Assembly: GCF_018437235.1 (NCBI RefSeq)
Contig: NZ_JAAMFJ010000001.1
Location: 372,001 to 436,000, forward strand
DNA length: 64,000 nt
Reading direction: 5' to 3'
Source: Fructobacillus papyrifericola
Lineage (GTDB): Bacteria > Bacillota > Bacilli > Lactobacillales > Lactobacillaceae
In this document: one piece after another, positions 1 through 64,000 of the stretch
Layout: each line of letters opens with the position of its first letter
Position numbering within the stretch: the stretch's first letter is position 1
Program-made: the position numbers and the translations under genes
The notes under the pieces: model-generated
The model's input: the letters and a program-made list of their open reading frames with translations, nothing else
Database searches by the model: none
What the model was told of the DNA's origin: nothing

Positions 1-2
1 AG

Positions 3-611
3 CTGCGAGAAATCTACCAACCACCGCTGGTTCTCTTTTATCGCGGCGACCTGCGGGCCTTGAAATTGCCGTCTTTAGCAGTCGTTGGCACTAGAACGGC
101 CACACCCTATGGCCAGGAGGTCCTACGCGCGCTCTTACCTGAGCTCTTGGCCCAGGGGATTGCCATTGTTTCCGGCTTGGCCAAGGGAATCGATGTGATG
201 GCCCACCAGGTGACTTTTTCAAACGGGGGTGTGCCGATTGCGGTCATTGGCTCAGGCTTGGGCCGGGCTTATCCGAGGCAGAACCGAGGGATTCAAGAGG
301 CGGTGGCTGAGCAGGGGTTGCTATTGTCTGAGTATCCTCTAGAGACTGCGCCACACCGGGGGCACTTTCCGGAACGAAACCGGATCATTGCCGGTTTAGC
401 CAGTGCGACCCTTGTGGTTGAAGCCAAGCAGCGCTCTGGTTCCTTAATTACGGCCAATTCGGCGCTGCAAAATAACCGGGAGGTGCTGGCGGTACCTGGC
501 TCGATTTTCTCAGCCGAATCGGCCGGCTGCCATGAATTAATTGCGGCCGGCGCCAGGCCGGTCACAACCGCCAAAGAAATCTTAGTAAACGGAGCCTTTT
601 ACAAGGATTAG
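3..611 (+). CDS. dprA: DNA-processing protein DprA, 5' end missing
   Basis: DprA loads RecA onto incoming single-stranded DNA during natural transformation. The reading frame is already open at the window edge (LREIYQPPLVLFYRGDL), so the N-terminus lies outside. The Rossmann-like core is clear: VVGTRTATPYG, then SGLAKGIDVMAHQ, IAVIGSGL..YPRQN, SEYPLETAPHRGHFPERNRIIAGL and GSLITANSAL..NREVLAVPGS. The protein ends soon after this core, so the extra C-terminal winged helix of some DprA proteins is absent. In lactobacilli dprA usually sits next to topA; here codB-codA lie between them. Family assignment is very secure. Confidence 0.95.
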   Translation: MREIYQPPLVLFYRGDLRALKLPSLAVVGTRTATPYGQEVLRALLPELLAQGIAIVSGLAKGIDVMAHQVTFSNGGVPIAVIGSGLGRAYPRQNRGIQEAVAEQGLLLSEYPLETAPHRGHFPERNRIIAGLASATLVVEAKQRSGSLITANSALQNNREVLAVPGSIFSAESAGCHELIAAGARPVTTAKEILVNGAFYKD

Positions 612-657
612 TCAATTGCTTGTTTACCGCCTTCTTAGATTATGGTATTCTTGATGA

Positions 658-767
658 AACTTTAATTGGTTCAGAGAAATCAAAAGTTGTCTTAAACTTG
701 AATTTAATGGGCGAATTGCCCGCTTTTTTGACGACACTCTGAGCCCTTTAGGTTCGGAGTGTTTTTT
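658..767 (+). promoter_or_regulatory. PyrR-type transcription attenuator of codBA
   Basis: A hairpin at 658-688 carries the hexaloop CAGAGA (672-677), matching the CNGNGA loop recognised by PyrR. Its upper stem is TTGGTT/AATCAA and its lower stem AACTT/AAGTT. GTTGTC (686-691), overlapping the 3' side of that hairpin, can pair with GACGAC (730-735), which overlaps the left arm of a strong terminator (734-762, ACACTC...GAGTGT, then six T). A small GGGC/GCCC hairpin at 709-721 lies inside. This is the anti-antiterminator, antiterminator, terminator logic of pyr genes: PyrR with UMP would stop transcription before codB. The motif is seen; the regulation is inferred. Confidence 0.75.
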
Positions 768-787
768 GTATGGAAAAGGAGAAGAGT

Positions 788-2155
788 ATGGCGCATCAAC
801 GTTTTCAAGTCAAACCCATTGAAAAGGAGCAGCGGAATCTTGGCTCTTGGGACATGTTTGCCACCTGGTTTGGGGCAAATGCCAACAACGGCACCTGGTA
901 TATCGGTGGAATTATCGCCGCCTGTGGCCTGATTGGTGGTCTTTGGGCCATGCTGATTGCTTCAGTCCTTTCCTATCTGTTCTTAAGTTTGGTTTCCTTG
1001 ATGGGCTACCAAACGGGGCTGTCGACAACAACGCTGAGTCGGGCTACGTTTGGTATTCGCGGCAGTTTGATTCCATCCATCATTAATTTCATCATGTTCA
1101 TGGGTTGGACGGCGGTGAACACCTTTATTGCGGCCACTTCCTTATCCTTCATCTTCCACAGTTTCTTTGGTTGGCCAGTCTTTGGTCATGCCGGTGGTAA
1201 CAAGGGCTTGATTGTCGGTATTTTGATCATGAGTGTCCTCCACATTTTGTCCATTATCGCCGGGCAAAAGTCGGTCCGAATCATCGAACGGATTGGGATC
1301 TTCCTAGTCATTTTCTTTGTTCTCTGGGAGGGCATCGTGGTCTTCAAGCACGTTTCCTTCACGGAATTGCTTCACTGGGTAGTACCTTCAAAGGATCGCA
1401 TGCCATTTGGTGCGGCCTTAGACATCTTGGCTGCCTTTAACTTGGCCTGGGTCACGTCGGCCGCCGACTTTTCCCGCTTTGCAAAGACCAAGTCGGTGTC
1501 AACAATTTCTTCCTTCTGGGGCGCCCTTGTTGGGGTTGTTTCCTTTGCGGCCATGGGCTTGAGCACGGCCATTTCGATTGCCTTAACTTCCGGGATTTAC
1601 AACCCGGATAACTCGGACCCTAGTACGGTGGCAAACGAATTGGGACTGGGCACAATTGCCATGATCGTCATCGTTTTGACCTCGATGACCTCAAACGCGG
1701 TGAACTTGCAGGCGGCTGGTTCGGCCTTGAACAACCTCTACAGCCGATTGTCTTTGAAAAACTCCCTCTTAATCGCCACGGTGATTGCCACGCTGTTGAC
1801 CTTTATTCCGTTGATTAACGGGGACTTCTTATCCGTCTTTACCGCCTTTTTGGACTACATCGGTATGCTGCTTGGCCCAATCATTGCCATTATGGTTGTC
1901 GATTACTTCTTCTTCCACAAAAAAGACTACGTGCAGGAAAACTTTGAAAAGGAAAAGGGGGCTTTCTGGTTTACTGCTGGCTTTAACTGGCCGGTCATCG
2001 TTCTCTTTGTCTTTGGCGTTCTGCTCTACCTTTACTTATCCAACTTGCCAATTCTAAAGGAAACAATCGGGGCCACCTTCTTAGTCATGGTCATCGTTGG
2101 CCTGCTCTACTACGCCTTTCTTTCCTTCACGAAAAAGTCGGAGGGCCGCAAATGA
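788..2155 (+). CDS. codB: Cytosine/purine permease, NCS1 family
   Basis: A 455-residue membrane protein of the nucleobase:cation symporter-1 family, expected to import cytosine. The N-terminus has the family signature NLGSWDMFATWFGANANNGTW, and about twelve hydrophobic segments follow. I chose the ATG at 788 because AAAAGGAGAAGAG lies just upstream; the in-frame ATG at 770 would start inside the terminator tail. It overlaps codA by four bases (ATGA), so the two are translationally coupled. With the deaminase next door and the PyrR-type leader upstream, cytosine is the likely substrate, although purine-transporting relatives exist. Confidence 0.88.
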   Translation: MAHQRFQVKPIEKEQRNLGSWDMFATWFGANANNGTWYIGGIIAACGLIGGLWAMLIASVLSYLFLSLVSLMGYQTGLSTTTLSRATFGIRGSLIPSIINFIMFMGWTAVNTFIAATSLSFIFHSFFGWPVFGHAGGNKGLIVGILIMSVLHILSIIAGQKSVRIIERIGIFLVIFFVLWEGIVVFKHVSFTELLHWVVPSKDRMPFGAALDILAAFNLAWVTSAADFSRFAKTKSVSTISSFWGALVGVVSFAAMGLSTAISIALTSGIYNPDNSDPSTVANELGLGTIAMIVIVLTSMTSNAVNLQAAGSALNNLYSRLSLKNSLLIATVIATLLTFIPLINGDFLSVFTAFLDYIGMLLGPIIAIMVVDYFFFHKKDYVQENFEKEKGAFWFTAGFNWPVIVLFVFGVLLYLYLSNLPILKETIGATFLVMVIVGLLYYAFLSFTKKSEGRK

Positions 2156-3390
2156 TCATTCAAAACGCACACATTGAAAATGCCAAGGAGACGACCGACT
2201 TTCGCATTGAAGGGGGACGGATTGTCGAAATGGCCGCCCACCTGCCCGTTAAGGGCGAAGAAGTCCTCGACCTGCAGGGTAAGTTGGTCTTGCCACCCTT
2301 TGTCGATTCCCACATTCACTTGGATTCGACGCTAACGGCTGGGCAACCCGAATGGAACGAAAGCGGCACGCTCTTTGACGGGATTCGGATTTGGTCCGAA
2401 CGGAAAAAGTCTTTGAGCATTGCTGATGTGAAGGAGCGGGCCATTCAAACCTTAAAGAAGCAGGCCAGCCACGGGGTTCAATTTGTTCGCAGTCACGTTG
2501 ACGTGACCGACCCGTCGCTGACGGCGCTCAAGGCCTTGCTCGAAGTACGCGAGGAAGTCAAAGACTTCATGGACCTGCAGTTGATTGCCTTTCCACAAGA
2601 GGGGATTCTGTCCTTTCCCAATGGGAAGGAACTCATGGAAAAGGCCGTTTTGATGGGTGTTGATGGCGTTGGGGGAATTCCGCACTACGAGTTCAACCGC
2701 CAGTATGGCGATGATTCGATTGACTTTTTAGTGGATTTGGCCAAGCGCTATGACCGCTTAGTCGATGTGCACTGTGATGAAATTGATGATCCAAACTCCA
2801 GGCACTTGGAGGTGCTGACGACTTTGGCATACGAGTCTGGCTTGAAGAACAAAGTCACGGCCAGCCACACGGTCTCCCTTGGTTCGGTCAACGATGCCTA
2901 TGCTTACAAGCTGATGCGGGTCTTGAAGATGGCCGACATTAACATGGTCGCCAACCCACTTGTCAACATGCACCTGGGTGGCCGCTTCGATACTTATCCA
3001 AAACGGCGGGGGATGACCCGAGTTAAGGAGCTCCTGGAAAATCAAATTAACGTTTCCTTTGGGGAAGACGACGTCAAGGATCCCTGGTATCCGATGGGCG
3101 ATGGCAACATGTTAGACAGCCTCTACGTCGGAATTTTGTCGGCCGGGTTAATGGGCTACTCGCAAATTCAGTCTTCCTATCAGTTGATTGGTCAAAACGG
3201 GGCCAAGAGTCTTCATCGTGAAGAAAACTACGGCTTAGCAGTTGGCAAGGACGCCAGCTTCCTGGTCTTTGATGCCGAAAACTTCTACGATGTGCTAAAC
3301 GAGCGCCGGACTATGCTTTATTCCTTCCGTAAGGGTGTCTGCTTGATTGAAAACAAACCGATGCAGACGTTTTCCCATCTAGAAAAATAA
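2152..3390 (+). CDS. codA: Cytosine deaminase
   Basis: A 412-residue amidohydrolase that converts cytosine to uracil and ammonia, feeding pyrimidine salvage. The metal-binding HxH motif is seen as DSHIHLD near residue 55. The later HCDEIDD, TASHTVS and FGEDDVKDPWYPMGDGNML blocks match the CodA active-site series; E. coli has GHDDVFDPWYPLG at the last of these. Length agrees with E. coli CodA (427). The gene starts inside the codB stop codon, so it is the second gene of a two-gene operon under the PyrR-type attenuator. Related isoguanine or creatinine deaminases are the main alternatives. Confidence 0.88.
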   Translation: MIIQNAHIENAKETTDFRIEGGRIVEMAAHLPVKGEEVLDLQGKLVLPPFVDSHIHLDSTLTAGQPEWNESGTLFDGIRIWSERKKSLSIADVKERAIQTLKKQASHGVQFVRSHVDVTDPSLTALKALLEVREEVKDFMDLQLIAFPQEGILSFPNGKELMEKAVLMGVDGVGGIPHYEFNRQYGDDSIDFLVDLAKRYDRLVDVHCDEIDDPNSRHLEVLTTLAYESGLKNKVTASHTVSLGSVNDAYAYKLMRVLKMADINMVANPLVNMHLGGRFDTYPKRRGMTRVKELLENQINVSFGEDDVKDPWYPMGDGNMLDSLYVGILSAGLMGYSQIQSSYQLIGQNGAKSLHREENYGLAVGKDASFLVFDAENFYDVLNERRTMLYSFRKGVCLIENKPMQTFSHLEK

Positions 3391-3453
3391 GCTTTCTTCT
3401 ATATAAAAAGAACGATTTCTCCTAAGTTCTTGAAAAGTGAACGAAAGTGCAAG

Positions 3454-3480
3454 GCAAGGGGCTTTTTCCCTTGCTTTTTT
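3454..3480 (+). terminator. Intrinsic terminator after codA
   Basis: GCAAGGG (3454-3460) pairs with CCCTTGC (3468-3474) and is followed by six T. It ends the codBA transcript. Confidence 0.9.
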
Positions 3481-3532
3481 GCTTGAAATCAAAAAGGTTC
3501 TTGTGACTTGGAATGGGATTTGCTATTCTGTA

Positions 3533-3541
3533 TGCTATAAT
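3533..3541 (+). promoter_or_regulatory. Extended -10 promoter of topA
   Basis: TGCTATAAT gives a perfect -10 (3536-3541) preceded by a TG dinucleotide. No good -35 box sits at the usual distance, as is common for extended -10 promoters. Confidence 0.55.
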
Positions 3542-3573
3542 GCACGTATCTATAGGAACTGTGAGGATCTGTC

Positions 3574-5664
3574 GTGGCAGAAAAGAAAACGAGCAAAACG
3601 ACAACTCGTAAAAAAGCACCGAAGAAGACAACGTCTCGTTCGGCAAAGAATAAAAAACTCGTCATCGTGGAGTCTCCTTCAAAGGCCAAGACGATTGAAA
3701 AGTACCTCGGTTCGACCTACCAGGTGGTTGCTTCAATCGGACACGTTCGGGACTTGCCAAAGTCGACTTTGGGCGTTGATGTAGCCCATGATTACGAGCC
3801 AAAGTACATTAACATCCGTGGTAAGGGGCCGGTCATTAAGGATCTGAAGAAGGCGGCCAAAAACGCCAAGCAAGTCTACCTCGCATCCGATCCGGATCGC
3901 GAAGGAGAAGCCATTGCCTGGCACTTACAATACATTTTGGGTCTTGATCCAAAGCAAGCTAACCGGGTGGTCTTTAACGAAATCACCAAAGACACGGTGA
4001 AAAACGCCTTTAAGGAACCACGAACAATCAACCAGGACTTGGTCGACGCCCAACAGGCCCGTCGAATCATCGATCGCCTGGTTGGTTATTCGATTTCACC
4101 CGTCTTGTGGAAGACGGTCAAACGAGGCCTGTCAGCCGGTCGTGTGCAGTCGGTTGCCCTCGGCTTAATCATCGCCCGTGAAAAGGAAATTCAGGCCTTC
4201 CAGCCAGAAGAATACTGGACCTTGGATTCTGAATTCAAGAAGGGCCGGGCCAAGTTTAAGGCCAACTTCTACGGCTTTGATGGCAAGAAGCAGCCATTGC
4301 CTGATAACGCGGCTGTTCAAGGTGTCATGGGCAAGTTAGACACTAAGCAACCCTTTACTGTTTCGTCGGTCAAGGCTAAGGAGCGCAAGCGTTCGCCACA
4401 GCCACCCTTTACGACCTCAACCATGCAGCAGGCGGCTAACACGCAGCTGAAGTTCCGGACTCGGAAGACCATGATGACGGCCCAGCAGCTCTATGAAGGA
4501 ATTAACCTTGGTCGTGGACTCGGTCAGGTTGGGTTGATTACCTACATGCGTACGGATTCGACCCGTCTGTCAGCCGTTGCCAAAAACGCGGCCGCTCAGT
4601 ACATTCACAATGAATGGGGAGAGGAATACTCCAGCCACAAACCAGTTGCTGGTGTTCCACAAGAAGGGGCCCAAGACGCCCACGAAGCCATCCGTCCAAC
4701 GGATGTGACGAAGACGCCGGCTTCCATTAAGGACAAGCTGACCCCAGACCAATTCAAGCTCTATTCGCTGATTTGGTCACGTTTTGTGGCATCATTGATG
4801 ACGCCAGAAATCCTGGATACCATGGCCGTTACGGTTGAACAAAACGGCGTGCTCTTCCATGCCAACGGGTCAAAGACCAAGTTCCCTGGCTTTACCAAAG
4901 CCTATCCGGCTGCCAAGGAAAAGGATAACCTCCTGCCTGATTTGGCCGAAGGCGATGTCGTTGACTTGGCCAAGACGGATCCCGAACAGCACTTTACCAT
5001 GCCGCCGGCCCGTTATTCCGAAGCGGCCTTGATTAAGGCCTTGGAAGAAAACGGGGTTGGTCGTCCATCAACCTATGCACCAACCTTGGACACCATTCAA
5101 CGACGAAACTACGTCCGGGTCGACGCCCGGAAATTCGTGCCAACGGAACTGGGTGAAATCGTTCAAAACATCGTCGATGACAAATTCCCAGACATTACCG
5201 ATACGAAGTTTACCGCCCAAGTCGAACATTCCTTGGACGACATCGAAGTCGGTGACAAGAAGTGGGTACCGGTCGTTGATGAATTCTACAAGCCTTTTGA
5301 AAAAGAGGTGGAAACGGCCGAAAAGACTTTGGAAAAGATTACCATGCACGACGAATTGGCTGGCATGGACTGTGAAGTCTGTGGTGCGCCAATGGTCATC
5401 AAGATGGGCCGTTATGGTAAGTTCTACGCCTGTTCACGCTTCCCCGATTGCCGAAATACGAAGGCGATTGTTGAAGAAATTGGCATTGAGTGTCCAAAGT
5501 GTCATAAGGGCCAGGTCGTGGAACGCAAGACCAAGCGTGGTCGGAAGTTCTACGGATGTTCCCGCTATCCGGACTGTGACTTTGTCTCATGGGACAAGCC
5601 AAAGGCGCCGGGTGAAGAAGAGACCTCAAAGGGCAAGGCAAAGAAAGCCAAGTCTAAGAGTTAA
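3574..5664 (+). CDS. topA: DNA topoisomerase I
   Basis: A 696-residue type IA topoisomerase that relaxes negative supercoils. The TOPRIM domain begins [19 protein letters not shown] and includes the acidic metal site [15 protein letters not shown]. The catalytic tyrosine lies in [14 protein letters not shown]. Two C-terminal four-cysteine zinc fingers are present (CEVCGAP...CSRFPDC and CPKCHKG...CSRYPDC), fewer than the three of E. coli. Both ends carry Lys-rich tails. The start is GTG at 3574 behind a modest GAGG. It has its own promoter and is separated from codA by a terminator. Confidence 0.97.
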
Positions 5665-5705
5665 ACAAGTCATGAGTCGAAACAGTTCGAAGGCTTCGAC
5701 ATTGG

Positions 5706-5731
5706 GGCGAGCCGCAAGGCCCGCCTTTTTT
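5706..5731 (+). terminator. Intrinsic terminator after topA
   Basis: GGCGaGCC pairs with GGCcCGCC and is followed by six T. It lies just upstream of the kinase gene's ribosome site. Confidence 0.85.
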
Positions 5732-5742
5732 GAAAGGAATTT

Positions 5743-6549
5743 ATGGTCAAAAAAGTACTGACAATTGCAGGATCCGACAGCCTTTCTGGCGGTGGACTAC
5801 AGGACGATCTGGCGACTTTTGCAACGGAAGGCCTGGCGGCCTTTTCGGTCATCACGGGGATTGCCCTGATTAAAGAGGGCGAAGTACGGGTGGAAGCCTT
5901 GAGCTCAGCGCTCTTAAAGGAGCAACTGGCCTCGGTTGACCAGGTCGATCAGTTTGACGCCATCAAAGTCGGCATGTTGCAATCGGTTGAACAGGTCGTC
6001 ATTGTCAGCGATTACCTGAAAAACTACATTGGCCCCGTGGTGGTGGATCCTGTTCTTTCCTTTAAGGAAGGGGAACTCAGCTTGGAGCCTGGAATGGTGG
6101 ATGCCTACGTGAATTACTTGCTGCCACTGGCCACCATCATGACCCCAAATGTCAAAGAGGGGATGGCCCTGCTTGAAACAACCGAAAAACCCCGCAGTAA
6201 GACCACGGCCTTGACTTTTGCCAAGGCACTCTGTCAGCGGGGCCGCTGCTCGCTTTACCTAAAAGTCGGTAACCCGGTCAATGACGAGGAGTATCTGGAT
6301 CTCTTTTTTGATGAAAACGGCCACCGTTCGGCCTTCCGTCACCATGCTGTGACCACGACTAACGGGCATGGTTCCGGTTGCACGCTGTCCGCTGCCTTGA
6401 CGGCGCAGCTAGCCAAGGGTGAAAACCTCCACGATGCCGCCATGAAGGCGGCCGACTTTACCCAAAAGGCCATTGAAAACGGCTATTCGCTTTCAGCAGG
6501 GTTACCAGAGGGTAATGTTTTACCAAACTGGCCATTGCTGGACAAATAA
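5743..6549 (+). CDS. Pyridoxine / hydroxymethylpyrimidine kinase (ThiD/PdxK family)
   Basis: A 268-residue ribokinase-fold kinase that phosphorylates either pyridoxine-type vitamers or the thiamine precursor hydroxymethylpyrimidine. The N-terminal substrate and phosphate motif reads TIAGSDSLSGGGLQDDL, where the family usually has GSDSSGGAGIQADL. The C-terminal anion hole and catalytic base are in TTNGHGSGCTLSAAL. VVVDPVLSF and IMTPNVKE match the middle of the family. Sequence alone does not separate ThiD from the PdxK found in Firmicutes. It stands alone with a ribosome site AAAGGAA, and its terminator is shared with the convergent regulator remnant. Confidence 0.85.
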   Translation: MVKKVLTIAGSDSLSGGGLQDDLATFATEGLAAFSVITGIALIKEGEVRVEALSSALLKEQLASVDQVDQFDAIKVGMLQSVEQVVIVSDYLKNYIGPVVVDPVLSFKEGELSLEPGMVDAYVNYLLPLATIMTPNVKEGMALLETTEKPRSKTTALTFAKALCQRGRCSLYLKVGNPVNDEEYLDLFFDENGHRSAFRHHAVTTTNGHGSGCTLSAALTAQLAKGENLHDAAMKAADFTQKAIENGYSLSAGLPEGNVLPNWPLLDK

Positions 6550-6579
6550 AAAAGGCGACTCGGTTGAGTCGTCTTTTTT
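6548..6579. terminator. Bidirectional terminator
   Basis: A-rich run, GGCGACTC (6554-6561), GAGTCGTC (6566-6573), T-run. It can serve both the kinase gene and the convergent regulator. Confidence 0.88.
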
Positions 6580-6586
6580 AGTCACG

Positions 6587-7139
6587 TTACTTTGCTTGCT
6601 TGCGGAATTGAACGGCGGTCATGCCAACCTGTTGCTTAAAGACTGTGTTGAAGTAGGAGAGGTTGGGGATGCCGACCTTTAAGCCGATGATGGCAACTGA
6701 GTCGTTTGTTTCCGACAACATCTTCTTGGCCTGATACATCCGGAGGCGGATTAAGTAGGCCTGTGGGCTCTCGTCAGTCAACGTCATGAAGGCTCGGTGC
6801 AAGACGCCGGTCGACACGTCAAAAGTCTCGGCCAGCGATTCCAAGGTGATGCGCTTTTGGAAGTTGTGGGCCAGGTAGACCTTGACTCGGTCAACCAGCT
6901 CGGCCTTTTCAGTCAAGTCGCCGAAGGGCTGGCAGTCAGGACAGGGAATAAAGCCTTCGAAGAGGGCCCTCGTCTTCGGTCTTGAAAATGCGAATGTCTT
7001 CCGGCACGCAGTCCTTTTCACGAATGCAAGAGGGGCAGCAGACCCGGTGGTCTTCCATTACCCCGTAAATGAATTTGCCATCGTAGCTTTGGTCTTGTTC
7101 TTTAATGGCTTGATAGCGCTTCTTTGTTAATGAATACAT
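6587..7139 (-). pseudogene. Ada/AraC-type regulator, frameshifted
   Basis: The N-terminal part resembles the Ada metal-binding domain: RVCCPSC supplies the first cysteines and, in a second frame, GFIPCPDCQP supplies the second pair. An AraC-type double helix-turn-helix follows (ITLESLAETFDVSTGVLHRAF and the VGIPNLSYFNTVFKQQVG region). The two halves are in different frames. One G too many near 6961-6965 explains it; removing that base restores KTEDEALFEGF. The start ATG at 7139 has GAAAGGAGCC upstream. The family senses alkylated DNA in its Ada form, but no methyltransferase domain is present. It is either a real frame lesion or a homopolymer error. Confidence 0.78.
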
Positions 7140-7306
7140 GATGGCTCCTTTCACTTGAAAATGATTGCTTTGGTTTGAAGCCAAAGACTTAACGCTATCT
7201 ATTCTAGCACGAATTGGTCTATTCGTGAATTAGATGAAAATTAAATTTGTGAAAAGGGAGGGCTAACTTTGATTGGAAACGGCTTAATTGGAAAAAATGA
7301 GAAGAT

Positions 7307-7340
7307 TTGCCTTTCTTGAAAGCGCTTTGCAGGCTATAAT
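7307..7340 (+). promoter_or_regulatory. Promoter of the TPR gene with a cre-like palindrome
   Basis: TATAAT at 7335-7340 is a perfect -10. Just upstream, TGAAAGCGCTTTGC (7317-7330) matches the CcpA cre consensus except at the last two positions. The remaining sequence from 7140 to 7306 holds no gene I can support. Confidence 0.45.
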
Positions 7341-7379
7341 GGTTGGTAGAGTTTTGACAGTTTGAAAAGGGGCAATAAC

Positions 7380-8642
7380 ATGACCAACCACGCAGAAGAA
7401 ATGATGAGTGCACTCCAGCTGGGCCAAGTCGACCAGGCCAAAAAGGCCTTTTCCCTGTCCTTGAAAGAAGACAGCGATGATTTGGTCTTTTCCTTGGCCG
7501 AAGACCTCTACGCCATGGGCTTTGTTGATGAATCAAAAAAAGCTTACCAGCAACTGCTAAAAAAGCATCCAGAAGAAGACCAGCTCAAGTCGGCCTTGGC
7601 GGAACTGGCCATTGAAGAAGACAAGCTGGAAGAAGCCCAGGACTACTTGGCCCAGATTAGCCCCGATTCAGAGGCCTACCTGCAGGCCCTCTTAGTGAAG
7701 GCGGATTTGTATCAGCAGGAAGGGCTAAAGGAATCGGCCGAGCTTTCCTTGACCAAGGCCTTGAAGATGGCGCCAAACGAACCGGTGGTGACCTTTGCCT
7801 TAGCTGAATTCTACTTTTCAACCGGGGAATACAACAAGGCGATTGGTCTCTACCGCAGCCTCTTGCTGCAGGGCCAGCGGCGAATTGCCCAAGTCGATGT
7901 GGCCGCTCGTATCGGAACGGCCTATGCGGCGGTCGGTAACGTTGAAAACGCTATTGCCTACCTGGAACAGATCAAGCCCTTGGACATGAGCCTTGATACG
8001 AAGTTCCAACTGGCCTTTTTGTACCAAGAACAGGGCCAAATCGACCAGGCCATCGACTTTTATGAAGAGATTTTAGAGCAGGATCCCCACTATACCTCGG
8101 TCTACCCATTGCTGGGCCAGGCTCAAGAAAAAGACAAGCAGCAAAAAGAAGCCCTGCAGACTTATCAAGCCGGTCTGTCTTATGATCAGACCAACCCGGT
8201 TTTGTATCGCTTGACCGGAAACCTGGCCTTCTTACTGGGCGAAGACGACTTGGCTGAGGATTCCTACAAAAAGGCGCTGGCCTTAGATGATTTGGACTTG
8301 ACGACGATTGCTGCCTTGGCGGACTTTTACTTGGCCAAGCACGATTACGACCAGACCATCCAAGTGATTTCGGATGCAGGGGATAAGGATTTGGTCGATC
8401 CCAAGTTTAACTGGGACCTGGCCCGGGCCTACCACGCAAAGGAAATGGACGAAAAAGCCGCGCCATACTGGCAGCAGGCGGCCGAAGACTATCCTGAAGA
8501 CGGCGACTTCTTGCACGATTTGGCCGACTGGTACCACGAAACGGGCCAGATTAAGCAGGAAAAAGAAACGATTGAGCACTTGCTGACCATTACCCCGGAC
8601 GACTTTGACATGGAAGGGCGTTTGGCGGATTTGGAAGACTGA
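7380..8642 (+). CDS. Tetratricopeptide-repeat protein
   Basis: A 420-residue soluble protein built of TPR helical pairs throughout, for example ALVKADLYQQEGLKESAELS, EFYFSTGEYNKAIGLYRSLL and LAFLYQEQGQIDQAIDFYEE. It resembles the YpiA-type TPR proteins of Firmicutes, whose role is not established. The chosen start at 7380 follows AAAAGGGG; an in-frame TTG at 7362 lies upstream of that site and is unlikely. There is no signal peptide, so it is cytosolic and probably a protein-binding scaffold. It lies directly upstream of cca. Confidence 0.85.
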   Translation: MTNHAEEMMSALQLGQVDQAKKAFSLSLKEDSDDLVFSLAEDLYAMGFVDESKKAYQQLLKKHPEEDQLKSALAELAIEEDKLEEAQDYLAQISPDSEAYLQALLVKADLYQQEGLKESAELSLTKALKMAPNEPVVTFALAEFYFSTGEYNKAIGLYRSLLLQGQRRIAQVDVAARIGTAYAAVGNVENAIAYLEQIKPLDMSLDTKFQLAFLYQEQGQIDQAIDFYEEILEQDPHYTSVYPLLGQAQEKDKQQKEALQTYQAGLSYDQTNPVLYRLTGNLAFLLGEDDLAEDSYKKALALDDLDLTTIAALADFYLAKHDYDQTIQVISDAGDKDLVDPKFNWDLARAYHAKEMDEKAAPYWQQAAEDYPEDGDFLHDLADWYHETGQIKQEKETIEHLLTITPDDFDMEGRLADLED

Positions 8643-8730
8643 GTGCGCGTTGACAAGGGGCGCGCTTCGTGCAATTTTTAGCGATTCTTGCTAAGATAAA
8701 GTAGACGAGAAATCGAAATGAGGTGGCCGA

Positions 8731-9933
8731 ATGCAATTTGATCAACTGCCCAGCCAATTAGTGGCGGCTAAACCCATCTTAGATAAAATTAATGCGGCTG
8801 GCTACGAGGCCTACTTCGTTGGCGGTTGTGTTCGCGACATGATTTTGGGCGAGGAACTGCACGACGTCGACATTGCGTCTTCCGCCTACCCAGAAGAAAT
8901 TAAGGCGATTTTTAACAAGACCGTCGATACGGGCATTCAGCACGGCACCGTCATGGTCTTAGACCACGGCGAGGGCTATGAAATCACGACCTTTCGAACG
9001 GAATCGACCTACACGGACTTCCGTCGCCCGGATTCCGTGACCTTTGTTCGTTCGTTAACCGAGGATTTGAAGCGGCGGGACTTTACCATTAACGCCTTTG
9101 CCTTGGACGCCGATGGCACGGTCATTGACCTCTTCGGTGGTCTAGCCGATTTGAAGAAGAAGCAGATTCGGGCCGTTGGCGATCCAGAAGAACGGTTTAC
9201 AGAAGACGCATTGCGAATGATGCGGGCCTTCCGCTTTGCCTCCAAGCTCGGTTTTTCAATCGAGGAGGGAACCCTGGAGGCACTGACAAAGTTGGCGCCA
9301 AACCTGGAGAAAATCGCTGTTGAGCGGATTCAGGTTGAATTTGAAAAGCTTTTAATGGGCCAGGCGGCCGGTACCGTGCTTGAAAGTATGGTGGCCGTTG
9401 ACCTTTTTGCTCACTTCCCTGGACAAGCGGGTCAGTCTGCTGGTCACTTCTTGGAAATGGCTGGCTGGCTGCAAAGTGCTCGGCCAAAGAATCTGCTCAC
9501 GGTCTGGACCCTTTACCTGGGAACGCTTGGAATTCCAAAAGATGGCTTGCAAGCAGAGCTGCGTTCCTGGAAACTCTCCAGAGAGATTATGGCCACGGTT
9601 AGTCGCTTAGCTCCGGCTATTGAAGGGGTGAATGACCTTTCGGTTTGGGACTTGTACCAAATCAATGACCTGGCGGGAACATTCTTAGAAGTGCTTGAAA
9701 TAATGGGCGTCAGCGAATCAGTGCGCTTATCAATTTCGGATACTTTTGCCGCTTTACCGATTGCTTCTGCCAAGGATTTGGCCCTTAACGGCGGCCAGCT
9801 GATTCAATCTGGTCTGGCCAAGCCCGGACCAGCCTTGGGCAAGCTGCTTCATACCATGGAAAGGCAGGTCGTTTCCGGCCAGCTTGAAAACAGCAAGGAC
9901 GCCTTGCTTGCCTTTGCAAAGGAGGCCGAATAA
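8731..9933 (+). CDS. cca: CCA-adding tRNA nucleotidyltransferase
   Basis: A 400-residue class II nucleotidyltransferase that builds or repairs the 3' CCA of tRNAs. The head domain shows AYFVGGCVRDMIL and the metal-binding HDVDIAS. Then follow FRTESTYTDFRRPDSVTFV, KRRDFTINAFALD and EDALRMMRAFRFASKLGF, all diagnostic of the family. Length matches B. subtilis Cca (397). Its TAA overlaps the ATG of folA by one base, so the two are co-translated. Confidence 0.96.
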   Translation: MQFDQLPSQLVAAKPILDKINAAGYEAYFVGGCVRDMILGEELHDVDIASSAYPEEIKAIFNKTVDTGIQHGTVMVLDHGEGYEITTFRTESTYTDFRRPDSVTFVRSLTEDLKRRDFTINAFALDADGTVIDLFGGLADLKKKQIRAVGDPEERFTEDALRMMRAFRFASKLGFSIEEGTLEALTKLAPNLEKIAVERIQVEFEKLLMGQAAGTVLESMVAVDLFAHFPGQAGQSAGHFLEMAGWLQSARPKNLLTVWTLYLGTLGIPKDGLQAELRSWKLSREIMATVSRLAPAIEGVNDLSVWDLYQINDLAGTFLEVLEIMGVSESVRLSISDTFAALPIASAKDLALNGGQLIQSGLAKPGPALGKLLHTMERQVVSGQLENSKDALLAFAKEAE

Positions 9934-10433
9934 TGGCAATATTAAAGATGGTTTGGGCCGAAGACGAAAAACACGCCATTGGCAAAGACGGTCGGCTGCC
10001 ATGGTCTTTGCCAGCCGACTTGGCCCACTTTAAAAAAGAAACAATCAACACGACGATGGTCATGGGCCGCTCGACTTGGGAATCAATCGGGCGACCATTG
10101 CCTAAGAGACATTCCGTTGTCTTAACCAGCCAAGAAGACTTTGACCCCGGCTATTCGGAGGTGACGGTGGTTCATTCAAAGGATGAACTGCTGGAACTCA
10201 TCCATGCCGAATGGCAGGAGGAAAGGGTTGTGACGGTGGCCGGTGGGGCACAGATTTACCGGCTGTTGATGCCGGAGGCAACCGACCTGTCGGTAACCAA
10301 AGTCTTTGGCGACTTTGACGGCGATACCTTTGTTGATCCGGTTGATTTAACCCAGTTTGACCTGGTTGATCAATCGAAAATGATTGACAATGGGCAAGCC
10401 ATTGAATTTTTAACGTATAAACGAAAAGCCTAG
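9933..10433 (+). CDS. folA: Dihydrofolate reductase
   Basis: A 166-residue DHFR reducing dihydrofolate to tetrahydrofolate with NADPH. The characteristic motifs are AIGKDGRLPWSLPADLAHFKK with the substrate-binding acid, VMGRSTWESIGRPLP, VVLTSQ and VTVAGGAQIYRLLMP. Length is typical. It is the second gene of the cca-folA-degV run. No thyA is seen next to it, unlike in many Firmicutes. Folate metabolism is also served here by glyA and the cyclo-ligase further on. Confidence 0.96.
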   Translation: MAILKMVWAEDEKHAIGKDGRLPWSLPADLAHFKKETINTTMVMGRSTWESIGRPLPKRHSVVLTSQEDFDPGYSEVTVVHSKDELLELIHAEWQEERVVTVAGGAQIYRLLMPEATDLSVTKVFGDFDGDTFVDPVDLTQFDLVDQSKMIDNGQAIEFLTYKRKA

Positions 10434-10439
10434 GAGATC

Positions 10440-11294
10440 ATGATGACGAAGGTTAAAATTGTAACGGATTCCGCTTGCCGCCTAACGGAAGCGGAAATCA
10501 AGGAATTTGATATTCAAATCGTTCCCTTATCTGTTGAAATTGATGGCACGATTTACGAAGACGGTGTTAGCATTTCGGCCGAAAAGTTTTTGGAACTAAT
10601 GGCCGAAAGCAATGAACTGCCACACACTTCTCAGCCGTCAATCGGCGCTTTCCAGGAAGCTTACGAAAAGGCCGTTGATGGCGACGAAGAGGCCGAGATT
10701 TTGTCCTTGCACATTTCATCTGGCCTTTCTGGTACAGTCAACGCTGCCCAACAGGCGGCCGCATTGGTGAAGAACCGGGTGGAAACCTTTGATACTCGTC
10801 AAGCTGACCGCGCCCAGGCCTTTGTTGTCTTGGCCGCTGCCAAGGTGGCTGCCCAGGGTGGCAGCATGGAAGAGGTTCTGGCGGCTGCTGAAGAAGCGCG
10901 GAAGAATTCTTACATTTACTTGTCATTCCGAACGTTGGATAACATGGTGGCCGGTGGTCGCCTGTCAAAGACACAAGGACTGATTGGAAACCTCTTAAAT
11001 ATCAAGGTCGGAGCCTTTGTTGACCGCGAAGGGAAAGTCGATGTGGCCGTTAAAGGCCGCGGCATGAAGACTTTGAACAAGTACAATGACGAGGTCATCG
11101 AAAAGATGAAGGGCTTCAAGCAGATGAAGCACATCGGGGTCAGCCACGCCGGTATTCCGGAAGAGGCCCAGGCCATGGCCGACCGCTTGAACGAAATCTG
11201 GCCGGACATTGATATCTTGGTTTCGACCACGAGTCCTTTGATTTCAACACACACCGGATTGGGCGCTTTAGCCATCCTCTTTGAAGCAGAATAA
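10440..11294 (+). CDS. DegV family fatty-acid-binding protein
   Basis: DegV (FakB-type) proteins hold a fatty acid and present it to the kinase FakA. KIVTDSACRLT opens the N-terminal domain, and HTSQPSIGAF and LHISSGLSGTVNAA form the head-group site. FDTRQAD and TLDNMVAGGRLSKTQGLIGNLLNIKV are family signatures. The 284-residue length fits. Two adjacent ATGs exist; the second (10443) sits at better distance from AGGAG. No fakA is present in the window, so the lipid partner is inferred. Confidence 0.92.
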   Translation: MMTKVKIVTDSACRLTEAEIKEFDIQIVPLSVEIDGTIYEDGVSISAEKFLELMAESNELPHTSQPSIGAFQEAYEKAVDGDEEAEILSLHISSGLSGTVNAAQQAAALVKNRVETFDTRQADRAQAFVVLAAAKVAAQGGSMEEVLAAAEEARKNSYIYLSFRTLDNMVAGGRLSKTQGLIGNLLNIKVGAFVDREGKVDVAVKGRGMKTLNKYNDEVIEKMKGFKQMKHIGVSHAGIPEEAQAMADRLNEIWPDIDILVSTTSPLISTHTGLGALAILFEAE

Positions 11295-11312
11295 AAGTTA
11301 GAAGGTTTTGTC

Positions 11313-11888
11313 ATGAAGAAGCATCGTTCCATTTGGTTTTGGCTGTTTTGGCTCTTAGTAATTGCCATCCTGTCAGCTGGTGCCTACACCACTTATCTGG
11401 CCATGGTGCCAACCCGGACGGCTTTTAGTACGACGAAAAACGCCGACAACACAAAAATCGATCTTACCTTGAACCGTGATCAACTAAACGCTCTGTCAAA
11501 GACTTATTTGACCAACGAGTCAAAGGGTAAGTACAGCCTGTCTGTCAATGCCGATAACGTGACCGCCCAAACGACAGTCACCATTTTCGGTCAAAAGATG
11601 GACGCGAAGTTAACCATGGACCCACAAACGACTAGTGACGGGAACATTGTCATGGCTGTTAAAAAAGTCGAACTCGGCAAGCTTGACTTGCCAGTCAACG
11701 TTGCCATGGGTTATATCAAGTCCATGTATTCCGGTCCAAAGGGTGTCACCATCCAGCCGGACCAGCAGCAAATCAGCCTTGATTTGGCCAAGTTAACGAA
11801 GAAGAACGGTTGGACCCTTCAAGCCGACGAACTAAACTTGAAGGATAACCGCTTTACCTTTACCGGAGTGATGCAAAATGCCCAGTAG
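11313..11888 (+). CDS. ypmS: YpmS family membrane-anchored protein
   Basis: A 191-residue protein with one N-terminal membrane anchor (about residues 7-28, WFWLFWLLVIAILSAGAYTTY) and an extracytoplasmic beta-rich domain. It matches the YpmS (DUF2140) family through LTLNRDQLNALSKTYL and VNVAMGYIKSMYSGPKGVTI. Its function is unknown; the family is conserved in this gene neighbourhood in Lactobacillales. Its 3' end overlaps the next gene by eleven bases. Confidence 0.85.
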   Translation: MKKHRSIWFWLFWLLVIAILSAGAYTTYLAMVPTRTAFSTTKNADNTKIDLTLNRDQLNALSKTYLTNESKGKYSLSVNADNVTAQTTVTIFGQKMDAKLTMDPQTTSDGNIVMAVKKVELGKLDLPVNVAMGYIKSMYSGPKGVTIQPDQQQISLDLAKLTKKNGWTLQADELNLKDNRFTFTGVMQNAQ

Positions 11889-12105
11889 AAACCGCTCATT
11901 TTACGGTTGGTTGATGACCAATCGCAACAGCGTGGCGGCAAACGAAATTCAACAGTTTGCCAACAATGCCTTTTTGGACAGTTCCTTTCCAAAGCAGTCG
12001 ATGGATTTCGATGAGATCTCGGAGTATTTGGAAACGGCTGCCCCATACTTAATGTCGATGACCATTTTTGATGAAGCCTGGGCTGAGTACCAGGCTTCTC
12101 GTTAG
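11878..12105 (+). CDS. yozE: YozE family (UPF0346) small protein
   Basis: A 75-residue protein with the YozE SAM-like fold signature: SFYGWLMTNR, then FANNAFLDSSFPKQSMDFDEISEYLE and FDEAWAEY. Its molecular role is unknown. It overlaps ypmS and is followed after thirteen bases by rbgA, a conserved arrangement in lactobacilli. Confidence 0.9.
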   Translation: MPSRNRSFYGWLMTNRNSVAANEIQQFANNAFLDSSFPKQSMDFDEISEYLETAAPYLMSMTIFDEAWAEYQASR

Positions 12106-12118
12106 TTAGGAGACTGTC

Positions 12119-12964
12119 ATGGGAAAAAACATTCAATGGTATCCCGGCCACATGGCCAAGGCCTTCCGCCTGATGCGCGAAAACCTTTCCTTGGTCGACA
12201 TTGTCTTTGAATTGGTCGATGCTAGAGTGCCGCTTTCATCCAGAAACCCAGAGGTCGATAAGCTGATTGACAAAAAGCCCCGCTTGCTTGTCTTAACAAA
12301 GGCGGACTTGGCCGACCCAAAGGAAACGGCCGCCTGGAAGGCTTACTTTGAAAAGCAGGGCCTGGCCGTTGCGGTCTTGGACACTCGTGGACCAAAGACC
12401 GCCCAGTTTATGACCAAGGCGGCCAAAGAGGTCTTGAAGGAACAGCTGGCAGCACAAGAAGCTAAGGGGATTAAGAACCGGCCCATTCGCGTGATGCTGG
12501 CCGGTATTCCAAACGTTGGAAAGTCCACGTTGTTGAATCACCTGGTTCAAAAAAACGTGGCCATTACCGCTAATAAGCCCGGTGTCACGAAAAAAGTCGC
12601 CTGGCTGAAGACGGCCACCGGTTTGGAAATCCTCGATTCACCCGGGGTGTTGTGGCCAAAGTTTGAAGATCAGAAGATTGGGCAACGATTGGCTTTGACT
12701 GGTGCAGTCAAGGACACCATCTTTGCCAAGGATGACGCCGCCTTGAATCTCCTGGCCTTCTTCCGTGACTACAACCAGCAGGCCATCATTGACCGTTACC
12801 ATTTAGCCGAAGACGCCTTTGATCAAAGTGACGTAAACTTGCTTTTGAACATTACCGAAAAACTTGGCTTTAAAGACGATTACGACAAGGCGGCTGTCCG
12901 CATGTTAAACGACCTGCGTTCCGGTAAGTTGGGCCGCTACACCCTGGACCGGGAACATGACTGA
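12119..12964 (+). CDS. rbgA: Ribosome biogenesis GTPase RbgA
   Basis: A 281-residue circularly permuted GTPase needed for late assembly of the 50S subunit. The motif order is permuted as expected: TKADLAD (G4) comes before GIPNVGKST (G1), then DSPGVLWP (G3). The N-terminal IQWYPGHMAKAF and the C-terminal domain fit the family. It overlaps rnhB by eight bases, as in many Firmicutes. Confidence 0.96.
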   Translation: MGKNIQWYPGHMAKAFRLMRENLSLVDIVFELVDARVPLSSRNPEVDKLIDKKPRLLVLTKADLADPKETAAWKAYFEKQGLAVAVLDTRGPKTAQFMTKAAKEVLKEQLAAQEAKGIKNRPIRVMLAGIPNVGKSTLLNHLVQKNVAITANKPGVTKKVAWLKTATGLEILDSPGVLWPKFEDQKIGQRLALTGAVKDTIFAKDDAALNLLAFFRDYNQQAIIDRYHLAEDAFDQSDVNLLLNITEKLGFKDDYDKAAVRMLNDLRSGKLGRYTLDREHD

Positions 12965-13721
12965 GACGATTGCAGCCATTAAGGCTGCCCTAAAGACAGC
13001 TGCTTTTGACGATGAGCGATTGGCAGCCTGGCGATTAGATCAACGGACCGGCGTTCAAGCGGCTTTAAAGAGCTTTGACAAGCGCTTGGAAAAAGAAGCT
13101 AAGCAGAAGGCCGACTTCATGACTCGCTTTGCCTTCGAATCCGAACTGTGGGAGCAGGGCTTTCAGGCCATTGCCGGTGTCGATGAGGTTGGCCGGGGAC
13201 CCCTAGCAGGGCCAGTCGTGGCAGCGGCCGTTATTTTGCCGGCCGACTTTGACGCATACGGGGTCATCGATTCCAAGCAACTGTCTGAAAAGGTCCGCGA
13301 TGAACTGGTGGCACACATTAAAAAAGACGCCATTGCCTATGGGGTCGGTGTTGTTTCGGCCGAACGGATCGATGAAATTAATATCTATGAAGCCTCGAGA
13401 GAGGCCATGAAAGAGGCCATTCTGGCCATGCAGGTGCCCGCCGACTATTTGCTAGTCGATGCCATGGTCGTTGACTTGCCCTTGCCCCAGCAGAAGTTGA
13501 TCAAAGGGGATGCCCGTTCCAATTCGATTGGGGCCGCCTCGATCTTAGCTAAAGTCACCCGTGATGCCCTCATGGTTAAATACGATGAGCAGTATCCGGG
13601 TTACGGCTTTGCCCAAAACGACGGTTACGGCACAAAAGCCCACTTAGCAGGCTTGGCCAAGTTGGGTCCCTGTCCGATTCACCGCCGGACTTTTGCCCCC
13701 GTTAAAAAATTACTTTCTTAA
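12957..13721 (+). CDS. rnhB: Ribonuclease HII
   Basis: A 254-residue RNase HII that removes RNA from RNA-DNA hybrids and misincorporated ribonucleotides. The catalytic start AGVDEVGRGPLAGPVVAAAV contributes the first acidic residues; LLVDAMVVDL, KGDARSNSIGAASILAKVTRD and the Tyr-Gly rich segment follow. Length equals B. subtilis RnhB. It closes the rbgA-rnhB operon and is followed by a terminator. Confidence 0.96.
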   Translation: MTETIAAIKAALKTAAFDDERLAAWRLDQRTGVQAALKSFDKRLEKEAKQKADFMTRFAFESELWEQGFQAIAGVDEVGRGPLAGPVVAAAVILPADFDAYGVIDSKQLSEKVRDELVAHIKKDAIAYGVGVVSAERIDEINIYEASREAMKEAILAMQVPADYLLVDAMVVDLPLPQQKLIKGDARSNSIGAASILAKVTRDALMVKYDEQYPGYGFAQNDGYGTKAHLAGLAKLGPCPIHRRTFAPVKKLLS

Positions 13722-13744
13722 AACCGCCAAGAAGCGGTTTTTTA
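13721..13744 (+). terminator. Intrinsic terminator after rnhB
   Basis: AACCGC (13722-13727) pairs with GCGGTT (13734-13739), followed by a T-run. Confidence 0.9.
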
Positions 13745-13763
13745 ATTTGTTTCTAATTTAATC

Positions 13764-13792
13764 TTGTTCAATCCCTTAATGAACCGTATAAT
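13764..13792 (+). promoter_or_regulatory. Promoter of trmK operon
   Basis: TTGTTC (13764-13769), 17-base spacer, TATAAT (13787-13792). It lies 41 bases before the trmK start. Confidence 0.75.
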
Positions 13793-13833
13793 AAATAAAA
13801 AGGTTCCAGTACATTTTTTAGGAGAGTGCTTCC

Positions 13834-14523
13834 ATGTCCCAAGTTAAATTGACTCCACGACTGAACGCGGTCGCCGATTTAGTTAACGCCAAACACAAAG
13901 TCGCCGACATCGGCTCCGACCACGCTTACCTGGCCGCTTTTCTGGTCGAGCAGGGCCGAGTTGAAGAAGCCATTGTTGGTGAAGTGGCCAAGGGCCCGCT
14001 CGAAAACGCCAAGAAAACCGTGCGTAGTCAGGGGCTCACGGAAGCCATCGATTGCCGACTGGCCGATGGCTTAGCAGCCATTCAGCCAGAAGACGGCGTG
14101 GAAACCGTGGTGATTGCCGGCATGGGTGGTCTCTTGATTAAAAAGATTTTGGCTGACCATCAAGAACTCGGCCCCTTTCCTGAGCTTGTTCTCCAGCCAA
14201 ACACGGACCAGGACGCCCTGCGGGCCTGGTTGGTTGCAAACGGCTATCAAGTGACCAAAGAAGAGATGGTCGAAGAGGGGATTCACCGCTATGAGATTAT
14301 CGTGGCTAAGCCCGGAAAACAGGAACTTTCAAAAGAGGACCTGACCTTTGGGCCTTTCCTCAGGCAGGCGGCCGGCCCAATCTTTCAGGCCAAGTGGCAG
14401 CATGAAAAGGACCGCCTGCAATTGGTCTTAGACCGGCTCAAGGAAGCAGGACAAAGCCAAAGCGAAAAGTATCGTGAAGTCGAAGAAACGATTCAACAAA
14501 TTGCAAAGGAGCTCAGCAAATGA
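13834..14523 (+). CDS. trmK: tRNA (adenine(22)-N1)-methyltransferase TrmK
   Basis: A 229-residue SAM-dependent methyltransferase acting on A22 of tRNA. The SAM loop reads VADIGSDHAYLAAFLV, followed by DCRLADGL and VIAGMGGLLIKKIL, all typical of TrmK/YqfN. Its stop overlaps the start of the Nif3-family gene by four bases (ATGA), the same pairing as yqfN-yqfO in B. subtilis. Confidence 0.93.
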   Translation: MSQVKLTPRLNAVADLVNAKHKVADIGSDHAYLAAFLVEQGRVEEAIVGEVAKGPLENAKKTVRSQGLTEAIDCRLADGLAAIQPEDGVETVVIAGMGGLLIKKILADHQELGPFPELVLQPNTDQDALRAWLVANGYQVTKEEMVEEGIHRYEIIVAKPGKQELSKEDLTFGPFLRQAAGPIFQAKWQHEKDRLQLVLDRLKEAGQSQSEKYREVEETIQQIAKELSK

Positions 14524-15311
14524 TTCGAGCAGCGGATTTAATTAAGAAAATTGAAGCCTTTGCGCCGAAGTCCTTAGCCGAAGAAGGGGACCCCACCGGC
14601 TTGCAGATTGGCGATCCCAACCAACCAATCTCAAAGGTCATGACCACCCTGGACGTTCGACCGGAAACGGTCAAAGAAGCCGTTGAGGCCGGGGTTGACT
14701 TTATTTGGGCCCATCACGAGCCACTCTTCTTTCCAGCCAAAAACCTGGACTTGTCCGACCCGCAGAATAAGATGTATGCCGATTTGATTAAGGCAAACAT
14801 TGTTGTCTACTCCTCACACACCAATTTGGATGCGGCCGAGGGTGGATTAAACGACTGGCTCTGTTCGGCCTTTGGCATTGAAGAGGCAGTGCCGCTCTTA
14901 CCAGCTGAAGGAAATGCCAAAGCCGGGCTTGGTCGAATTGGCCGCTTAAAAGAACCACTGAAGATGGTCGATTATGCCAAGGCAGTCAAGCAGACTTGTC
15001 AGGTTGACCAGGTTCGTCTGGTTGCTAAGCACCCAGAGGCCATGGTCGAAAAAGTGGCCGTTTTGGGCGGCGACGGTGGCAAGTTCTGGCGAACCGCTAA
15101 GGCCGCTCAGGCCGACCTCTTCATCACGGCCGATTTGTACTACCACGTTGGCCACGATGTTTTGGCTGCAGACTTTGCCGTCTTGGACCCGGACCACCAC
15201 ATGGAGGCCCTGGCCAAGGGGCCAATGGCTGAAAAAGTCAAAGACTGGTTCGGTTCGTCCTTGACCGTCTTTGCTTCGACCGTTAACACTGATCCCTACC
15301 GCTACCTATAG
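14520..15311 (+). CDS. Nif3-like dinuclear metal-centre protein
   Basis: A 263-residue Nif3/DUF34 protein. The metal ligands are in WAHHEPLFF, SSHTNLDAAEGGLND and the C-terminal VGHDVLAADFAVLDPDHH. It is the short form: the PII-like insert found in B. subtilis YqfO (about 370 residues) is missing. The biochemical role of the family is not settled. It is translationally coupled to trmK. Confidence 0.9.
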   Translation: MIRAADLIKKIEAFAPKSLAEEGDPTGLQIGDPNQPISKVMTTLDVRPETVKEAVEAGVDFIWAHHEPLFFPAKNLDLSDPQNKMYADLIKANIVVYSSHTNLDAAEGGLNDWLCSAFGIEEAVPLLPAEGNAKAGLGRIGRLKEPLKMVDYAKAVKQTCQVDQVRLVAKHPEAMVEKVAVLGGDGGKFWRTAKAAQADLFITADLYYHVGHDVLAADFAVLDPDHHMEALAKGPMAEKVKDWFGSSLTVFASTVNTDPYRYL

Positions 15312-15323
15312 GAGGCTTTCACC

Positions 15324-16556
15324 ATGTCAAAAAAATACCCAAAGTTAATTGACCGCTTCATGCGCTTTGTCAAAGTCAACACCCGCTCAAACGAGCAGTC
15401 AACGACCACGCCATCCGACCCAAAGGAAGTCGCCTTTTTGAAGGATTTGGCCGCTGAATTGCAGGACTTGGGCCTTGCTGACGTGCAAACCATGCAGGAT
15501 GGTTATGTCTTTGCCAAGTTGCCAGCAAACACGGACCAGGAAGTGCCAACGATTGGTTTCATTTCCCACGTGGACACGGCCGACTTTAACAGTGAGGGGG
15601 TCAACCCTCAGGAAGTCAACCAATACGACGGCAAGTCCGTCATCCCCTTGGGCGATTCCGGCTTCTCCTTGGACCCAAAGGACTTTCCAAGTCTGACCAA
15701 GTATGAGGGGCATGATTTAATCACAACGGACGGTACGACGCTTTTGGGTGCCGACGATAAGGCCGGGGTGGCTGAAATCATGGCCTTGATTGACTACTTG
15801 TTGGCCCATCCAGAAGTCAAGCACGGGGCCTTGGCCTTCGGCTTTGGACCGGATGAAGAAATCGGTCGGGGAGCCAACAATTTTGACGTGGCCGCCTTTG
15901 GGGCGGACTTTGCCTACACGGTCGACGGTGGCCCTTTGGGGGAGCTCGAATGGGAGACCTTTAACGCGGCTGCTGCCAAAGTCAGCATCACGGGGCGCAA
16001 CGTGCACCCGGGAACGGCCAAGGACACCATGGTCAACGCCCTGCAGGTGGCCATTGACTTTCACAACGCGCTGCCCGAAGATGAGCGGCCAGAAAAGACG
16101 GAAGGTCGCGAAGGCTTCTACCACCTCCACAGCCTGAATGGAACGCCAGAAGAAGCTTCGATGGCTTACATCATTCGTGACCATGACCGGAAGGCCTTTG
16201 AAGCAAAGAAAAAGACCTTGTTGGACCTAGCTGCTGACTTGAACAAGGGCTTTGATCAGCCACGGGTGCAAGTGAACTTAGAAGATCAGTACTACAACAT
16301 GGGTGAAGTCTTGAAGGACCGGCAAGAGGTGGTGCAGTTGGCTGAAAAGGCCATGAAGGCCCTTCAGATTGAACCAAAGGTCGAAGCCGTTCGTGGTGGA
16401 ACCGATGGTTCGAAGATTACCTTCCTGGGCTTGCCAACGCCAAACCTTTTTGCTGGTGGCGAAAACATGCACGGCCGTTTCGAATACGTCTCCAAGCAGG
16501 TGATGGAACAGGCTACGGACGTCTTACTTGAAATTGTTCAAGAAGCAGCCCGTTAA
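15324..16556 (+). CDS. pepT: Peptidase T (tripeptide aminopeptidase)
   Basis: A 410-residue M20B metallopeptidase that removes N-terminal residues from tripeptides in the cytosol. Zinc ligands and catalytic residues appear in [28 protein letters not shown] and [41 protein letters not shown] completes the set. It follows the Nif3 gene after twelve bases with a good AGGAGG site, so it probably belongs to the trmK transcript. Peptidases of this kind are typical of amino-acid-dependent lactic acid bacteria. Confidence 0.96.
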
Positions 16557-16587
16557 AAAGACAAGAATGAACTTGTTAAAAACAAAA

Positions 16588-16633
16588 GAAAAAAGACTCC
16601 TTTAAGCATTTTGCCTAAGGGAGTCTTTTTTTT
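16588..16633. terminator. Bidirectional terminator
   Basis: AAAAAAGACTCC pairs with GGGAGTC followed by eight T. It serves pepT and the convergent small membrane-protein gene. Confidence 0.88.
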
Positions 16634-16642
16634 ATGAATGGT

Positions 16643-16828
16643 TTAGTTTTGCTTTGCTTGGTCTTCTTTTGAGATGGCGGGCACCACAACCAAAGCCAAT
16701 TCTGCAACGATCACGGTGACCAAAGCAGAAAGGGCTGGGTTGAAGGCCACGCTCGTCATCTGAGCGACCAAGTAGCCGAGCAGCGCACCAAAGAAGGCTG
16801 CCCAGAGTCCAGTTACGATATAGCGCAT
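16643..16828 (-). CDS. Small membrane protein, DUF2929-like
   Basis: A 61-residue protein with two hydrophobic segments (IVTGLWAAFFGALLGYLVAQM and ALSALVTVIVAELALVVVPAI). I chose the ATG at 16828 because AAAGGTGGTG precedes it; the longer frame has no ribosome site. It resembles the DUF2929 proteins that often lie beside dnaE in Lactobacillales. Its function is unknown and the family call is moderate. Confidence 0.65.
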   Translation of the reverse strand: MRYIVTGLWAAFFGALLGYLVAQMTSVAFNPALSALVTVIVAELALVVVPAISKEDQAKQN

Positions 16829-16957
16829 GTTTACACCACCTTTTTGATTTACTGCTAATCTACCGCTACTTGTTCGATTGGTCAAGCAACAGAATCCAGA
16901 CTTTGTTCGAAAAAAGACAATCAGCAGGGAGATCGGCCGATTGCCTGGTCAAAAATC

Positions 16958-16988
16958 TTTCAAAAAGAGAACAAATTTTCGGTATAAT
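16958..16988 (+). promoter_or_regulatory. Probable dnaE promoter
   Basis: TATAAT (16983-16988) with a weak TTTCAA (16958-16963) at 19 bases. Two ribosome-site-like motifs follow (AAGGAGG and GGAGG); the second serves the ATG at 17021. Confidence 0.5.
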
Positions 16989-17020
16989 GTAAGGAGGATT
17001 TCACACAGTTGGAGGCTTTC

Positions 17021-20000
17021 ATGTACGCACCGTTACAAGTTAAGAGTGGTTATTCACTGCTGCAAAGCCCAAGCAGTGTTAAACAAATTGTCGAAATCGC
17101 CAAGGCCCGTGGCTATCAGGCCGTTTCTTTGGCGGAACAAAACGTCCTGTACTCTCTGGTCGACTTTTATAAAGAGGCTGGTGAGAAGGGGATTAAGCCA
17201 ATCTTTTCCCTGCAGCTGATGGTCAATGGCCTGGTGAATTTGGCAACGGCCTTCCCAATTCTACTGACGGCCTATAATCAGACTGGTTATCAGAACCTTG
17301 TCCTCCTGTCATCAAAGAAGATGACCCTGGGGGATGAACCAATGACCCTTTCCATGTTGGCCAAAAACTTGGAGGGACTGGCTGTCACGCTGACGCCTGA
17401 ATCCGAACTCGGTCAGCTGATTGCCTCTTCTGATCCAGCGGCGAAAAACTACTTAACGAATTTAGAAAAGCAAATTGGCTCAGGGGAGGACCGCTATTTA
17501 GGGATTAGCCCCAGCCTGTCCTTTGTTCAACAAAAGGCACTGACCGCCTATGCCAAGGAAAATAACTTGCCCTTGATTGCCTGGGACCGGGTCGACTACT
17601 TGAATCCAGAAGACGCCTTTACCACCCAGGTTCTGCGAGCGGTCAATGCGGGAACGGTGTTAGAAGACTTGGGTCCGCTCTCCCATGAAAAGGGGGTCTT
17701 TTACCTTCGTGATCAAGCGGAATTGGCCCAAGCCTACCAGCAAACACTGGAACTAAAACAGGCCTATGAAAACAACGAGGCCTTGGTGGAACGAGTTCAG
17801 GTTCAGCTGAACTTTAAAAAGCCGGCCCTGCCGGTTTTCGAGCAGGATTCAGGCTTGTCATCAGCCGACTACTTAAGCCAGTTGGCCCAGGCCGGCTTAA
17901 AACGCCGCCTGCAGCTAGCTGGTATCAAAAACGTTCAGCCCTACGTTGACCGTTTGAAGCGGGAACTCTCAGTCATTATTGACCTGGGCTTTGCCGATTA
18001 CTTCTTAATTGTTTGGGACATTTTAAAGTTTGCTCGTGACCACCAAGTGCAGACCGGGGCCGGCCGTGGTTCCGCCGCTGGTTCGCTGGTTGCCTACTGC
18101 TTGGGCATTACAAATGTCGACCCACTTTCGGCCGGCTTACTCTTTGAACGGTTCCTGAACCCGGAGCGGGCCCAAATGCCCGATATCGATATTGACTGGC
18201 CAGACGATCGACGGGACGAATTATTGGCATACTTACACGATAAGTATGGCCAGGAGGACTTTGCCCAGATCATTACCTTTGGTACTTTGGCTGCCAAGCA
18301 GGTTTTGCGAGACGTCGGCCGTGTCTTTGGTCTGGATGCCAAGGAACAAAAAAAGCTGACCGACACGATTCCGGCTGGTAAGAACGGTCGCAAGGTTAGC
18401 CTGGCCGATACCTTAGCCGATCCGAAAAACCGCCTGGAGCCAGCCCTTAAAAAAGTCGAATTCGGTGACTTGCTGCTGAAGACGGCCAAGAAGATGGAAA
18501 ACCTGCCGAGAAATTATTCCACCCACGCGGCGGGGGTGGTGTTGTCGGATGCGCCTTTGACGGATACCCTACCCGTGCAAAGGGGCAACGACGGCTACTT
18601 GATGACGCAATTACCAAAGGGACCGGTGGAAGAGCTGGGGCTCTTGAAGATTGATATTCTTGGTTTAACCACCCTAAAGATTTTGGCCAAGGGGATTGAA
18701 CTGGCCCGGCCCGTTCTCGGTGAGGAATTTGACATTAAGAAGATTTCCTTTGAGGACGAAGCGACCCTGGCCCTTTTTGCAAGGGGCGAGACCAACGGGG
18801 TTTTTCAGTTTGAATCGGCGGGGATGCAACGCATGCTTCGGCGGTTGAAGATTGACCGCTTTGCCTTGATTACGGCCTCGACGGCCCTTTACCGGCCGGG
18901 ACCCAGTCAGCATATCGAAACCTTTATTAAGCGTCGCTTGGGCCAAGAACCAGTCCCTGTGACCGATCCGGTGGTCGATCGGATTCTTGCTGAAACCTAC
19001 GGCATCCTGGTTTACCAGGAGCAGGTTATGCAGGTAGCCGAGGCCTATGCTGGCTTTTCACTGGCTCAAGCCGATTCCTTGCGTTCGGCCATGTCCAAAA
19101 AGAAATTGAAGCAAATGGCCCAGGCCAAGGAGGCCTTTTTGGCAGGTGCCAAAGAAAAGGGACACAGTCAAGAAGAGGCCGAGCAGCTTTTTGCTTACAT
19201 CGACCAATTTGCCAATTACGGCTTTAACAAATCGCACGCGGTGGCCTATTCCGAGCTGTCTTTTTCACTGGCTTACCTGAAGGCGCACGCACCCTTGGCC
19301 TTCTACACGGCCCTTTTGAACGCTCATCAGGGTGGGGCAGCCAAGGCCCAGCGCTACTTGCAAGAGGCCAGAAAGCGCCAGGTCAAAGTCCTTGGCCCGG
19401 ATGTCAACCAGTCCCAAGCTGACTGGTCAATTGAAGGGGAGGCTTTGCAGATGGGCCTCTCAAACATTGCCGGCCTACCAACCCCCTTTGTAGAGGAACT
19501 CTTAGCGATAAGAAAAAGCCGTGGTGGCTTTCCCAATTTACCGGCCTTCATTCTGTCCTTGCCCGAGAAGTGGCGGCAGGAAAAGGTCCTGTCACTGTTG
19601 ATTAACGCGGGGGCCCTGGACCGCTTCGGCTATAACCGGGCCGAACTAATTGAAAATCTAGATGACCTCTTAACGGCGGCCGCCTTTGGCGAGCAGGTGC
19701 TAAAGGAGACCAAAATGAAGAAGGTCCCTGACTTTTCACTAGTTGAACGGCTGCAAAGGGAAAAGGACGTGCTTGGCTTTAACTTGTCGGGGCACCCAAC
19801 CGAGGCCTTTTCGGCCGCTTATGACGCGGGGAAGGTGCAGACCATTGCCGACCTGAGTGAGAACCAGCAAGTTGCCATTTACGGCTTGATTAAGCAGGTC
19901 AAAGTCATCAAGACCAAGAAGGGCGATCAGATGGCCTTCCTGTCCGTTTCGGACATGACTGGAACGGTGGATGTCACCGTCTTCCCAAAGTTGTACGAGC

Positions 20001-20425
20001 GCTTAGCCGAGCAGTTAAGGGCGGGAAAAGTCTTTTTGATTGCCGGTAAGACTGAAGTCCGTCAGGGCCTGTCCATCATTGCTAACCGCTTGTCACAGGC
20101 AAACCCTGACGAGGGCAATCAAGAACGGCAACGGGCCAGCCTTTTGAAAGATGAGCCAGGGCAAAAACAGCCGGCAAAGGCTGCAGGACAGGGGACTTGG
20201 TTCCTGCGCCTAATTGACGAAGGCAGGGAGGCCGAGCAGAAGGCGGCCATCTGGCAGTTGATGAAAGAGGCCCACGGCCCTAATCCGGTCACCCTTTACT
20301 GGCCACAAACGAAAAAAAGAAAAAATTTGCCAATTCAATACGGTTTAGCCGATAAAAGCACGGTTTTAAAACCCCTCCAAGCACTCTTGGGTGAAAAAAA
20401 CGTCGTTTTTAAAGAAAAAGGTTAG
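17021..20425 (+). CDS. dnaE: DNA polymerase III alpha subunit DnaE
   Basis: A 1134-residue C-family polymerase that in Gram-positives extends primers alongside PolC. The N-terminal PHP domain is degenerate: the usual HVHS-type metal motif reads QVKSGYSLL, so PHP nuclease activity is unlikely. The palm carries MPDIDIDWPDDRRDEL with the catalytic acids, preceded by GAGRGSAAGSLVAYCLGI; NYGFNKSHAVAYS and a C-terminal OB fold (VAIYGLIKQVKVIKTKKGD) follow. ATG 17021 lies behind TTGGAGG; an in-frame TTG at 17009 is less likely. pyk follows directly with no pfkA. Confidence 0.96.
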   Translation: MYAPLQVKSGYSLLQSPSSVKQIVEIAKARGYQAVSLAEQNVLYSLVDFYKEAGEKGIKPIFSLQLMVNGLVNLATAFPILLTAYNQTGYQNLVLLSSKKMTLGDEPMTLSMLAKNLEGLAVTLTPESELGQLIASSDPAAKNYLTNLEKQIGSGEDRYLGISPSLSFVQQKALTAYAKENNLPLIAWDRVDYLNPEDAFTTQVLRAVNAGTVLEDLGPLSHEKGVFYLRDQAELAQAYQQTLELKQAYENNEALVERVQVQLNFKKPALPVFEQDSGLSSADYLSQLAQAGLKRRLQLAGIKNVQPYVDRLKRELSVIIDLGFADYFLIVWDILKFARDHQVQTGAGRGSAAGSLVAYCLGITNVDPLSAGLLFERFLNPERAQMPDIDIDWPDDRRDELLAYLHDKYGQEDFAQIITFGTLAAKQVLRDVGRVFGLDAKEQKKLTDTIPAGKNGRKVSLADTLADPKNRLEPALKKVEFGDLLLKTAKKMENLPRNYSTHAAGVVLSDAPLTDTLPVQRGNDGYLMTQLPKGPVEELGLLKIDILGLTTLKILAKGIELARPVLGEEFDIKKISFEDEATLALFARGETNGVFQFESAGMQRMLRRLKIDRFALITASTALYRPGPSQHIETFIKRRLGQEPVPVTDPVVDRILAETYGILVYQEQVMQVAEAYAGFSLAQADSLRSAMSKKKLKQMAQAKEAFLAGAKEKGHSQEEAEQLFAYIDQFANYGFNKSHAVAYSELSFSLAYLKAHAPLAFYTALLNAHQGGAAKAQRYLQEARKRQVKVLGPDVNQSQADWSIEGEALQMGLSNIAGLPTPFVEELLAIRKSRGGFPNLPAFILSLPEKWRQEKVLSLLINAGALDRFGYNRAELIENLDDLLTAAAFGEQVLKETKMKKVPDFSLVERLQREKDVLGFNLSGHPTEAFSAAYDAGKVQTIADLSENQQVAIYGLIKQVKVIKTKKGDQMAFLSVSDMTGTVDVTVFPKLYERLAEQLRAGKVFLIAGKTEVRQGLSIIANRLSQANPDEGNQERQRASLLKDEPGQKQPAKAAGQGTWFLRLIDEGREAEQKAAIWQLMKEAHGPNPVTLYWPQTKKRKNLPIQYGLADKSTVLKPLQALLGEKNVVFKEKG

Positions 20426-20433
20426 ATTCTAGC

Positions 20434-20463
20434 TTGTGAATTGACTGTCTTGTGTATTACAAT
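20434..20463 (+). promoter_or_regulatory. Promoter of pyk
   Basis: TTGTGA (20434-20439), 18-base spacer, TACAAT (20458-20463). A short hairpin (AGTTG/CAACT) lies in the leader before the AAAGGAG ribosome site. Confidence 0.55.
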
Positions 20464-20519
20464 ATGAGCAGGAAGTTGTTTGAAGCAACTCACCAAGATA
20501 TCAAAGGAGCAATTTACCC

Positions 20520-21938
20520 ATGAAAAAGACGAAAATCGTCTCAACGCTTGGTCCGTCATCTAGCGATGTCGAAACCATTGTGAAGTTAATTGAAGCTGGT
20601 GCTAACGTATTCCGTTTCAACTTCTCCCACGGTGATCACGAAGAACACTTGGGCCGTATGAAGAATGTTGCCGAAGCTGAAAAGATCACTGGTAAGACAG
20701 TTGGTCGTTTGCTTGACACGAAGGGTGCGGAAATCCGTACCACGAAGCAAGCCGATGGTAAGATTCAATTCGCCACTGGTGATGTATTCCGCATCTCAAT
20801 GGACGATAGCTTGGAAGGTACGCACGACAAGATTGCCGTTACTTACCCAGGTTTGTTCGATGACGTTAAGGTTGGCGGAAAGGTTCTCTTTGATGATGGG
20901 TTGCTTGGAACAACTATCATGGAAAAGGATGAAGCAAACAAGGAATTGGTCGTAAAGGCTGACAACCACGGTTTGCTTGGTTCACGTAAGGGTGTTAACG
21001 CACCCGGCGTTTCAATCAACTTGCCAGGTATCACTGAAAAGGATGCCGATGACATCCGCTTCGGTTTGGATCACGAAATCAACTACATCGCGGCTTCATT
21101 CGTTCGTAAGCCTGAAGATGTTTTGGAAATCCGTGCCTTGTTGAAGGAAAAGAACATGGAACATGTTCAAATCATCCCTAAGATCGAATCACAAGAAGGT
21201 ATCGACAACTTGGATGCTGTCTTGGACGTATCTGATGGTTTGATGATTCCTCGTGGTGACATGGGTGTTGAAATTCCTGCCGAAAACGTTCCTTTGATTC
21301 AAAAGGAAATGATGGCTAACATGAACAAGCGTGGATTGCCAGTTATCACTGCCACTCAAATGCTTGACTCAATGGAAGACAACCCACGCCCAACGCGTGC
21401 CGAAGCTTCTGACGTTGCCAACGCCGTTTGGGATGGTACGGATGCTACGATGTTGTCTGGTGAATCAGCTAACGGTGAATACCCAGTTGAAGCCGTTACG
21501 ATGATGGCAAAGTTGGATGAAAAGGCCGAAACTGCCTTGCCACTTTACTCACGTCACCAAGACACGTTCTACCACAACGATTCAGTTGAATCAGTTGCTG
21601 CCGCAGCTGCTCGTTTGGCTGACTCAGTTTCAGCTAAGGCCGTTGTTGTCTTGACTGATTCAGGTTACGAAGCTCGCATGGTTTCAAAGCACCGTCCATT
21701 GGCACCAATCGTTGCCATGACGTCTGAAGAACGCGTTCAACGTGGTTTGACTTTGAACAACGGTGTTGTTCCTGTCTTGGCCGAAACTCCAAAGTCAGTT
21801 GACGACTTGATTGTTGCTGCAAAGCAAGCTGCTAAGGACCAAGGTTTGGCCCAATCAGGTGACAAGATCGTTGTGATGACGGTTGCCCCACTTGACAAGA
21901 CGAAGGCAGCTAACAACGTTTCTGTTGAAACGCTCTAA
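20520..21938 (+). CDS. pyk: Pyruvate kinase
   Basis: A 472-residue pyruvate kinase making pyruvate and ATP from phosphoenolpyruvate. MKKTKIVSTLGPSS, FRFNFSHGDHEEH, LDTKGAEIRT, MIPRGDMGVEIP and ITATQMLDSM are all canonical. It ends after the standard C-domain and lacks the extra PEP-utiliser-like domain of bacilli. Codon use stands out from its neighbours: GGT, GCT, CGT, GTT, TTG and TCA dominate, a pattern of high expression. It has its own promoter and terminator. Confidence 0.97.
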   Translation: MKKTKIVSTLGPSSSDVETIVKLIEAGANVFRFNFSHGDHEEHLGRMKNVAEAEKITGKTVGRLLDTKGAEIRTTKQADGKIQFATGDVFRISMDDSLEGTHDKIAVTYPGLFDDVKVGGKVLFDDGLLGTTIMEKDEANKELVVKADNHGLLGSRKGVNAPGVSINLPGITEKDADDIRFGLDHEINYIAASFVRKPEDVLEIRALLKEKNMEHVQIIPKIESQEGIDNLDAVLDVSDGLMIPRGDMGVEIPAENVPLIQKEMMANMNKRGLPVITATQMLDSMEDNPRPTRAEASDVANAVWDGTDATMLSGESANGEYPVEAVTMMAKLDEKAETALPLYSRHQDTFYHNDSVESVAAAAARLADSVSAKAVVVLTDSGYEARMVSKHRPLAPIVAMTSEERVQRGLTLNNGVVPVLAETPKSVDDLIVAAKQAAKDQGLAQSGDKIVVMTVAPLDKTKAANNVSVETL

Positions 21939-21956
21939 TCATTGTCTTTTAGACTG

Positions 21957-21984
21957 AAAAGTCCGACTCTGTCGGGCTTTTTTT
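21957..21984 (+). terminator. Intrinsic terminator after pyk
   Basis: GTCCGAC pairs with GTCGGGC around a three-base loop, followed by seven T. Confidence 0.9.
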
Positions 21985-22028
21985 ATGTTAAAATGAAGAA
22001 AGTTCCAAGCAAATGAGGGATATGATTT

Positions 22029-23027
22029 TTGACAAAACAAAGTGAAAAGATTTTTACCTTTCAAAACGTTGAGCAGCAGACCGTGATTTCTGGTGCCAAC
22101 GACCAGCTGCTCCTTTTGATCGAAGAGGGCCTTTCGGTTACGCTGCACGTTCGTGGGGCCCAGGTGGCCATCAACGGCGAGGAGTCAGACGTGTCTTTAG
22201 CATACGCCGTTTTAGAGGTTCTTAGTCAATTAGTGAAAAAGCAGGTGACGGTTGGCCCCGCTGACGTAGTGTCGGCCACAACCATGGCCAAGAAGGGGAC
22301 TTTGAGCTACTTTTTGGACTTTTACCAGGGTTCCATCATTAAGGATAAGAAGGGGCGGGCCGTCCGGGTTAAGAACTACGGGCAGCGTCAGTATGTCTCT
22401 GCCATTAAGCACAATGACCTGACCTTTGGCATTGGTGCGGCGGGTACTGGTAAGACATTCTTAGCGGTGGCCATGGCTGTTGCTGCTCTGAAAAAGGGCG
22501 ATGTCGAGCGGATCATCATTGCTCGGCCAGCCGTTGAAGCCGGTGAGTCGCTCGGCTTTTTGCCCGGTGATTTAAAGGAAAAAGTCGACCCCTACATGCG
22601 GCCAATCTACGACGCCATGAACAGCCTGATTGGGGCTGACCATGTCGAACGCTTAATTGAACGGGGCGTTTTGGAAATTGCGCCACTGGCCTACATGCGT
22701 GGCCGGACCTTAGACGACGCCTTTATCATTGTCGATGAGGCGCAGAACACAACGAATGCGCAGATGAAAATGGTCCTGACCCGCCTTGGCTTTCAATCCA
22801 AGATGGTTGTCAATGGCGATCCGTCACAAATTGATTTACCGAAGGGGGTCAAGTCCGGCCTTTTGGCAGCCCAGAAGATTTTGCAGGGCTTAAACCGGGT
22901 TGGCTTTGTTCACTTTGATAGTCAAGACGTCGTTCGTCACCCAGTGGTTGGCCAAATTGTTTCGGCCTATGAAGAGGCTGACGAAAAGGTGAAGACCTTA
23001 AAGGCAGCACGTGAAAAGGGAATGTAA
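22029..23027 (+). CDS. phoH: PhoH-like ATPase
   Basis: A 332-residue PhoH family protein with Walker A in GAAGTGKTFLAVAMAV and Walker B in FIIVDEAQNTT; VNGDPSQIDLPKG is also typical. The role is an ATP-driven RNA-related activity, inferred from its constant pairing with ybeY. The start appears to be TTG at 22029 after GAGGGA, since the nearby ATG at 22022 leads to a stop within a few codons. It heads the phoH-ybeY-dgkA-era operon. Confidence 0.93.
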   Translation: MTKQSEKIFTFQNVEQQTVISGANDQLLLLIEEGLSVTLHVRGAQVAINGEESDVSLAYAVLEVLSQLVKKQVTVGPADVVSATTMAKKGTLSYFLDFYQGSIIKDKKGRAVRVKNYGQRQYVSAIKHNDLTFGIGAAGTGKTFLAVAMAVAALKKGDVERIIIARPAVEAGESLGFLPGDLKEKVDPYMRPIYDAMNSLIGADHVERLIERGVLEIAPLAYMRGRTLDDAFIIVDEAQNTTNAQMKMVLTRLGFQSKMVVNGDPSQIDLPKGVKSGLLAAQKILQGLNRVGFVHFDSQDVVRHPVVGQIVSAYEEADEKVKTLKAAREKGM

Positions 23028-23032
23028 GAATA

Positions 23033-23515
23033 ATGGATTTAGCTTTAATTGATCAAACAAAAGACGGGGTCACACAGTTCCACCAGGACCTGGTCACTTA
23101 CGTTTTGGATTACGCTGGCAAGTATCTGAAGCTGCCAGACAACACGGAAATGTCCGTGACTTTTATGAATAACGACGCCATTCAGGCCTATAACCGGGAT
23201 TACCGGGGCCTTGATAAGCCCACCGACGTTATTTCCTTTGCCATCGAGGAAGATGGCGATGACAGCCCGGTTTTGGCCGATGAGGAAATGGACGCCGAGA
23301 TTGCTAAAAACATTGGGGACATCTTGGTCTCGGTTGACATCATCGAAAGTCAGGCCGAAAACCTGGGCCACTCCTTCGAACGGGAACTTGGCTTTTTGGT
23401 TGTTCACGGCTTCTTGCACCTTAATGGCTATGATCACATGCTCGGTGACAAGGAAGAAAAGGAAATGTTTGACTTGCAAAGGAATATTTTAGATGACTAT
23501 GGACTCCGACGCTAA
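23033..23515 (+). CDS. ybeY: Endoribonuclease YbeY (rRNA maturation)
   Basis: A 160-residue metal-dependent RNase that matures 16S rRNA 3' ends and takes part in ribosome quality control. The zinc site is HGFLHLNGYDH, and RDYRGLDKPTDVISFA and LGDILVSVDI-like blocks are typical. Its last 23 bases overlap the next gene. It sits five bases after phoH. Confidence 0.94.
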   Translation: MDLALIDQTKDGVTQFHQDLVTYVLDYAGKYLKLPDNTEMSVTFMNNDAIQAYNRDYRGLDKPTDVISFAIEEDGDDSPVLADEEMDAEIAKNIGDILVSVDIIESQAENLGHSFERELGFLVVHGFLHLNGYDHMLGDKEEKEMFDLQRNILDDYGLRR

Positions 23516-24050
23516 AAAGCAAAGCGCCAACCTCCAACGAGATGAATTGGCGACTTTTCAAGACGAACTGGACCGTTCTTCGTTGATTCAAAGAAGAAGT
23601 GAGGAACGGGAAATTTCCGACGAACACGGTCGGCAAACTGGCCGCAACCGGAACTTCTTCAAATCACTCTTCAACGCCTTGAAGGGCGTCTTCCTGGTGT
23701 TGATTCGTGAACGCAACATGCGCTTTCACGTGGGCTTTGCCCTCATCGTCTTAGCCGGGGGACTCTACCTGGGCTTAAACCGTTCCGAATGGCTCTGGGT
23801 GGTGATTGGTGTCTTCTTGGCCATTTACGGCGAATTCGTGAACACCGTTGTCGAGGCGGTCATTGATCTGATGGTCGATAAGCGCTACCACCCCTTGGCT
23901 GGCTTGGTCAAAGATGTTTCGGCCGGAATGGTCTTAGTTTCCGTGGCTGCTGAAATGGTCATTTTATTTTTGATTTTCCAGCCCCATCTCTGGCACTTCT
24001 TTGGAATCGAAACGGACTTTTCTCGTTTCATTCACCGTTTGAAAGGATAA
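23493..24050 (+). CDS. dgkA: Undecaprenol / diacylglycerol kinase with N-terminal extension
   Basis: A 185-residue protein of the DgkA family, which in Gram-positives phosphorylates undecaprenol for cell-wall lipid recycling. After residue about 55 the core starts with FNALKGVFLVLIRERNMRFHVGFA; membrane helices and the active-site stretch EFVNTVVEAVIDLMVDKRYHPLAGLVKDVSAGMV follow. The first 50 or so residues are a charged extension not found in typical members. ATG 23493 is best placed behind AAAGGA. It lies between ybeY and era, as in B. subtilis. Confidence 0.9.
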   Translation: MTMDSDAKKQSANLQRDELATFQDELDRSSLIQRRSEEREISDEHGRQTGRNRNFFKSLFNALKGVFLVLIRERNMRFHVGFALIVLAGGLYLGLNRSEWLWVVIGVFLAIYGEFVNTVVEAVIDLMVDKRYHPLAGLVKDVSAGMVLVSVAAEMVILFLIFQPHLWHFFGIETDFSRFIHRLKG

Positions 24051-24053
24051 TTC

Positions 24054-24965
24054 ATGACAAAAGAAGGATTTAAATCAGGATTCGTGGCCATTATTGGCCG
24101 GCCAAATGTTGGGAAGTCAACGCTTTTAAACCGCATTGTTGGCGAAAAAATTGCCATCATGTCAAACAAGGCCCAGACAACCCGTAACAAGATTCAGGGA
24201 ATTTATACGACTGACGATGCCCAGGTGGTCTTCATTGACACACCCGGTGTCCACAAGCCCCAGAACTCCCTTGGCGACTACATGGTCAAGTCCGCCTTTT
24301 CCGCCTTGCACGAGGCCGACGCCATTTGGTTTGTCGTCGATGCGTCAAAGAAGCGTGGGGCAGGTGATAACTTCATTATTAACCGCTTGAAGGAAGTGAA
24401 GAATACACCAATCTTCCTTTTGGTCAATAAAGTCGATCTCTTGAAGAAGGAAGACTTGTTTTCAGTCATTCAGACCTATCAAGAAGACGCCCCTGAATGG
24501 ACGGAAATCTTCCCAATTTCGGCTACTGAAGGCGATAACGTGCCTGAATTGTTGGACACGGTTATCAAGGACCTGGACGAAGGTCCTCAGTACTTCGATG
24601 CCGACCAGTTGACCGATCACCCGGAACGCTTTGTTATTTCGGAATTGATTCGCGAAAAAGTCCTGCAGCTAACCCAGCAGGAAGTGCCACATTCTGTGGC
24701 GGTCGTTATCGATAAGATTGAAACCGGAGAAGACGATATCGTCCACATCCAAGCCTCCATCATTGTTGAACGGCCAACCCAGAAGAACATTGTGATTGGG
24801 AAGCAGGGGAAGATGATTAAGCAAATCGGAACCCGCGCCCGCAAGGACATTGAGCGCCTGCTTGGTTCCCGTGTTTTCTTGGAGACCTGGGTCAAAGTCG
24901 AAGAACGTTGGCGTGACCGCCCACAGGCCTTGCAATCACTGGGTTACCGCAAGGACGACTTTTAA
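24054..24965 (+). CDS. era: GTPase Era
   Basis: A 303-residue GTPase that binds the 3' end of 16S rRNA during 30S assembly. G motifs: [18 protein letters not shown] and NKVDLL. The C-terminal KH domain is clear in [22 protein letters not shown]. It is the last gene of the phoH operon; a terminator separates it from recO. Confidence 0.97.
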
Positions 24966-24980
24966 AAAGAATGGAAAGCG

Positions 24981-25010
24981 AGCGGCTAGTCGCACACTGG
25001 CCGCTTTTTC
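24981..25010 (+). terminator. Intrinsic terminator after era
   Basis: AGCGGC (24981-24986) pairs with GCCGCT (25000-25005) and is followed by a T-run. Confidence 0.8.
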
Positions 25011-25042
25011 GTACATAGTATTTTGCAAGAAAGGAGGAAGCC

Positions 25043-25825
25043 ATGGCGCTGATTGAAGGACTCGTTTTACAAAGCACGCCTTATCGGGACAACGATTTGC
25101 TGGTCAAGCTCTTTACCAAAGAGGCCGGCATCATGACCGCCATGGCCCGTGGCGCGAAAAAGCAAAAGTCCAAGCTGACGGCCGTCAGTCAGCCCTTCAC
25201 ATGGGTGGTAGTTGACGGTGTTTACCCGAAAAACCAGCAGGGCTTAGGCTTTATCAATTCCGTGCAGGAAAGCCGGATTTATAAAAACGTGGTGGTGGAT
25301 CTAACGACTGCTGCCTATGCGGCCTTGATTGCCAAAGATCTCACCGTGGCCTTTGAAGAAAACGAAGCCCAGCCGGTCTGGTACGAGAAGACCCTGGCCG
25401 CCTTTGACCAGCTAAACAAGCAAAAGGACCCGCAGGTCGTTGCCAACATCATGGAGTTACAGCTGCTGCCAGTCTTTGGCGTCTCACCAAACTGGAAAAA
25501 GGACCCGCTATCGGGCAGGGAAACCGGTGACTTTGACTACTCGGAGAAGTACAACGGGATTATTGAAAAGGCCCACTTTGACATGGATGACCACCGCCTG
25601 CACTTAGACCAGAAAACGGTCTACTACCTGCGGCTCTTTTCAACCATCGACATGCAAAAACTGGGTTCAGTGGCCCTTTCACCGGTCACAAAAAGGGGCA
25701 TTCAGCGAGTCATTGATTACCTTTACGACCGGCAGCTGGGCTTTCAACCAAAGGAAAAACGTTTCATTCAAAAAATGGCCGCCTTTGAGGGGCAGTTACA
25801 AATCAAACCACGAAAAAAGGAGTAG
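25043..25825 (+). CDS. recO: DNA repair protein RecO
   Basis: A 260-residue RecO that loads RecA in the RecFOR pathway. The N-terminal OB fold begins IEGLVLQSTPYRDNDLLVKLFTKEAGIMTAMARGAKK. The cysteine zinc cluster of many RecO proteins is missing, common in this order. A strong GGAGG site precedes the ATG. recO follows era as in most lactobacilli. Confidence 0.93.
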   Translation: MALIEGLVLQSTPYRDNDLLVKLFTKEAGIMTAMARGAKKQKSKLTAVSQPFTWVVVDGVYPKNQQGLGFINSVQESRIYKNVVVDLTTAAYAALIAKDLTVAFEENEAQPVWYEKTLAAFDQLNKQKDPQVVANIMELQLLPVFGVSPNWKKDPLSGRETGDFDYSEKYNGIIEKAHFDMDDHRLHLDQKTVYYLRLFSTIDMQKLGSVALSPVTKRGIQRVIDYLYDRQLGFQPKEKRFIQKMAAFEGQLQIKPRKKE

Positions 25826-25830
25826 CAACC

Positions 25831-26796
25831 ATGAAGAAAATCTTAGTCTTACACACCGGGGGCACGATTGCCATGCACGCGGCCGAAGACGGCGATGTGG
25901 AAGTTGGGGCAGAGAATCCACTCAATCAGGCGCAGTTCGATTTGCCAGCCGTTGATTTGGACATTGAAAACATCTTTAACATCCCCTCAGAGCACATTAC
26001 ACCCGAGCACATGCTGACACTCTACAAGCGGCTAAAAGACGCTGACAAGGACTATGACGGCGTTGTGATTACACACGGGACCGATACCTTGGAAGAAACG
26101 TCCTTTTTCTTGGACAAAACCCTGGGCTTGTCCATTCCGGTCGTGATGACTGGCGCCATGCGCTCGTCAAACGAACTGGGGTCCGATGGCCTTTACAACT
26201 TCCAGTCGGCCTTGCGCGTGGCCATCGACGAGGAGGCGGCGAACCGCGGGGTCATGGTTGTTTTAAACGATGAAATTCACGCGGCCCGCTTTGTGACAAA
26301 GACCCACGCCACCAACGTGGCGACTTTTGCCTCACCGATTTCCGGACCGATGGGCATGATCACTAAGCGGCAAATCATCTTCTTCTATGATTTGCCAAAG
26401 ACGATGACCTATCCAATCGCCTCCGTTAGCAAGAAAATCCCCGTCATGAAGGCCTATGCCGGAATGGACGGGCAGATTTTGTCCCTTTTTGCCGAAAGCG
26501 AACACATCGACGGTATCATTATTGAGGCCCTGGGGGCCGGGAACCTTGGCGAAGACGCCGCCCGTGGTGTGCAGGAACTACTCGATTCCGACATTCCGGT
26601 CGTGATTGTTTCCCGCTCCTTTAACGGGATTGCCGAACCAGTGTACGATTATCTTGGGGGTGGCATCCAGCTGGAAAAGTCCGGGGCCATCTTTGCTCGA
26701 GCCGTCAACGGGCAGAAGGCCCGTTTGAAGCTCCTGATTGGCCTGGAGAACGGCTTGTCGGCAGAAGCCTTGACCGACTTTTTGCATGAATTCTAA
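25831..26796 (+). CDS. Asparaginase, type I
   Basis: A 321-residue L-asparaginase hydrolysing asparagine to aspartate and ammonia. The first catalytic threonine is in LHTGGTIAMH and the second in VVITHGTDTLEETSFFLD; VVMTGAMRSSNELGSDGLYNF is also diagnostic. No signal peptide is visible, so it is cytosolic. It starts five bases after recO and probably shares its transcript. Glutaminase activity cannot be excluded. Confidence 0.93.
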   Translation: MKKILVLHTGGTIAMHAAEDGDVEVGAENPLNQAQFDLPAVDLDIENIFNIPSEHITPEHMLTLYKRLKDADKDYDGVVITHGTDTLEETSFFLDKTLGLSIPVVMTGAMRSSNELGSDGLYNFQSALRVAIDEEAANRGVMVVLNDEIHAARFVTKTHATNVATFASPISGPMGMITKRQIIFFYDLPKTMTYPIASVSKKIPVMKAYAGMDGQILSLFAESEHIDGIIIEALGAGNLGEDAARGVQELLDSDIPVVIVSRSFNGIAEPVYDYLGGGIQLEKSGAIFARAVNGQKARLKLLIGLENGLSAEALTDFLHEF

Positions 26797-26932
26797 GGGG
26801 TTCTTCGACAACTAAAATTTTGCCAGGCAATTTTTTAAAATCCCGGTATACTAGGGAAGTAAAGCTTTTTACATCGCTGAACAATTGTGTTTAGCGCTTT
26901 GTCCGGATCACATTCACGTAGGAGAAAAGCAG

Positions 26933-28165
26933 ATGACATTTATGCAACAAGACCCCTTGGTCTTTTCAGGTATTGAACAGGAAGCAGCACGGCAGAATCG
27001 CACCATCGAGCTGATTGCTTCGGAAAACTTCGCTTCGGCGGCCGTCCGTGCCGCCCAGGGCTCGGTTTTGACGAACAAGTACGCCGAAGGCTACCCATAT
27101 AAGCGGTACTATGGGGGAACGGAATACGTTGACGTAATCGAACAGGCGGCCATCGATCGCTTAAAGGCGCTCTTTGGGGCCGAATACGCCAATGTGCAGC
27201 CACACTCCGGTTCGCAGGCCAACGCGGCCGCTTACATGGCCTTCTTGAAGCCTGGCGACACCATTTTAGGCATGGACCTGGATGCCGGTGGCCACTTAAC
27301 ACACGGGGCCAAGGTGTCCTTTTCTGGCAAAGTCTACCACTCGGAAACCTACGGCCTAGATCCTGAAACCGAGCAGTTGGACTACGAGGCCATTTTGAAC
27401 AAGGCCAAGGAAGTGCAGCCACAAATGATCGTAGCGGGGGCATCCGCCTATTCACGCAGTATCGACTTTAAGAAGTTTCGGGCCATCGCCGATGAAGTCG
27501 GGGCCTTCTTGATGGTTGACATGGCCCACATTGCCGGCTTGGTTGCCGCTGGCTTGCACCAAAACCCGGTGGGGATTGCTGACGTGGTGACGTCGACCAC
27601 CCACAAGACCTTGCGGGGACCACGTGGTGGGGTGATTTTGTCCCAGGACCAGTACGCCAAGCAAATTAACTCGGCCATCTTCCCGGGCTCTCAGGGTGGG
27701 CCCTTGGAACACGTGATTGCGGCCAAGGCCGTGGCCTTTGGCGAGGCTTTACAGCCAAGCTTTAAGGACTACGCCAAGCAGGTGATTGCAAACGCCAAGG
27801 CCATGGTTTCGGTCTTCAACGAAGCGGAAACGATTCGAGTGGTTGCCGGTGGAACCGATAACCACCTCTTTAACTTGGATTTGACGGGAACCGGCTTGAC
27901 CGGAAAGGAGGCCCAGGAATTGTTGGATTCCGTTTCAATCACGACCAACAAGGAAGCCTTGCCAAACGAACAACGCTCACCATTTGTCACTTCTGGGATC
28001 CGCATTGGAACGCCGGCCATCACGACCCGGGGCTTTGATGAAGCGGCCAGCCGTCAAGTGGCCCGTTTGATTGTTGGTGCTCTAGAAAACCCAAGGGATG
28101 AAAAAGTCTTGAAGCAAATCAAGCGTGACGCCGAAAAACTTGCCATTATTCACCCAATGCCATAA
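26933..28165 (+). CDS. glyA: Serine hydroxymethyltransferase
   Basis: A 410-residue PLP enzyme that interconverts serine and glycine while charging tetrahydrofolate. The PLP lysine is in [42 protein letters not shown] and [13 protein letters not shown] are family hallmarks. ATG 26933 follows TAGGAGAAAAG; a longer in-frame start upstream has no ribosome site. The leader has a TATACT -10 at 26847-26852. The cyclo-ligase downstream also belongs to one-carbon folate metabolism. Confidence 0.97.
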
Positions 28166-28189
28166 GTAAACTTATTTAATTGAAATGAA

Positions 28190-28750
28190 ATGACAGCTAT
28201 TCAATCCAAAAAACAGGTTCGGCAAGAACAAAAGGCACGTTTAAAAAGCTTTTTAGAAGAGCAGCCTGAGCGAAAGGAAGCGGAAGAAAAAGCGTTGTAC
28301 GAAAAATTCTTTTCTTCTCCGGACTGGCGTTCGGCTCAGACCATTGCCCTGACGATGGCCATGCCCTTTGAAGTCGCTACAAGGCCAATTATGGAAGCGG
28401 CCTTAAAAGCGGGAAAGACCGTGCTAACCGCTCGGGTCGAAGCAGGCAAACAGTTGAGCTTTGTCCGAATCGATGAGCAGACGACTTTTCAACCGGTTGG
28501 CTCTTTCGGCCTTTTGGAACCAGTGGAAGGACCAGTTTTTGACTTGTCTCAGATTGACCTGATGCTGGTGCCCGGGCTGGCCTTTGATCAGCAGACCGGG
28601 CAGCGACTGGGCTTTGGTGGGGGTTACTACGACCGGGTGCTTGCCGACTATCCGGGGGCAACGGCCAGCTTGGCCCTTTCAGTTCAGCAGCGAGCCGGTT
28701 GGTTGGTGGATGACTTTGACCAAGCGGTGCAGACAATTATCAGTAACTAA
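28190..28750 (+). CDS. 5-formyltetrahydrofolate cyclo-ligase
   Basis: A 186-residue enzyme that converts 5-formyl-THF to 5,10-methenyl-THF with ATP. The signature LGFGGGYYDRVLADY and the central LMLVPGLAFD are clear, and the Arg/Lys-rich N-terminus is typical. No strong ribosome site precedes the ATG. It lies 24 bases after glyA, whose enzyme produces the 5-formyl-THF by-product, so the two genes fit functionally. Confidence 0.93.
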   Translation: MTAIQSKKQVRQEQKARLKSFLEEQPERKEAEEKALYEKFFSSPDWRSAQTIALTMAMPFEVATRPIMEAALKAGKTVLTARVEAGKQLSFVRIDEQTTFQPVGSFGLLEPVEGPVFDLSQIDLMLVPGLAFDQQTGQRLGFGGGYYDRVLADYPGATASLALSVQQRAGWLVDDFDQAVQTIISN

Positions 28751-28756
28751 ATTTTT

Positions 28757-28787
28757 GACAGATGGATTCGTTCATCTGTCTTTTTTT
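28757..28787 (+). terminator. Intrinsic terminator after the cyclo-ligase gene
   Basis: GACAGATG pairs with CATCTGTC and is followed by seven T. Confidence 0.92.
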
Positions 28788-28788
28788 C

Positions 28789-28817
28789 TTGTAAAAGCGA
28801 ACAGATGTTCGTATAAT
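28789..28817 (+). promoter_or_regulatory. SOS promoter with LexA box
   Basis: TTGTAA (28789-28794), 17-base spacer, TATAAT (28812-28817). The spacer holds the palindrome CGAACAGATGTTCG (28798-28811), a perfect match to the Gram-positive LexA core GAAC-N4-GTTC. LexA would block RNA polymerase until DNA damage. Confidence 0.88.
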
Positions 28818-28851
28818 TAAAGGAGCAAAAATAAGAGAAAGGACGAGCAGC

Positions 28852-30189
28852 ATGGTTTCGAATCGATGGCAGAAAATTTATGAAGAAGAAGCGCGTCGGG
28901 TCATTTTTTTAATTGATTCTAAGAGTTTTTACGCCAGCGTGGAGTGTGTCGAGCGGGGATTGAATCCCTTAAAGGCCATGCTGGTCGTTATGTCCCACCA
29001 GGAAAACCTGAAGGGTGGGCTGGTCCTGGCCTCTTCACCAATGGCCAAGAAACGCCTGGGAATTTCCAATGTAACTAGGCAAAAGGATGTCCCGGACGAC
29101 CCGAATTTGGTCAAGGCCGAGCCGCGCATGAACCTATACATTAAAAAGAACCTTGAGATTAACGCCATCTACCAGCGTTACGTGGACGAGGCGCACTTAC
29201 TGCCTTATTCCATTGATGAATCAATTTTAGACGTGACGGATTTCTGGCGGCTATTTGCTGATTCACCAAAAGAGTTGGCGGAAATGATCCAAAAACAAGT
29301 GCTCAAAGAAACCGGTATCTATCTATCCGTTGGCATTGGCGACAGTCCGGTTCTAGCGAAATTAGCCTTAGACCTGGAAGGCAAGAAGGCCCGGCATCTT
29401 TTGGCCGAGTGGCACTATGAAGACGTGCCCGAAAAGCTCTGGCCGGTCACGGACTTTTCTTCGGTTTGGTCAATTGGCCGAAAAACGGCTCAGAAACTGA
29501 AGGGCTGGGGAATCGATTCGCTTGGTGACCTGGCGCGGTACAATCCCTACGTGTTAAAGCAAAAGTTAGGGATCGTTGGTGAGCAACTCTATGCCTTGGC
29601 CTGGGGGATCGACCGGTCCGATTTAGCTGAAGAAGTTCAGGTGAAGAATAAATCCTATGGGAACTCCCAAGTGCTGCCCTATAATTACCGAAACCGGGAG
29701 GAGATCCGGGTTGTCATCTTGGAAATGGCCGATCAGGTAGCGGCCCGCTTGCGGGCACACGGGGTACAGGCCGCCTTAGTTAGCCTCTACTTGGGTTATG
29801 CCGAGCAAAAGATTGACTTTGATGAGCGACACGACCGGTCAACCGGCCTACACAAGACGGTTCGAATCGAGCCAAGCAATAAGACCAAAACCATGATGGC
29901 GGTCTTAGAGGGTCTCTTTAACCGTTACTGGGACGGGCGACCAGTCCGTCACGTTGGGGTGACCATGGCGGATTTAGGAACAGAACGGATTCGACCACTG
30001 TCCCTCTTTGACGAACCGGCCGATGAAAAAGAAGAAAAGCAGGACCCGGTGGACCAGGTTGTCGATCAGTTACGACAGCGCTTTGGGGCAGCGGCGATTG
30101 TCCGCAGCCTGTCGCTTGAACACGGGGCCCGGGCGATTGAGCGGGCCGGCCTGGTGGGCGGCCACAACGGAGGCAATGCCTATGAGTAA
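28852..30189 (+). CDS. Y-family DNA polymerase, UvrX/UmuC type
   Basis: A 445-residue error-prone translesion polymerase. The catalytic aspartate motif is FLIDSKSFYASVE, the second acidic motif is PYSIDESILDVTDFW, and the helix-hairpin-helix region reads VWSIGRKTAQKLKGWGIDSLGDLA. It matches the UvrX (YqjW) group of Firmicutes rather than DinB. It is controlled by the LexA box directly upstream and overlaps the YolD-like gene by eight bases. Confidence 0.92.
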   Translation: MVSNRWQKIYEEEARRVIFLIDSKSFYASVECVERGLNPLKAMLVVMSHQENLKGGLVLASSPMAKKRLGISNVTRQKDVPDDPNLVKAEPRMNLYIKKNLEINAIYQRYVDEAHLLPYSIDESILDVTDFWRLFADSPKELAEMIQKQVLKETGIYLSVGIGDSPVLAKLALDLEGKKARHLLAEWHYEDVPEKLWPVTDFSSVWSIGRKTAQKLKGWGIDSLGDLARYNPYVLKQKLGIVGEQLYALAWGIDRSDLAEEVQVKNKSYGNSQVLPYNYRNREEIRVVILEMADQVAARLRAHGVQAALVSLYLGYAEQKIDFDERHDRSTGLHKTVRIEPSNKTKTMMAVLEGLFNRYWDGRPVRHVGVTMADLGTERIRPLSLFDEPADEKEEKQDPVDQVVDQLRQRFGAAAIVRSLSLEHGARAIERAGLVGGHNGGNAYE

Positions 30190-30577
30190 GGACTTTTTAA
30201 CTGAAGAGGAGCTCGTTGACACCGCTGCCCAGTACTTCAAGCAGGATTATCGGGAGCGGGGGAAGGTGAAGTGGAACGGCTTCTTCTTATCCGACCACAC
30301 GGCTAAATTGAAGAAAAAGGCCCGCTTCCAACAGGCCAGTGAAGCCGCGGTCTGGCAGCCGAAGATGACTTTTGACGCCATTCAAGAACAGGTCCGTCTA
30401 GCCTTTGAACGACACCGAAAGCTGTGTTTTCAGGAGCGTGAGGTCGATTCAGACAACCGGATTCCACTTGAACAAGTTGGCTACGTGACGGCCTTTTATT
30501 CGGAGGGTTTTTACCTGGATGAACGCCCAATCGAATGGGAATCGGTTCGTTTTGCGGAGGTGCAGCATGATAAGTGA
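30182..30577 (+). CDS. YolD-like domain protein
   Basis: A 131-residue protein with a central DYRERGKVKWNGFFLSDHTAKL stretch, matching the YolD-like domain found next to Y-family polymerases in Firmicutes, and a C-terminal GYVTAFYSEGFYLDE region. YolD-like proteins are proposed to partner UmuC-type polymerases. The start ATG overlaps the polymerase stop, and its end overlaps the next gene by eleven bases. The N-terminal 25 residues are unassigned. Confidence 0.75.
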   Translation: MSKDFLTEEELVDTAAQYFKQDYRERGKVKWNGFFLSDHTAKLKKKARFQQASEAAVWQPKMTFDAIQEQVRLAFERHRKLCFQEREVDSDNRIPLEQVGYVTAFYSEGFYLDERPIEWESVRFAEVQHDK

Positions 30578-30827
30578 ACAAATGACGAAAGACTTGAAAA
30601 AAGCTATTGAACCGCTCTTTAAAAGGGAAAAGAACACCCTCTACGAAGTGCACCTGGTTTACCAAGTCTTTTCAGACCAGTTGAACGTTTTCTTTGAGTG
30701 GGGCCGAATTGGCCACGCCACCACCTCGCGGCAGATTCGCAGCTTTTCCCATAGCTCACTCGAGCAGGTACAGGAGTTGCAGCAGGTACTTAGTCAGTTA
30801 CTGCCAGTGACCGTTCGGCTGAATTGA
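30567..30827 (+). CDS. Unknown 86-residue protein, third gene of SOS cassette
   Basis: I do not recognise a family with certainty. It starts at ATG 30567 behind GGAGGTG and overlaps the YolD-like gene, so it is very likely translated with it. It has an amphipathic N-terminus (LKKAIEPLFKREK), a central YQVFSDQLNVFFEWGRIG and a C-terminal LEQVQELQQVLSQLL helix that could form a coil. There is no signal peptide or membrane segment. Position argues for a role in damage tolerance. Confidence 0.75.
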   Translation: MISEQMTKDLKKAIEPLFKREKNTLYEVHLVYQVFSDQLNVFFEWGRIGHATTSRQIRSFSHSSLEQVQELQQVLSQLLPVTVRLN

Positions 30828-30847
30828 TGCTTGTTTTTTAACCTCTT

Positions 30848-30876
30848 TTGACATATTTCACATCAATGGTTAACAT
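30848..30876 (+). promoter_or_regulatory. Promoter of pyruvate oxidase gene
   Basis: TTGACA (30848-30853), 17-base spacer, TAACAT (30871-30876). A second -10-like TATACT lies at 30893-30898. Confidence 0.6.
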
Positions 30877-30929
30877 TTCTGAAACAAAAGACTATACTGA
30901 GTCTAAACAAAGAAAACAGGAGATGTCTT

Positions 30930-32749
30930 ATGTCAGAAAACAACACTGTCTCAGCAAGCGTCGCAATGTTAAAAGTTTTGGAAAACTGGGGTGTCGACCA
31001 CCTCTACGGTTATCCTGGGGGTTCTTTTAACTCCACGATGGCTGCATTAGCCGATGAAAAGGACCGGTTGAAGTACGTCCAAATTCGTCACGAACAGGTT
31101 GGTGCCATGGCCGCTTCGGCCGATGCCAAGCTGACCGGTAAGATTGGGGTGGCCTTTGGGTCTGCCGGACCTGGGCAACGAACTTATTGACCGGTCTTTA
31201 CGATGCCCGTGAGGACCACGCGCCCGTTTTGGCCCTGGTTGGTCAAACGGGAACGGCCGTGATGAACTCGCACTTCTTCCAAGAATTCAACGAAGACCCA
31301 ATTTTTGAAGACGTTTCGGTTTACTGCCGAACGGTGATGACCGCTAAGAGTCTGCCACACGTTGTTGACCAGGCCATCCGTGAAGCTTACGAGCACCGTG
31401 GCGTTGCCGTTGTCATTATTCCAAATGACTTGGGTTACGAACAGATCCCTGATTTGCACTATGGTTCACACGGACCAAGTGATGTGAAAAAGACGCCCAA
31501 AGTCCAACCAAACGATGCCGAAATCGATGAGTTTTTGGACATGGTTCAAAAGGCTAAGCGACCCGTCTTCCACGTTGGTCGTGGAATCCAAGACGGTGGC
31601 GATGCCATCATCGAATTGTCAAAGAAACTGCAGATTCCTATTGTCATGACCGGTTTGGCCAAGGGTTACATTGACGAATCCTACGAAGGGAACTTGGGCA
31701 TGGCCAACCGTGCAGCTCACAAGGCGGCCGATGAAATCATGGCAAGTGCGGACTTGCTGATTACTATTGGGGCCGACTTCCCATTTGCTGATTTGATTTA
31801 TCAAACCCACCAATTCAAGTTCGTTCAAGTCGATAACAACCGGGTCGAACTTGGCCGGCACCACGACTTGGACCTCGGAATCTGGTCCGATGCAACCGTC
31901 TTTGTAGAAGCGGCTTTGGCAAAGGCTGAACCCGTTAAGGAACGGCCATTCATGAAAGCCGCCATTGCGGATAATGAAAATTGGCAAGCCTACATGCAGC
32001 GTCAAGCCGATGATGAAACGGCACCAATTAAGCCAGCAGCCATTTATAAGCAAATTAACCGCATTGCTGAAAAGGATGCGATCTTCTCGATCGATGTTGG
32101 TGACAACATCATTAACGCCTTCCGCCACTTGCACGTTTCAAAGGAACAAAAGATGGTGATTTCAGCCCTCTTTGCTTCCATGGGAACCGGTCTGCCAGGG
32201 GCTTTGGCTGCTAAGATGTCCTACCCTGATCGGCAGGCCATCCAAGTCGCCGGTGACGGTGCCTTTTCAATGGTCATGCAGGATTTGATCACCGAAAAGA
32301 AGTACCAGCTGCCAATCATCAACGTGATTACGTCGAATATGACGTTGAACTTCATCAAGTCCGAACAAGACGACGTTGCTATGCACCACTCAGGCATTCA
32401 CTTGGCAGACCAAAACTTTGCAAAGATTGCCGATGGCATGGGTGTTGAGGCCGTCGAAGTTCGCGATCCCGCCGACTTGGCTGCCGCTTTTGACCGGGCC
32501 GTTGAAGTTACCAAGGCCGGACGGCCATTCCTGATTGACGTCAAGATTTCAGACGAGCGGACCTTGCCCGTTGAGGAATTGCAGTTGCATCAAGAAGGGG
32601 ACCACTTCGTTGAAAGCATCAACCCTAGCTACAATGCAAACCTTGACTTGCCACAGCCAAAGGGTGTTCGGGACTTTCTCGACTCATACGGCGGTCAAGA
32701 CTTGAAGACTTTACCTGAATTCTTTGAAGACTATGGCATCAAGTTATAA
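30930..32749 (+). pseudogene. Pyruvate oxidase, single frameshift
   Basis: A TPP- and FAD-dependent oxidase making acetyl phosphate, CO2 and hydrogen peroxide from pyruvate. The first frame gives the N-terminus through HLYGYPGGSFNSTM, IRHEQVGAMAASADAK and GSAGPG. The second frame resumes with LTGLYDAREDHAPVLALVGQ and runs to the natural end, including the TPP motif GDGAFSMVMQDL. One G is missing at about 31170; restoring it gives GPGATNLLTGL. The rest is undamaged, so this is a very recent mutation, a phase variant or a sequence error. An acetolactate synthase is less likely because a separate alsS exists. Confidence 0.85.
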
Positions 32750-32768
32750 TTAATACGTTCACTTATCG

Positions 32769-32794
32769 AAAAGGCGCTTTCGGGCGTCTTTTTT
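32769..32794 (+). terminator. Intrinsic terminator after pyruvate oxidase
   Basis: AAAAGGCGC pairs with GCGTCTTTT around TTTCGG, then T-run. Confidence 0.88.
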
Positions 32795-32806
32795 CTGTCT
32801 GAAATC

Positions 32807-32836
32807 TTGCAGAAGAGCGGATAAGACGTGTATAAT
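32807..32836 (+). promoter_or_regulatory. Promoter of gpmA
   Basis: TTGCAG (32807-32812), 18-base spacer, TATAAT (32831-32836). The spacer contains GCGGATAAGACGTGT, nearly repeated in the yeiH promoter. Confidence 0.65.
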
Positions 32837-32861
32837 CAATCACAAATAAAGGAGTCATGCC

Positions 32862-33590
32862 ATGCCAACACTCGTTTTACTGCGCCACGGACAAAGTGAA
32901 TGGAACCAAGAAAACCGCTTTAACGGTTGGATTGACACAGAGCTGTCAGCGGTTGGAAAAGAACAGGCCCGCACCGCTGGCAGACTTTTGCAAGATCAGG
33001 GATTGTTCTTTCAAAAGGCCTATTCTTCGGTTCTGACCAGAACAATCATGACGGCCAACCGGCTCTTGGAAGAACTGGGCCAGTCCTATGTCAAACAGGA
33101 AAAAGTCTGGCGCTTAAACGAACGGCATTACGGCATCTTACAGGGCGAAAACAAGACGGCCATGCGGGATAAATACGGAGCCGAACAAGTCCAAACCTGG
33201 CGCCGGTCCTATTCCGTTTTACCACCGGCCGTTTCAGCCATCGCCCCCAAAGTCGTCATTGCCGGTAGGACTTATCCGGCCTTTGACGCCCGCTACAAGG
33301 TACTGCCCTTAAAGGATCTGCCAAAGTCGGAAAACATTCAAAGCACGGAAGCCCGGGTAAGGCCTTTTTACGAAGGGAGCTTGCTGCCGGAATTAAGGGC
33401 CGGCCACGACGTCTTGGTGGTCGCTCACGGAACATCGATTCGAGCACTGACTAAGTTGATTGAAGGACTGACGGCAGAAGAGGTGACCAAAGTCGAAATC
33501 CCAAACGGGGAGCCGATTCTTTACGACTTTTCGAACGATTTAACCATTCAGCAAAAAACGGTCTTAACCAAAGCGGAGAAGGACGAGTGA
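32862..33590 (+). CDS. gpmA: Phosphoglycerate mutase, cofactor-dependent type
   Basis: A 242-residue mutase interconverting 3- and 2-phosphoglycerate. The phosphohistidine is in LVLLRHGQSEWN; RFNGWIDTELS, VWRLNERHYGILQGENK and VVAHGTSIRAL complete the set of dPGM motifs. The middle region differs slightly from the common form (SYSVLPPAVSAIAPK). It has its own promoter, and its stop codon lies within the terminator stem. Confidence 0.93.
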   Translation: MPTLVLLRHGQSEWNQENRFNGWIDTELSAVGKEQARTAGRLLQDQGLFFQKAYSSVLTRTIMTANRLLEELGQSYVKQEKVWRLNERHYGILQGENKTAMRDKYGAEQVQTWRRSYSVLPPAVSAIAPKVVIAGRTYPAFDARYKVLPLKDLPKSENIQSTEARVRPFYEGSLLPELRAGHDVLVVAHGTSIRALTKLIEGLTAEEVTKVEIPNGEPILYDFSNDLTIQQKTVLTKAEKDE

Positions 33591-33607
33591 AAACTCGTCT
33601 TTTTTGT
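33582..33607 (+). terminator. Intrinsic terminator overlapping the gpmA stop
   Basis: GACGAG (33582-33587) pairs with CTCGTC (33594-33599) and is followed by a T-run; the TGA stop is in the loop. Confidence 0.88.
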
Positions 33608-33662
33608 TTGAAAAATTAGGAGAAGAAGTTCAGAATGGGGGCGAAAGATGAAAGGAGACAGT

Positions 33663-34319
33663 ATGGATTTTGAAAAAGTGTTGACCAATCGCCACTCCGT
33701 TCGTCAGTTTTCGGAAAAGAAAATTGACCAAATGACTCTTTTTGACCTGGTTGAAGAGGCGCAGAGCAGTCCTTCCTGGGTGAACGCTCAAGAAGTTGGG
33801 GCAGTGGTTGCCATCGGCGACCGGCTCGAACAGATGCGTGATAGGCATGCCGCCCTAAACGCGGATGAAGCTGTCAAGAGTCAGCCAATCATTCCATACC
33901 GGCCCATTCACGAGTGGCCGGAACCCGCACAAAGCAACATGAAGGGCTGGTTCCAGTCGGTCTCTGCTGCCTTGGGTGACAACGGTTCGGACCAACTGGG
34001 CAAGACGGGCAGTCAGCTCTATCAAGCTCAGGCGGTTGTTTACCTGACTTTGCCAAAGGGCTACTCCGACTGGTCCTTGGTTGACCTTGGCATTTTTGCG
34101 CAGACACTGATGCTTGCGGCAACCAACAAGGGGATTGGTTCCATTCCTGCCTACCAGTACGTGCAGTACCCAGAGCAGTTGGCCGAAGCACTCGAACTGC
34201 CAATCGACCGCGTGCCAATTCTGGGTATCGGCCTGGGTTATTTCGATGAAAAAGTCCCACTGAACCAAATCCGAAGCCAGCGGATGCGCAAAGAAGACAT
34301 TTTGACCATCAAGGACTAG
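33663..34319 (+). CDS. Nitroreductase family protein
   Basis: A 218-residue FMN-binding oxidoreductase. NRHSVRQFSEKKID is the FMN-binding start of the family, LVEEAQSSPSWVNAQEVGAVV follows, and LMLAATNKGIGSIPAYQYVQYPEQLAEALELP with GIGLGYFD forms the C-terminal part. ATG 33663 follows AAAGGAGACAGT. The natural substrate is unknown; such enzymes use NAD(P)H and reduce quinones or nitro compounds. Confidence 0.9.
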   Translation: MDFEKVLTNRHSVRQFSEKKIDQMTLFDLVEEAQSSPSWVNAQEVGAVVAIGDRLEQMRDRHAALNADEAVKSQPIIPYRPIHEWPEPAQSNMKGWFQSVSAALGDNGSDQLGKTGSQLYQAQAVVYLTLPKGYSDWSLVDLGIFAQTLMLAATNKGIGSIPAYQYVQYPEQLAEALELPIDRVPILGIGLGYFDEKVPLNQIRSQRMRKEDILTIKD

Positions 34320-34384
34320 GTCTTAACAGACGTTTCGTACTTTGTTAAAATACAAGTAGAGCAAAGGAAAGGATGGTGTCATTC

Positions 34385-35050
34385 ATGGCAAAGGTATTAG
34401 TGATCGGTGCCCATGGTAAAGTCGGCCACTTGGCCGCTTTGGACTTGGTTGAGGCCGGCGATACAGTTTATGCTGGTTTCCGTAGTCCCAATCAATTTGA
34501 GGATCTAGAAACAAAGGATCGGCTGAACCCGGTTCTCTTCGATTTGACGATGTCTGCTGAGGACATGGTGAAGATCTTGACGGATTATCAGATTGATCAA
34601 GTCGTCTTTTCCGCCGGTGCCGGTGGGAAGGGTGGTGCCGAACGAACAACCGAAGTCGACTTGGATGGTGCTGTGAAAGCCATGGAAGCCGCCGAAAAGA
34701 CTGGTGTGAAACAGTTTGTCATGGTTTCGGCAGCCGGTGCCGATAACCGGGTCATTTGGAAAAAGTCCGGCATCTACACTTACTTCATGATGAAGCACTA
34801 TGCTGACCGCTTCTTGCAGCAATCGAACCTGCCTTACACAATCCTGCGGCCAACCACGCTGAGTGATTCAGCTGGAACAGGTCGCTTGCAATTGATTGAA
34901 GATGGCCAGGCGGGCGCTTCCTCTGTTAGCCGAGCAGACGTCGCCCAGGCGATTGTCACAAGCTTGCACAACCCCAAAGCCCTTAATCGCGTAATTGAAT
35001 TTACGTCCGGTGACGAGCCAATTAAGACCGTTTTTGAAAAACTTGATTAA
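34385..35050 (+). CDS. NAD(P)-binding SDR-type oxidoreductase
   Basis: A 221-residue atypical short-chain dehydrogenase (NmrA/SDR_a5-like). The dinucleotide motif is VLVIGAHGKVGHLAAL, with VMVSAAGADNR, YADRFLQQSNLPYTILRPTTL and SRADVAQAIV typical of the group. ATG 34373 is an alternative start with a closer ribosome site. The substrate is unknown. It may be cotranscribed with the nitroreductase gene 65 bases upstream. Confidence 0.87.
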   Translation: MAKVLVIGAHGKVGHLAALDLVEAGDTVYAGFRSPNQFEDLETKDRLNPVLFDLTMSAEDMVKILTDYQIDQVVFSAGAGGKGGAERTTEVDLDGAVKAMEAAEKTGVKQFVMVSAAGADNRVIWKKSGIYTYFMMKHYADRFLQQSNLPYTILRPTTLSDSAGTGRLQLIEDGQAGASSVSRADVAQAIVTSLHNPKALNRVIEFTSGDEPIKTVFEKLD

Positions 35051-35055
35051 ATAGT

Positions 35056-35091
35056 AAAAAAAGAAGGACCCAATCGGTCCTTCTTTTTTTA
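35056..35091. terminator. Bidirectional terminator
   Basis: AAAAAAAGAAGGACC pairs with GGTCCTTCTTTTTTT around CAATC. It serves the SDR gene and the convergent HAD gene. Confidence 0.9.
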
Positions 35092-35787
35092 CTGCAGGAG
35101 TGTTTTTAGTTCGTTTAATGAGTGCACAATTTTGGTTGGCTTTAAATCGGCAGGGAGGGGCTGCTTTTGTAAGTTGACCCAGATGGTTTCAATTCCTGCG
35201 TTTTGACCACCTAAGATATCGGAGTTCAAGCCATCCCCAATCATAATCGTTTGCTCTTTTTGCATCTTTGGTCGGGCAGCAAAGATTTTCTCGAAGAAAC
35301 GGGCATCGGGCTTGGCGATTCCGAGACTTTCCGAGGTGAAGACTTGGTCAAAATAGGGCATTAGGCGAGTTTCCTTTAAACGCCGCAGCTGGGTTTCTTC
35401 TTGTCCGTTGGTACCGGCTAAAATTGTGTAACGGCCTGAGAGACTTTGGAGGAGGTCCTTTGCGCCATCAATCATCCGGTAATTGTGATCGCGCAAGAAG
35501 GCGTATTCCTCTTCCATCAACTGGGCATCGACTTGGTCGGCCAAATCAAGGGCAGCCAGGGTTTCTGGAAAGCGTTTTTCGAAGATTTCAGTACGGTCAA
35601 TCGTCTTTTCTTCATATTGGTGCCAGAGCTTTTGATTAATGTCTTGGTAGGTGAGAAGGGCCTTCTCAAGTGCCTGACCCGAAAGCTTGGCGTGCTTTTC
35701 AAAGAGGGCGCGAATGTCTTGTACTTCACCGCCGCGAAAGTCTAAAAGCGTATCGTCCAAATCAAAGATTAAGGTGTTGATTGCCAT
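35089..35787 (-). CDS. HAD hydrolase, YjjG-like nucleotidase
   Basis: A 232-residue haloacid-dehalogenase phosphatase. Motif I is FDLDDTLLDF, motif II TILAGTNG, motif III is the lysine of SLGIAKPDARFF, and motif IV is MIGDGLNSDILGGQNAG. The helical cap and overall length match YjjG/YfnB, which dephosphorylates non-canonical nucleoside monophosphates. The start at 35787 follows GGAGGACAGC. Confidence 0.88.
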   Translation of the reverse strand: MAINTLIFDLDDTLLDFRGGEVQDIRALFEKHAKLSGQALEKALLTYQDINQKLWHQYEEKTIDRTEIFEKRFPETLAALDLADQVDAQLMEEEYAFLRDHNYRMIDGAKDLLQSLSGRYTILAGTNGQEETQLRRLKETRLMPYFDQVFTSESLGIAKPDARFFEKIFAARPKMQKEQTIMIGDGLNSDILGGQNAGIETIWVNLQKQPLPADLKPTKIVHSLNELKTLLQ

Positions 35788-35882
35788 GCTGTCCTCCATT
35801 AATTTGCAAAGAATGCTTCAATTATAGCAGGTGCGAGTCTCAGACAAAAGAAGTCCTTTGCTCTTTTAATAAAGAGCTTGAA

Positions 35883-35911
35883 TTGCGCGGATAAGAGGTG
35901 TTTAATATAAT
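35883..35911 (+). promoter_or_regulatory. Promoter of yeiH
   Basis: TTGCGC (35883-35888), 17-base spacer, TATAAT (35906-35911). The spacer contains GCGGATAAGAGGTGT. Confidence 0.6.
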
Positions 35912-35946
35912 TCGTTGCTAAAATAAACACAAAGTCTGGATAACGA

Positions 35947-36948
35947 ATGAAAATCAAACAAACTCAAGTTCGAGGAATCCTGTTAGTCTTGGTCCTCTCG
36001 GCCTTCTCACAATTTCTGGCCCAATATCTCCCACAAGTCGGAGCAGAAGGCATCGCCATGCTGCTCGGCATTTTACTGGGTAACCTGTTCTTCACAGCTG
36101 ATCAGTACGCGGCCGGTGTTAAGTGGTCGGAAAAGTATCCAATCGAAATCGGCATTGCCTTGCTTGGTTCGACGCTGACTTTTCAAACGATTGGCCAATT
36201 AGGCATTCAAGGCGTCCTCTTTATTATCTGTAATATGGTCTTGGTCATTGGATCAGTCTTTCTACTGGGCCGCTACGTCTTCCACGTCTCCTTGAAGGAA
36301 AGCATGCTGATGGGGGCTGGAAACGCTGTTTGTGGCTCCTCAGCCATTGCTGCGGTGGCTCCTGCCATTCAGGCGAAGGATGATGATCGGCGAACAGCCG
36401 TCGCCACGGTTTCGTTGACGGGTATGCTGCTCTTACTGACCTTGCCGGCTCTGAGCCACTTGGTCTTTGGTTCCCATAACTTACTGATTGGGGCCTTGGT
36501 CGGTAGCACGGTCCAATCCGTGGGCCAGGTTGTTGGAACGGCAGCCCTAATCAACCCAACGGTCGTGACTTTTGCCACGCTCTTTAAGCTCCTACGGCTG
36601 ATGCTTCTAGTGGTAGTCGTGCTTTCCTTTGCCACGATTGCTAAAAAGTCAGCGGGAGAAACCGTTGTTGAAGAAGAAAAGAAGGCGAAGTTGACCCTCT
36701 TACCCTGGTACCTGATTGCCTTCGTGCTCTTGCTCGTCTTGAATTCGTTGACGACTTTGCCAGCAGTGGTCCACGAAGTCGCGCATCAGATTGCTTCCTT
36801 CTTCGGTGTTGTCAACCTGGCTGCCATTGGTTTGAACCTGAAGTGGTCGGTTATCAAAAAATCCGGTGTCAAATTCCTGTCCTTTGGCTTTTTAGTTGGC
36901 TTGCTCCAAGTGCTCTTAGCTATTTTGCTAATCAAGCTCTTCTTGTAA
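35947..36948 (+). CDS. YeiH family putative sulfate exporter
   Basis: A 333-residue integral membrane protein of the UPF0324/YeiH family with about ten hydrophobic segments. GAGNAVCGSSAIAAVAPAI is the family signature, with KWSEKYPIEIGIALLGSTLTF and GSTVQSVGQVVGTA. The sulfate/sulfonate export role assigned to relatives is weakly supported. No LysR regulator lies alongside, unlike in enterobacteria. The ribosome site is weak. Confidence 0.88.
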   Translation: MKIKQTQVRGILLVLVLSAFSQFLAQYLPQVGAEGIAMLLGILLGNLFFTADQYAAGVKWSEKYPIEIGIALLGSTLTFQTIGQLGIQGVLFIICNMVLVIGSVFLLGRYVFHVSLKESMLMGAGNAVCGSSAIAAVAPAIQAKDDDRRTAVATVSLTGMLLLLTLPALSHLVFGSHNLLIGALVGSTVQSVGQVVGTAALINPTVVTFATLFKLLRLMLLVVVVLSFATIAKKSAGETVVEEEKKAKLTLLPWYLIAFVLLLVLNSLTTLPAVVHEVAHQIASFFGVVNLAAIGLNLKWSVIKKSGVKFLSFGFLVGLLQVLLAILLIKLFL

Positions 36949-37006
36949 GTTCATTAGCAAAGTGACTGACACGGTCATTACAAATGAAACATGAAGTAGA
37001 AGAATT

Positions 37007-37053
37007 AAAAAGGACGGTTAGCCTTAGTAAATGAGACTTAACCGTCCTTTTTT
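37007..37053 (+). terminator. Intrinsic terminator after yeiH
   Basis: AAAAAGGACGGTTA pairs with TAACCGTCCTTTTTT. Between it and the next gene (37054-37233) I see no gene. Confidence 0.9.
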
Positions 37054-37233
37054 CTTTGTTCATTTTAGAAGTTGTCGAAATTTGAACGTAATATATAACA
37101 CGTAATATAACAGCTGTGATGAAACGGAAAGGAAAGTCTTTTGCTGTCAATGGGGTTTTGGCCCTGCTGGTGCTAATCTGAATATAGCAAGTAACCGAGA
37201 ACAAACTTCTCTACCGAAACAATTTTAGAAAGA

Positions 37234-37434
37234 ATGGCATCAATGATTAAATTCTTACCTGAAATTCTAGCTGGTACCTTTGTCGTTTTCATCGCGACTT
37301 TTGTTTCCTCTTACTATGGATTTACCCCCAGCAACTGGTTGGCCAGCATTACGGCAGAAGTCGTTTTCTTCCGTCTCGTTTATCTGGGTACGCACTTTCT
37401 CTTCACTTGGAAGAAGCGTGCTCGTCACGTCTAA
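37234..37434 (+). CDS. Small membrane protein, unknown
   Basis: A 66-residue protein with one or two hydrophobic segments (ILAGTFVVFIATFVSSYYGF and ITAEVVFFRLVYLGTHFLF) and a basic tail (KKRARH). I do not recognise the family. Another possible start is the ATG at 37243. It has its own strong terminator, which supports it being a real gene. It could be a membrane-inserted peptide or a subunit. Confidence 0.6.
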   Translation: MASMIKFLPEILAGTFVVFIATFVSSYYGFTPSNWLASITAEVVFFRLVYLGTHFLFTWKKRARHV

Positions 37435-37443
37435 AAAATAAGC

Positions 37444-37487
37444 AAAAAGGCCAAGCCTGTTCTCAGCGAGCAGCTTGGCCTTTTTTT
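37444..37487. terminator. Bidirectional terminator
   Basis: GGCCAAGC (37449-37456) pairs with GCTTGGCC (37473-37480), with A- and T-runs on either side. Confidence 0.9.
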
Positions 37488-37501
37488 AATGAAACGCATC
37501 T

Positions 37502-37948
37502 TCACTTTTGGACTTTTCCAAGGGCAAAACGAGCAATGGGTGCAACGATCACGAGTTGTAAGGGAAGGGCAACAACCAAGTTTAACAGCCAGGCTGTTGG
37601 ATAGTCGCTCAGGGGCTTACCGTTAATGACCAGTCCAAAAACGGACATCAGGCTGACCATTCCGGCCACCATAAGCAGTGAAATGGTGATGGGGATCCGG
37701 AGGCCCTCCTTGCTTTTAAAGCGTGGAATGATGACTTTGAAAGCCAGTGCCTTTGCAAGCGGGCCAACCAATAGACCGTCTAGCAGCATGGCCACAACCA
37801 GGGCAATCGGGTAGCCAAACAAAATTTCTGACCAGAAGTTTTCCTGGTATCCCTCTGCTAGGTAAACGTTATAAATGGACATTCCCAAAACCATGAGGCC
37901 GGCCATAATCAACATGAAAAACAGTTCTTCTTTTAAATTACGTGGCAT
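37502..37948 (-). CDS. DUF2798 family membrane protein
   Basis: A 148-residue protein with four hydrophobic segments arranged as two similar halves (FFMLIMAGLMVLGMSIYNVYL and ITISLLMVAGMVSLMSVFGLV), typical of tandem DUF2798 repeats. Conserved points include PIALVVAMLLDGLLVGPLAKALAFKVI and the matching PLQLVIVAPIARFAL. Its function is unknown. The start at 37948 follows AAAAGGAGAAAA. Confidence 0.8.
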   Translation of the reverse strand: MPRNLKEELFFMLIMAGLMVLGMSIYNVYLAEGYQENFWSEILFGYPIALVVAMLLDGLLVGPLAKALAFKVIIPRFKSKEGLRIPITISLLMVAGMVSLMSVFGLVINGKPLSDYPTAWLLNLVVALPLQLVIVAPIARFALGKVQK

Positions 37949-38107
37949 TTTTTCTCCTTTTATCATGCTTTTTAAACTTAGCACAGAAAAAAATTCTTCG
38001 TAAGTTACAAATTGTTACATTTTCACCATTTAAAAAATGCTGGGAAGGGGCTTTGTGGTAAAATTGTCCTTGAAAATAGCAAAAAAGCTAGGAGAAGAGG
38101 CAAGAAT

Positions 38108-38671
38108 ATGAAGTTACTAGTCATCCAGGGGCATCCTGACGCCCAATCCTTCACGCACGCCAATGCCGAAAATTACATTGAGGCAGCCAAGGCTGCTGGC
38201 CACGAAGTGCAGGTCATCGACTTGGCCAAGGAAGACTTTGATCCCATTTTGGCCTATGGTTACCGCCAGCATATGGAGGATGAGAGTCAACCAAAGCACT
38301 ATCAGGAACTGATTAAAGAGGCCGATGAATTGGCCATCTTCTATCCAGTTTGGTGGGCGGCGGAACCAGCCATCTTGAAAGGGTTCTTCGACCGGACCTT
38401 CACCCCTGGCTTTGCTTATCACTACGAATCACCCACGAAGATTCAGCACCTGTTGAAGGGAAAGACGGCCAAGCTCTTTGTTACTAGTCGTGGACCAGCC
38501 TGGTACACCAAGTCCATCTTTGGATCAGCCGTTTACCGGATGAAAAGCTTGGTTCTTGGCTTTGCCGGCATTAAAGTTAAAAAGACCCTTGTTTTGGGGA
38601 ACATGAACACCAAAAAAGACGTCCTGGAAAATCGTCAGGCCTTTATCGAAGATTGCGCCAAGGAAGTGTAA
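38108..38671 (+). CDS. NAD(P)H dehydrogenase (quinone), flavodoxin-like fold
   Basis: A 187-residue flavoprotein of the NQO1/MdaB/KefF group that transfers two electrons to quinones. LLVIQGHPDAQSFTHANAENY starts the flavodoxin-like fold; IFYPVWWAAEPAILKGFFDRTFTPGFAYHY is the diagnostic FMN/FAD region. The ATG at 38108 follows AGGAGAAGAGG. It is convergent with the ammonium channel gene across a shared terminator. Confidence 0.9.
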   Translation: MKLLVIQGHPDAQSFTHANAENYIEAAKAAGHEVQVIDLAKEDFDPILAYGYRQHMEDESQPKHYQELIKEADELAIFYPVWWAAEPAILKGFFDRTFTPGFAYHYESPTKIQHLLKGKTAKLFVTSRGPAWYTKSIFGSAVYRMKSLVLGFAGIKVKKTLVLGNMNTKKDVLENRQAFIEDCAKEV

Positions 38672-38673
38672 GC

Positions 38674-38704
38674 AAAAAAACCGACCAGACTGGTCGGTTT
38701 TTTT
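38674..38704. terminator. Bidirectional terminator
   Basis: ACCGACCAG (38680-38688) pairs with CTGGTCGGT (38690-38698), flanked by A7 and T7. Confidence 0.9.
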
Positions 38705-38707
38705 CGT

Positions 38708-39859
38708 TTAGTTTTTTTCTAGCGAAAGGCTGCCCATAAGGAGCTGCAGGACTTTGGCCAGGCAGTAGGAAAGGGTGGCGGTAAAGGCGATGGTGATGGA
38801 AATGCCTAAGAATTGCTGGAAAAGAAGTTGCCACTGACCATCAATCAGTCCCTTTGCAGGCGAACCAAAGGACGGACTGGCAAAGACACCGGTCAAAAGA
38901 GCCCCGAAGATGCCACCCACGCCGTGGATACCAAAGGCATCGAGGGTATCCTGGTAGCCAAAATAATCCTTTAACTTGGTGATCGACCAGAAAATTAAGG
39001 GAGCTGCTAAGAGCCCAAAGAAAACGGCAGCCAGGGGACTGACAAAGCCAGCCGCTGGTGTAATGGCCACCAATCCAGCCAAGGCGCCATTAAAGAGATC
39101 GGCCATTTGAAGACGGCGTTTTTGACGTTCAACGATGCATGCGTAGGCAATTAAGCCAGTCGCAGAGGCCAAAGCCGTGTTCAGGATTGCTAAGGCTGCC
39201 TGTCCGTTGGCTGCCAGGGCTGAGCCCCCGTTAAAGCCAAACCAGCCCAGCCAGAGTAGCAGACCCCCGACAAAGGTGTAAGCATCTTTTGGCGCAAGTC
39301 GGACAGCCTCTTTTCCTTTACCAATCAAAATAGCCAAGGTTAGCCCGGTTATCCCAGAAGAAATGTGGACGACTGTTCCACCGGCAAAGTCGATGGCGCC
39401 CAGCTTCGCAATGAGGCCGTTGTTCCAAACCATTCGGGCCAGGGGAGCATAAACTAGCAAAAGCCAGCCAGTCAAAAAGATCAGTAAGGCCTTGGTCTTC
39501 ATCCGGCCGATGACAGAACCCGTAATAATCAGGACGGTGATGATGGCAAAGGTTCCCTGGAAAAAGGCAAAGCTGGCATCCGAGATCGTGAGACCACGAG
39601 TTGATTGTGAAAGAGAAAGTCCCTTTAGACAAACTAGGGAAAGGAGGCTATGAAGACTGGTTTTGCTTGAAAAGGCCAGGGCGTAGCCAAGCAGAAACCA
39701 AAGAAGGGGGACCAGTGCGATGATGAGCAGACCGACTTTTAACATGTAGGTCCGGTTTTCTTCTTCACCAATCCCGGAGTAAAAGAGGGCCAGGCCCGGA
39801 GACATCAGCCAGACTAAGAGGGCGGACAGGAGTATAAACGCGGTATCGCCAGTATTCAT
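38708..39859 (-). CDS. amtB: Ammonium channel Amt
   Basis: A 383-residue Amt/Rh channel with about eleven membrane helices. Both pore histidines are in context: DFAGGTVVHISSGITG and DAFGIHGVGGIFGALL. The entry motif reads LMSPGLALFYSG, and the pore helix LWLGWFGFNGGSAL is typical. ATG 39859 follows AAAGGATTTTTG; longer in-frame starts upstream lack a ribosome site. No glnK gene is next to it, so PII control is not evident. Confidence 0.93.
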   Translation of the reverse strand: MNTGDTAFILLSALLVWLMSPGLALFYSGIGEEENRTYMLKVGLLIIALVPLLWFLLGYALAFSSKTSLHSLLSLVCLKGLSLSQSTRGLTISDASFAFFQGTFAIITVLIITGSVIGRMKTKALLIFLTGWLLLVYAPLARMVWNNGLIAKLGAIDFAGGTVVHISSGITGLTLAILIGKGKEAVRLAPKDAYTFVGGLLLWLGWFGFNGGSALAANGQAALAILNTALASATGLIAYACIVERQKRRLQMADLFNGALAGLVAITPAAGFVSPLAAVFFGLLAAPLIFWSITKLKDYFGYQDTLDAFGIHGVGGIFGALLTGVFASPSFGSPAKGLIDGQWQLLFQQFLGISITIAFTATLSYCLAKVLQLLMGSLSLEKN

Positions 39860-40017
39860 CAAAAATCCTTTCATATTCCAAACGGTAATTTTCTTAAGTT
39901 TAGGGCGACCAGGGGCAGCTGGCGTAAAATTCGGAAAGTTTGCTGACATGGGAGCGAGTGAAAAATTGGGATTTTCTAATAAAAAAATCTTTTTAAAGAC
40001 TGTTCTCACGGCTTTTC

Positions 40018-40027
40018 TTGCTATAAT
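40018..40027 (+). promoter_or_regulatory. Extended -10 promoter of proBA
   Basis: TGCTATAAT ends at 40027, a perfect -10 with TG extension. No convincing -35. Confidence 0.5.
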
Positions 40028-40054
40028 AAAAGAAAAACATTTGAGGAAATGAAA

Positions 40055-40846
40055 ATGGCAAAGTGGCAGCGTATTGTTGTAAAAGTTGGGACGAGTACGA
40101 TCGTCGATCAGACTGGCAAAGTCAACTACCCGGTGATCAATCGTTTGGCGCAGGTGCTGACTGCTCTGTCAAAGGAGGGCCGCGAAGTTCTCTTTGTCAC
40201 GTCTGGTGCCATCGGGGTGGCCATTGATCAGATGAACTTAGACAAGCGGCCAAGCGAGATTCCTGCTCAACAAGCCTTAGCCGCCATCGGCCAGGGCTAC
40301 CTCATGTCCATTTACAACCAAAGTTTTGCCTTTTATAAGCAAACCGTGGGCCAAGTACTGTTAACCTACGACGTCTTTGAAACCCCCGGGATGCTCGGGC
40401 ACACAAAAGAAGCCATCCAGGAGCTCTTTTCGCAAGGCGTAATCCCAATCGTAAACGAAAACGACGTGATTGCCGTGGATGAATTGGATCACCAGCATTC
40501 CTTTGGTGACAACGACCGTCTAGCAGCCCTAGTGGCAAAAGAAATCGACGCTGATTTGATCATTCTTTCAGACGTGGATGCACTCTATACAGCCAATCCA
40601 AACATTGATCCGACGGCTAAACCCATTCACCAAGTGACAACCATCAGCGATGAACTTCGGTTAGCCGCCACCGGCGCCACTTCTGGACTGGGAACCGGCG
40701 GCATGACAACAAAGTTGGCGGCAGCCGAGTTAACCATGCAAGAAGGGCACCAGATGGCCCTGATCAACGGATCAAACCCTGACAATATTCTTGCAGTCAT
40801 TCATGGCAAAGCAGTCGGAACACACTTTCAAGGTGAAACAAAATGA
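40055..40846 (+). CDS. proB: Glutamate 5-kinase
   Basis: A 263-residue kinase for the first step of proline synthesis. RIVVKVGTSTIVD, LFVTSGAIGVAIDQM, IVNENDVIAVDE, FGDNDRLAALVA and GTGGMTTKLAAAELTM are hallmarks. The C-terminal PUA domain of the E. coli enzyme is absent; the short form is common in lactic acid bacteria. ATG 40055 is better spaced from GAGG than ATG 40049. It overlaps proA by four bases. Confidence 0.95.
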   Translation: MAKWQRIVVKVGTSTIVDQTGKVNYPVINRLAQVLTALSKEGREVLFVTSGAIGVAIDQMNLDKRPSEIPAQQALAAIGQGYLMSIYNQSFAFYKQTVGQVLLTYDVFETPGMLGHTKEAIQELFSQGVIPIVNENDVIAVDELDHQHSFGDNDRLAALVAKEIDADLIILSDVDALYTANPNIDPTAKPIHQVTTISDELRLAATGATSGLGTGGMTTKLAAAELTMQEGHQMALINGSNPDNILAVIHGKAVGTHFQGETK

Positions 40847-42084
40847 CAAAAATTGATGAAATGGGCGCTCGTGCTAAAGAAGCCAGCCAAGAAGTGGCGG
40901 CTCTCAGCCTTGAAAAGCGCAACGCGGTTTTGAAGCAAATCGCCCGTTTACTAGAAGAAGAACACGCTTCGATCGAATCCGCCAATCAAAAAGATTTAGC
41001 CACGGCGGGGGACCTGACTGGCCCCATGCAAAAGCGCTTAACGATTAATGCGTCGGTGTTAAAGGGCATCAGTTCGTCTTTGTTTTCTTTAATCGATTTA
41101 AAGGATCCACTAGCCGGTCCTTATCCGTCCTGGGTTCATGAAACAGGCTTTAAGATTGTTAAAAAGACGGTGCCACTGGGTGTCGTGGCCATGGTTTACG
41201 AAGCCCGGCCAAATGTGACGGTTGATGCCGCGGCCCTGGCTATTAAGTCCGGAAACGCCGTCATTTTACGTGGTGGCAAAGAGGCGATTCAAACAAACAT
41301 CGCCCTGGCGACCCTTATCCAAAAAGCACTGGAACAAGAGGGACTGAATCCGGCCATTGTACAGCTGATTGAAGACACGTCTCATGACAGCGTCAACGAA
41401 CTATTAGGCTTAAGAAAGTACGTGGACGTACTAATCCCGCGGGGTTCTAAAGGCTTTATTGACTTTGTTGTCGAAAATGCCAAAGTCCCGGTCATTGAAA
41501 CCGGTGCGGGTAATACGCACATATTTGTCGACGAATCAGCTGATCAAGAAGAGGCGCTCACGGTCATCGTGAACGCCAAAACATCCAAGCCAGCCGTCTG
41601 CAATGCCGCCGAAAAGTTGCTGGTTCATGAAGCCATTGCGGCTGACTTTTTGCCAAAGGTCGTCGCAGCCTTGATGGAAAAGGGCGTTGAAATCCGTGGC
41701 GATCAGGCGGTGCAAGCCATTGATTCACGGGTGGAAGCGGCCACTGATCCTGATTGGGAGACGGAATATAACGATCTAATCATGGCCATTCATATTGTTA
41801 AGGATGTTGACCAAGCAATTGACTGGATCAACACCTACACGACTCATCATTCAGAAACCATTCTTTCTGAAAACGCTGCAAACGTGGCTAAATTCATGCA
41901 GCAGGTCGATGCCGCCGTCGTCTATCAAAACGTTTCCTCACGCTTCACGGACGGCTTTGAATTTGGCTTTGGTGCCGAAATCGGCATTTCAACTCAGAAG
42001 CTGCACGCAAGAGGCCCAATGGGCTTACCAGCCTTAACGACCATTAAATACGAGGTCTTTGGTGAGGGACAGGTGCGGAATTAA
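40843..42084 (+). CDS. proA: Gamma-glutamyl phosphate reductase
   Basis: A 413-residue NADPH enzyme for the second step of proline synthesis. PLGVVAMVYEARPNVTVDAAALAIKSGNAVILRGGKE is diagnostic, and the catalytic cysteine is in KTSKPAVCNAAEKLLVH. GAEIGISTQKLHARGPMGL closes the protein. The start overlaps the proB stop, giving a coupled proBA operon under one promoter. No proC is in the window. Confidence 0.96.
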   Translation: MTKIDEMGARAKEASQEVAALSLEKRNAVLKQIARLLEEEHASIESANQKDLATAGDLTGPMQKRLTINASVLKGISSSLFSLIDLKDPLAGPYPSWVHETGFKIVKKTVPLGVVAMVYEARPNVTVDAAALAIKSGNAVILRGGKEAIQTNIALATLIQKALEQEGLNPAIVQLIEDTSHDSVNELLGLRKYVDVLIPRGSKGFIDFVVENAKVPVIETGAGNTHIFVDESADQEEALTVIVNAKTSKPAVCNAAEKLLVHEAIAADFLPKVVAALMEKGVEIRGDQAVQAIDSRVEAATDPDWETEYNDLIMAIHIVKDVDQAIDWINTYTTHHSETILSENAANVAKFMQQVDAAVVYQNVSSRFTDGFEFGFGAEIGISTQKLHARGPMGLPALTTIKYEVFGEGQVRN

Positions 42085-42094
42085 GGAGGCTTTC

Positions 42095-42544
42095 ATGATT
42101 CGAGAAGCGCTGTTAGCTGATGCTTCGGCATTATGCCAAATAAATCGTGATGAAATGGGCTACAATGTTTCAGTTGAATTTACAAAAGAACAATTAGCCT
42201 TATTGTTAAAAGACCAAAATCACCACTTAATCGCTGTCTTTGAGGATGATATGAATCATCAAGTGCTTGGATATGTCCATGCTGAGTTGTATCGAGAGCT
42301 GTATGCAGCGGATGTTTTGAATGTTTGGGGCTTGGCTGTTGCCACTGATCAGCAGGGAAAGGGGATTGGAAAGTCACTGATGCAGTGGCTTGAAGAAGAG
42401 GCCTTGAGTCGCAATATTCATGCAATTCGACTGAATTCAGGGGCCAACCGCCTTGGGGCGCACCGTTTTTATCAAAAGCTAGGTTTTGAAGAAGTAAAGT
42501 TGCAAAAAAGTTTGTTAAAGAGCTATAAATTTCTATGTCAATAA
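42095..42544 (+). CDS. GNAT family N-acetyltransferase
   Basis: A 149-residue acetyltransferase. The acetyl-CoA loop is in LAVATDQQGKGIGKSLMQWLEEEA, followed by LNSGANRLGAHRFYQKLGFE. The ATG follows TAAGGAGG ten bases after proA, so it is probably the third gene of the proBA transcript. The substrate is unknown. Codon use is more AT-rich than in proBA, which hints at a separate origin. Confidence 0.9.
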   Translation: MIREALLADASALCQINRDEMGYNVSVEFTKEQLALLLKDQNHHLIAVFEDDMNHQVLGYVHAELYRELYAADVLNVWGLAVATDQQGKGIGKSLMQWLEEEALSRNIHAIRLNSGANRLGAHRFYQKLGFEEVKLQKSLLKSYKFLCQ

Positions 42545-42574
42545 AAGCCATGCAATTTGTGCATGGCTTTTTTT
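42543..42574 (+). terminator. Intrinsic terminator after the acetyltransferase
   Basis: AAAAGCCATGCA pairs with TGCATGGCTT and is followed by a T-run. Confidence 0.92.
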
Positions 42575-42627
42575 AATTCAGACAAAGAGGGTGACTATCA
42601 ATTTTTATTTGAGGGCCGCTAATGAGT

Positions 42628-42798
42628 AAATATTCGTTTTTCAACTAAAAATAAATTAATTTAAAAGAAACGTTCGCTTTTAAAAAGGATATTTTTATTA
42701 AATTCTATTGAATATTCGTTCAATATACCTGATAATGATTGAGTAAGCGAACGATAGATTTAAATTTTACCGATTTTATTGTTCAAATACGAATATTG
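42628..42798. promoter_or_regulatory. Cluster of five PurR-box-like sites
   Basis: Three copies on the plus strand (AAATATTCGTTTTT at 42628, AAACGTTCGCTTTT at 42668, GAATATTCGTTCAA at 42710) and two reversed (GTAAGCGAACGATA at 42743, CAAATACGAATATTG at 42784). The shared core is RTTCGYWT, close to the PurBox half-site CGAAC/GTTCG of Firmicutes. The same motif precedes guaC, purB/purA and the permease. The whole AT-rich gap before phnD is otherwise empty. Confidence 0.6.
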
Positions 42799-42835
42799 TT
42801 GTTCTATTGTCGTTTTTAGGAGAGAAAAAAGAAAA

Positions 42836-43786
42836 ATGAAAAAAATTCTTGTTGCTGCCGCGGTTCTAATTATTGCCATTGGTGGGTTTTTCGCCTTTAC
42901 CGGAAGCGGGAAAAAGTCGCAGTCGACCTCTGATTCCAATAAGAAGTCGTCAAAGATGGACATGAAGGAATTAAATCTTCAGTTTGTGCCATCGATTAAC
43001 TCCGATACCTTGGCAGCGAAGGCCAAGCCCTTAGAAACACTGCTTGGTAAGGAACTGGGCATTCCAGTGCACGTTTCTTTAGGAACGAACAGTAACAGCG
43101 TGATTGAAGCCTTGGGTTCAAAGAAAACGGACATGGCCTTCTTGTCACCGGATTCATATGTTCATGCTCACCAACTCTACGGTGCAAAAGCCATTCTTCA
43201 ATCAACGCGTTATGGCATTAAGACCGATAATACGGGTGAATCAACTGGTAAACTGGTTAATAACTATCACGCCTTTGTCATTGTCCGTAAGGATTCTGGC
43301 ATTAACTCAGTCAAGGATTTGAAGGGCAAGAAGATTGCCATGCAGAGCTCAACTTCAGCAGCCGGCTACGTCTATCCTGCCGTTGAGTTAAACAAGAAGG
43401 GCATTAACGTCGTCAAAGAATCGAAGCTCGTCCAGGTTAAGGGCCACGATCAAGCCGTTTTGTCCGTTTTGAACGGCGATGTCGACGCTGCCTTTGTCTT
43501 CGGTGACGCCCGAAACGTTGTTAAAAAGGATCAGCCTGATATCTTCGATAAGACGAAGATTCTGTACTCAACGGAAGGCATTCCAAACGATACAGTGACC
43601 GTTCGTAAGGGCCTCAGCTCATCTGATCAGGACAAAATTAAGGAAGCCCTGAAAAAGATTGCAAAGACTGACGAAGGTAAGAAAGTCTTGAAGAATATTT
43701 ACTCATGGGATGGTGTTTCTGACACGAGTGATTCGAACTTTGATTCGGTCCGTGAAAACAACAAAGCGGTTGCTAAGCTTCAGTAA
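42836..43786 (+). CDS. PhnD-like ABC transporter substrate-binding protein, orphan
   Basis: A 316-residue periplasmic-binding-type protein. An N-terminal hydrophobic segment (ILVAAAVLIIAIGGFFAF) acts as signal or anchor, but there is no lipobox cysteine. The body matches the phosphate/phosphonate-binding PhnD family: LNLQFVPSINSDTLAAKAKPLETLLGKELG, DMAFLSPDSYVHA, HAFVIVRKDSGINSVKDLKGKKIAMQS and VKGHDQAVLSVLNGDVDAAFVFGDAR. No ATPase or permease gene is adjacent. PurR-like boxes crowd the upstream region, so the ligand may be linked to purines rather than phosphonates. Confidence 0.82.
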   Translation: MKKILVAAAVLIIAIGGFFAFTGSGKKSQSTSDSNKKSSKMDMKELNLQFVPSINSDTLAAKAKPLETLLGKELGIPVHVSLGTNSNSVIEALGSKKTDMAFLSPDSYVHAHQLYGAKAILQSTRYGIKTDNTGESTGKLVNNYHAFVIVRKDSGINSVKDLKGKKIAMQSSTSAAGYVYPAVELNKKGINVVKESKLVQVKGHDQAVLSVLNGDVDAAFVFGDARNVVKKDQPDIFDKTKILYSTEGIPNDTVTVRKGLSSSDQDKIKEALKKIAKTDEGKKVLKNIYSWDGVSDTSDSNFDSVRENNKAVAKLQ

Positions 43787-43807
43787 AAGAAAAACTAAAT
43801 AAGTGGA

Positions 43808-43838
43808 GCAGATAACCAATCGGTTGTCTGCTTTTTTA
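43808..43838 (+). terminator. Intrinsic terminator after phnD
   Basis: GCAGATAACC pairs with GGTTGTCTGC and is followed by six T. Confidence 0.92.
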
Positions 43839-43952
43839 TTTGTCATTCTTTTTGAAAGGTGAAACTTCTTCAACAGACCATTAACTTTCGATAATATATA
43901 TTATGTAAAGTAGAGATTTCTAGGTGAATTGCAACCCCTAAATTAACAACTT

Positions 43953-43968
43953 TTATTATTCGTTTAAA
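43953..43968 (+). promoter_or_regulatory. PurR-box-like site before guaC remnant
   Basis: TTATTATTCGTTTAAA shares the RTTCGTTT core. It lies only 11 bases before the remaining ATG, which suggests that the original leader and start of guaC have been deleted. Confidence 0.5.
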
Positions 43969-43979
43969 ACGCCTGTGTT

Positions 43980-44889
43980 ATGGGCTTTAAAAGTCGAAGA
44001 GATGCAGATACAAGCGTTCAACTCGGTCAGCACACGTTTCGGATTCCAGTGATGCCCGCCAATATGGAAACCGTCATTGATCAAAACCTAGCTGAGTGGT
44101 TATCCGCTCGTGGTTACTTTTATGTTATGCACCGATTCAATCCGAACCAGCGCTTTGACTTCGTTCAATCAATGCAACAAAAAGGATTGATTGCATCAAT
44201 CAGTCTTGGTATTACAGAGGACGAATATCAATTAATTGACATATTTAAATCAAATAATATTACACCGGAATACAGCACCATTGATGTTGCCCACGGTCAC
44301 TCCGATTACGTTTTTTAAATGGTTGCTTACATCAAGGAAAAGTTGCCAGAAACATTTCTAATTGTTGGCAACATGAGGACGCCTGAAGCAATCGTCGAAG
44401 CAGAAGCGGCCGGAGTCGATGCAATAAAGGTTGGCATTGATCCAGGGAAAGCATGTATCACAAAGGATAAAACCGGCTTTGGGACCAATTGTTGGCAGCT
44501 TGCTGCCCTTTCTCAGCGTGCACAGGTTGCGACGAAACCAATCATTGCAGACGGTGGTATTCGTCATCACGGGGACATTGCTAAGTCGATTCGTTTTGGT
44601 GCAACCATGGTGATGATTGGTTCCATGTTTGCCGGTCATGATGAGACGCCGGTGAAATTATCGAAAAAAACTGCAAAGCCTACAAAGCCTACTACGGTTC
44701 TGCTTCAGCTCGTCAAAAGGGAAATGAACACAACGTTGAGGGTCAAAGCCTCTTAGTCGAATACAAGATTCCCTCGAAAAGACTTTAAAAGCCATGGAGC
44801 AAGACCTTTCCTCTGCAATCTCATATGCTGGAGGAAAAAGTCTGACCAGTCTCAAAACGGTTGATTACGCTGTTTTAACGGATTACTAA
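43980..44889 (+). pseudogene. guaC: GMP reductase, multiply broken
   Basis: GMP reductase returns GMP to IMP. The remnant begins at SRRDADTSVQLGQHTF; the first 15 or so residues (the DYxDIQLIP part) are gone. VMPANMETVID, YFYVMHRF and DVAHGHS are recognisable. A TAA interrupts at 44316, then [17 protein letters not shown] with the catalytic cysteine, and [28 protein letters not shown] follow. Near 44660 the frame shifts to [15 protein letters not shown], and near 44780 it shifts again to KTLKAMEQDLSSAISYAGG, ending at 44889. Four lesions make a true pseudogene certain. Confidence 0.92.
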
Positions 44890-44896
44890 ACAAGAA

Positions 44897-44925
44897 GGCA
44901 CCCGCTAATGCGGGTGATTCTTTTT
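44897..44925 (+). terminator. Terminator between guaC remnant and purB
   Basis: CACCCGC pairs with GCGGGTG around TAAT, followed by ATTCTTTTTG. Confidence 0.8.
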
Positions 44926-44933
44926 GTTCGATG

Positions 44934-46229
44934 CTAGTTAATTCTAAGGCGCTTAAAAACCTCATCAATTCGTCTGAGGTGGTAATTATAATCAAAGGCA
45001 TCTGCCAAGTTATCTGAGCTCAACTTTTGCTTAATTTCCGGCGACTCTTTGACTAATTTCTCGAATGAAATGCCCTTGTCCCACGCATTGGCAGTTAAAG
45101 GCTGAACCAAGTCATAGGCTGCTTCACGGCTCAACCCCGAGTCAATCAATTTCAACAAGACACGTTGGCTGTAAACCAAACCACCTGTCTTATTTAAGTT
45201 TTCTTTCATCCGGTTTGGGTAAACCTCAAGCTGGGCTAAAATTTTAGTAAAGCGGGTTAACATGTAGTCAATCAAGGTTGTTGCATCGGGAAGAACTATG
45301 CGTTCGACGGATGAGTGTGAGATATCCCGTTCATGCCAGAGTGTAATGTCTTCATAGGCTGGAACGAGGTATCCACGAAGAACCCGTGCCAAACCAGAGA
45401 TATTTTCGCAACCGATTGGGTTTCGCTTGTGGGGCATGGCGGACGAACCCTTTTGTTTTTTGTCGAAGAATTCCTGAACTTCGCGAATTTCAGTTCGTTG
45501 TAAGGAGCGGATTTCAGTGGCAAAATTTTCCAAAGAAGAGCCAATTAAGGTGATCGTCGAAAGATAATCAGCATGTAAATCACGTGGTAGAACCTGACTG
45601 GTAATTGGTTGGTTCTTGAGGCCAAGCAAGTCACAGACTGATTCTTCGATGACCGGTGGGATGTTTGCAAAAGTCCCCACTGCACCAGAAATTTGACCAA
45701 CTTCTACTGCGGAAGAAGCCCGTTCGAAACGCTTGATATGCCGTCCAATTTCGTCGTACCAGCGTGCTAATTTAACCCCCCAAGAAGTCGGTTCAGCATG
45801 AACACCGTGAGTGCGACCAATCATCACCGTATCTTTATATTGAACGGCCTGCTCTTTTAACAGTGCGTGAAGTTTTTTTAAATCTTCTAGAATGATTTGG
45901 TTGGCTTGCTTTAAGCGTAGCCCGTTTGCCGTATCGACGACATCGGTGCTCGTGACACCGTAATGGATCCATTTTTTCTCTGCACCAAGCGTTTCCGAAA
46001 CTGCCCTTGTAAAAGCGACAATGTCATGGTGCGTCTGATTCTCGATTTCTTTGATTCTGTCCAAATCAAAAGAAGCGTTTTTCTTTATCGCCTTTAATTC
46101 ATCAGATGATATGAGTCCCTGTTCGGCCCAGGCCTGATCAATGGCAATTTCAACTTTTAGCCACGCTTTATATTGGTTCTCCATCGACCATATTTTGGCC
46201 ATGGCCGGGCGTGCATAACGATCAAGCAT
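44934..46229 (-). CDS. purB: Adenylosuccinate lyase
   Basis: A 431-residue lyase acting twice in purine synthesis, releasing fumarate from SAICAR and adenylosuccinate. The fumarase-superfamily signature is GSSAMPHKRNPIGCENI; MIGRTHGVHAEPTSWG and HYGVTSTDVVDTANG are also typical. It starts at 46229 (or 46232) behind GGGGG. It is intact and divergent from purA, with PurR-like boxes in the shared gap. Confidence 0.96.
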   Translation of the reverse strand: MLDRYARPAMAKIWSMENQYKAWLKVEIAIDQAWAEQGLISSDELKAIKKNASFDLDRIKEIENQTHHDIVAFTRAVSETLGAEKKWIHYGVTSTDVVDTANGLRLKQANQIILEDLKKLHALLKEQAVQYKDTVMIGRTHGVHAEPTSWGVKLARWYDEIGRHIKRFERASSAVEVGQISGAVGTFANIPPVIEESVCDLLGLKNQPITSQVLPRDLHADYLSTITLIGSSLENFATEIRSLQRTEIREVQEFFDKKQKGSSAMPHKRNPIGCENISGLARVLRGYLVPAYEDITLWHERDISHSSVERIVLPDATTLIDYMLTRFTKILAQLEVYPNRMKENLNKTGGLVYSQRVLLKLIDSGLSREAAYDLVQPLTANAWDKGISFEKLVKESPEIKQKLSSDNLADAFDYNYHLRRIDEVFKRLRIN

Positions 46230-46280
46230 CATATTCCCCCATTCTCTTGAATAACTAAATTTTATCACAAAAATAACTTT

Positions 46281-46386
46281 ATTGTTCGTTTTAATACGTA
46301 TAAATCAATATATTTTTAATTTATTATCATATAAAATGAATAATATTCGTATAATTAACTTGTATTTTATTTTAACGTTCGTTATG
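46281..46386. promoter_or_regulatory. PurR-box-like sites between purB and purA
   Basis: Three copies of the core: ATTGTTCGTTTTA (46281-46293), ATATTCGTATAA (46343-46354) and AACGTTCGTTATG (46374-46386). They lie in the 197-base divergent intergenic region, in the right place to control both genes. PurR with PRPP control is inferred from the known regulons of B. subtilis and lactococci. Confidence 0.65.
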
Positions 46387-46423
46387 ATGGTCCTGTTGAA
46401 TCGAATAAAAAAACAAGGAGTGA

Positions 46424-47707
<1,284 letters not shown>

Positions 47708-47753
47708 GAAAAAAAGCCCATATTTAATTAGAAAGAACAAGACAGGAACCATT

Positions 47754-47769
47754 TTAACGTTCGATATTT
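47754..47769 (+). promoter_or_regulatory. PurR-box-like site before riboswitch
   Basis: TTAACGTTCGATATTT carries the same core as the purA box. It is followed 48 bases later by the riboswitch aptamer, so the operon once had dual control. Confidence 0.55.
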
Positions 47770-47816
47770 TAAAATTGAAATAAAAACATCCGTTTTCATA
47801 GTACAACACATTCACT

Positions 47817-47917
47817 ATTTTGGCGTTATATCCGGTTTTTAATGCTAACCGAGTTTCTACCGTCCGGCAAAAAGGACGACTATCACCAAGGGTTTTAAAG
47901 CGCGCTTGGGATTTTTT
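47817..47917 (+). promoter_or_regulatory. Guanine-class purine riboswitch with terminator, partly degraded
   Basis: J2/3 is fully conserved (GTTTCTACC, 47853-47861), and J3/1 is GACTATC with the specificity C at 47880, as in guanine rather than adenine aptamers. P2 is CGGTT/AACCG and P3 is GTCC/GGAC. The 3' P1 arm (TATCACCAA) overlaps the left arm of a terminator CCAAG...CTTGG plus T6 (47886-47917), the OFF-switch design. Damage is visible: P1 has two mismatches (47824 and 47826), and loop L3 lacks the usual CC pair. It sits before a dead permease gene. Confidence 0.78.
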
Positions 47918-48006
47918 ACGTGCTTTTTTGTTTCTCCCGATAGAGAGCTCTGTGTGTCATTTTTAGAATCGAGTATGACAGGGCTTCACCAACTCAAGGA
48001 GATATC

Positions 48007-49114
48007 ATGGAAAACCCAACAAAACCACTTCCTACAGTCCAAGCGTTCCTGCTTGGACTCCAATACGTTCTAGCGATGTACGGTGCGACGATTGTTGCAG
48101 GACTGTTTGTAGTGCTGGTTGCTGGTAGCTTTTCTAGCTTACGTGACTTTTCCCACCCGTCGTCACTGGTTCATTGATTACCGTGATTGGGTTAAGTCTA
48201 ACACCGATTGCTCTTCAGAATTGAGGAGGCGGCACAACAACTGTGAAAAGTTTCGGTTCCTATCAAAACTTGATTATTGGACTGATTACTATCATGATTA
48301 CCTTAATCTTGATGAAATTTGCTAAAGTTTTTTTGAAAGCCATCTCGATTCTACTTGGGATTGTTTTAGGTACGATTTTTTCGTTCTTTTTCGGCGCTGT
48401 TTCACTTAAGCCGGTTGGGAATGCTGCTTGGTTCCACTTACCGGCCCCTTTCTTTCTAGGTATGCCGACTTTTTTCATGGTCCGCTTCCTTGACAATGAT
48501 TGTGATCGTCCTGACTGCCATGATTGAAGCAACCGGTGTGTATTTTGCCCTCGCTGAAATCACTGGGCAAAATCTTAGTCAAAAAGATCTCGTCCGAGGC
48601 TATCGAGCAGAAGGACTTGCTGCCATTCTTTCAGGTATCTTTAACACCTTTCCCTACTCGACTTTTTCTCAAAACGTGGCTGTTATCCGTCTGTCTGGTG
48701 TGAAAACGAAACATCCGATTTACTACGCAGCCAGTCTCCTACTCGTTCTCGGACTGTTACCAAAATTCGGCGCACTAGCCACCATCATTCCAAGTGCTGT
48801 TCTTGGGGGCTCCATGCTGGTCACGTTCTCTACCATTGCGATTCATGGGGTTCAGATTCTCGGAAAAGTCGATTTAACTAAAAAAGGCAATTTGTTGACC
48901 GCCCGCCGGTCTTTCAATTGGCGCTGGACTTAGTATTGGTGCTGTCTCGACTTTTCTCAACCAATTTCCTGAAGCTTTCAAGTTGATCGTGACAAACGGT
49001 GTTGTCGTGACCACTCTTCTTGCCGTTTTGTTGAACCTTTTTTTGAACGTTGCCCAGACAACAATCAGAAAAACAAAACAAATCGTCAATAATGATAAAA
49101 TAAAAAATTCATGA
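48007..49114 (+). pseudogene. pbuX: Xanthine permease, deleted and frameshifted
   Basis: An NCS2 nucleobase:cation symporter remnant. It starts FLLGLQYVLAMY and then jumps to GATIVAGLFVVL, so roughly 70-80 residues are missing between these blocks. Frame changes follow near 48130, 48230, 48470 and 48900. Family blocks remain in pieces: IEATGVYFALAEITGQ, LVRGYRAEGLAAILSGIFNTFPYSTFSQNVAVIRLSGVKT and LATIIPSAVLGGSMLV. The last frame ends at 49114. Riboswitch and xpt context point to xanthine or guanine. Non-functional. Confidence 0.9.
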
Positions 49115-49133
49115 ACTAGTTAAGGAAGTTACC

Positions 49134-49720
<587 letters not shown>

Positions 49721-49734
49721 AAGACTCGTAGATG

Positions 49735-49769
49735 AAAAAGGCAGCCCGTGTGATAACGGACTGCCTTTT
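49735..49769. terminator. Bidirectional terminator
   Basis: AAAAAGGCAGCCCGT pairs with ACGGACTGCCTTTT. It separates the xpt remnant and the convergent pgi. Confidence 0.88.
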
Positions 49770-49780
49770 ACTTTACATTC

Positions 49781-51133
49781 TTACTTTCCCAAACTCTTTG
49801 AGTATTCTTTTGTTTCTTCTTCGTAACCTGGCTTGCCTAAGAGTGCGAACATGGCAGTCTTATAAGCTTCAACACCTGGTTGGTTGAATGGGTTGACGGC
49901 GAAGAGGTAGCCGGAAATGGCCACGGCTTTTTCGAAGAAGTAGATTAAGTAACCAAGTGTGTACTCGTCTTGCTTTGGCAAGTGAACGGCGAGGTTTGGC
50001 ACACCCCCGTCAACGTGGGCAAGGACGACACCTTGGAAGGCCTTCGTGTTCACTTCGTCAATGGTCTTCCCTTCGAGGTAGTGAAGCCCGTCGTTGTTCC
50101 CCTCTTCGGTAGGGAGTGGCATATCAACGATTGGGTTATCCAATTTGACAACCGTTTCGAAGAGGTCACGACGACCTTCTTGGATGTATTGACCGAGTGA
50201 GTGAAGGTCGGTTGAGTAGTTGGCAGACGTTGGATAGATTCCCTTCTGGTTCTTACCCTCTGACTCACCCATCAACTGCTTCCACCATTCGGACAGGTAT
50301 TGCATGCTTGGTTCCCAGTTCGTCAGCAATTCACTCGTGTAGCCCTTGTCGTAGAGGATTCGGCGCAAAGCGGCATAACGGTAAGCGTCGTTCTTCTTCA
50401 AATCCTCATTGTCGTATTCTCGTTCGCTGTCCCTAGCCCCTTGCATCAAGGAATCGATGTCAGCACCTGAGGCTGCGATTGGCAAAAGACCAACCGGAGT
50501 CAGGACAGAGAAACGACCACCGACACCGTCGGGAATGACAAAAGTCTCGTAACCAGCTTCTTCAGCTTCGTTATGAAGCGCACCACGCTGACCGTCGGTC
50601 GTAGCGTAAATCCGTTTCTTAGCACCCTCCTTACCGTACTTCTTTTCCAACAACTCCTTGAAGACACGGAAGGAAACGGCTGGTTCAGTCGTCGTTCCGG
50701 ACTTAGAGATAATGTTCACGGAAAAGTCTTGGTCACCGATGGTACGGATGAGGTCAGTCAAATAAGCAGACGACATGGAGTTTCCGGCAAAATAGACTTT
50801 GACACCCTTGCGCTGTTCCTTGGCCAATTCGTTGTTAAACATTGGGTTCAAGAAATCGATGGCCATCTTGGCACCGAGATAAGAACCACCAATCCCGATG
50901 ACCACCAAGACGTCAGAATCGGACTGAATCTGCTGAGCAGCAGCCTTGAAACGGTCCAAGTCAGCCTGCTTTGTATCCGTTGGCAACGTCACCCAGTCGG
51001 TAAAGTCGGCACCCGCACCCGAACGGTTTTCGAGTTGCTCGTGGGCTAACGATACCAATGGCTGAATTTCGTCTAATTCATGATCCGCAACAAAGTTCTT
51101 CACACTGTCGCTATTAAAGTTAATATATGACAT
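49781..51133 (-). CDS. pgi: Glucose-6-phosphate isomerase
   Basis: A 450-residue isomerase interconverting glucose-6- and fructose-6-phosphate. [60 protein letters not shown] and the C-terminal PGVEAYK are diagnostic. It starts 27 bases after the fructokinase gene on the same strand, so fructose can pass through fructose-6-phosphate to glucose-6-phosphate for the phosphoketolase route. Codon use suggests good expression. Confidence 0.97.
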
Positions 51134-51160
51134 TCTTTCTCTCCTCGCTTCCCTAATCCA

Positions 51161-52069
51161 TCACCGGTCGATGGCAAAGGCGTGGCCCTCACCAACTTTT
51201 ACGACTTTCTTAGCCAAGGAAAAGTCTCCGAGCGTAGCCGATCCGTTGTTCTCAATCTCTGGCATCGTGATGTACTCCTCCAAAGGTAGTACGTCGACGT
51301 AACCGTTTAACTCATCAGCAAAGTGCTCGCGAATCATGTTCAAGAACTCCGGTGACATCACCCCACCACCAAAGACAATCTTGTTTGGGCGAACCGTCAA
51401 AGTTGTTTGCACGGCAGCTTGGGCCAAGTAATAAGCCATGATGTCCCAGGTTGGGTCAGTAATCGGAACCTCTTTTCCGTTCTTACCAAGACGAGCGTCG
51501 AAAGTTGGGCCGGAAGCCAAGCCTTCCAAGCAGTCGCCGTGGTGTGGGCAGATGCCCTTGAAGGCTAAGTCGGCTGGATGGCGCTTGACTTTGACGTGGC
51601 CCATCTCCTGCAAACCGAGGGCCCCGATAAAGTGGCCATCAATCACAATTCCAGCACCAACACCGGTTCCGACCGTATAGTAAACCACGCTCTCAACGTC
51701 TTCGTCATGGCTTTTTGCAGAAACATATTCGCCATAGGCTGATCCATTGACATCCGACGTCAAAAAGATTGGCACGTTAATTTCATTTTTAATTTTATCA
51801 ACAATGTTAATCCCCCGCCAGGCGACTTTCGGTGTTTTTTTCGTAATCACACCGTAGTCGGGATGGTTCAGGCGGACTTCAACAGGACCGAATGCGGCAA
51901 TCCCAATGGCATCCAGTTCCGGAAAACGTTTAAAAAAGTCGACCGTTCGTTGTAACGTCTCTTTGGGATTCTTCGACGGAAAGGTTTCCTGATCAATAAC
52001 CTTATAATTTTCATCGCCAACGGCACAGACAAACTTTGTTCCACCAGCTTCAACACTTCCAAGCAACAT
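51161..52069 (-). CDS. scrK: ROK family fructokinase
   Basis: A 302-residue sugar kinase making fructose-6-phosphate. The ATP loop is GSVEAGGTKFVCAVGD; IGIAAFGPVEV, YYTVGTGVGAGIVIDG and MGHVKVKRHPADLAFKGICPHHGDCLEGLASGP, with the His/Cys zinc cluster, are typical of ROK fructokinases. It heads the scrK-pgi operon with a perfect cre site in its promoter region, so CcpA control is likely. Other hexoses as substrate cannot be ruled out. Confidence 0.93.
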   Translation of the reverse strand: MLLGSVEAGGTKFVCAVGDENYKVIDQETFPSKNPKETLQRTVDFFKRFPELDAIGIAAFGPVEVRLNHPDYGVITKKTPKVAWRGINIVDKIKNEINVPIFLTSDVNGSAYGEYVSAKSHDEDVESVVYYTVGTGVGAGIVIDGHFIGALGLQEMGHVKVKRHPADLAFKGICPHHGDCLEGLASGPTFDARLGKNGKEVPITDPTWDIMAYYLAQAAVQTTLTVRPNKIVFGGGVMSPEFLNMIREHFADELNGYVDVLPLEEYITMPEIENNGSATLGDFSLAKKVVKVGEGHAFAIDR

Positions 52070-52122
52070 ATTGTTTTCCTCCTATTGTCTATGTCTATAT
52101 AGTAGCACTCTTTTGTTATAAA

Positions 52123-52136
52123 TGAAAGCGCTTTCA
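52123..52136 (-). promoter_or_regulatory. CcpA cre site in scrK-pgi promoter
   Basis: TGAAAGCGCTTTCA is a perfect palindromic cre. On the minus strand it overlaps a possible -35 (TTTCAT) placed 17 bases before TACTAT, so binding would repress. Confidence 0.85.
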
Positions 52137-52177
52137 ATAAAATGTTAAATAAAAAGTCTAGCTTTGTTTTGACGTAT

Positions 52178-52213
52178 ACCCCCGAAAGTTATAATAACTT
52201 TCGGGGTATTTTT
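52178..52213 (+). terminator. Hairpin directly before the IS remnant ORF
   Basis: CCCCGAAAGTTAT and ATAACTTTCGGGG form a long perfect stem, followed by TATTTTT and then the ATG at 52214. It looks like a terminator that shields an insertion sequence from outside transcription. Confidence 0.7.
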
Positions 52214-52471
52214 ATGACTAAAATTTCTAAAGAAACTAAAATTAAAGCAATCAACGAGTATCTCCTTCATAGGCGGAAATGTTCACTGGCTTATGTTGCC
52301 CATAGATACGGTATGAGTAGAACTAATTTTCGAACGATGGTTGCCGCTTATGAGCACCACGGACCAACAATTTTTACTGATTCCCCAAAAATCACAGCTG
52401 ATTTTCGGATTCAATTAGTTCGTTGGATGATTAAAAATCAGGCTTCTTATATTGAAATAGCTGCTCATTTA
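52214..52471 (+). mobile_element. IS3-family OrfA-like transposase remnant
   Basis: About 86 residues of a helix-turn-helix transposase subunit: MTKISKETKIKAINEYL, LAYVAHRYGMSRTNFRTMVAAYEHHG and a second helix-turn-helix start near IAAHL. It resembles the OrfA of IS150-type elements. Homology stops at 52471, where the reversed remnant of an ABC permease begins, so the right part of the element is lost. No orfB with the DDE domain is present. Confidence 0.7.
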
Positions 52472-52641
52472 ATGCCAGCTCGTAGCCAAATGTTTGGGTT
52501 AGCTAGATCATGTACCGCGTAAGCTGCCACGTATTGAATCATGACATAGCTGATAGTGGTTACAAAAACAATGGTACGAAAATAACTGTTTTGTGCAAAT
52601 AGCTTAAGGTGAAAGTAAACAATCGTCAGAAAATCTTTCAT
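52465..52641 (-). pseudogene. ABC-2 type permease, N-terminal fragment
   Basis: Starts at ATG 52641 after AAGGAGG and reads MKDFLTIVYFHLKLFAQNSY, then a first membrane segment (TIVFVTTISYVMIQYVAAYAV), and stops at the IS junction after about 58 residues. It is the membrane partner of the ATPase gene just upstream. The remainder was removed, probably with the IS insertion or a later deletion. Family call is by position and the single helix. Confidence 0.6.
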
Positions 52642-52644
52642 TTT

Positions 52645-53404
52645 CTACCTCCTTAAACTGTTGGCCAAGGCAAGGTAGGATTCTTCTAACGTCGCCGGAC
52701 GGTTAACTTTCGTTACGCCGGAAAGCTTAACAACACTTTCAACCGTGCCATCGTGAACGATTTTTCCAGCATCAATGAGCAAGACTCGGTCTGCCAAACT
52801 TTCAATTTAGCTCATGGTGTGACTAGTGAGTAAAATGGTCTTTCCATTGTCAGCGATCTTTCTAGTGAGGTCCCGGATTTCATGGGCAATTTCCGCATCT
52901 AATTCGTTCGTTGGTTCTTCTAAAAGAATGATGTTGGTATCTTTTAACAAGGCTCGAGCAATGTGTAATCGTTGCCGCATGCCACGAGAAAACTCACCAA
53001 CGTGCTGATTTTGAACGTCTTGTAATTGAACGGTTGATAGCACTTCCTCAATCCTTTTTTTGCGCTCTTTTCTAGGAATCTTAAATAAAACCGAAAAGAA
53101 CTTCAAATCATCGAAAGCGGAAGCACGGGCATAAAAGCCAAGTCCCCTACCAAAAACGGTAGCAACCTGGTTTTGAACTAATTTTGGCGACAAAGCGGCA
53201 TCCTATCCATCAATAATTACGTGTCCAGCCGTTGGGCTAAGATATCCAGCAATCATCTTCACCGTTGTTGTTTTTCCAACACCGTTAGGGCCTAGTAAGG
53301 CAACAATTTCACCCTTTCTGATTTGGAATGAAACATCAGCCACGGCGGTAAATGGCTGTTTTTTTCTGACCGAAGTGTCGCTTTAAATTTTTAACTTCAA
53401 GCAA
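52645..53404 (-). pseudogene. ABC transporter ATPase, broken
   Basis: The ATPase of a DrrA/YxlF-like export system. Walker A is [18 protein letters not shown], the signature is EFSRGMRQRLHIARALL and Walker B is IILLEEPTNELDAE. Three lesions are visible: one extra A in a run near 53360, a TAG near 53203 (after VIIDG) and a TAA near 52808 (after SHTMS). The C-terminus ESLADRVLLIDAGKIVHDG continues past the last stop. A TTG at 53404 is the probable start. Its permease partner is truncated downstream. Confidence 0.85.
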
Positions 53405-53533
53405 AAGAAACCTTCTCTCTGAACGACGCAACTCGACTTTTCATCAAAAGATGCAAACGTGCTACGACTTTTAAACAATTATGGCATTTTACTCATAAAA
53501 AGTCAATTAGTAAGATTAAACAAGCATTTCCAA

Positions 53534-53572
53534 CAAAAAAAGGCAACGACCCCCAGGTTGTTGCCTTTTTTA
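53534..53572. terminator. Terminator of alsD-alsS
   Basis: AAAAAAAGGCAACGAC pairs with GTTGTTGCCTTTTTT around CCCCAG. Confidence 0.9.
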
Positions 53573-53584
53573 AATAACTTGTCA

Positions 53585-55309
53585 TTATCCTTCGGACTCA
53601 ATCAACTGTGAACCAAGTTCGTAGTTGTGTGTGTAGTCAACTGGCACGTCCACAACAACTGGGCCATGGACAGCGAATGCTTCATCAAGCACCTTGTTCA
53701 AATCTTCAGGCTTATCAACGCGAAGACCCTTGGCACCGAATGCTTCGGCGTACTTAACGATGTCGATGTTACCAAAGTCAACACCGGCACATTCACCGTA
53801 CTTCATTTCTTCTTGGAACTTCACCATGTCATAGTGAGCGTTATCGTTCCAAACGATGTGCACTGTATCCAAGTTCAAGCGAACGGCCGTCTCCAATTCC
53901 ATTGCGGAGAAGAAGAAACCACCATCACCAGAAACGGAAACAGATTTGGCACCTGGACGAACCATGGCAGCCGTGATAGCCCATGGCAAACCGACACCGA
54001 GTGTCTGCATACCGTTTGAGATCAAGAAGTGACGAGGCACGTAAGACTTGAAGTGACGAGCCATCCAGATGTAGTGGGAACCGATATCCGTTGAAACCGT
54101 CATGTCATCCGTTACGTGGTTTTGAATGGCTTCCACGACATCCAACGGATGGATCAAGTTTTCAGAGGCAGGCGTGTAAGTAGGCTTATCTGCTTCAGCC
54201 AAATCTTCCTTCATTTCCTTCAAAACAGCTTGTCCGGCTGCTGGAATTTCGTAACCCTTGATGTCTTCTGCCAGCAAGTTCAAGCTTTGGCTAAGATCAC
54301 CAATTAATTGACGCTTTGGCACAAAGTTGTTGTCGATTTCGACGGGCGTTGTATCCAAAGCCACAATGTTCAAGGTGTTTTCCTTGTTCCAGTTCCGTGG
54401 TTCGTATTCGATGGAATCGTAACCAACCGTCACAACCAGGTCAGACTTTGACAAGAGCTTATCACCCGTTTGGTTACGGAAAAGTCCTATACGACCAAAG
54501 AATGAATCCTTTTCGAGGTCACGTGAGATAACACCGGCACCTTGGTAGGTTTCAACAACTGGCAACTTTGTGTCACCCAACAAAGCGTGCAAAGCGTCAA
54601 CCGTGTCATCATCAGAACCACGAGCACCGACCAAAAGAACTGGCAGTTCAGCCTGCTTGATTTGTTCAGCCAACCACTTCAAGTCTTCTAATGCAGCAGC
54701 CCCTTGCTTAGCAGCAGGCACTTCAGGTAAAGCTTCGATTGAAACCGGTGAATCATCGACATCTTGTGGCAATGAAACAAAGGCAGCCCCACGCTTTGCC
54801 CCGTTTGCAGCAGCAAAGGCGTTTGCGATGATTTCTGAAATGTTGTTTGGATCTTGAATTTCAGAACTGTAGTTTGTAATCGACTTGAAAAGTGACACAG
54901 AATCCGTTGACTGGTGAGTCAAACGGTTCAAGTCACGACGTGGTACTTGACCACCAATGGCTAAAACAGAGTCGTTTTCAGCACTAGCCGTCATCAAACC
55001 AGAAACCAAGTTTCCGACACCTGGACCAGAAGTAACAACCACAACACCGGTCTTACCAGTGATACGTGAAAAAGCTTGTGCCATGAAAGCCGCGTTTTGT
55101 TCGTGACGAGTCACGATCAACTTTGGCACCTTTTGCCCCGACTTTGGGTGGTCCAAAGTTTCAAACAAACGGTCAATCTTTGCACCTGGGATACCAAAGA
55201 CAATGTCAACATCGTGGTTGACAAGGCTGTCGGTGACAATATCCGCACCAAATTTTTGTTCAGACATGTTTTTACTATGGGTTTTGATGAGAGAAAAGTC
55301 GAAACCCAT
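53585..55309 (-). CDS. alsS: Acetolactate synthase, catabolic type
   Basis: A 574-residue TPP enzyme condensing two pyruvates to alpha-acetolactate. VFGIPGAKIDRLFETL, TRHEQNAAFMAQAFSRITGKTG, TSGPGVGNLVSGLMTA and the TPP motif GDGGFFFSAMELETAVRLNL match AlsS rather than IlvB. The start at 55309 has AAAGGAAAC; the internal ATG at 55266 would match lactococcal AlsS but lacks a ribosome site. It follows alsD by 40 bases. The operon drains pyruvate to acetoin and diacetyl. Confidence 0.94.
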   Translation of the reverse strand: MGFDFSLIKTHSKNMSEQKFGADIVTDSLVNHDVDIVFGIPGAKIDRLFETLDHPKSGQKVPKLIVTRHEQNAAFMAQAFSRITGKTGVVVVTSGPGVGNLVSGLMTASAENDSVLAIGGQVPRRDLNRLTHQSTDSVSLFKSITNYSSEIQDPNNISEIIANAFAAANGAKRGAAFVSLPQDVDDSPVSIEALPEVPAAKQGAAALEDLKWLAEQIKQAELPVLLVGARGSDDDTVDALHALLGDTKLPVVETYQGAGVISRDLEKDSFFGRIGLFRNQTGDKLLSKSDLVVTVGYDSIEYEPRNWNKENTLNIVALDTTPVEIDNNFVPKRQLIGDLSQSLNLLAEDIKGYEIPAAGQAVLKEMKEDLAEADKPTYTPASENLIHPLDVVEAIQNHVTDDMTVSTDIGSHYIWMARHFKSYVPRHFLISNGMQTLGVGLPWAITAAMVRPGAKSVSVSGDGGFFFSAMELETAVRLNLDTVHIVWNDNAHYDMVKFQEEMKYGECAGVDFGNIDIVKYAEAFGAKGLRVDKPEDLNKVLDEAFAVHGPVVVDVPVDYTHNYELGSQLIESEG

Positions 55310-55349
55310 GTTTCCTTTCATTTACATTCTAATTTATACGGGATTATGC

Positions 55350-56057
55350 TTATGACTCTGCGTCAGCAATGACACCGTTTAAGCTTGAAAGGTCCGTTAA
55401 GTCGGCCTTCTTGTAATCTTCGTTGTTCGTTGGCAAGTTAATCGTAACACCAGACAAAATCTGGATGGAAACATCAACGGACTTGAGCGTGGCGCCTAAG
55501 ACATGACCACCGAAGTCCAAATTGTCAGATAAGAAGTGCTGGTGGAAACCAGGAACGCCAACACCTTGGAAGACAAGCGGTGTGAAGTAAACAACCATCG
55601 TCCCCTTCACGTCATCTTTGTCGAAAATAACCTGCGTCTTGGCAATTTCGCCAAGGCCTGGGTAAGGCTTTTCGGACTTGGCAGCGGCACGAGTCTCAAC
55701 CGTCTTGAATTCACCGGTCATCTTAACGGCGAAGAAGAGGTTTTCAGTGCCAACTTCCTTCAGAATTTCCTTTTGCATATCGTCAAGCGTAATGTTATCA
55801 AAGTGCTTCAGTGGCTTGAAATCTGCTTGATGAACATCACCGAAAGCGATGGGAAAGTCACCAGCAACCTTGTTTACGTGTCCGTGAACGTCGACTTGGT
55901 AAGCCACACCGTCCAACATGATCAACTCACCATCGACACCAGCACCCGTTCCAATTCCAGTATTACCGGAAGCTAACACATCTTTAGCCGTTACAAAACC
56001 GTCGAGAAGACTCTCAACCAACATTTGCATCGTTCCAAATTGTACAACTGGTTTCAT
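55350..56057 (-). CDS. alsD: Alpha-acetolactate decarboxylase
   Basis: A 235-residue enzyme converting acetolactate to acetoin. FGTMQMLVESLLDG opens the family; the zinc histidines and GGHVLG lie in PGFHQHFLSDNLDFGGHVLG. DGELIMLDGVAYQV is typical. It is the first gene of alsD-alsS. The upstream region carries two TTGACAA-containing motifs and a broken marR gene, which may have encoded its regulator. Confidence 0.95.
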   Translation of the reverse strand: MKPVVQFGTMQMLVESLLDGFVTAKDVLASGNTGIGTGAGVDGELIMLDGVAYQVDVHGHVNKVAGDFPIAFGDVHQADFKPLKHFDNITLDDMQKEILKEVGTENLFFAVKMTGEFKTVETRAAAKSEKPYPGLGEIAKTQVIFDKDDVKGTMVVYFTPLVFQGVGVPGFHQHFLSDNLDFGGHVLGATLKSVDVSIQILSGVTINLPTNNEDYKKADLTDLSSLNGVIADAES

Positions 56058-56161
56058 GTATTACCCCCTATCTTTATTTGTCAACTAAGTTTACCTATAA
56101 AGTCTACTCCTCCGAACACATTTTTGTCAATATTGTTAATAAAAGAGTTTATTTTTAATTT

Positions 56162-56577
56162 TTAAAAACTTTGTAAATAATGAGTCACCATGTCTTCTAA
56201 GGCCTGTTGCCAATCACCATCGTGCTTTTCTAAGTAGTGATTAATCTTTTTGCTCTGGTCTCGGTTTAGTTCGGTAATCATGGCCTGCCCTTCGTCAGTC
56301 AAGTACAGGTCTTTTATCCTGGGATCATCCTGTGATGGCCTTGTCTCCAATAGATTTCGTTCTTCCAAGTCCTTGTAGGGCTTGATAAATCCTTGCTTGC
56401 TAATTCCCATGATTTTCAAGACTTTTTAATGGTTGGCTTCGTTAAATGGCTCACCAAAAAAAGAATCCGGTGCTATGTTTTGGTTATGTGAAAGCGCTCC
56501 AAATCAATGTTTTGTGAAAAATCCTGATAGGTGAAGTAAATCATCGCAATATTGGACTCTTTAATTTTCTCTACCAT
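56162..56577 (-). pseudogene. MarR family regulator, broken
   Basis: Starts at ATG 56577 with VEKIKESNIAMIYFTYQDFSQ. A TAG interrupts near 56475 after HITKT, then LFLVSHLTKPTIKK, one extra A near 56425, and the winged-helix core MGISKQGFIKPYKDLEERNLLETRPS plus LYLTDEGQ. Two lesions in one short gene indicate decay. It lies upstream of alsD on the same strand, so loss may have freed alsD-alsS from control. Confidence 0.8.
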
Positions 56578-56622
56578 GGTAACCTAACCCTTCCACTTCC
56601 ACATCGTTTCGTTAGCTAAATA

Positions 56623-57165
56623 TTAGCAGATTTGAGACAAAACAAAATGGTCCTCCCTTATGGAGAACCAGAAGAAGTTGATTTGTTTTTTTGAGAGAAC
56701 CTTTGCAAACATTGTCTTTTTACGTCGTTGACCCATTCGGTAACTTGAATTAATGAACCCAAAGGCGATTAAGAAAAGCACGGTCAACCAGTAAGCAATG
56801 AGGTGATGACCTAGATTAAAATGTTCAAAAACTTCGTAAGTAGTTGAGATACTGTTTAGCAAACCATCCAATGAAACGTAGAACCAATCCGTTGACTTAT
56901 CAAAGTACCGAAGAATATCTTTCAGCTCCCCTGAACTTAACCCTTCTTTTTGAATAATTTCGATGGATCGCCGTTTTTCATAAGCAATTTTATAGAATGG
57001 CAATACCCAATACCAAGAAGAGATTTTCGGATATTGGCGATCATCCTTGGTAAGGGCTCGAATTGTTGATTCCTGTTCTTCCAATTCCAATCAGGATTGA
57101 TATAAAGGAAAGATGAAGAGTAGCCATTCTTCAATGAATGACAGAATTAACATGAACCGTTCCAT
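56623..57165 (-). pseudogene. Unknown membrane protein with internal TGA
   Basis: I do not recognise the family. From ATG 57165 (AGAGGAATAATT upstream) the frame reads FMLILSFIEEWLLFIFPLYQ and meets TGA at codon 25 (57091-57093). It then continues for 155 residues: soluble stretch TIRALTKDDRQYPKISSWYW, then a membrane segment ending FLIAFGFINSSYRMGQRRKK. Without the stop it would be 180 residues with two membrane segments. It is a nonsense mutant, or the downstream part could start at TTG 57090. Confidence 0.55.
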
Positions 57166-57251
57166 AATTATTCCTCTACTTTCGGTATCGCGTTCGCTTC
57201 ATTATTCTAGGCTTTCTAAAATAAACAGTCAAACAACGTCCAAAATTTTCA

Positions 57252-57284
57252 AAAGAAAAAAGCAATCCCCAAGGAGGATTGCTT
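57252..57284 (-). terminator. Terminator after the P-type ATPase remnant
   Basis: On the minus strand AGCAATCC pairs with GGATTGCT and is followed by TTTTTC. Confidence 0.88.
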
Positions 57285-57297
57285 CTAAATATAACGA

Positions 57298-60071
57298 TTA
57301 TTGATTCAACTTCATAAAATACTTCCGGACAAACCACTTCCGTAATTCTTCTAAGAGAACCAATGGGATTAGAATGGCAATCAGAAATAGCCACTCGGCC
57401 ACACCTAGGGCGTGTGTGTTAAAGACGCCCTGTAAGAATGGTACATGGATAATCAGTGAAATTAGGAAGATTTCGAAGATGATTCCCGTAATAATATGTC
57501 GGTTACTGAAGAGGCCAATATTAACGACTGACGTGTACTTGGTACGAGCATTCATGGCCGCTGCAATCTGGCAGAAGACAATGGCCGCTAAAGTAATGGT
57601 GGTTGCTTCGGCATAAACGGAACCAGAGGCTGACAGTGCGTGCTTGGGCCAACCATAGGCGTAGTTCACGAAGAAGTAAGCAGCCGATGAAATTAAGGAA
57701 GCGACCAACCCGTATAGCGCGAAAGCTTTCCAAATAATGGACTTATTCAGTAAGTGTGCTTTTCGTGAACGTGGGGGTTCCTGCATAACACCAGGTTCAC
57801 TCTTTTCAGAGCCCAACCCAAGCGCTGGGAGCATGTCCGTTCCCAAATCGATGGTTAGAATCTGCATAACTGTCAGTGACAATGGGATTAAGCCCCCAGA
57901 AAAGAGGAAGAGAACGGAAGGAAAAGATTCAGGGACGTTCGAGTTCAAGATGTAAAGTAAGAACTTTTGAATGTTACTGTACACCGTTCGTCCTTCCTCA
58001 ATGGCGGCAATGATCGATGCAAAGTTATCGTCCGTCAAAATCATGTCGGCCGCTTCCTTGGCGACATCGGTTCCGTAGCGCCCATGGCAATACCAATATC
58101 AGCTTGTTGCAAAGCTGGGGCATCGTTGACACCATCCCCCGTCGACGCCACGATTTCGCCGTTCGCTTGATTAGCCTTCACAATACGGTATTTCTGTTCA
58201 GGAGCCACGCGAGCAAAGAGTACTTCACCCTTGACTGCCTCGCGTAGGTCGTCGTCGGACATGTTGTCTAGCTCATCTCCCGTGACCACGCGGGCCTGAT
58301 CAGATACCAAAACAATTTTGACGGCCACTGACTTTCCAGTGATTGGTCCATCCCCTGTAAGCATGATGATGCGAGTACCTGCTTGGTGGGCCTTCTTCAC
58401 CGCTGCATAGATTTCAGGAGTGGTGGAGCGGCCATGATGGTCAAGCCAACAAAAGTCAAATTCTGTTCCGTATTTTCGCCAGTGGCTTTCGATAAATCCT
58501 GACTTTCACTGTCTGACAAATCACGGTAAGCAACCGCTAAAGCACGGAATCCCTGCTTTGCATAGGATTCGTTAGCCGCTTGAATTTGTTGAACATCATT
58601 GTCCGTAATGTCCCGAACCTGACCATTCGTCAAAATGGAATTGGTCTTGGCCAAGATACCGTCCAGGGCACCTTTCGTGTAGAGAGTCAGTTGCCCTTTT
58701 TCGTTTTTATTAATCGTCGACATCCGCTTTCGATCGGAATCGAAAACCAACGTTTTCTGACGAGGATTTTGAACGTTCAGCTCGTCGCTGTTCAGCTGAT
58801 ACTTTTGAGCCAAAATCACGAGTGAGGCCTCGGTGGGCGTTCCCACAATTTGTGGTTGACCATCGGGCCTGTTCGCTGCTTTAACCGCCGTGTCGTTGTT
58901 TAAGGTCACCGCCTTTAACAATAAGTCTAGATCAGCATTTTTCCTGCTTTCACGGGTTGATTCCCATCCATCACCTGACCATTATTGACGTAGCCTTCGC
59001 CGAACACCGTAAAGACTTTGTCAGGAAGCCAGAAATTGTTAATGGTCATCTGGTTTTGCGTGAGTGTTCCAGTTTTATCCGAAGCGATGACGGTCGTTTC
59101 ACCCAGTGTTTCGACACTGTTGAGATTCTTAACCAAAGCATGCTTCTTGGCCATTCGCTGGACCCCTGCACCAATGACAAAGTCACCGTGGGAAGCAAGC
59201 CTTCAGGGATAAAGGCCACCACCATTCCAAGGGCGAAGATGAAGGACTGGGCCACCGGATAATGAACAAAGAAAATCGCCACCAAGAAGAAGGCAGTTCC
59301 GATTGAAATGGCGATAATGGACAGTTGGCGGGTCAAACGGTTCAATTCGATTTCGAGTGGGGATGGCTTAGAATGCTGACCCTGAGTCAACTTGGCAATC
59401 TGTCCAAACTCCGTGTTCATTCCCGTGTTGATGGCCATGACTTTGGCAGAACCAGCAGAGGCCACTGTCCCGGCATAAACCAAATTTTGTTCAGCAAACT
59501 TGCCCTCCCCATGACGGTAGTCAGCTTTTTTGTCGGTCAGGTCAGACTCACCGGTTAAGGCTGATTCGTCAACTTGCAACGAATCGAAAGAAATGACCCG
59601 GGCATCGGCCGAGATGCTATCACCGGCAGAAATGACTAATAAATCACCCGGCACAATCGCGGCCGTGTCAATTTGCTGTGACTGGCCGTCGCGAATAACC
59701 GTTGCCTTGGTTGGCAACATTTTCTTCAAAGCATCCGAAGCCTTCTGGGCCTGGTTCTCTTGCCAAAAACTAAAGAGCCCGTTAATAATGTTGACGGCCC
59801 AGATGGCAATGCCCAATTCCAACATTTGGGCAAACATGGCGATGAAACCGGAAACCCAGAGTAGAATGGCCATCAAGCTGGTAAAGTTCTTCTAAAACTG
59901 CCACAGTTTATTTTGACCCTTTGCGGCAGTAATGACATCCGGCCCGTACTTTGCCTCTTGTGTTTTCACCTGATCGGCGCTGAGTCCATTGTCACTACTT
60001 GCTACTGTTTGATAGAACTGGTCAATGGGCATTTGTGCCAATTGATCGGAACTCTGCTTTTGACTAGGCAT
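57298..60071 (-). pseudogene. P2-type cation-transporting ATPase, five lesions
   Basis: A roughly 920-residue Ca2+-type (PacL-like) pump in pieces. The cation-ATPase N-domain (MPIDQFYQTVASSDNGLSAD) is followed by TAG at about 59893. IVPGDLLVISAGDSISADARV, the phosphorylation loop [38 protein letters not shown] and the C-terminal transmembrane domain are all recognisable. One-base losses near 59170, 58935, 58420 and 58075 split the frames; restoring single bases rejoins [22 protein letters not shown] and ATGTDVAKEAADMI. The start ATG 60071 has a strong AAAGGAGGGGG site. Confidence 0.9.
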
Positions 60072-60094
60072 CGTTTTCCCCCTCCTTTATAGTT

Positions 60095-60153
60095 AAAAAA
60101 CCCACAGAATAACTAACCATGTTCATTTTGACCATGAATACCCATTCTGTAGG
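60095..60153 (-). terminator. Long hairpin with T-run in the ATPase leader
   Basis: On the minus strand CCTACAGAAT pairs with ATTCTGTGGG, enclosing an inner UUCAU/AUGAA hairpin, and six U follow. It sits just 24 bases before the ATPase start, so it either terminates the small-ORF transcript or attenuates the pump gene. It is better paired as minus-strand RNA (a U-G wobble replaces a mismatch). Confidence 0.65.
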
Positions 60154-60182
60154 CTTTGTTTGTCCACTAGTGGGCTAAGAAG

Positions 60183-60344
60183 TTAGCAGCCCTTCCCATT
60201 CGAAATCATGGCGTAAACTGATTCAACTAGCATACCGCCAGCCATGACGTACATAGCTAACATCCCCTGCATACTAGCTAAAAGATAAATCGTGTAAACC
60301 CAAACTAAGGCCATAATAAAATGGAAAATTCGATTAAATGACAT
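60183..60344 (-). CDS. 53-residue membrane protein upstream of the P-type ATPase
   Basis: A short gene starting at ATG 60344 after GGGGAGCGGGAG and ending TAA. It reads MSFNRIFHFIMALVWVYTIY, then ASMQGMLAMYVMAGGMLVES, and ends NGKGC. It is Met-rich (eight Met) with one or two hydrophobic helices and a C-terminal cysteine. I recognise no family. Its place between a metal-pump remnant and a multicopper oxidase suggests a metal-related role, but this is inference. Confidence 0.55.
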   Translation of the reverse strand: MSFNRIFHFIMALVWVYTIYLLASMQGMLAMYVMAGGMLVESVYAMISNGKGC

Positions 60345-60403
60345 GTCTCCCGCTCCCCTTTTTTGATGATTACTACTTGTGTGACCAAATCATAACATAT
60401 TTA

Positions 60404-60433
60404 TTACACAAATTAGAACTATTCTTGTATACT
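60404..60433 (+). promoter_or_regulatory. Promoter of the multicopper oxidase
   Basis: TTACAC (60404-60409), 18-base spacer, TATACT (60428-60433). An inverted repeat TTGTGT...ACACAA (60377-60411) overlaps the -35 and could be an operator. Confidence 0.5.
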
Positions 60434-60458
60434 ATCCGTAAATAGAGGAGGAAATACG

Positions 60459-62009
60459 ATGACAGAATCAAAAAAGCCGATCTATAACGACTACTTTTTT
60501 AACGAATCCGCTTACGATTACCACGATGGCGGGTATGTACCCTTGGAGAAGTATGACTCCCCAACGGTACCGCTAAACATTCCAGAAATTCTAAAGCCGG
60601 ATAAGGAAACAGATACCGATGTCTGGTTGACTGTTCACGCCCAACCTGGTGAAACCCAGATTGTTCCCGGTCCAAAGACCAAGACTTGGGGCTACAACCA
60701 AAGCCTGCTCGGTAAGACGATTGTCTTTAAGAGTGGTAAGACTTACCACGTGACTTTGAAGAACACCTTGCCGGAACTCACGACTTTCCACTGGCACGGA
60801 TTGGACGTACCTGGTCCTTTCATTGATGGTGGTTGTCATGCCCCCGTTTACCCCGGTGAAGCAAAGGAGATCACGTTCAAAGTCGAACAACCCGCGTCAA
60901 CTACATGGTTGCACGTCCACCCATGTCCATTGACTGGCTGGGACGTTTGGCACGGACTCGCTGCCATGGCCTACGTCAAGGATGAGCACGAAGCATGCTT
61001 GCCAATTCCACACAACTATGGTGTCGATGACATCCCTGTTGTCTTACAAGACCGTCGTTTCCATGAGGATAACCAGTGGGACTATGATGGCGACTACGAT
61101 CCTGATGGAACCGCCGGTCCAACGGCCATGTTGAACGGAACTGTCAACCCTGAATTTGATGTCACAACCCAAAAGCTGCGCGTTCGTTTCTTGGATGGTT
61201 CCAACCGTCGTGAATGGCGCTTGCACCTATCTGACGACTTGGTCATGACCCAAATCGCTTCCGATGGTGGACTCTTACCAGAACCCGTCCAGATGACAAA
61301 GTTCATGATTACCTGTGCCGAACGTGCCGAATTCATCTTGGACTTTAAGGATTACAAGCCTGGTGACAAAGTCAGCCTGTACTCCGATGACATGCCAATC
61401 TTGACTTTCAACATCAAGGAATTCGCCAAGGATGACACCGAAATTCCAGAGCACTTGGCCGACACTTCATACCCTGATCCAGAACCAAACGCCCACGTGC
61501 ACCAAGTGGTGATGTCTGGAACGGATGAAGAAGTCATGCTGAACGGTAAGAAGTTCGGTATGATGCGGATTGATGACCGGCAAGAACTTGGCAAGTCCGA
61601 GTACTGGGATATTACCAACACCAACGACTGCTGTGGCGGCATGCTTCACCCTTACCACATGCACGGTGGCTCCTTCCAAATTGTTTCGCGTAACGGTGAA
61701 GCACCTTACCCTAACGAATTAGGCTACAAGGACACGGTTTCCGTTAACCCTGGTGAAACGGTTCGAATCAAGATGAAGTTCAACTACGAAGGTGTCTTCA
61801 TGTACCACTGCCACATCATCGAACACGAAGACGGCGGTATGATGGCCCAGATGCAAGTTTGGACCAAGGAAGAACCCGAAAAGAAGTACAACCTGATGGC
61901 CATGGACACGTTAATGAACGCCCTCGCCGAGGAACGCGGCTGCAAAGTCAGCGCATTAAAGATTTCAAGCCTTGAATCCTACAAGAAGATGGGCATGGAC
62001 ATGTGCTAA
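60459..62009 (+). CDS. Multicopper oxidase (laccase-like)
   Basis: A 516-residue three-domain cupredoxin oxidase. All four copper-binding segments are present: FHWHGLD, WLHVHPCP, HPYHMHGGSFQIV and YHCHIIEHEDGGMM, giving the T1 and trinuclear sites. There is no Tat or Sec signal, so it appears cytosolic, as reported for related lactobacillar laccases. Relatives oxidise Cu(I), phenols or biogenic amines; the substrate here is unknown. A GGAGG site precedes the ATG. It is intact, unlike its neighbours. Confidence 0.94.
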   Translation: MTESKKPIYNDYFFNESAYDYHDGGYVPLEKYDSPTVPLNIPEILKPDKETDTDVWLTVHAQPGETQIVPGPKTKTWGYNQSLLGKTIVFKSGKTYHVTLKNTLPELTTFHWHGLDVPGPFIDGGCHAPVYPGEAKEITFKVEQPASTTWLHVHPCPLTGWDVWHGLAAMAYVKDEHEACLPIPHNYGVDDIPVVLQDRRFHEDNQWDYDGDYDPDGTAGPTAMLNGTVNPEFDVTTQKLRVRFLDGSNRREWRLHLSDDLVMTQIASDGGLLPEPVQMTKFMITCAERAEFILDFKDYKPGDKVSLYSDDMPILTFNIKEFAKDDTEIPEHLADTSYPDPEPNAHVHQVVMSGTDEEVMLNGKKFGMMRIDDRQELGKSEYWDITNTNDCCGGMLHPYHMHGGSFQIVSRNGEAPYPNELGYKDTVSVNPGETVRIKMKFNYEGVFMYHCHIIEHEDGGMMAQMQVWTKEEPEKKYNLMAMDTLMNALAEERGCKVSALKISSLESYKKMGMDMC

Positions 62010-62022
62010 GCATTCCTTTAGC

Positions 62023-62072
62023 ACATAAAAAAGAGCACGCCAAGATGTAAAAGTCGGAGCATGCTTTTTTCG
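62023..62072 (+). terminator. Imperfect terminator after the oxidase
   Basis: An A-run with GAGCACGC faces GGAGCATGC plus six T. The stem is interrupted. Confidence 0.55.
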
Positions 62073-62098
62073 TTTAATTAGGAAGATGGTATTAATCC

Positions 62099-62670
62099 TT
62101 ATTTTTGTACTAATTCATCAATTAAGTCATTAACGACATTATCAACTGAAATCGGCTTTTACTTACTTGAGAAAAAGCCCAGTAACTTGAAGACAGGTGC
62201 TATTTTTGAAAGAAAATCATCGCGCCCACCACCAATGACTGACGTTGGATTAACAATGACAACTGGCAGACCAGAATCTTGGTATTCAGAAGCAATGTCG
62301 ACCTTAGTCTGGATAAAACACTTTGGCCCAAGCTTTACCTGGACGAAGCCGAGTCCTTTAATCCGATATTTTCCCGCCAAAGTTAACGCATTCTGTGCTG
62401 GTAGCCAGTTTGTTTGCTTGTCTTTTTCAGCCGTGTTTTCAGGTCGACCAACAAGATTGATGACGTAATCAATTTTGTTGGGCACTTGTTCCTCAACCCA
62501 ATCCAAATTGCGTACATCACCTACGAAGCTGTGAACACGTTGGTTGGCAACATCCCACTTCCCGGAACGAGATACTAAATCAAATTCAGCTTCTGCACTT
62601 TTCTGTAACCATCGGCTAATTAAGTTTTCCTAATATAGCCATTCCCACCTAAAACTAAAATGTTTGTCAT
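62099..62670 (-). pseudogene. NAD-dependent epimerase/dehydratase-like gene, broken
   Basis: From ATG 62670 it reads ILVLGGNGYI, the dinucleotide motif, then shifts frame near 62630 (one A short). It continues SRWLQKSAEAEFDLVSRSGKW, VINLVGRPENTAEKD and VVIVNPTSVIGGGR. A TAA interrupts near 62159, before the last KPISVDNVVNDLIDELV block; several residues seem lost there. It resembles NAD-binding complex-I-subunit-like SDR proteins. It is divergent from a broken TetR gene. Confidence 0.8.
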
Positions 62671-62741
62671 GTCTTTTCTTCCAATCTTTCATTAATACCG
62701 CTATTCTAGTAGGTAGTGAGATTAGAAGAAGTACGGTTTCA

Positions 62742-63322
62742 ATGAAAGTGTTCAAAATGACTAAACTTAGCACGAAGGATAAAATCTATCAGAGCATCAT
62801 CAATCTAACGCTGGAAAAATTCTTAGAGAAACTATCCGTGGCTGAAATTACTAGGCATGCGGCCATCACCAGAGGAAACTTCTACAATCATTTCACTGAT
62901 TTGACCGATGCCATTCAATCACTTGAGGATGAGCAATTAACGCAACTAACTACCATTCTTAAGGGCACAAGAGCTATTCATGGTGGTGATCAAAATGAAA
63001 AAGAATTTTACAAAGAAGTCTTGCTTCAAATTGAACGAAACAAGAATACCTATCAGCAACTTTTGTCTAATAACGGTGCCCTAAGTTTTTAAATAAACTG
63101 AAAAACTTCATTCGACCCTATCTTGGCATCGACCGCTTTGAACGGTCAAAACAAAATAAAATGATACCAAAGGGTTTTGCTGAAAACTATGTCTTTCATA
63201 GCATCATCGATAGTTTGGTTTATTGGCTGGAAGACAGCCCCGAAACACCAGTATCCGTTGTCGTTGACGTTCTCCTTAACACTCGTCGCCTTACTCCATT
63301 GGAGGTTTCTGGAATTAATTAA
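62742..63322 (+). pseudogene. TetR family regulator, frameshifted
   Basis: The N-terminal helix-turn-helix is typical: TKDKIYQSIINLTLEKFLEK, then SVAEITRHAAITRGNFYNHF. The frame breaks at about 63088 in a T-run (one T short). The other frame continues LNKLKNFIRPYLGIDRFE, YVFHSIIDSLVYWLEDSPE to 63322. ATG 62742 or 62757 could be the start. It is divergent from the epimerase-like gene, a common repressor-target layout; both are dead. Confidence 0.82.
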
Positions 63323-63359
63323 AAAACGTTCTATAAGTTTAACTTATAGAACGTTTTAT
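63321..63359. terminator. Bidirectional palindromic terminator
   Basis: AAAACGTTCTATAAGTT and AACTTATAGAACGTTTT form a near-perfect stem. It separates the tetR remnant and the convergent yoeB. Confidence 0.85.
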
Positions 63360-63363
63360 TTCT

Positions 63364-63624
63364 TTATCGATGATAATGATACCTAACCGAAACGATGTAT
63401 AAATCACCCTTTTCGACATAATAGATTAGACGATGTTCTTCTGATATTCGTCGTGACCAAAGTCCAGAATAGTCGCCCTTAAGTGGTTCGGGCTTTCCAA
63501 TGCCATCAAAAGGATTTCGCATCACATCATGTAATAATTTACGAATGCGCTTAACTAATTTTTTATCGTTATCCAGCCACCACTCAAAATCATCCCAGGA
63601 TTCGGTTGACCAAATAATCTTCAT
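63364..63624 (-). CDS. yoeB: Toxin YoeB, RelE-type mRNA interferase
   Basis: An 86-residue ribosome-dependent RNase. KIIWSTESWDDFEWWLDNDKK, RIRKLLHDVMRNPFDGIGKPEPLKGDYSGLWSRRI and EEHRLIYYV with the C-terminal RYHYH cover the known catalytic Glu, Arg and His. The start overlaps the antitoxin stop (ATGA). Length agrees with E. coli YoeB (84). Confidence 0.95.
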   Translation of the reverse strand: MKIIWSTESWDDFEWWLDNDKKLVKRIRKLLHDVMRNPFDGIGKPEPLKGDYSGLWSRRISEEHRLIYYVEKGDLYIVSVRYHYHR

Positions 63625-63875
63625 GCGTCCCACTCGTGAGTCTTGCCTTGACCAGCACGAAACGATTCAAGAGAACGATTAATGTGATCAACATTTGCTT
63701 TCGATTGACGAATATAGGCATTCTCAATAAGATTTTCATATTCATCCTGACTAATTAAAACAGCATTATCGTCAGAACGTTTTGAGGTAATGACAACGGC
63801 TTCTGCATCATCATTGACTAATTGCATGAAGCGTTTCAAATTGTTACGAACGTTTGAATAAGTAATTGCTTGCAT
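63621..63875 (-). CDS. yefM: Antitoxin YefM (Phd/YefM family)
   Basis: An 84-residue antitoxin. The DNA-binding N-domain is AITYSNVRNNLKRFMQLVND, then VVITSKRSDDNAVLISQDEYENL; the C-terminal toxin-binding tail ends GKTHEWDA. ATG 63875 follows GAAGGGAG. It is the first gene of the yefM-yoeB operon and, with its toxin, represses its own promoter. Confidence 0.94.
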   Translation of the reverse strand: MQAITYSNVRNNLKRFMQLVNDDAEAVVITSKRSDDNAVLISQDEYENLIENAYIRQSKANVDHINRSLESFRAGQGKTHEWDA

Positions 63876-63891
63876 AGCCAAACTCCCTTCA

Positions 63892-63950
63892 ACAGTAATT
63901 AACTGTCCCAATTATCCAACACCCCTTCTTTTTTGTCAATATTTTGTACA
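63892..63950 (-). promoter_or_regulatory. Promoter and operators of yefM-yoeB
   Basis: On the minus strand TTGACA (63934-63939), 17-base spacer and GATAAT (63911-63916). A TGTACA hexamer (63945-63950), the core bound by YefM in E. coli, lies next to the -35. ACAGT-AATTA-ACTGT (63892-63906) is a perfect inverted repeat by the start site. Confidence 0.7.
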
Positions 63951-63976
63951 ATAAAATTAACGCATGATTAAATTAA

Positions 63977-64000
63977 AAAAGCCTCGAAGTCACCGACTTC
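63977..64000. terminator. Left half of a terminator cut by the window edge
   Basis: An A-run, GCCTCGAAGTC, ACC and GACTTC fit a hairpin whose right end lies outside. Confidence 0.5.

Follow-up and report, generated by a model that had tools for sequence, protein, structure and literature searches.

A putative clade-specific variant of the guanine riboswitch with an inverted loop–loop pair, upstream of a broken pbuX–xpt operon in Fructobacillus papyrifericola

The locus and its broken purine-salvage genes

The DNA analysed here, a stretch of 64 kb that we call the window, belongs to the 1.3-Mb genome of F. papyrifericola (G000), whose genus is represented by 13 genomes in our collection and the sister genus by 2. 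It contains a purine riboswitch aptamer followed by the remains of pbuX and xpt, and the remains of guaC lie 3 kb upstream of the riboswitch (Table 1). The earlier note had drawn the riboswitch at 47817–47917, an interval that also covers part of the terminator.

Table 1. Features of the riboswitch locus in the window, with an eroded copy of the riboswitch from a relative
Feature	Position	Strand	Basis
Variant purine (guanine-type) riboswitch aptamer with flanks	47814–47895	+	R1, R2 and RF00167 scores
P1 5′ strand, with U19 and C17 mismatched	47820–47828	+	Sequence, alignment
P2 and L2; GC at 47844–47845 (G37, C38)	47833–47851	+	Sequence, alignment
P3 and L3; GC at 47867–47868 (G60, C61); kissing partner of L2	47861–47878	+	Sequence, alignment
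C74, which reads guanine in known guanine riboswitches	47880	+	Sequence; role from available passages of PMC3764141
P1 3′ strand (switching strand)	47881–47889	+	Sequence, alignment
Predicted antiterminator, CCAAG (47886–47890) with CTTGG (47905–47909)	47886–47909	+	Folding; pairing kept in G005 and G011
Predicted terminator, AAAGCGCG (47897–47904) with CGTGCTTT (47919–47926), U run to 47929	47897–47929	+	Stem energy, sequence
pbuX (xanthine permease) pseudogene, approximate ends	48007–49112	+	Alignment with G006, whose copy is TIGR03173
xpt (xanthine phosphoribosyltransferase) pseudogene, approximate ends	49134–49714	+	Alignment with G006, whose copy is TIGR01744
guaC (GMP reductase) pseudogene, extent of the match; separate from the riboswitch locus	43986–44886	+	G011 copy is TIGR01306
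Eroded copy L164 before a broken pbuX	G008:C10:118512–118593	−	Real case of decay

The closest relative at this locus is G006, in which pbuX and xpt are open. Compared with G006, pbuX of the window lacks 231 bases in a single deletion and also contains an in-frame stop, an insertion of four bases and three one-base indels, and xpt has three indels; compared with G011, guaC contains a TAA codon and two frameshifts. The description of the operon as dead in the earlier note was correct, and the damage extends to guaC. Sequencing error was rejected as the source of these lesions because purA, purB and pgi, which lie beside the broken operon, align with G006 without a gap and because one of the lesions in pbuX is as long as 231 bases. 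This deletion (window 48072–48082) lies between two copies of ATGTACG that are 231 bases apart in G006, as expected for slippage between short repeats.

The locus is part of a tract of approximately 18 kb (window 43986–62069) with 95% identity to G006. Outside the tract, a 4-kb stretch (30870–34862) aligns with G006 in two pieces at 74–75% identity, and the guaB region aligns at 78–85%. The GC content is 44.8% in the tract and 48.7–51.1% before it, and that of G006 is 45.0–45.7%. The tract looks like DNA that moved between the G000 and G006 lineages, with the direction inferred from GC content. An open frame at 52142–52522 resembles, by eye, a helix-turn-helix fragment of an insertion sequence; the G006 alignment breaks there, and approximately 1.3 kb of G006 between window positions 52171 and 52470 is unmatched in the window.

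G000 also has a canonical purine riboswitch (L001; 50.2 bits with RF00167), which is located before guaB. The guaB frame that follows it, with guaA next, encodes 676 aa (G000:C1:246553-248767; L181:154-2368) in which IMP dehydrogenase continues into a second TIM-barrel part that is IMPDH/FabK-like. Frames of approximately 677–681 aa are also found in G002, G004, G006, G007, G008 and G010, and in G009 each of the two parts has a frame of its own (402 and 323 aa).

The aptamer and its loop–loop contact

The element was identified with covariance models. R1, which was built from 20 canonical purine riboswitches and lacks the P1 pairs because RNAalifold predicted none, matched the window aptamer with 45.5 bits (E 1e-8). 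This was the sole match at E ≤ 10 in the 64 kb with filters off, and a chance match was rejected on these grounds. R1 also gave 37.4–46.4 bits in all 13 variant loci submitted to it, and the homology to canonical purine riboswitches is taken from this model. R2, a model built from the variant copies, gave 106.2 bits for the window aptamer, which is itself among the members of R2. The Purine model, RF00167, produced no match at its gathering score within the window and no match at E ≤ 10 in 401 bases. When only 96 bases were searched, it yielded 25.6 bits against a cut-off of 37; the Purine-model search advised by the earlier note thus recovered the element, but under the cut-off. The z-scores of single-sequence folding were not significant (−0.90 for 130 nt and −0.43 for 87 nt); therefore, the case for the aptamer rests on homology and comparison. 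The assignment to the guanine type, already proposed in the earlier note, is supported.

Aptamer positions are numbered in what we take to be the scheme of the Bacillus subtilis xpt riboswitch. This numbering was matched to passages of PMC3764141 and PMC5480868. Read directly from the window, J1/2 is UAUA, J2/3 is GUUUCUAC, and J3/1 includes C74. The conserved core (U22, U47, U51, A52 and C74) does not vary in alignment A2. Alignment A1 comprises 13 variant aptamers: two from the sister genus and 11 from the genus, where 12 were found and the eroded copy of G008 was set aside. The three-way junction of P1, P2 and P3 is retained: 83.8% of the cells pair in the 13 variants, and each helix pairs at 79% or more over all 32 variant and canonical sequences. 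P2 has non-pairing positions at C25–A45 and U31–U39. Seven of the nine positions of P1 are paired in the window, and direct reading confirmed the two mismatches noticed earlier, U19×U77 and C17×A79. Position 17–79 is mismatched in every row of A1 from the genus and is a C–G pair in the sister genus, and 19–77 lacks a pair in 7 of the 11 distinct rows but forms one in G011, in G002 and in the sister genus. For the window and G006, the best ligand-free fold differs from the aptamer fold and is 1.6 kcal/mol more stable; over the 13 variants, this gap ranges from 0 to 6.3 kcal/mol. An alternative fold pairs the P1 5′ strand with L2; among the 13 variants, only G000 and G006 have it as the most stable structure of the bare aptamer.

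Loops L2 and L3 of the window each carry GC in place of GG and CC, and the two GCs can pair, just as the earlier note had read them. The pair 38–60 is C–G in all 13 variants versus G38–C60 in the canonical riboswitch, so the canonical letters are not retained there, and 37–61 remains G–C. The pairing was counted over 31 distinct rows, drawn from 20 canonical and 12 variant sequences; the eroded copy of G008 and the copy of G012 were left out. Position 38–60 is G–C in 20 rows, C–G in 11 and unpaired in none, and 37–61 pairs in all 30 distinct rows with letters there; hence, the kissing contact is kept as a pairing. A loss of the loop contact is not borne out, since 38–60 pairs in every distinct row. 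The loop change is compensated, with both sides of 38–60 changed and the pairing kept. The inversion looks like one evolutionary event; therefore, its row counts are not independent.

The neighboring loop positions have also changed. U33 is present in 13 of 13 aligned variant copies and A34 in 12 of 13. The available passages of PMC3764141 describe U34, G37, G38, C60, C61 and A65 as universally conserved, and the variant lineage departs from the set given there at G38, C60 and U34 (the last in 12 of 13 rows). According to the passages of PMC5480868 at hand, the lower base quadruple of the contact consists of 33, 38, 60 and 66 and the upper one of 34, 37, 61 and 65; thus, the changes at 33, 38 and 60 and at 34 touch both quadruples as defined there. 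No report of the inverted pair (G38C/C60G) was found in a limited search of the open-licence literature.

The variant shares with the guanine-I xpt-pbuX riboswitch (RF00167) the three-way junction, the core letters, C74, the L2–L3 kissing contact, the xpt and pbuX targets, and a terminator with an antiterminator that overlaps the P1 3′ strand. It differs from this class in C38–G60, U33, A34, the 17–79 mismatch of the genus and the score below the cut-off. L001 has the same fold and core, and U24 is present in both, whereas L001 has GG/CC loops, scores above the RF00167 cut-off and precedes intact genes. The available part of PMC9295807 describes xanthine-II, guanine-II and 2′-dG-III riboswitches, which are likewise built on the guanine riboswitch scaffold and occur naturally in Bacillota. 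However, the variants described there are altered in the joining regions that surround the ligand, whereas in the window variant the pocket letters are kept and the differences lie in P1 and the kissing loops.

Distribution of the variant

In 9 of the 13 genomes of the genus and in both genomes of the sister genus, the variant precedes pbuX and xpt genes that are open. All 11 of these genomes carry it before frames of 429–456 codons (pbuX) and 192–199 codons (xpt), so that the purine-salvage targets broken in the window are intact in these relatives. The earlier note had named such conservation of the P1 and loop variants before intact permeases as an argument for a functional variant. The loops follow this expectation, but the P1 mismatches differ among the relatives. 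The reading as a variant aptamer, which the earlier note gave as its second choice, is supported by these intact operons.

R2 gave 79.5–108.4 bits in 12 of the 13 genomes of the genus and in both of the sister genus, and at most 55.5 bits in the remaining genomes of the 397 searched in the family, under stricter filters by which weak matches are lost. GG/CC loops were seen by eye in the 16 loci retrieved from other genera. In a sample of 398 Bacilli genomes, which includes no other genome of the genus, one strict pattern was used for each loop type. The swapped pattern, which would also miss the AACGC form present in G001 and G005, was found in 1 genome, that of the window, and the canonical pattern in 174. 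At E ≤ 10, RF00167 listed the pbuX-leader copy in 1 of the 12 variant-carrying genomes of the genus (G002, 35.9 bits, below the cut-off). It gave no match at this threshold in any of the eight variant loci scanned, pbuX leaders with intact genes among them, and 53.7 and 52.7 bits for two canonical loci scanned alongside.

Switching, decay and meaning of the variant

Within the genus, the loop of a terminator hairpin that ends in a U run contains CUUGG, with which the CCAAG of the P1 3′ strand can pair. The antiterminator pairing is kept by other letters in G005 (CCCAAG/CUUGGG) and G011 (CAAGCGA/UUGCUUG), and it is the best fold when the window platform is folded alone. A simple terminator scan, which allows loops of only 3–8 bases, found no terminator in the window. 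The terminator stem is predicted at −7.8 kcal/mol in the window versus −9.7 kcal/mol in G006, and at −9.3 to −14.2 kcal/mol in five other relatives; the value for G005 is −6.9 kcal/mol, but the script picked another hairpin there. The layout of these strands suggests a guanine OFF switch that acts by termination. Guanine or a close analogue would bind the aptamer, and the bound ligand would hold the P1 3′ strand within P1 and away from CUUGG. The freed terminator could then form and turn pbuX–xpt off. The preference of the window platform for the antiterminator and the empty terminator scan speak against this reading. No such terminator is found in the sister genus; therefore, this reading does not reach the sister genus, in which the switch may act on translation.

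The window element is, on comparative evidence, a clade-specific variant of the known guanine-type purine riboswitch that was recently orphaned. Very probably, it is the guanine-type switch of one genus of Lactobacillaceae and its sister genus, with the outer kissing pair inverted from G38–C60 to C38–G60 and with a 17–79 mismatch in the genus; its operon died fairly recently here, leaving the switch orphaned, with an aptamer unchanged from that of G006 and a somewhat weaker terminator.

The earlier note had instead described a riboswitch decaying together with its dead operon. This would agree with the true breakage of pbuX, xpt and guaC, the RF00167 score below the cut-off, the terminator that is weaker than in G006, and the occurrence of such erosion in G008. 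However, 84 of 84 bases of the window aptamer match the copy that precedes the intact operon of G006, and the pbuX leaders of relatives whose genes are intact escape RF00167 as well, as in all eight variant loci scanned. We therefore regard erosion of the window copy as improbable. The weaker predicted terminator stem is the only hint of loosening within the window. The erosion idea is right for the relative G008 and wrong for the window copy. In G008, pbuX is broken and xpt is open, and the aptamer has C50 changed to U, C61 lost and with it the pair 37–61, two broken P3 pairs and a changed CUUGG.

Timing is consistent with a recent loss of the genes. Between the window and G006, purA, purB and pgi differ by 3.6–4.2%, and pN/pS is 0.127 for purA, 0.325 for pbuX and 0.266 for xpt. 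By a rough estimate that takes purA as the unrelaxed baseline, 1.1–1.8 neutral changes are expected in the 84-base aptamer since inactivation, and the probability of none is 0.16–0.33. Therefore, recent death explains the unchanged aptamer without selection; the identity shows that the operon died recently and is not proof of current selection.

It is quite unlikely that the variant senses another purine such as xanthine, an idea that draws on the functions of pbuX and xpt, a xanthine permease and a xanthine phosphoribosyltransferase, and on the altered loops. The guanine-riboswitch pocket letters U22, U51 and C74 are kept; in the available part of PMC9295807, the variants with altered ligands differ in the joining regions, and guanine-I riboswitches are described there as also controlling XPRTase genes. 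It is hardly credible that the leader was kept for some other job, such as a small RNA from premature termination, because, although an unchanged aptamer before broken genes would suit such a role, recent death suffices without selection, the next gene, pgi, is on the opposite strand, and the leader of G008 did decay.

We thus return to the orphaned guanine-type switch. One shared inactivation in the genus is not supported because the pbuX lesions of G000, G002 and G008 differ, although a guaB tree joins G000 with G008 (98/98). In G002, pbuX and xpt are broken, and the aptamer is kept with CUUGG lost; in G007, neither a pbuX match nor a variant riboswitch was found. The genus thus offers a natural series of a riboswitch outliving its genes, which runs from the intact operon (9 of 13 genomes) through the window, G002 and G008 to G007.

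With some reserve, we favor the view that a natural guanine riboswitch lineage has rebuilt both loop–loop base quadruples, with 38–60 inverted, A33 replaced by U in all copies and U34 by A in 12 of 13. On this view, a contact said to be universally conserved would have a natural double mutant, in cells that also contain a canonical GG/CC copy; its P1 mismatch would tune the switching, and the standard model would overlook it at the cut-off. These observations suggest that the inverted kissing contact causes the standard cut-off to miss the pbuX switch of this clade. They also suggest that evolution can invert a textbook RNA tertiary contact, the kissing contact of purine riboswitches, and keep its pairing.
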